The position numbers were made by a program, and so were the translations under genes. The notes beneath the pieces are model-generated. The model ran no database searches. It was not told the origin of the DNA and worked only from the letters and a program-made list of their open reading frames with translations. A stretch of DNA of 25,212 nucleotides, taken from NCBI RefSeq assembly GCF_000003605.2, contig NW_003142798.1, positions 332,359 to 357,570 of the forward strand, in the 5' to 3' direction. Origin of the DNA: Saccoglossus kowalevskii. Its lineage: Eukaryota; Hemichordata; Enteropneusta; Harrimaniidae. Every line of letters begins with the position of its first letter. Within the stretch, counting starts at the first letter, position 1. Of this stretch, positions 1 through 25,212 are shown piece after piece.

Positions 1-2583
1 AACAATTTTTACATAGCTGATGACGTCAATTGTAGATCAATGTCAATTGCAACATGTTCAATTCCCATGCACAACAAAGATGTTTTTTGTGTTAAGTTTG
101 CCATGCGCGTGGTTGGCCCTTGCCTCTGACAGTGACGTTTTGTCGAATTAACAACTCACCAGTATACTCGTGTTAAACAGTTCTGACATGTCATTTCATA
201 ATTTGGACGCATTTCAATATTTTCGCTTTGGTATTTTTAGATGTCAAATCATGAAGTTTTTGTTTTTATTAAAAGTATAGCATAAATTGGCCGTGGAAAT
301 ATTACAGGTAGTGGTTTCAAGTTCATGTGTATACGAAGTTCCACTTCCATCCAATTCAAAGTTCAACGTCAAACTCGATTATCTATTACTTATGAGTGAC
401 TCGTCATTATAGTCGTATTCCCCATGTTGACTGGCGATGATTTACCGCCAATTTAAGTCGCCGACATCCCATTGATTGAGGAGTTTTATTATTTAAAAAT
501 GATGTTTTGTGTTTGATTCGACGGCGTGTGAACGTTGAATTTCAAGTTAGTATTGACGTTATTGTTACACTCATAGTGAATGAGTCGACCGGAAACAAAA
601 ATTCTAAGCGATAAACATTTATGGTTTGAAACGCATACGTTATTATATCTATTTAATGAGACACTTTGACACAAAGTGATACACTCATCGATTCAACATA
701 CGAGCCGATAAATAAGGCGTCTTCCCGTCAACATGGGTGTTAATTTTTAAACGTGGGACACTTCGCGAATCATCCAAGGCGAGTTTGGTGACTGGCAGCG
801 AGTCCCCCAAGTGAATGATTGCGTTGTGCGCATTTGAGTCATACAAGGCGTTGACGTGATCACTTATTCTCCCATCTCGACAACAACACAAAAAACAACT
901 TTATGAAGGGGAGAAAATGACCCGAGGCTATGTTGATAATGAATGTCAATGATAGAACACGGTCGACAAATAACTTGTGCGAGAGATCTATATTTGTGTG
1001 ATCACGTTGATCTATGAGCCTATTAATATTAGTTATGTATGCAGAGGTAGAAAGTATGTTCACTCTCCGATTTTGCTTTCGCTATAAAACACCGTGACTG
1101 GGATTTAGGAGAAAATAAGTTGTGTTGGAGGTCAGTCTGTTGTAGGTTCAACGCTCCGTATTTCTTAATACTCGCAGACCTAGATTTGCTAGCAATATAG
1201 GCATACATAGATCGGATCTATCAATGCGATTCGACCAGGCGTGAAATGGTCGAGGTGGGCGGGTCCTTGTCTACTGTCGTTCCAGTCATCCAATGTGTTT
1301 TGTCTAATTGTTAGAGGATAAAATGTACTAGAATTAATGGCCTTCACTGGAAAAGTGATTGAAAACTGTCAGCGGACTGGGTCCGTTACTGCCTTTCTTT
1401 GGGCGAACTGGCGTTGATAGTGTCCTGTAAGCCAACAGTGATTGCCTATCGACTCTCTAATTACGTGCTACCCTCGTAAACTTCAGCCTGACAAGGCACA
1501 AATTTTCCCAGGATTTGCTATGTAATGGGTTAACGTTTTCGGATCAAAATCTCAATCCGACGTCGTAAATGTGACTATGTTTTAACTCCTTTGTTTATTT
1601 ATGTTTTTCGGTCATGATAAAGGGAAAATGTGAATTCCTTTTCAAATCTTGAAAACAAGGCATGACGAACGGATGTAAACGAAGATGCAAATTACAACTT
1701 TTTTTGCAAGACAGGCGAGTCTCAAACTTTTCAGAAACAGATTAAGTTTGTTTTCTTTGGAGCAGAGAAATCTGTTCCTCGAAAAGGAAAACACATTTGT
1801 ATCCCGACTACGGCCTTCAGCGCAGAGAAGTATGCAAGTGTTAACGTTGGTGCTCCATTAGTCCGCCAGCCAATTAGATTCAACTAAATCGCCAGCTAAG
1901 AGGAACAAATTACGATATTGTTACCTCGCCCTTTCAGCTTTTGCCTGCCGCCTTCTAAGCGCAGTTAATTTACAGGGAAATAGTGCGGGCCTCGCTCCCA
2001 CACTCTAACATTAGTCCCCAAACGAGAATTTAATTAATTGCAAGAGTTGGCTCATTGTATTGGTTGTCACCGATAGGACTTCTTTTATAACGCGTATACT
2101 TTACCGCGTGTGTCTGTATGTTACGTTTCCAGTGTCTTGACTTTTGCCATATGCCCTAGCGTGGCTTGGAGCCACAGCATGGCAAGAACCAGCTTCATCG
2201 TGTTGTTGTGTAGCGACTGGTAAACACAGCGCAATTATGTAACTGTGTGGTTGTCCACGTCTATCCCCGCCAGCACCACCCCGTCTATTTAAGGCATCAC
2301 CAAATGTTGTATCAACATCATACATTTACACATTGCATGACACAGTTTCACGCCCGTTTTTTTTTTTTCGAGCACCTCTCCCGCGAGTCACAATAAACTA
2401 CTAAACAGCTGGGTTCATGCTATATCGAATGCAAATGTGCTATCTCGGTGTTCAACATATTGGGAGGGTACATATTCAAGGAAATACGGAACAACATATG
2501 TAACAAAAGTGGAAATCGTTAACGAAACTCCAAGCTGAAGTAGGGAATAAACCAAGACTGCTAAGGAAAGCCATTATGAAATA
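1..2583. other. AT-rich stretch without a recognisable gene
   Basis: I see no convincing coding region here. The open frames are short (60-75 codons), most do not begin with ATG, and none resembles a family I know. Visible details are a perfect CRE palindrome TGACGTCA at 21-28, a TATA-like TATAAAA at 1083-1089 on the + strand with no clear gene after it, and a run of T near 2358. The region could be intergenic or intronic. The sequence does not decide between these. Confidence 0.6.
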
Positions 2584-2790
2584 CGATTGTAACGTACAAT
2601 CTGCAAAGCCGAATTAATAAGTAATCGAAAAACAGGCCATCCAAATCTGACGTTGCCGTCAGCTAGCTCTTTTTTCAGAAATATAATAACGTATATCAGA
2701 TTGCTTCAACAGTTTTTATCTCTTTACGCTAGACACTTAGCGTGTATGTCTTTTGTCTTGACTTGTATCCGGGCACACTGGTTCATGTAT
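2584..2790 (+). repeat. Dispersed repeat, copy A
   Basis: This segment is similar to 3499-3745. The two copies share a start block (CGATTGTAACG followed by ACAA and CTGC, then GAATTAA), differ in the middle, then share 30 identical bases at 2673-2702 (matching 3652-3681). After that comes a diverged but alignable tail containing CTAGACACT, TTGTCTT and GTATCC/GCATCC. The block order is the same in both copies and they are in direct orientation about 0.9-1 kb apart. No coding frame or terminal inverted repeat is evident. It may be a fragment of an interspersed repeat family or an old local duplication. Confidence 0.65.
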
Positions 2791-3498
2791 CAAATGCAAA
2801 TGTACGATAGAGATCGAAAACGTAATTCCCCGCTAACGACGGGAAAACAATCAGACTGCGTCATTGCGAATTACGACAATTTAGAAAGCTGTGTGAAACC
2901 ATGGTAATAGCAGAGACACCCTTGTTTATAATCCCAAATTTATATATATATATACCTGATAGAAACCAACCCCAAAAATTATAAAAGATATTTTTCTCCA
3001 AACACATCGTACGTGGATAGACAATTACATCAACCACGGCCTGAGCGATCAAAGTTAGCGCCAAGACAGCACATCACATTACTTGTCAATCTGCCATCAC
3101 AAGAAGAAAAAAACTAATAAGCCCGGAGTCGTGGAATAGCGGACAAATTGCACACATTGCTTCTTTTAACAACATTTCAATACAAATTGGCATGACTCGC
3201 CGTCAGAAGAATGACTAGTTCTAATTGTTGCCATTTCATCTTATCATTTGGCTCATATAACGGTACCTAAGTTCCAATTTAATACCAATCAGCACCAAAC
3301 AGCTGCCGGGAACTGTGTAAGACAGAGAAACTGACATATCATGACAATGTTTTCTAATTTACGTTAGTCCCTTTGTTTGTTATCAAGGGCTGGGATGGGT
3401 GAAACTGACATCAAATTAGTTGCGCATCGACCCTGAAACCAACATCTTTCAGGCGAAATGTTTGCTGTTGATAACCCCTATCTCAATGAAAACAACAG

Positions 3499-3745
3499 CG
3501 ATTGTAACGGACAACCTGCCAAGTCGAATTAACATCGTTTCACCGTATAACGGGCGCTGGAAAAATCACGAGAACGGTTCGTCGCCGTCGCTAAAGAGCC
3601 CAAAATTAACAAGTGCTTTGCTTTCCTACTTCTCCTACTTTAGCAAGATCCTTTCAGAAATATAATAACGTATATCAGATTTACACTAGACACTGTTAGC
3701 CTGCTTGTCTTTGTATTGGCTTGCATCCGAGTACATTGATGTGAT
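3499..3745 (+). repeat. Dispersed repeat, copy B
   Basis: Second copy of the repeat at 2584-2790, in direct orientation. It is about 40 bp longer because of a different central portion (about 3540-3648), which includes a GC-richer insert around 3545-3600. The 30 identical bases at 3652-3681 inside otherwise diverged flanks suggest either a conserved functional core or patchy gene conversion. I cannot assign it to a named transposon family. Confidence 0.65.
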
Positions 3746-4247
3746 ACCATATGGCATTGGCATAGCACATCACGACGGCAACCACGACCATCAAATTGCA
3801 TACATTTCAATTTTTGTATTTACTATAAACCTGATCTAGAGAACACATGTTTCTAAAATACAGAGTGGTTACAGCGTTTACTGTTAAAGAAACCAATGCA
3901 GAGGCAACTACAAGAGTTTTACATGACGGTAAATGTACTTACTGGGTGAACAGGTGAATGCCGTAAGCGCTAATCACAAGGTAAAACTCACTATTTCTAT
4001 TTATCACTTTAAGAATGGACGTTATTTATCAATATTCACCAGATAACCTAAATATTGGGTTATTTTCTCGAAATATAACAATTATACCGCGTTATCATTT
4101 CCACCTCTTGACCGTTAAGTATAATCGTGCCTCTGAAGCAAGACTTGACATTTCCACCAAAATTATCAATACCAATTTATCTGCTCGTGTTCAAGGGTTC
4201 CGCGGCTTAAAATCTAAAGCGATCAATATTTCTTATTTGAGGGTCGG
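3746..4247. other. Unassigned AT-rich spacer
   Basis: About 500 bases between the dispersed repeat and the tandem duplication. An 84-codon open frame on the + strand (4015-4269) ends just inside the duplication. It has no recognisable domain and no similarity I know, and its composition follows the surrounding AT-rich DNA. I see no RNA gene or regulatory cluster. Confidence 0.5.
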
Positions 4248-4640
4248 TTGCAAATATCGAATTACGTAAAGCACTAATATCATCAAACATGTCAAAGAAG
4301 TGTACGTTTTTCTGACTGGTTTATTTCGATTTCTGTCAACATACATACCGTGTGTACCGCGAAAACAGCGAATGGTCGAATCGTTTGCAAACACATTTTG
4401 TTGAATAAAACGACTACGAACACGGTCGGCTGTACTCAACATATCAACTATGTATCACGGCCGTCATCATCGGATTGATATTCGGTTAGACCACAATCAA
4501 CTATTTATTCTTTCATAATTAATTCACCTATCAATGTACAGTAAATAGCAGGTTGTTGTTTGTTTGTGTTGTTGTTCGTAAATATTAACATAAAGTATAT
4601 AACCAGCGGAGGACTTTTACCAACGGATATATCGCTTGAG
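4248..4640 (+). repeat. Tandem duplication, unit 1 (393 bp)
   Basis: The sequence from TTGCAAATATCG (4248) to ATCGCTTGAG (4640) is repeated immediately afterwards at 4641-5035. By eye the copies are identical except for a 2-base length difference in the TTGTTTGTTTG tract (near 4557-4575, where unit 2 has GG plus an extra base pair of the run), so the duplication is recent or was homogenised. On the minus strand each unit holds an ATG-initiated open frame of about 65 codons (ATG at 4442 here) with identical sequence in both copies. I do not recognise the peptide and do not claim it is a gene. Confidence 0.9.
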
Positions 4641-5035
4641 TTGCAAATATCGAATTACGTAAAGCACTAATATCATCAAACATGTCAAAGAAGTGTACGT
4701 TTTTCTGACTGGTTTATTTCGATTTCTGTCAACATACATACCGTGTGTACCGCGAAAACAGCGAATGGTCGAATCGTTTGCAAACACATTTTGTTGAATA
4801 AAACGACTACGAACACGGTCGGCTGTACTCAACATATCAACTATGTATCACGGCCGTCATCATCGGATTGATATTCGGTTAGACCACAATCAACTATTTA
4901 TTCTTTCATAATTAATTCACCTATCAATGTACAGTAAATAGCAGGTTGTTGTTTGTTTGGGTGTTGTTGTTCGTAAATATTAACATAAAGTATATAACCA
5001 GCGGAGGACTTTTACCAACGGATATATCGCTTGAG
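4641..5035 (+). repeat. Tandem duplication, unit 2 (395 bp)
   Basis: Head-to-tail copy of 4248-4640, abutting it without spacer. It carries the same minus-strand open frame (ATG at 4835). The short motif TTGAG stands at the end of both units and also just upstream of unit 1 (4237-4241), so short homology may have served the duplication. An assembly artefact from a collapsed or duplicated contig edge is the main alternative, but the 2-base difference in the TG-rich tract argues for two real copies or alleles. Confidence 0.9.
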
Positions 5036-7990
5036 TTTATCTTTTTTAACATCCGTATCTAATTTGTTTAAGGACGTAGGTGTATCTGTAACACTTCGTT
5101 TGCTGAATGAGACGAACTCGTGAACACAGTGGCTTATACGATTGGCTGCCGGACCTTGAAATTGTGTCGATGTTACCAACCAATATTTAGACTATTGTGG
5201 GTGTGTGTGAATGATAACCTCTCTATATGTATGCAGAGTGAAATAGTTACTAGATACCAATAATAACTACAAATCTTATCTAAATCATTATTTGAATAAT
5301 TAATGGTAACCTAAAAAACTCCAAGATTTAAATGCCATGTATGAAGAGTAGAAAACAAAATTTTCAACAGAGAAATTGGAATGACGTTCATTGAACTAGT
5401 TCTGAATGTACCCAGTAACATCATTTGACCTTGTGCCTCATTACCCCACCCACCCTCCTCCCAAATGACCAACCAGATACAAGCGATACAAACAACGGTT
5501 TCAAATCAACCGAACGAACAATATAACTTATATTGTTCATACTTGGTGCAAATATACAAAAACGTCAGTTTTGACAAATTCCATCATGTTTCTATCGCCT
5601 TGCCAACAAAAAAATATCTATGGTCTTGGTATTTCAGGCAGCAAATTTCTGTAATATTAATTTTCTGTTCTTTTCATAATGTTTGGCAGTGACTTCACAG
5701 CAGTTGCTGCGAACTTAGTGGTATTATGATTAGTCAAATTGACGATCACTTTTGTTAAAATCGAAATGTGTCAGTTTAAAATTCAAATGTAATAGGTAAT
5801 TAGATAGTTTAAATGGTTTTAAATACTTTCTTTCATGAAAGTGTGATTTTGTCAATGAGGTCATCGCCATCACTGACATCACATTTGGGTACAGCATTAT
5901 CGAAAGCAGTAAGATTAGGGTTATTGTAAGTCCATCGATACGGCGTCCAAACGCCATATCACCGCATCAACTATTTCTAATGTTGACTTTGGGCCTTTGT
6001 CACCAGAGCACTAATTTTCATAAATACTTAGTAAATTCATCTTAATGGACGTAAGCAATGTTCTTTGTGTATAGTCGATTCTCTGTAATGACGTTCTTTG
6101 TTAAGAAAAGAATGGGACCGCTACTGAAGAACAAGTTTGCTGAATTTTGGAATTCGAGAATTAAAAAAAAAAGTTTTTGGGTAGCATTTCAGTTCAACGA
6201 ATCTTGCTTGTCACAATTTTGCCATTATGCTCACCGGCTTTTGTCTTTTTTTCCAAATGAGATCTTTTTGACATTCGTAGTTAAAACAAATTTATTACCA
6301 CCTTATCTTGTTTTATGGTGCCGTTGCAAAAGTTAAGGAAATGGACAATGCGACGACCCTGTCGCAGTGAAAATCAAGGCCAACATGAAATAATTATCCA
6401 TGGTCGTAAAATCGGAATAATATATCACAATTACAATATTGTTCGTCTATTAATTGAATATAAATTCGACTAAAAATTAATAAAAAATAATGATAAATAA
6501 AAACTACAAACAGTAGAAATGAATTCCATGTTAAAAATAATCGTATTAAATACGAGTTATAAAAATTAAACGAAATCATCCGTGTCAAAGCGATGTTACG
6601 AACGCATAGTTTATTTTGACACGTTTGACAGGGACTCGCTGTGATTTATTGACTTTGAGTGCAATCACAAGCCTGAAGGGTTAAATAATAAATTTATTTT
6701 TAAAATAGGACAATAAACGTATTCGAATAAAAATATAGGAAATATTTGTCGCGGGGATATGCCTATTGGCGTGCTATCTGAAAAAAACCCAAGCTTTCTA
6801 ATGATCGCGCGTGCATGGTAACGAGGGGTCCCGGGAGACAGCAAAAACAACCTAATTTGGATATCATATTAATTCCCATCAAAATTGGCAACATAATCTT
6901 TAATTACTTTCCAGAAGAGCGGAATGGAGTGCTTGTTTTGAGATGAGATCACATTCCTGTCACATAGAGAGCGCGACAAACCTAGATCAACCGGAACCAC
7001 GGATAGTGCACCCTAAATGAATACGAAGCGACTTCCTGCTAAAATCGAACTGTTTAGACTTTTTAGATTCGTTTTTTTGCGGTTTCGTTATTAATCGAGA
7101 GCAACAACGTCGTAAATACATTTCACAATATCGACACAATATATTTATAGAGAGATGGTATAAACGTGCCTTTGATGATTATTTTATTTTTTAATTAAAT
7201 TTGGGAAGATTCGATCGTCTGTTGAAAGACCATCCATAGGCGTATTCGGTTCATCGTGGTCTTTGACAGTGTACGGGTAGAGCCTCCGATATCATGTCGT
7301 TCACAGAGAACCTCGATGATATTAATTGTTTGTCAGTCTCATGTTAACTCACGTAATCCTATGTGAAAGGTTCGAATATTATGAGGCATTCATAGAATTA
7401 AATTTAATAGTTGCTGCAAATTTTAGGAGGGAAAAAGTCACATTATAATATCTCGAATAACATTGGAATTATTGATCATTGACCGATTTTTCGATCTATA
7501 TATTTACATACATATATTTAATTATGGCAATTATTCCTCCAAATGAAATAATTATGGCTGCTCATTAAATAACACAATACGAGCCCGTGAAACGTCATAG
7601 CAATAAGCTCTGTCCATCGAGCTAAATCTGAATGATAATACATCAATACTATCTAATGATGTTATCTAACAGTCCTGGATTGGATTAAAATGACAAAACA
7701 CACTTCTATCGTCTTGTATTGACATTTATATTGAACCAAGTCAACTAAGCCTTGGGTTTGAACACCAGTATGACTACATCTTGACACACCGAGAAACTGA
7801 TTCGTTTTTCAAAAATGTTTTGACTTTAATCGTACCGATCATTATATCTGGGCATTTTTTTTCTCCGCGGTATGTAACATGAAACGAGATCTACCATGTA
7901 TTTTAGCCGTGTGTTGTACCTTGGGAATGACTAGTCTTGTTCGCGTTAGGAAACCATAATGTTCAGAATACGTTGCAAATCGGGATAAGT
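5036..7990. other. AT-rich stretch without a recognisable gene
   Basis: Nearly 3 kb with very low GC and many A/T runs. Two ATG-initiated frames stand out. One is on the minus strand at 5730-5957 (75 codons, one hydrophobic segment near its N-terminus, G at -3 and +4 of the ATG). The other is on the + strand at 6058-6336 (92 codons, Phe/Lys-rich, running through a poly-A tract). Neither resembles a known protein and frames of this length are expected by chance in so much sequence. No RNA gene, repeat array or clear promoter is seen. Confidence 0.5.
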
Positions 7991-7994
7991 ATTG

Positions 7995-8017
7995 TGACGT
8001 CATCATGCCATATATAA
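7995..8017 (+). promoter_or_regulatory. CRE plus TATA box: candidate core promoter
   Basis: A perfect palindromic CRE, TGACGTCA (7995-8002), lies 8 bases before a TATATAA element (8011-8017). CRE sites bound by CREB/ATF proteins commonly sit close upstream of TATA boxes in animal cAMP- and activity-responsive promoters. If used, transcription would start near 8040. The first ATGs after that open only very short frames (4 codons at 8042, 35 codons from 8066), so any gene served would need splicing, or the transcript would be non-coding. The TATA element could also be chance in AT-rich DNA. Confidence 0.35.
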
Positions 8018-8685
8018 CGACCCAGGCTCCTAATCAAGAACATGAGTACCCATTGAGTACTTTTCATGGTAATTACAAATACGATTCTTCAGAGAAGCCG
8101 GAAGTGGCATCACCAAAATGACCGTTTCCAAAATTTCGCTTATATTGTGTATGGTCTGAGCATCGTATCATAGAGAATGCGACACTAGCCAACAATTGTT
8201 TTTATTATTATGTAAACATTTCTTTGCGCATACTTATAATTTGCTATACACATTTTCAGTTTTCATTCAAAATTTAAATTAAAGCGAGATTCACTTTTTA
8301 CAAATACATGACAGACAGGAGATTATATAAATATAAGATATTAGAAAATATATTTATTTATATTCCTAGTTTTGCAATAAAAAATACGTGGACAAAACTA
8401 TACTATTACTGATTTTGAAATAAGGGAAGGCACAATCAACAAAATTATCATACTTTTACTTAAAATTGTAAACTTCCAAATAGCGGAAAATATCATGGCA
8501 ATAGCAAAGCCATAAGGAGTAACAACATCAACGATATTATATACATTATCAGTAATCATTTTCTGGCAATCATCGCCCCCGTGTTTAGACACGCGTTTCA
8601 TTCTGTTATTTTCTCATTAAATTGTTTTTCACAATTTATTAAATAGCGTTTTGATTTAAATCGTTATCAATGAATGACGTAGCGC
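8018..8685. other. Unassigned AT-rich spacer
   Basis: AT-rich sequence after the CRE/TATA pair. It contains poly-T and TATTTAT tracts and a minus-strand frame of 67 codons (8398-8601) without recognisable features. Nothing here can be supported as a gene or RNA. Confidence 0.45.
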
Positions 8686-8975
8686 GTTGGGAACGTTGCA
8701 GGCCCAGTGTCGGTGGACCGTGAGCAGCCTACGTGTACACCAGTCTGTTCGTGCTCACACGCCGCGGGAAACGGTCAGAGTTCGGAACAACAAAGAGGTA
8801 GGAAAAAACACACAGAGAACGCCTGTCAGCTGTGTAGTGTGTTGGACACTTGGGACCACACGGGAAGAAGCTATCACGATCGTTTGGAAAGTGTGTTTAG
8901 CGTAGCACATAAATCACCTCCGTCATCATCATTGTTTACAATGTCCTTAACCCCGTCTCCATTTTCCGACTGAAG
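8686..8975. other. GC-richer, CpG-rich island with overlapping open frames
   Basis: Base composition changes sharply to about half G+C with many CpGs, in contrast to the AT-rich flanks. Two overlapping + strand frames (72 and 88 codons) cross it, but both begin at non-ATG codons (TTG, GTG), so neither can be a complete animal gene by itself. A splice-donor-like AGAG|GTAGG occurs at about 8793-8801. It could be a 5' exon with its CpG-rich promoter, a conserved enhancer, or the remnant of a coding exon. I recognise no protein domain. Confidence 0.3.
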
Positions 8976-9119
8976 AAATCACCCATTTTAATTTTAATAA
9001 TCATGCAACACCTGGTTTCTTATGCGTCAAACCATAATTCGTCATAAGTTTTATAATTCCGTGTGATGAAAAAATGAGACTGAGAAATAATTCTACGATG
9101 TTTTGGAATGAATTACTCC

Positions 9120-9480
9120 CTCCGAAACGCCACGGCACGACTTGACACGAATGACAAGGTGTCCCGGTAATGAAGCACTAACCATCCACATACCCTCCGG
9201 GCATGCGTTCGACAGGAGGTGCGGAAATGATGAAAGTCTCCCCGTTAGAGGTCATTCGATATGCATATATCTGCATCAGGGGTATTCCACGCAGTTTCAC
9301 ACCGTTTTACAACTACCGGTAGATTTATAGCATGGGTCACAACGCCAAAAGCCCAACACAACAAGTCGCACGCGTAAACGTCAGTCACGCGTACTACACA
9401 CTCAGTACAGTACCGTAATTGGCGATGGCGACTCCTCGAATCATACGCCGCTATACCCTAATGCCGCTTTGTCCGCTTTC
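9120..9480. other. GC-richer island, no recognisable gene
   Basis: A second local rise in GC and CpG, with ACGCG and CACGC motifs, the palindrome ATATGCATAT near 9259, and a 59-codon ATG frame from 9151 that I do not recognise. It ends at the AT-rich sequence after 9480. Regulatory DNA or an unrecognised exon are both possible. Confidence 0.3.
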
Positions 9481-11217
9481 ATTCTTCCTCCACTTGGTTG
9501 TCCTTGGTAACAGGACAAATCAACATGGGACGAAACTGAAACCTAATTTTTGTTTCTTTAATGCGATATTTCTGAAGAAGTAAATATAAATGTGGCGTTT
9601 CAAAAAGGAAAAATAAAATACATTTATTAGATATGCGGTATATGTTTGGCTGGAGTTTTACTGCATTTCGTATCAACTATCTGCCGTGGAAAAAGTAATT
9701 AATGTTCAGCACTTTTACTTTTATAGCTCGGATAACACACGGAAAACTACAAAATAAAATATCTGTTTTAAGTTCAAATTCCACCCTTCAACAGTTTTCC
9801 TGCCTATAGTTGGTTCTATAATATCTGATTGGAAACATAACGGTCTTTAAACCGAACCAACATGTTTGTCAAAATTTATGTGATTTATAGAAAGTAACAT
9901 TTGGTGGACATCAAATGATATAGATTCTGGTTGCTGTTTTTCATGTATCATAATCAGTACGCTACTATTCAGCCTTGGCGCTCACTTTCAGGAACCAGTC
10001 TACTTATGGTCTTGTTCGACTCCTTGCAATACATCAATGATCGTTTTAATGGATGCAAAGTGAGATACACCAACCAACAGATGCTTACCGTTAAAACGTT
10101 TATTAATTATGGAAATTGAATTATTATGTAATAAATATAATTGGGGTCAGCTTTATAATAATTCTGTGCATTCGTATTAGGCCATATTGGTTCCACAGTG
10201 AATGGTATGTTGCTCATTCGATTTTATACTTTGTGTGACATTCAGCCTAATCACGGGGGGGGGGTTCTTCAATTCACATTAAGTTGAGGCGGCCTTGGCT
10301 TAGTTTATGTCACTGTACCCTTTAATAGGGCATTGGATCTTATTTTGGATCTTATCAAAAGCTCTCGTTTAGTAGTAACTACTTTTTTTTCAAATGAAAC
10401 GCTTTTTTTGATGGCTACATGGTCCAATGCGTCATGAAGTGTAGCTGGGTATTAGGATCGACTCAACTCACATGAACAATACCTCTAAAGTAGGGGCTTG
10501 CAGCGCGGTTTAAAAAAAAACGCCCAGTGTCCGCGACAAATGAAATGACGACCTCCAAAAAAAGCGGTGACTGAAACTGGACGAGAATTATATTGAAATG
10601 ACGCGTATTATCCAGGTGGATGGAATAACTGTTGTGGGTGCGTGCGAAAAGAAACCAGCTTGAGATAAGAAAGTGTTTGGAACAATGCATTTCCCCCCGA
10701 AGCAAGATAGCATTAGAGAAGAAAAAAAAACGGCGCCATCTTGTGTGTTGCAAACTTTTGTTTATCAGCTTCTAGGCTGAGTTGTATTGCGAGAGAATGG
10801 AAGCATTGCTGCAGGGGTTTACTTTCACAGCATAAACCTCCGCGATCTGTTGTTTAGCTTGTTTTGCCAAATAAGATATTGACGTTGGCTTTTTATCCAG
10901 TGCCGTGGGCGATCTCACAAAAGTCACTGAATTGTTTTTTTGTTTTGTTTTTGCAGTTTACAATGTTTTCTTAAAAGTTTTAATGCGAAAATGAGACTTA
11001 ACATATCTTGAGCGCCGCGTGTGTGCCTAGGTCGATTACGTTTTTCAAAGCGAATGTAAAAGTAAAATAGTCATACATTTCAGCCAGCCTCAAGACGTAT
11101 CCGAAACCTACCAAATAGGGCAGACGATATGAAGATCGTTTACAATGAATGCGTATATCGAATATTGGACGCAAAATAACGAATGAATATGTCTTACAGA
11201 AATATACTAGTATTCTG
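9481..11217. other. Unassigned stretch
   Basis: Mostly AT-rich and without a supportable gene. Details seen: an uninterrupted run of ten G at 10255-10264; an 11-base direct repeat TTGGATCTTAT at about 10334 and 10346; and a YY1-like motif CAAGATGGCGCC read on the minus strand at about 10732-10743, the kind often found at animal transcription starts. The ATG in that motif opens a frame of only 8 codons. No RNA gene is seen. Confidence 0.4.
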
Positions 11218-11840
11218 TCAGTGGTTTCGAACGGGCCGGGAATGTGTACTTGAGGTACTGGCGTAATTTTTTACCCATTTGTTCAGAAATTGCCGGCTGT
11301 GTTTTTTCCAATCACAAAGTACCATCATGCACCACAAACCTTCAATTCCACAGCCAGGTGTTGTCGACTTGCGATGGCGGCTGTCGTATACCCTCCTCTC
11401 GCTGGTGCGTACTGGGGTCCTTTTAATTGGCACTTGGGGTAGGGGGTGCAAGACCGTAGTGTGGAAAAAAATTGTCATAATCTGATCGCTTTCGATCGTT
11501 CTATTAACCAATTCATTCTAACGGAAGATCACCCAGCCATCGCTAGCAATTTGTTGTTTTCTAAAGCCAGCATCTTTCGGATGAGTTGTCCCATTGAAGC
11601 GCACCGAGTTACCGTGTAAAGGGCGAAGCGCCGCTCCATGTGTCAAACGCATGGCAGGGCAAGCCAATGTGTTCGCTGGGCTGAAAAATCTCCAGTTGCT
11701 CTCGGCGGTGTTAAGTCTTCTGGTAGGAGTGACTGCACAGAGTTCCGGTTTTGCCCTGGTTTTTTTAGGATAATGGAACCATGGTCTAATGCTTGGTCAA
11801 TCAACAACAAAACTAACGTTTATATTATATTTCAGTAGCC
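11218..11840. other. GC-richer island with open frames on both strands
   Basis: A roughly 600-base block of higher GC between AT-rich flanks. A 97-codon frame lies on the minus strand (11218-11511, starting at TTG rather than ATG), and overlapping 60- to 68-codon frames lie on the + strand. None has a recognisable domain. Long frames on both strands at once are typical of GC-richer DNA without coding selection. It may be regulatory or an unrecognised exon of a gene reaching beyond the window. Confidence 0.3.
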
Positions 11841-12469
11841 TTTTTTTACTACACCGTTATTGCGTGTGAATCATGATACAAAAGCTGGCTCTTCCATGTC
11901 GTCATCACCTGTTCCCTTCAAAAATAACAATATAAGACGATTAGAATGAATATAACAATCTGCGAAAATCACTAACAACTCTTTTTAGCAAACACACATA
12001 TCATTCTTGTTTAAAAATATGAAGTAATAGTAATAATGAAATTCAAACACTGATGTAATAATTATCCTAAGTACTCGTAATTGTGACGTGTTTTGCACTG
12101 ACGTCTACAGTTGCCATGGTAACTTAGAAACAGTGTAACAATATATAATAAATATGATTCTCTTACATGCAGTTAAACAGCCTAATAACTCACGCATATT
12201 GACTAGAGATTCCACGTCGTTGTTCATCAGTGTAGACAGCCTGGCTATTTTAAGGTTAACAGCGTTATATAGTATGATATAGCAATACATTTAAATCCAC
12301 AGAATTGTCTGTATTAAAACACGTTTGTTTTTTTTCACGACGACAGCACGCTTTTTTAATGTCTCTTATTGACATCATATGTTACTATGGTTACCTGTAT
12401 GTCCGAGAATGATACTGTGCCTTTTTCTTAGGTTGCGAGTAATGGTTTCCCAAAGATGGAAAATCAGAC
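11841..12469. other. AT-rich spacer upstream of the FAM181-like gene
   Basis: No coding region, repeat or RNA gene can be supported. The sequence is AT-rich with short poly-T tracts (near 12330 and 12350) and returns to mixed composition approaching the promoter of the downstream gene. It would be a natural place for distal regulatory sites, but I see no dense motif cluster before about 12470. Confidence 0.45.
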
Positions 12470-12473
12470 GAGC

Positions 12474-12590
12474 ACGACAATGTTTATATGAAGTTATCAT
12501 TACACCGCTAAATGTTCCTAAATATCACAGAGATATTACAAAATCGTTTTGAAGACAATTACAAAGGATCGAAGCACTTTGTACAACAAG
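12474..12590. promoter_or_regulatory. Cluster of SOX/TCF-like sites upstream of the promoter
   Basis: Within about 115 bases there are ACAATG (near 12478), ACAAT (12555-12559), ACAAAGG (12561-12567), its inverse CTTTGT (12577-12582) and ACAAC soon after. ACAAT/ACAAAG are core recognition sequences of HMG-box factors (SOX and TCF/LEF), and the ACAAAG/CTTTGT pair forms an inverted arrangement with a 9-base spacer. Vertebrate FAM181 genes are expressed in the nervous system, where SoxB factors act, so the position is suggestive. Such short AT-rich motifs also arise by chance. Confidence 0.3.
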
Positions 12591-12622
12591 AACTTTTCTG
12601 TTTTTCAACTCGCAACATAGGA

Positions 12623-12731
12623 GGGCGGGCTATTCGAGGAAAGCATCCTCCAATAAGAAACCCTTACCGGTGAGTGGTCGAGTATAAGTGACAACGCCAA
12701 GCAGTTGCAATTTAATAGCGCTCTTATAAAA
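12623..12731 (+). promoter_or_regulatory. GC-box / CCAAT / TATA promoter candidate for the FAM181-like gene
   Basis: In order on the + strand are a GC box GGGCGGG (12623-12629), a CCAAT box (12650-12654) and a TATA box TATAAAA (12725-12731). If the TATA box is used, transcription begins near 12755-12762, with CCAAT and GC box about 105 and 135 bases upstream, roughly the usual arrangement. The only clear gene downstream on this strand is the FAM181-like frame starting at 13485. A weaker TATA-like AATAAAAGG at 13218-13226 is an alternative nearer start. A donor-like GTGAGT at 12670-12675 lies upstream of the TATA box and would only matter if transcription began earlier. Confidence 0.45.
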
Positions 12732-12901
12732 CGACATCGACTGAACGTGATGTCCGCTCGGTCACATATGCGCTCACAACAGCCCAATTAGCCGCCGATA
12801 AATCAAGTACAAAGGAAGCAAGCGATAGAAAGACAGCGGTGAAAGGAACGGTTATTTAGTGGCGGAGATTCGCCTTCAGTACGCCCAAGCGGATTGGCCG
12901 T

Positions 12902-12951
12902 NNNNNNNNNNNNNNNNNNNNNNNNNNNNNNNNNNNNNNNNNNNNNNNNNN
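12902..12951. other. Assembly gap (50 Ns)
   Basis: Exactly 50 undetermined bases, a round number that suggests a scaffold-gap placeholder or minimum gap size, so the true length is unknown. It lies between the promoter candidate and the start of the FAM181-like coding region, within the presumed 5' leader or first intron. Any feature in the missing DNA, such as a splice donor or an upstream exon, is invisible here. Confidence 0.98.
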
Positions 12952-13415
12952 TGTTTGTGTGTATGGAAGTGCCGATTGAACACTGACGACGCCACGCTGT
13001 GAGAACTACATACATACCTCTACGGTGGGAGTTGTTTACAACGCTTCTTTTATTAGCTGTCTTTAATGGTAATTTTGTACCCGACACGTCTGTATTGGAA
13101 ATGCTATCGTGGCCATCAAGTTCAGGACACGAGTTGCAAGGGTGCATAACATTCGTACTACACCGTCCTACTGTTACAGTGCACCGAACACGCGTTGGCG
13201 CCGTGGGAATAGATCAGAATAAAAGGCGCTTTATACCGGACATCTGTTTAGGGTACGAAGACAGTTTAGTATAATCAACACGTGTAGTGCCAGAAGTTGG
13301 AGAACACCCCCAATCAAGGCATAACCAAGTCATTGGTGACAGTGTACGCAAATGCATTCGCGATCTGAGAAACAGTTCTGAGCAACAACCGAGTGTAACT
13401 TCTTTGAGCCCAGGA

Positions 13416-13439
13416 CTGATAATTGTTGTGTCTTCACAG
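13416..13439 (+). other. Splice acceptor with branch-point-like motif
   Basis: The sequence CTGAT (13416-13420) fits the animal branch-point consensus. It is followed by a T-rich tract (TTGTTGTGTCTTCACAG) ending in CAG at 13439. Spacing of about 20 bases from branch point to AG is typical. The exon would begin at 13440, leaving 45 bases of 5' UTR before the ATG at 13485. The donor is not obvious in the visible leader and may be in the 50-N gap or at one of several weak GT sites (for example GGTAATTT near 13067). Confidence 0.45.
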
Positions 13440-13484
13440 TTTTGTGAACTCTTAATCGTGTTTTTAAAAGAAATCTTTTGTATA

Positions 13485-14645
13485 ATGGCGAATATGAATT
13501 TTTTGCTCGGGGGAACATACCCTGTTCCACAGCCTACTTGCCAGCAAGACAAGGGGAAGGACCTGCTCACGTTTGTCAACGTTGCATCGTCGCATATAAT
13601 GCGCACTTTACAGAAACCAAAGAAAGGAAGATCGAAGAAAAGAAACGTTAATCACCGCCGGTTTCTTGAGAAGCAACTCTGTAAAAAATACAGCACACCG
13701 GTCGCGGCTGTTGTCACGGAAGTCGAGTTGGTTGAGGAGAATGCCACAGACTCGAACAGCGTCGCTTCGATAGACAAAGATACGAAGATTTCTCGAGTTA
13801 TGCCGAGCCAAAATAACATTTGCACCAGAGAAAACGGCACATGCAAAGATAGGAACGCTATGAAAAATGAAAAACAATTTATCGAACGATCAAACGGTGT
13901 TATGTACCGAAAACCACCACCGAGGCACAAAGTTTCGCCGAGTTATGTCGAAGCTGATCATGCATTCGTTCTTGGATCCAACACGACATCAAGCTGCGCA
14001 TATAAAACACAAAATTGCAGACTTAGTGGACAAACTCACCCCCCTATGTCAAATGGTGAGTTTTACTGTCAAAATAATAATTTTTACAACAGATCAGTCA
14101 AATTGGGTCGATCGACTTCAATGGCGACACCTTCAGTGATTTCTCCAGTGGCCTCGGCATCTGAAGTTATGTACGATGTTGACATTTCAGGGCCACATTT
14201 CCAGGAAATCACCGATATCCTGACACCAATTTTTTCCGATGCCGATACTGGAATTACGCAATACCGCGACAATTGTTCGAGTAATTCGGAAATGTCGAAG
14301 TCTTCGATCTGTTGTGCCACTAACACGGCTTTGAACTATGTGGACTACCAAACCGGTCGGGATTACGCCGACTCGCCGACAGAATCTAACGTTTCTTATA
14401 GCACGGAACAATCTTCCGAATTTGAGTACGACATTCCGACATCGGAGCAACACATTGGACAGCATCAAGGCACGGTCACGGAATATACGGAGCTTTCGCC
14501 GTGCATGTACAGCGACTTAAGCGGCTGGATCAGTCGTGATAGCAATCTTTCCAACTTGTACGATCTTACAGTTCAGCTTCTCGAGCAACAACAACGAGAC
14601 TTACCATGCGGTGAAAGTGGAGTGGCGTTAGCCGCAAACATTTGA
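13485..14645 (+). CDS. FAM181-like protein (FAM181A/FAM181B family), single-exon coding region
   Basis: The 386-residue product matches the FAM181 core in residues 26-70. A DLLTFVNVASSHI segment, close to the family's LL-F-(V/I)-(N/D)-ASS-I pattern, precedes a basic stretch with KKRNVNHRRFLEKQL, matching the family's (K/R)-V-(N/D)-H-R-(K/R)-(Y/F)-L-(Q/E)-KQ pattern. Vertebrate FAM181A and FAM181B bind TEAD factors, the Hippo-pathway effectors, through an omega loop of the LP-SF type after this core. Here the nearest candidate is residues 147-156 (RHKVSPSYVE), a degenerate version. The basic run at 44-59 could be a nuclear signal. The rest is Ser/Thr/Asn/Tyr-rich and looks disordered, with an acidic, hydrophobic-spiked C-terminal half (ITDILTPIFSDAD at 232-244; MYSDLSGWISRDSNL at 341-355) that might act in transcription. 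The ATG at 13485 is the first in frame, with A at -3 and G at +4. The frame extends upstream only to a GTG. Lack of introns in the coding region agrees with vertebrate FAM181 genes. Whether it is an orthologue of A, B or their ancestor cannot be decided here. Confidence 0.87.
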   Translation: MANMNFLLGGTYPVPQPTCQQDKGKDLLTFVNVASSHIMRTLQKPKKGRSKKRNVNHRRFLEKQLCKKYSTPVAAVVTEVELVEENATDSNSVASIDKDTKISRVMPSQNNICTRENGTCKDRNAMKNEKQFIERSNGVMYRKPPPRHKVSPSYVEADHAFVLGSNTTSSCAYKTQNCRLSGQTHPPMSNGEFYCQNNNFYNRSVKLGRSTSMATPSVISPVASASEVMYDVDISGPHFQEITDILTPIFSDADTGITQYRDNCSSNSEMSKSSICCATNTALNYVDYQTGRDYADSPTESNVSYSTEQSSEFEYDIPTSEQHIGQHQGTVTEYTELSPCMYSDLSGWISRDSNLSNLYDLTVQLLEQQQRDLPCGESGVALAANI

Positions 14646-15072
14646 GCTCAGAATCTACATTGTATTTGTTTTTTTGAAAAGCTTTAATTTTGCCACATAA
14701 ATGAATTGCAAACCATTTTCTAAATTATTCAGTACGCTGTTTAGAGACACTTTGTTGATCTGCTAAATTCTTAACTGCCGTAATGATATACGATAGTTAC
14801 CCAATGTTAGTTCAGCGTGCCAAGTGTTCGATGTACCAGCTGAGACACGAAAAGAATGAAGAGCTCACTTTTTTTTCCTACTAATGGTTTAACTGCCGAT
14901 AATTATGTTCGACCTTTAAGTTCAGTTCCCTCACATTTATTAAGCTTATATATTTGATTCATTCGGTAAATGATTGCAATAATTATATGGTTATCAATGA
15001 CTTTTTCTGACATGGATTGAATGGGCGACAAGAGCCCCAGTGTTTATACAACTAACACAAGACTTTTCACTA

Positions 15073-15093
15073 AATAAAAGTGGTCTGATTTTT
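15073..15093 (+). terminator. Poly(A) signal candidate of the FAM181-like gene
   Basis: A canonical AATAAA (15073-15078) is followed closely by a GT/T-rich element (GTGGTCTGATTTTT, about 15080-15093), the usual arrangement around an animal cleavage site. It would give a 3' UTR of about 440 bases. I saw no AATAAA or ATTAAA on the + strand between the stop at 14645 and this point. The intervening UTR is AT-rich with poly-T tracts. Confidence 0.5.
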
Positions 15094-16319
15094 AAAGGAT
15101 AAAAATCTATGAAGCGTCTCGTTCGTGAACAATCAACAATACGAGCTGTATAACAAGCACGCGTGGTAATAGAGAGTTTATTTTTGAAGGTGTCGAACAA
15201 GTTTGGATTGTTGTTGTTATACGCTCGATGGTTTATTGTTGTCAGTTTTAGTTGAGTTAAATAGACTTGGCTACACCCCACTGGATAAAACCTTATCCAG
15301 CGGCTTACAATGAAAATTCAATTCCATAACCCATTCATACATTTATCTAACTTGGAACAACGATACCTTAATTACAACGTATGATACTTAATTTTGGGCA
15401 CAAAAATTGAATAATATCTACTCCCATGTTGAAGTCAGAAGGTGTTGGTTTTTGATAAAAACTACAGAAAGCCCGTCAATGTCAACTCTCCCAAGGTCGT
15501 CAGTCGTCGTATAATTTCATGACCTGGCTTTAGTACGGTTGACTGGCTATTTCGTTATATCCTGTTTACTAATCATCGAAAATAGACGATTAAATTTAGA
15601 CAGTTTATCATCCATGAAATAGGCATATTCTGAGTCTCCGATCTATGTTAATTTACCAGAGGATAGGAAATCGACGTTTAAAGACACTTATAAGGACGCT
15701 AACCACGTCACTAACTACGAAATAACCTAACATGGTGATTATTTTTGTACAGACAACGCACGTTTTTTTATTTATTTAGAATGGAAATAATGAAACCCAC
15801 TGCATATTGTTCTGTCATTTTATTCATTATTTGTCAAATATTAATATTGTTTATTTTGCTAAAACTGGTCACACGACTTGACGGATTATACTGTTTTGCC
15901 TATGAGTCATATTCCTGTAGACAAATGTTTCTGATCGATAATCTTATTGGCAATAATAAAAAAGAACAATAATCATGTAAACATTAAACTGGTAGGAAAT
16001 GTTGATATTATTAAATAATTCAGTGGCTCTTTAATATCTCGACGCATTGAACATTATCCACTTGTCAGTTCTATGGTACAAAAATGAAACAAAACACACT
16101 TTGAGTTTATATGTTTATTTCTTTTTAATGTGTTGATAACATGTACAGTAACGCGAGATACGCACAGTCGTCCACTTGCATAACATGTACGTGTTCGTCA
16201 ATTTGCTTCACTAACAATCGTGATGAAAACAATATTTACTTCAAAACAACTTTTCTTGATGAGAGGGAGAGGTCACATTTGTTGCCACGGTGACGTACAT
16301 ACGTTTTATTTCCTATTTC
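15094..16319. other. Unassigned AT-rich stretch downstream of the gene
   Basis: No gene can be supported. An ATG frame at 15781-15972 (63 codons) has a good initiation context (A at -3, G at +4) and would encode one strongly hydrophobic segment (residues about 10-28) followed by a Cys/Tyr-containing tail. It is preceded by an acceptor-like TTTTTGTACAG. It might be a small membrane peptide or chance in AT-rich DNA. A perfect hairpin at 15281-15300 is listed separately. Confidence 0.4.
15281..15300. repeat. Perfect 8-bp inverted repeat with 4-base loop
   Basis: CTGGATAA, loop AACC, TTATCCAG. The arms are exactly complementary and the loop is minimal, so the transcript of either strand could form a stable short hairpin. 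It also places two GATAA/TTATC (GATA-factor type) cores back to back. It lies about 200 bases after the poly(A) signal candidate of the FAM181-like gene. No function is known to me. Confidence 0.7.
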
Positions 16320-16348
16320 TTAACCCGTTCATTTATACAACGGGTTAA
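16320..16348. repeat. Perfect 10-bp inverted repeat with 9-base loop
   Basis: TTAACCCGTT, loop CATTTATAC, AACGGGTTAA. All ten arm positions pair. It is directly followed by a G-rich run (GAGGGAGGAGGGGGTGG, about 16353-16370). The arms resemble terminal inverted repeats in size but there is no room for a mobile element between them. A palindromic binding site or RNA hairpin are the simpler readings. Confidence 0.75.
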
Positions 16349-16370
16349 ACTGAGGGAGGAGGGGGTGGTT

Positions 16371-17214
16371 CTACTGGAGTGATAACACGGTGGTACAGAG
16401 GCACGTGTATGAACTTGATAGCCTAACTAAACCATTGAACGTGAACAGTGGTCAAGTACATGCTACAATACAATACACGTGTTCACTTGATGTGAAGTAC
16501 ATGAAGAAAGCAATACACATAATTTCTGGCAAAATTGTTACTGTTTATTCATGTTTAATATATGTATGCGATGTCTCATAGCAAGGATGCATGCAACATA
16601 ACAAAGGAATACTAAATGTGTTAAAGATAGTTATTAATGAATATGGCGTTACATGTGACATAAGCTACTTTATTTGTTTAAAAAACTGCATTTTAAAGTT
16701 TGAACTTCGCGTCAGTTTGAAATTAACTAGACATCAGTTCATGTGGGCAAGCTACATACACGCCTCATACACGACATGAAGTACATGCTACAAACAAGCC
16801 ACACGCAAAATCATCAAGTGCAATTTCCAGTAATTTCCAACTGTTAGCATCACTTTATTTTTTTAACGAGTATTTAAAATATTGTCATTAAAGAGTATTT
16901 ATTATACGTTATTGTTTTTTCATTGCCTCTGTGTTGAATTCCGAACGTATATTTTTTTTTTATCCGGAAACGAACACGTCCCATGAGTGTTGCTGATTTA
17001 ATTTGCTTTGTATACCGTTCCAATCTTGATAATAAATCCCCATGAAATATACATTGTTATTACTTGTGTAGTAATCAATAGGTTCGGTGCTGATTTCTTA
17101 TCTCTCGACCATTGCGACATCAATCATCGAACGAAATTGACAAAGCACGCTGCGCGACACCCTTTTTTTTATTTTTAAAAATTGACTTCTGAAAGAAAAC
17201 GACAAAATAATACA
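16371..17214. other. Unassigned AT-rich stretch with short direct repeats
   Basis: No supportable gene; frames reach only about 63 codons and do not begin in convincing contexts. AAGTACATGCTACAA occurs twice (near 16454 and 16781), with a related GAAGTACATGAAG near 16493. Poly-T tracts occur near 16951 and 17163. No RNA gene is seen. Confidence 0.4.
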
Positions 17215-17500
17215 GTCGATAAAGCTGGCGGGTGAAGGCGAAGGGTATACGTTTCACGGCGGAGATCATCTATCAAGTTCTCTCGAGACTAAGCGACCGG
17301 GTTTCAAGAACCTCCCACTCGTCGCGGCGTTTGCCGGGTTCTCATTGCGTACGTGCACGTGATTTGAGACACACGATATCACTTTACTTCGCGTTCATGC
17401 TATATATCTGGGTGGCCTTGGGTGTGCAGCTGACAAGATTGGCGAGAGACGTTCCACTATCAAAGTGCTTTAAAATGACGTCTTTCGGTGTGTATTGATG
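17215..17500 (+). other. GC-richer island with an 88-codon open frame
   Basis: A sharply bounded rise in GC within AT-rich DNA. The + strand frame 17232-17498 starts at GTG, so it could only be an internal or 3' exon, not a complete gene. A hydrophobic segment (about residues 47-63) is its only visible feature. A double E-box-like ACGTGCACGTG lies near 17351. I do not recognise the peptide; a regulatory element is an equal possibility. Confidence 0.25.
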
Positions 17501-19235
17501 ATCATAACCCCGTCTCAACAACACGCAACATATCATAACGTGGGAAAATGACCCAAATTAATAGCACAAAACTAAAAATGTACACAAGTCAAGTTTCCAA
17601 TAATGCTTCCATCAAAAGTAAAAATATTTTTCCAGCTCAGGAATAGATTTGATAATGATGTAGCCTTGGCACAAAATTAAGCGATCAAAACCACTAATTC
17701 AATAAATAGTGCATTTTAAAGGCTACCATTGAGTCGGTCAATGTGATGAAACCATCACATTTATTACGGAAGAGATAATACAAAATGCAAGATTTGGTAA
17801 CAGAATTCATTTAAAATAAATTAACAATTTTAAAATAAGATAACATATTTTTGGCAAAATCCAAGATTTATCAGCATAAAAACAAATATATCCTTTGAAG
17901 TTCCATTTTTTGTCGCTATATTTCCTAAATGATAACGATCATTGTATATTTATCGTCTCAATCAAAACCATAGAACACCGTATATTAATTTCACGTCACC
18001 ACGGGCGTGTTTAAGGCATACACGCTGCAGTTTCTTTAATAATAGCGTGAGAAAAATGCAGCAGTTTTTTGTCATTTCGATGCCTCTGTCACAATGATGC
18101 ACACTGTTCTAAACTCCCGCTGTGACAATATGTATGGATCTCATGGATGCTATTCGCACCTCGACAATAGACGGTCGAATCTCCTCCTGCCGACCGGCTT
18201 CAGTTCCAGCTTGTACGCCCTGGGGTGGTGGTTTCAATGTCCCGATTCAGTGACGTCACCGTGTATCCGATCACAGGTCTAATTGGCTGCACAGTCAAAC
18301 ACCAAAACAAATGACATTGATCACAATAACAGTGAAAAGTTGTTCCTTTCAGTGCAATCCGCGTTCAGAGGCGAGTTTGCAAGGATCGGACGTAGTTGAG
18401 AAAACAAGATGAAAGCTATGAAAACATCGCGAACAAAGATATGTGTTAGTACATGTAATTAGGAATTAATCGGGAATAAACCAGACTTTAATTAATTGCT
18501 TTCCCGCTTGAAAATAATCTTTTTGACTAAGCATTGTGTCTTAATGTCCGACCTCGTGACCTCCGGGTCAAATGAAGCGTGCGAATGAGATACACATACA
18601 TACACATATATATGAACTTATTTTAAGGTGTGAGTTTCAGGATTAAACCACATCAGTGACAGTGACATATTCTGGACACACGTATAGATATGAGAATAGA
18701 ATACATAAACTTACAATGAACTGATCTGAACTAAAGACGACTATTTTGTGTTTGACACACAATGATGAAACAGCAATCATGTCGTGTTATTTTGTCTTCT
18801 CAGATAACCTCAAGGCCATTGTGAAACATTTATAATATCTAATTTTGCGTTTCACTGTCTTCGTCTCTACTATTTACTGTTATTGTGTACTACCGACTTT
18901 CTGACAGCGAGAAAAACGAAACCCTCCACACCCACTGAATAGGATTTTAATTTCATAGCTAAAGTCTTACAGTTGAATATTATTATATACGCCAGTTGAC
19001 CCTCCTCCCACAGTAAAAATCAATGCTAATGAATCAACTTCACATATCTGCCGTCACAATTACATTTTTTCTGTCTGGACTTGGGTGAAAAATTTTGCAT
19101 ATTTTAAAGTAATTTTCTGCTACGTCTTTTGGACCAATTAACATGATTTTTTTATTGGCTATAAATTTCTATTAAAAAAATCAGTAGGCTTATTTGTGAA
19201 AGGAGACTAAAATTGACTTTGGCGTTCGACTGGTT
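17501..19235. other. Unassigned AT-rich stretch before the minisatellite
   Basis: No gene, RNA or repeat array can be supported. A perfect CRE palindrome TGACGTCA lies at 18251-18258 in a small GC-richer patch (about 18060-18290) that includes a 62-codon frame I do not recognise. A short CA/TA microsatellite lies near 18593-18614. Confidence 0.45.
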
Positions 19236-20826
19236 TTAATATGTATACCAGTGAACATTTCTAGTATATCATTGAATGCTTTCAGTATACAAGTGAACAT
19301 TTTCAGTATATCAGAGAACACTTCCAATATACCAGTAAAAATTTCCAGTATATCAGAGAACACTTCCAATATACCAGTAAAAATTTTCAGTACATCGGAG
19401 AACACTTCCAATATACCAGTAAAAATTTTCAGTATATCAGAGAACACTTCCAATATACCAGTGAACATTTTCAGTACATCGGAGAACACTTCCAGTATAC
19501 CAGTGAATGCTTCCAGTACACCAGTGAACACTTCCAGTACACCAGTAAACATTTCCAGTATATCAGAGAACACTTCCAATATACCAGTAAACATTTTTGT
19601 ATATCAGATAACACTTCCAATATACCAGTAAACATTTTCAGTACATCGGAGAACACTTCCAGTATACCAGTGAATGCTTCCAGAACATCAGAGAACACTT
19701 CCAGTACATCAGTGACCATTTCCAGTATATCAGAGAACACTTCCAATATACCAGTGAATGCTTCCAGTACATCAGTGACCATTTCCAGTATATCAGAGAA
19801 CACTTCCAGTATACCAGTGAATGCTTCCAGTACATCAGAGAACACTTCCAGTACATCAGTGACCATTTTCAGTATATCAGAGAACACTTCCAGTATACAA
19901 GTGAATGCTTCCAGTATATCAGAGAACACTTCCAGTATACCAGTGAATGCTTCCAGTATATCAGTGACCATTTCCTGTACACCAGTGACCATTTTCAGTA
20001 TATCAGAGAACTCTTCCAGTATACCAGGGAATGCTTCCAGTACATCAGAGAACACTTCCAGTACATCAGTGAACACTTCCAGTACATTAGTGAACACTTC
20101 CAGTACATCAGTGACCATTTCCAGTATATCAGAGAACACTTCTTCCAGTATATCAGCGAACACTTCCAGTATACCAGTGAACACTTCCAGTACATCAGTG
20201 AACACTTCCAGTACATCAGTGAACACTTACAGTACATCTGTGAACATTTCGAATACACTATTGAACACTTCCAGTACATCAGTGAACACTTCCAGTACAC
20301 TAGTGAACACTTCCAATACACTAGTGAAAACTTACAATACACTAGTGAACACTTCCAATGCACTAGTGAACACTTCCAGTCCATCAGTGAACACTTCCAG
20401 TACACTAGTGGACACTTTCAATACACTAGTGAGCACATTAATGAACAGTACACTAGTGAAATTTCCAGTACACTAGTGAACAGTTCCAGTACATTAGTGA
20501 ACACTTCAAATACACTAGTGAACACTTCCAATACACTAGTAAACACTTCCAATACACAAGTGAACACTTCCAATACACTAGTAAACACTTCCAATACACT
20601 ACTGAACACTTACAAAACACTAGTGAACACTTCCAATACACTAGTGAACACTTCCAATACACTAGTGAACACTTTCAATACACTAGTGAACACTTCTAAT
20701 ACACAAGTGGACACTTCCAGTACATCAGTGAACACTTCCAGTACACTAGTGGACACTTTCAATGCACTAGTGAGCACATTATTGAACACTTCCAATACAT
20801 TATTGAACACTTCCACAACATATATT
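19236..20826. repeat. Minisatellite, 21-bp unit, about 75 copies
   Basis: The consensus unit is close to AGTGAACACTTCCAGTACAT plus C (21 bases). The array has distinct blocks. At about 19300-19600 the period is 42 bp (GAGAACACTTCCAATATACC alternating with AGTAAAAATTTTCAGTATATC). At about 19690-19950 a 63-bp trimer dominates (GTGAATGCTTCC, GTGACCATTTCC, GAGAACACTTCC). At about 20040-20300 near-identical 21-mers end in ACATC. At about 20290-20770 a variant carries ACTAGT and CAATAC. Because 21 is a multiple of 3 and the unit lacks stops in several frames, long open frames run through it on both strands: + strand with a Thr/Ser/Asn/Val heptad (NTSSTSV type), minus strand with an EVFTDVL-type heptad. 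Single-base shifts near 19600 and irregular units near 20440 change the frame, which argues against one continuous coding sequence. Confidence 0.95.
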
Positions 20827-21345
20827 ATAGTGCACACTTTCCTGATGCTAACTTACGGGGGATGAAAATATATTTCAGACTTTGTTGTCAAAATTTACAG
20901 CGACTTTCAGAAAGGTCTGTAGTTCAATACTTATACGTAGAAAGGGGGCAACGCGTACTATGAATTACATTATAAATATTAATATAAATATATTGCAGAT
21001 GTTGTAGCACGAACTTTGTAATTACATATAGTCAGGCTCTCACTGTTTTCGTTTTTCCAGTTGTTTTTTTTTTTAGTTTTTTTTTTTTCGATATTCTCAT
21101 GTATTTCTGCTTTTATATGACTTTTGGCATACTCGTAGCCATATAAGTGACTTTAATCGCACTATAAATCAGTAATATCAAAGTGTATAGGGACAATCTC
21201 TGGTGAACACCCTAGCGGTAGATTGTGTCGCTGTAAAGTGAACATTTTGGCTTTACCCCCTGTCTACGCCGTTCCTGTGTTTACGCGGTTGTCAAGACTA
21301 CACAACTCTGCAAAAGAACGTTAAACGCTGCCACATATTACGCTG
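20827..21345. other. Unassigned stretch after the minisatellite
   Basis: AT-rich, with two poly-T tracts near 21063-21090. A 7-bp inverted repeat ACAATCT/AGATTGT (21193-21199 and 21220-21226) encloses a small GGTGAACACC hairpin whose GTGAACAC resembles the minisatellite core. No gene is seen. Confidence 0.4.
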
Positions 21346-21346
21346 G

Positions 21347-21419
21347 AAACATACGTGATGGCACGCATACCACGGTAGTCCTTCGGGGTCCGAAGAGCGA
21401 GCAACAGACCGTTATGTTT
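21347..21419. repeat. Nested inverted repeats: possible structured RNA or cruciform
   Basis: Outer arms AAACATACG (21347-21355) and CGTTATGTTT (21410-21419) pair over nine positions with one bulged T. Inside lies a perfect six-base stem CTTCGG/CCGAAG (21381-21386 and 21390-21395) with the loop GGT. The nested arrangement over 73 bases in a locally GC-richer segment could fold as RNA, but there is no match to tRNA signatures or any RNA family I know. It may be chance. Confidence 0.35.
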
Positions 21420-22839
21420 GGTAACACCGACGCGATGCTTTGTTCGAAGCGGACTCCATTCAACTGAGAACACGTCAATAAACCAAAACTCACTTTCAAA
21501 TTACTCTACTTTTGCACAAATTTCAGAAAAACAAAAACAGTTGGTTTCAATTGCAATTTTTAACAAAGAAAGTTATTTGTAAGTATCTATCAAAGGTTGT
21601 CAGTTTTGAAGAAAGCATTAAACGTACTTAACGAAGATTTTCTCCGGCTGGGTGAATTCCTATTAATTTGCCAACATCGTTTCATATCAGCAATGAATGA
21701 CCCTCCGTCCAAGAAAGCCTTAAATACCTTTCTTTCTTTGCCGGTTCGTATGCGTCACTTGAGAAACTTTATACCCAAATTAGCCAATTTAGTTGAGGCA
21801 TAGCCAGCTGATGGACATGGTTGCGGCAACTGTCCTTAAACGAGTGCCACGGACACATATCGAAGTTGAAAAACAGAAATCAAAGTAACGGAAATTGTAA
21901 ATGAAATATACATCGAAATAAACATGTTGTGTTAACTATTCTGAGAACTATTTATTATAAATTGGTTTTAATATAAGAACAACATTAGCGTCAGAAGATA
22001 AGATCGCTAACGTCGTACTATGCAATAATGAAAGTTTGCAATCAAGACTACTTTTAAAGTTAAAGGAAAGCATAATAAAGCAAGATTTGACAAGTTTGAT
22101 ATGAAAGATATGGGAAATCGAATATCAATGAGAACGAAACGACAGACTGGCACCGCTTTTATGCGTCAGAGCAGACGTACTTGCAAATAGATAGTAAGTA
22201 GTATACTAAACGCTTTGCTATGCGAACAATTATGTTTTAACGAATATAACAAGTTTGAAAAATGTCATGTTAAATATGTGATTGCGTTGATGCATATTGC
22301 TGTATATGTCAGTTGACACCCCGTCGGCATCGCTCCGGACAAATCTGATCTCGGAATCTTAAATATGATTCAAACACAACCGAAGAAAATTTACGATCAT
22401 GTATAACGGCAGTTCATTGTCATTACAGGTAAATTCTCAAAAACGGCACGCGCAGTTGAAGCGCAAATTTTTGACGACGCTCTCGCGGCAGAGATGCTGT
22501 GAACTTAAGTATGTGCATCGAACCGCGGACATCGGAGGAGAGTCTATGTACGGGTGAACTGGGGGTTGATGCGATGTGTCGGCCTGTCGATAACACCGAT
22601 AAAGCGATGTATCCAACATTTTTTTTTTATCTTGAAAATAAAAAAATCATCAAGAAAGCGCACGATGTAGACACAATGTCTGCATACATGTTGGTATACG
22701 AGACGCGGTGACTATTCTGAGGCTAAAAGTGAAAGACCAGTGAGCGAGTCTTGGCAGCGGGTAGTGGTCCGTGTTCACTGCGTAAATAGTTAATAATGCT
22801 AGAAATGAAAACAAAACATAGGATTACGTCAGATGTAAC
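21420..22839. other. Unassigned stretch with an unrecognised 79-codon frame
   Basis: On the + strand an open frame runs from just after a TAA at 21561-21563 to the TAG at 21801-21803. It is Leu/Lys-rich and looks like amphipathic helix, but has no ATG near its start, so it could only be an internal or terminal exon or a pseudogene fragment. I do not recognise it. A second, GC-richer patch at about 22437-22720 has a 66-codon ATG frame (from 22511) without known features. Confidence 0.35.
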
Positions 22840-22935
22840 TGCGCATGCTCACGGTGCATTTGAAGTCTGACCTTTAACAGATTTTGCTAGATTCACGAAA
22901 CGTTGACAGTTCACATAGAATCAAGCACTATATAG
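22840..22935 (+). promoter_or_regulatory. NRF1-like site plus TATA box: promoter candidate
   Basis: TGCGCATGCTCA (22840-22851) differs by one base from the NRF1 palindrome TGCGCATGCGCA. TATATAG followed by GGAGGGC stands at 22929-22935. Transcription would start near 22960. The next ATG (22973) opens a frame of 11 codons ending in TGA, but a donor-like GG|GTATAAG directly follows its second codon, so a short first exon is conceivable. No downstream exon is identified. Confidence 0.3.
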
Positions 22936-23090
22936 GGAGGGCATCGGCAATTATTCGAAGTTATCGAAGAAATGTCGGGTATAAGAGTTAAATTTTATAA
23001 GGCATGAATTAGTTCGGAAAGTAATTATTGAGTTAAAAAATATACAGTAATTGGCGCACATGCTGACTAATAAGCACTGATAATGACAAA

Positions 23091-23130
23091 ATTAATTAAT
23101 TAACTACGTAAATACGTACTAATTAATTAC
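23091..23130. repeat. AT-rich inverted repeat with TAATTA homeodomain-type cores
   Basis: Two TACGTA hexamers (23105-23110, 23113-23118) separated by AA are flanked by TTAATTAATTA and TAATTAATTA arms. Allowing one bulge and one C/C mismatch, ten further bases pair on each side. The arms carry several TAATTA sequences, the preferred core of many Antennapedia-class homeodomains. A cruciform-capable site or multimeric homeodomain site is possible; simple AT-rich chance is the alternative. Confidence 0.55.
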
Positions 23131-23387
23131 TAATCAAATTATAGTTGTACAATCATCATCTCGGTAGTTAGTATTTAATGGGAATTCCGCATGTTTCTGA
23201 AACTTAATAGTTCCGTGTTGCAACATAATGACAAAATCTCATGAATATGGGCTGCTGACGTCATAGAATGAATCGTGACTGAAAATGGTAATGCGTTGTA
23301 ATTAGTGTCATACCACGTGTCTTTTCCACCTAGCAGAGGTCGTCCGTCCGTCGCGGGTGTACATTGCACATATGAGACATTCGTATC

Positions 23388-23469
23388 ATGTCTTACCAGA
23401 AACACACACATTTGAGACGGCCCCTAGTCATTTCTTGCCAGGAAAAACACACATTTGAGACGGTCCCTT
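23388..23469 (+). repeat. Short imperfect direct repeat, two copies, 43-bp offset
   Basis: CTTACCAGAAACACAC... and CTTGCCAGGAAAAACAC... both continue into CACACATTTGAGACGG followed by CCCCT or TCCCT. The shared block is about 34 bases with a few differences, and copies are offset by 43 bases. No coding or RNA role is visible. Confidence 0.7.
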
Positions 23470-23690
23470 ATTGTATAATGATATAATGGTAATGAAATGG
23501 ACATTGAAATGCACAACGCATCTGCCTACATTGATTGGACGTGAGTCTCATTAGCTCGTACGTGGAACAGAATTATCCTCAGCTATTGACCGTACGAGGG
23601 ACAAAACGTATTACCTCATTAACTAAATCAAATTTATTGTAATTATAATTATTGGATTGATTTAATTGTAAGATAAGGCGATTGGCTTAC

Positions 23691-23888
23691 TTGAGATCTT
23701 TTCGAACCCAGCCTCCGCAGAATCTGTACTGTTGTATCAATACCCCTCCAGCAACGATCTGCTCCGTGTCTCTTTGGAGGTGCTCGGCGAGGTGTATACG
23801 CAGCGCCGTGTCTCTTTGGAGGTGATCGATGAGGTGTGTACGCAGCGCTGGCCTTAATAAATTCACTCCAGAGTATTCCTGAGCGCAT
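23691..23888 (-). other. Candidate exon (minus strand) containing a 42-bp tandem repeat
   Basis: On the minus strand an ATG at about 23888 opens a frame encoding a basic, Pro/Arg-rich peptide with two adjacent 14-residue repeats (AAYTPHRSPPKRHG and AAYTPRRAPPKRHG). These come from a 42-bp tandem repeat at 23764-23805 and 23806-23847 that keeps the frame. The frame runs past a good donor-like CAA|GTAAGC (GTAAG at 23690-23686). I do not recognise the peptide. A spliced gene reaching leftwards, or non-coding DNA with a chance frame, are both possible. Confidence 0.25.
23764..23847. repeat. Two-copy 42-bp tandem repeat
   Basis: CCGTGTCTCTTTGGAGGTG followed by CTCGGCGAGGTGTATACGC in unit 1 recurs 42 bases later with few substitutions (ATCGATGAGGTGTGTACGC in unit 2). 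The length is a multiple of three and both units are open in the same minus-strand frame. Confidence 0.85.
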
Positions 23889-23909
23889 TTTAAATTCTCT
23901 GGTAAACAA

Positions 23910-24800
23910 GGGTTTAAGTCATCAGTGTTCTAAACCAGTCTAGCCGCCAGAAATAAAACGCCAATAATTACACTTTCTAATTTAAAGAAACATGATATTT
24001 CTATCCTTTGCTTTGTGCTGTTAAAGAAGCCCATATGTTCCACCAAATAAATAAATGACTACAGACAGCACGCAAGCAGTATCAAATGTCCATGGCGTAT
24101 GAGATTGGCGGTGTTACGGTTTTCTATCGCTATAATCACGATGGATGGGTGGTGATAAAATAATGGTGCGTATTTACGAATTTCAAAAATATATTAAAAC
24201 CCAATCAAAATAAAATATTTGTGGGAGTAATTTCCGTTGTTTTTCCAAATTACTAGTGTCACTTTATTTTCTTTAAGATCGTGATCGTGAAATCCCACGA
24301 ATATCTTATTTTAATCAGATTGATTAAAACCTTGCCCAACCGAAATTTAAATCTAATGTATGTGACTAAGGCATATTTAATAATCTATAAGCGGCTTTTG
24401 TATGCATACATTAGCTACACTCATTTCGGAATCGACACTTACGACGAGGTGTACGCCAATGTTGTATACACCCGTGAGAACACACCTTTCTCGGATAGTG
24501 GAAGGTGAGATAGGAAGATGTTTAAGGACTCTTTATACTTTATAATAACTGGTCGAGATAATGTGGGAAGCGAGTTCGTCCCATACAATATACAAACATA
24601 TAAATGAGTACGAACAGCAATTGGAATTAATAACACCGGTATGATCCTGCACTTTTTTATTTAAAAGAGCTTAGGGCCTCACATTAAAGATGCAATGTGG
24701 GTGAGAACTTCTTGTAAGTTTTAGTATTGCTGATTAGTATTGTACAACACTGTTCTTATAACACACATCTGAATATTCATTCGATGAAACAATTACACTT
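23910..24800. other. Unassigned AT-rich stretch
   Basis: No supportable gene. Frames reach 75 codons (24281-24508, + strand) without an ATG start in good context or a recognisable domain. No repeat array or RNA gene is seen. Confidence 0.45.
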
Positions 24801-24805
24801 TCCAT

Positions 24806-24817
24806 TGCGCATGCGCA
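24806..24817. promoter_or_regulatory. Perfect NRF1-type palindrome
   Basis: TGCGCATGCGCA is the full 12-base NRF1 recognition palindrome. A related TGCACATGCG follows near 24851. In animals NRF1 sites mark CpG-containing promoters of housekeeping and neural genes. No coding sequence is visible in the remaining 400 bases, so any gene served would extend past the window or lie on the minus strand unrecognised. Confidence 0.5.
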
Positions 24818-25212
24818 TCGGTTGTTCTAATACTTGAAAATAACAATCACTGCACATGCGTATTAGGGATTTTGAAACTTCGTCAAACGAATACTGTTGC
24901 GTGTCTCCAAATGCAACATTTTTAGTTAATGATAAATCATAATCCGATTTTGCCTACAGTATAGACTACCAATATCAAACAATGAATTTCCCCCGGGCCC
25001 ATATTAAATATTTCGGCGCTAGTTAGCTACGTAATTGACCTATCAATAATTGACGTCTTTTCATGAGAACAAAAATCGATATAAAACACCTGGAATATAT
25101 CTTCTAGATTACTTATACAATTAAATAAAAAGTTTGAAACGGAGATAATATCGATTTCTAATCTCATGTGTACTGTTGAGTTTTGATAGTTTTCAATCCA
25201 TTTTTTTAAAAA
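24818..25212. other. Unassigned end of window
   Basis: AT-rich except for a CCCCCGGGCCC patch near 24991. No open frame, RNA or repeat can be supported. Confidence 0.45.

What the first reader, a model, noticed from the sequence alone, without database searches (positions are those of the whole stretch)
13485..14645. FAM181-family gene with a degenerate TEAD-binding loop
Residues 26-70 carry the FAM181 core clearly. Vertebrate FAM181A/B are known to contact TEAD through an omega loop resembling that of YAP (pattern R-x-L-P-x-S-F-(F/W)). Here the only similar segment downstream of the core is residues 147-156, RHKVSPSYVE, which keeps the Ser, a hydrophobic residue (Val for Leu) and an aromatic (Tyr for Phe) but replaces the second hydrophobic aromatic with Val and the Arg with His. 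Either this lineage has a weaker or differently tuned TEAD contact, or the contact arose or was lost in one lineage. That bears on when FAM181 joined the Hippo pathway.
Basis: partly seen in the sequence, partly recalled or inferred. Interest (0 to 1): 0.7.

Follow-up and report, generated by a model that had tools for sequence, protein, structure and literature searches.

The report
FAM181-family gene lacking detectable TEAD contact
This animal gene carries the hallmark front part of the FAM181 protein family, but the stretch proposed as a worn-down docking loop for TEAD, the transcription factor of the Hippo pathway, is no better a match than chance, so the gene is best read as a family member without a recognisable docking site.

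Summary
The ORF at 13485-14645 (+) is real and coding: 386 aa, first in-frame ATG at 13485. Residues 23-70 align with the FAM181 N-terminal core of human FAM181A, FAM181B and C19orf85, above the maximum of 3000 shuffles for each. The family call is well supported.

The loop claim is not. Pfam PF15238, now "TEADIR3, omega loop", finds the recalled human FAM181B and YAP loops but not the window protein at E up to 10. The interface-2 helix and the ordered helix-loop pair are also at chance level. The strict loop pattern is in none of the window's six frames.

An annelid FAM181 is reported with similarity in this interface region, and vertebrate C19orf85 is reported to have the core without TEAD motifs (PMC9710580). 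Best reading: a member with the core only, by loss or as a C19orf85-like branch; a loop diverged beyond recognition is not excluded. Species, other FAM181 copies and TEAD could not be examined.

The parts
13485..14645 (+). ORF, 386 aa, FAM181-family protein (stop codon included)
13551..13694 (+). FAM181 N-terminal core, residues 23-70
   Evidence: Alignment with recalled human FAM181A/B and C19orf85 cores, far beyond shuffles
13551..13610 (+). core helix 1, residues 23-42 (predicted)
   Evidence: AlphaFold2, single sequence, mean pLDDT 69.6 for the 58-residue piece
13614..13643 (+). basic linker, residues 44-53 (KPKKGRSKKR), possible nuclear localisation signal (inferred)
   Evidence: sequence read directly; residues 21-72 hold 15 K/R and 3 D/E
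13647..13691 (+). core helix 2, residues 55-69 (VNHRRFLEKQLCKKY), predicted
   Evidence: holds several of the columns shared by the paralogues
13914..13958 (+).
   Evidence: no Pfam hit
14175..14642 (+). Acidic Ser/Thr-rich tail, residues 231-386 (5 K/R, 25 D/E, S+T 23%), possible effector/activation region (inferred)
14544..14579 (+). Residues 354-365 (NLSNLYDLTVQL), best interface-2-like window; not above chance and downstream of the loop candidate
   Evidence: 34% of 1500 shuffles reach it
13437..13439 (+). splice-acceptor-like CAG, 45 bases between it and the ATG; a 5' exon upstream is possible
   Evidence: weak

Best explanation
This is an invertebrate member of the FAM181/C19orf85 family, defined by its N-terminal two-helix core, in which the TEAD-binding part (interface-2 helix and omega loop) is absent or beyond recognition. 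Shown: the coding ORF, the core, and the lack of any TEAD motif above chance. Inferred: the animal is an invertebrate, the protein is nuclear (basic linker), the core docks an unknown partner through its first helix and its basic second helix, and the long acidic Ser/Thr-rich tail is the effector part. It would thus do the core's job without recruiting TEAD, as may also hold for vertebrate C19orf85. Whether it lost the loop or belongs to an old core-only branch is not decided.
For: The core aligns with three recalled human paralogues above the maximum of 3000 shuffles each. The recalled letters fit the coordinates printed in PMC9710580 for FAM181B, C19orf85 and PERCC1, and the recalled FAM181A loop matches PDB chain 6l9f_C. 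PF15238/TEADIR3 hits the control loops at 6.5e-08 and 2.3e-08 and not the window protein. Loop, helix and ordered pair are at chance level (29%, 34% and 48% of shuffles). A local three-sequence loop HMM with all filters off reports a YAP piece and not the window protein at E up to 1000 (the YAP loop was one of the three training rows, so this control is not independent). The strict loop motif is in no frame of the 25 kb. Published precedent for core without TEAD motifs: C19orf85 (PMC9710580).
Against: The Pfam-type model is known to miss real relatives: a Hydra study could not detect this domain in the YAP of Capitella, Clytia and Ciona (PMC8526868 passages). The loop could sit in an exon outside the window or in a spliced form; two relaxed loop-like matches do occur elsewhere on the + strand, R-x-I-P-x-S-F at 9278-9298 and LPTSF at 21668-21682, both close to in-frame stops. 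The human reference letters are recalled, not fetched; Pfam gave nothing for the recalled C19orf85, and of six recalled strings searched in print only the FAM181A loop string was found. No relative from the same lineage was obtained, so conservation of residues 144-158 is untested. No partner, localisation or TEAD test was possible.
Confidence: 0.62

Rival explanations
1. One reading: residues 147-156 are a homologous but degenerate omega loop that still touches TEAD weakly or in another way.
For: Best loop-like window of the protein; Ser kept and conservative changes at L91 and F95; placed after the core as in recalled FAM181A/B; the domain model is also missed in some real YAP proteins (PMC8526868 passages).
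Against: 29% of shuffles do as well; no Pfam or local HMM match; M86, R87, R89 and F96, whose contacts are described for YAP (PMC7566471 passages), are all replaced. Residues 144-154 align with a proline-rich stretch near the C-terminus of recalled FAM181B instead (score 40, reached by 2.5% of 2000 shuffles, one of four comparisons, uncorrected), while the recalled FAM181B interface 2-3 region gives only chance (68% of shuffles).
Confidence: 0.12
2. True orthologue of vertebrate C19orf85, an old branch of the family that never had, or early lost, the TEAD interface; the species would then also be expected to carry a separate FAM181 with an intact loop. (This is one form of the best explanation, not exclusive of it.)
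For: Highest local score of the three cores (112 against 101 and 91); the 3-residue gap of FAM181A/B is absent; six residues shared with C19orf85 alone; same architecture, core without TEAD motif.
Against: Over 51 ungapped columns identity is even: 39% FAM181A, 41% FAM181B, 39% C19orf85, and 2000 bootstraps split 578/798/624. Twelve columns side with FAM181A and/or B against C19orf85. A tree of these four sequences cannot be rooted. The tails show no similarity (53% of shuffles do as well). C19orf85 letters are recalled.
Confidence: 0.3
3. The core resemblance is chance or a different family.
For: No Pfam family matches the core at its cut-off (one sub-threshold DbpA match, E 0.12), but none matches the recalled human FAM181B core either, so Pfam appears to have no model for it.
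Against: p about 1e-9 to 2e-13 against three paralogues; reversed protein scores 29 and 32 against 91 and 101.
Confidence: 0.04

Closest known systems
FAM181A / FAM181B (vertebrates), and FAM181 of Capitella teleta
   Same: N-terminal core: 39% and 41% identity over 51 columns to recalled human FAM181A and B; the Capitella sequence was not seen
   Different: They carry the TEAD omega loop (TEADIR3, PF15238) and, per PMC9710580, interface 2; the window protein has neither above chance
C19orf85 (vertebrates)
   Same: N-terminal core, longer linker between the two helices than FAM181A/B, no TEAD motif (PMC9710580)
   Different: Tail without similarity; identity of the core (39%) no higher than to FAM181A/B
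PERCC1
   Same: Nothing significant found here; PMC9710580 reports a shared N-terminal helix in the wider family
   Different: Core score at background (p 0.14); PERCC1 has interfaces 2 and 3 (PMC9710580)
YAP/TAZ
   Same: None found
   Different: No match of the tail to the recalled YAP TEAD-binding piece (98.8% of shuffles do as well); TAZ was not compared

Membership tests
FAM181 family (N-terminal core) | conserved N-terminal core, human FAM181B 59-106 (PMC9710580) | tested here: met
   Gumbel p 2.5e-11 against recalled FAM181B core, 1.2e-9 against FAM181A
FAM181A/B, TEAD-binding | interface 3 omega loop PxxxRxLPxSFFxxP / Pfam TEADIR3 | tested here: not met
   No Pfam hit at E up to 10 with positive controls found; best window at chance level
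FAM181A/B, TEAD-binding | interface 2 helix LxxLF before the loop | tested here: not met
   No LxxLF in the protein; best PSSM window at chance level and far downstream
FAM181A/B, TEAD-binding | physical binding to TEAD | not testable with these tools
   No complex prediction or assay available
C19orf85 | FAM181-type core without recognisable TEAD motifs | tested here: met
C19orf85 | orthology (rooted tree) | tested here: inconclusive
   Near-equal identity to all three paralogues; four-taxon tree unrooted
PERCC1 | N-terminal region plus interfaces 2 and 3 | tested here: not met
   (p 0.14)

The most novel reading that the evidence does not exclude
The FAM181 core has a TEAD-independent job of its own, and a core-only branch, of which this gene and vertebrate C19orf85 are both members, goes back to the bilaterian ancestor; the link to Hippo/TEAD is a separable module gained or lost around the core.
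Probability: 0.25. Interest if true: 0.5.

Novelty: new member of a known kind. Interest (0 to 1): 0.3.

Why it matters
If the core survives in animals where the TEAD interface does not, the core must be kept for something other than Hippo output, and that function can be sought in core-only proteins free of TEAD effects. FAM181A and FAM181B have been named as cilium candidates (PMC8470418 and PMC10380512, passages read), which gives a place to look. As a single unaligned gene from an unnamed species the finding itself is modest.

Tried and rejected
Pfam on the whole protein and on four pieces: only a sub-threshold DbpA match (E 0.12, 12.9 bits against a cut-off of 25.6), rejected. PDB sequence searches with the protein and with residues 126-172: nothing. 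Relatives in viral contigs (8 pattern matches; 58) and prokaryote genomes (41): none confirmed by tblastn, as expected for an animal gene; no eukaryote collection was on hand. RNA families and tRNAs: none. Neighbouring genes: 10 of the 24 long frames were scanned (of the other 14, 8 overlap this gene or its nearest 5' flank and 6 lie in the repeat array); three weak matches (E 0.032 to 0.14), none at a curated cut-off, so synteny gave nothing. A C-terminal pair NLSNLY ... RDLP looked at first like a relocated interface 2 plus the start of a loop; the helix part is at chance level and no SFF follows. Assigning the gene to C19orf85 outright was tempting from the local score and dropped after the identity bootstrap. 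The full-length AlphaFold2 model is too poor to use (mean pLDDT 35.7), so no fold search was run. An attempt to date the TEAD link from this gene alone was dropped.

Papers: PMC9710580, parts 1 and 2 of 3 read; PMC10146773, PMC8526868, PMC8470418, PMC10380512, PMC7566471 and PMC10620186, passages only. Bokhovchuk et al. 2020 (the FAM181-TEAD structure paper) is not held: not seen. Other papers appeared as search listings only.

Full report
The gene. The frame 13485-14645 (+) encodes 386 residues and a stop without interruption. Its stop-to-stop frame of 456 codons far exceeds the longest frame in 200 Markov simulations of the window (maximum 219), and the ORF as a whole shows 3-base periodicity (4.9, flanks at most 2.4; thirds of the ORF 3.3, 2.2 and 2.7). 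The first in-frame ATG is at 13485; a weak acceptor-like CAG lies 45 bases before it.

The core. Pfam appears to have no model for the FAM181 N-terminal core: no family reaches its cut-off for the window protein or matches the recalled human FAM181B core. I therefore compared directly. Residues 23-70 score 91 against FAM181A, 101 against FAM181B and 112 against C19orf85, where 3000 shuffles of the protein reach at most 47, 50 and 46; the reversed protein scores 29 and 32 against FAM181A and B. Their reliability was checked in these ways: residues 59-106 of the recalled FAM181B and 12-61 of the recalled C19orf85 are the core, as PMC9710580 states; residues 173-222 of the recalled PERCC1 hold the interface motifs with Ser at 216, as that paper states; and the FAM181A loop agrees with PDB 6l9f_C and with a peptide in PMC10620186. 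Two checks gave nothing: Pfam on the recalled C19orf85, and five of six recalled strings sought in print. AlphaFold2 on residues 18-75 alone gives two helices, 23-42 and 55-69, at moderate confidence (mean pLDDT 69.6, pTM 0.32), joined by a basic linker.

The loop. PF15238 is in the present Pfam a 16-residue model named TEADIR3, omega loop. It finds the recalled FAM181B and YAP1 loops at 6.5e-08 and 2.3e-08 and gives nothing for the window protein at E up to 10 or for four pieces of it, one of which (residues 136-168) holds the segment. A profile from three loops (two letter-confirmed by PDB rows, one recalled) puts residues 144-158 first among all windows of the protein, with 11.0 against about 60 for the loops themselves; 29% of 5000 shuffles reach that. 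At the eight conserved positions the segment has two identities, two other windows have three, and 2751 of 3000 shuffles have three or more somewhere. A local loop HMM with filters off reports a YAP piece, whose loop was in the training set, and not the window protein. The interface-2 profile is best at residues 354-365, reached by 34% of 1500 shuffles; the ordered pair is reached by 48%. The strict loop pattern is in none of the six frames of the window; relaxed patterns match twice outside the gene, at 9278-9298 and 21668-21682 on the + strand, close to in-frame stops, which I take as chance.

What the segment would do if it were the loop. Set against YAP and the residue roles in PMC7566471 (passages), it has Pro for Met86 and Arg87, His for Arg89 (the salt bridge with TEAD4 Asp272), Val for Leu91, Tyr for Phe95 and Val for Phe96; Ser94 is kept. 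In the fly proteins, removing the salt-bridge Asp of Sd costs 3.6 kcal/mol with Yki and 1.6 with Vg, which has a stronger second contact (same passages). A review says FAM181A binds TEAD through interface 3 only (PMC10146773), so loss of the loop would leave no known contact; PMC9710580 instead ascribes both interfaces 2 and 3 to the family. Either way the window protein has neither above chance.

Place in the family. PMC9710580 reports that a search with the PERCC1 interface region found a Capitella FAM181 (E 0.024), and that C19orf85 has the core without recognisable TEAD motifs. So the motif is probably older than the annelid-vertebrate split, and a core-only member is already known. The window core shares six residues with C19orf85 alone and lacks the three-residue gap of FAM181A/B, but twelve other columns side with FAM181A and/or B. 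Identity over 51 columns is 39%, 41% and 39%, and 2000 bootstraps split 578/798/624. In an unrooted four-sequence tree it sits between the two groups, with the second shortest branch (0.40). I leave orthology open.

Which animal. CpG observed/expected is 1.1 over the window and 1.3 in the ORF, unlike vertebrates, where CpG is depleted (general knowledge); an invertebrate with little DNA methylation is likely (inference). The species is not known, and the tool for its own genome did not complete.

How it may work (inferred). A nuclear adaptor: basic two-helix core for an unknown partner, acidic Ser/Thr-rich tail (residues 231-386: 25 acidic, 5 basic) as effector. FAM181A is among 11 multiciliation candidates in one study and FAM181B among cilium-correlated hub genes of an echiuran larva in another (PMC8470418, PMC10380512; passages), so ciliated-cell programmes are one place to look. 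None of this is shown for the window gene.

Noticed in passing
19243-20758: Minisatellite of a 21/42-base unit, about 36 copies of 42 bases; several frames on both strands stay open through parts of it, the longest for 417 codons, most likely because the unit length is a multiple of three.
   Followed up: partly
4247-5037: Two adjacent copies of a unit of about 393-395 bases, identical over 300 and 77 bases (bases 1-19100 searched): very recent duplication or assembly artefact.
   Followed up: no
1-25212: CpG observed/expected 1.1 over the whole window and 1.1 to 1.3 in the four parts tested: no CpG depletion.
   Followed up: partly
23386-23468 and 23764-23848: Two two-copy tandem repeats of 42-43 bases.
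   Followed up: no
12902-12951: Assembly gap of exactly 50 N, 0.5 kb upstream of the gene; a 5' exon could be hidden there.
   Followed up: no
9278-9298: Relaxed loop-like peptide R-x-I-P-x-S-F on the + strand, 4.2 kb upstream of the gene, in a short frame; taken as chance.
   Followed up: no
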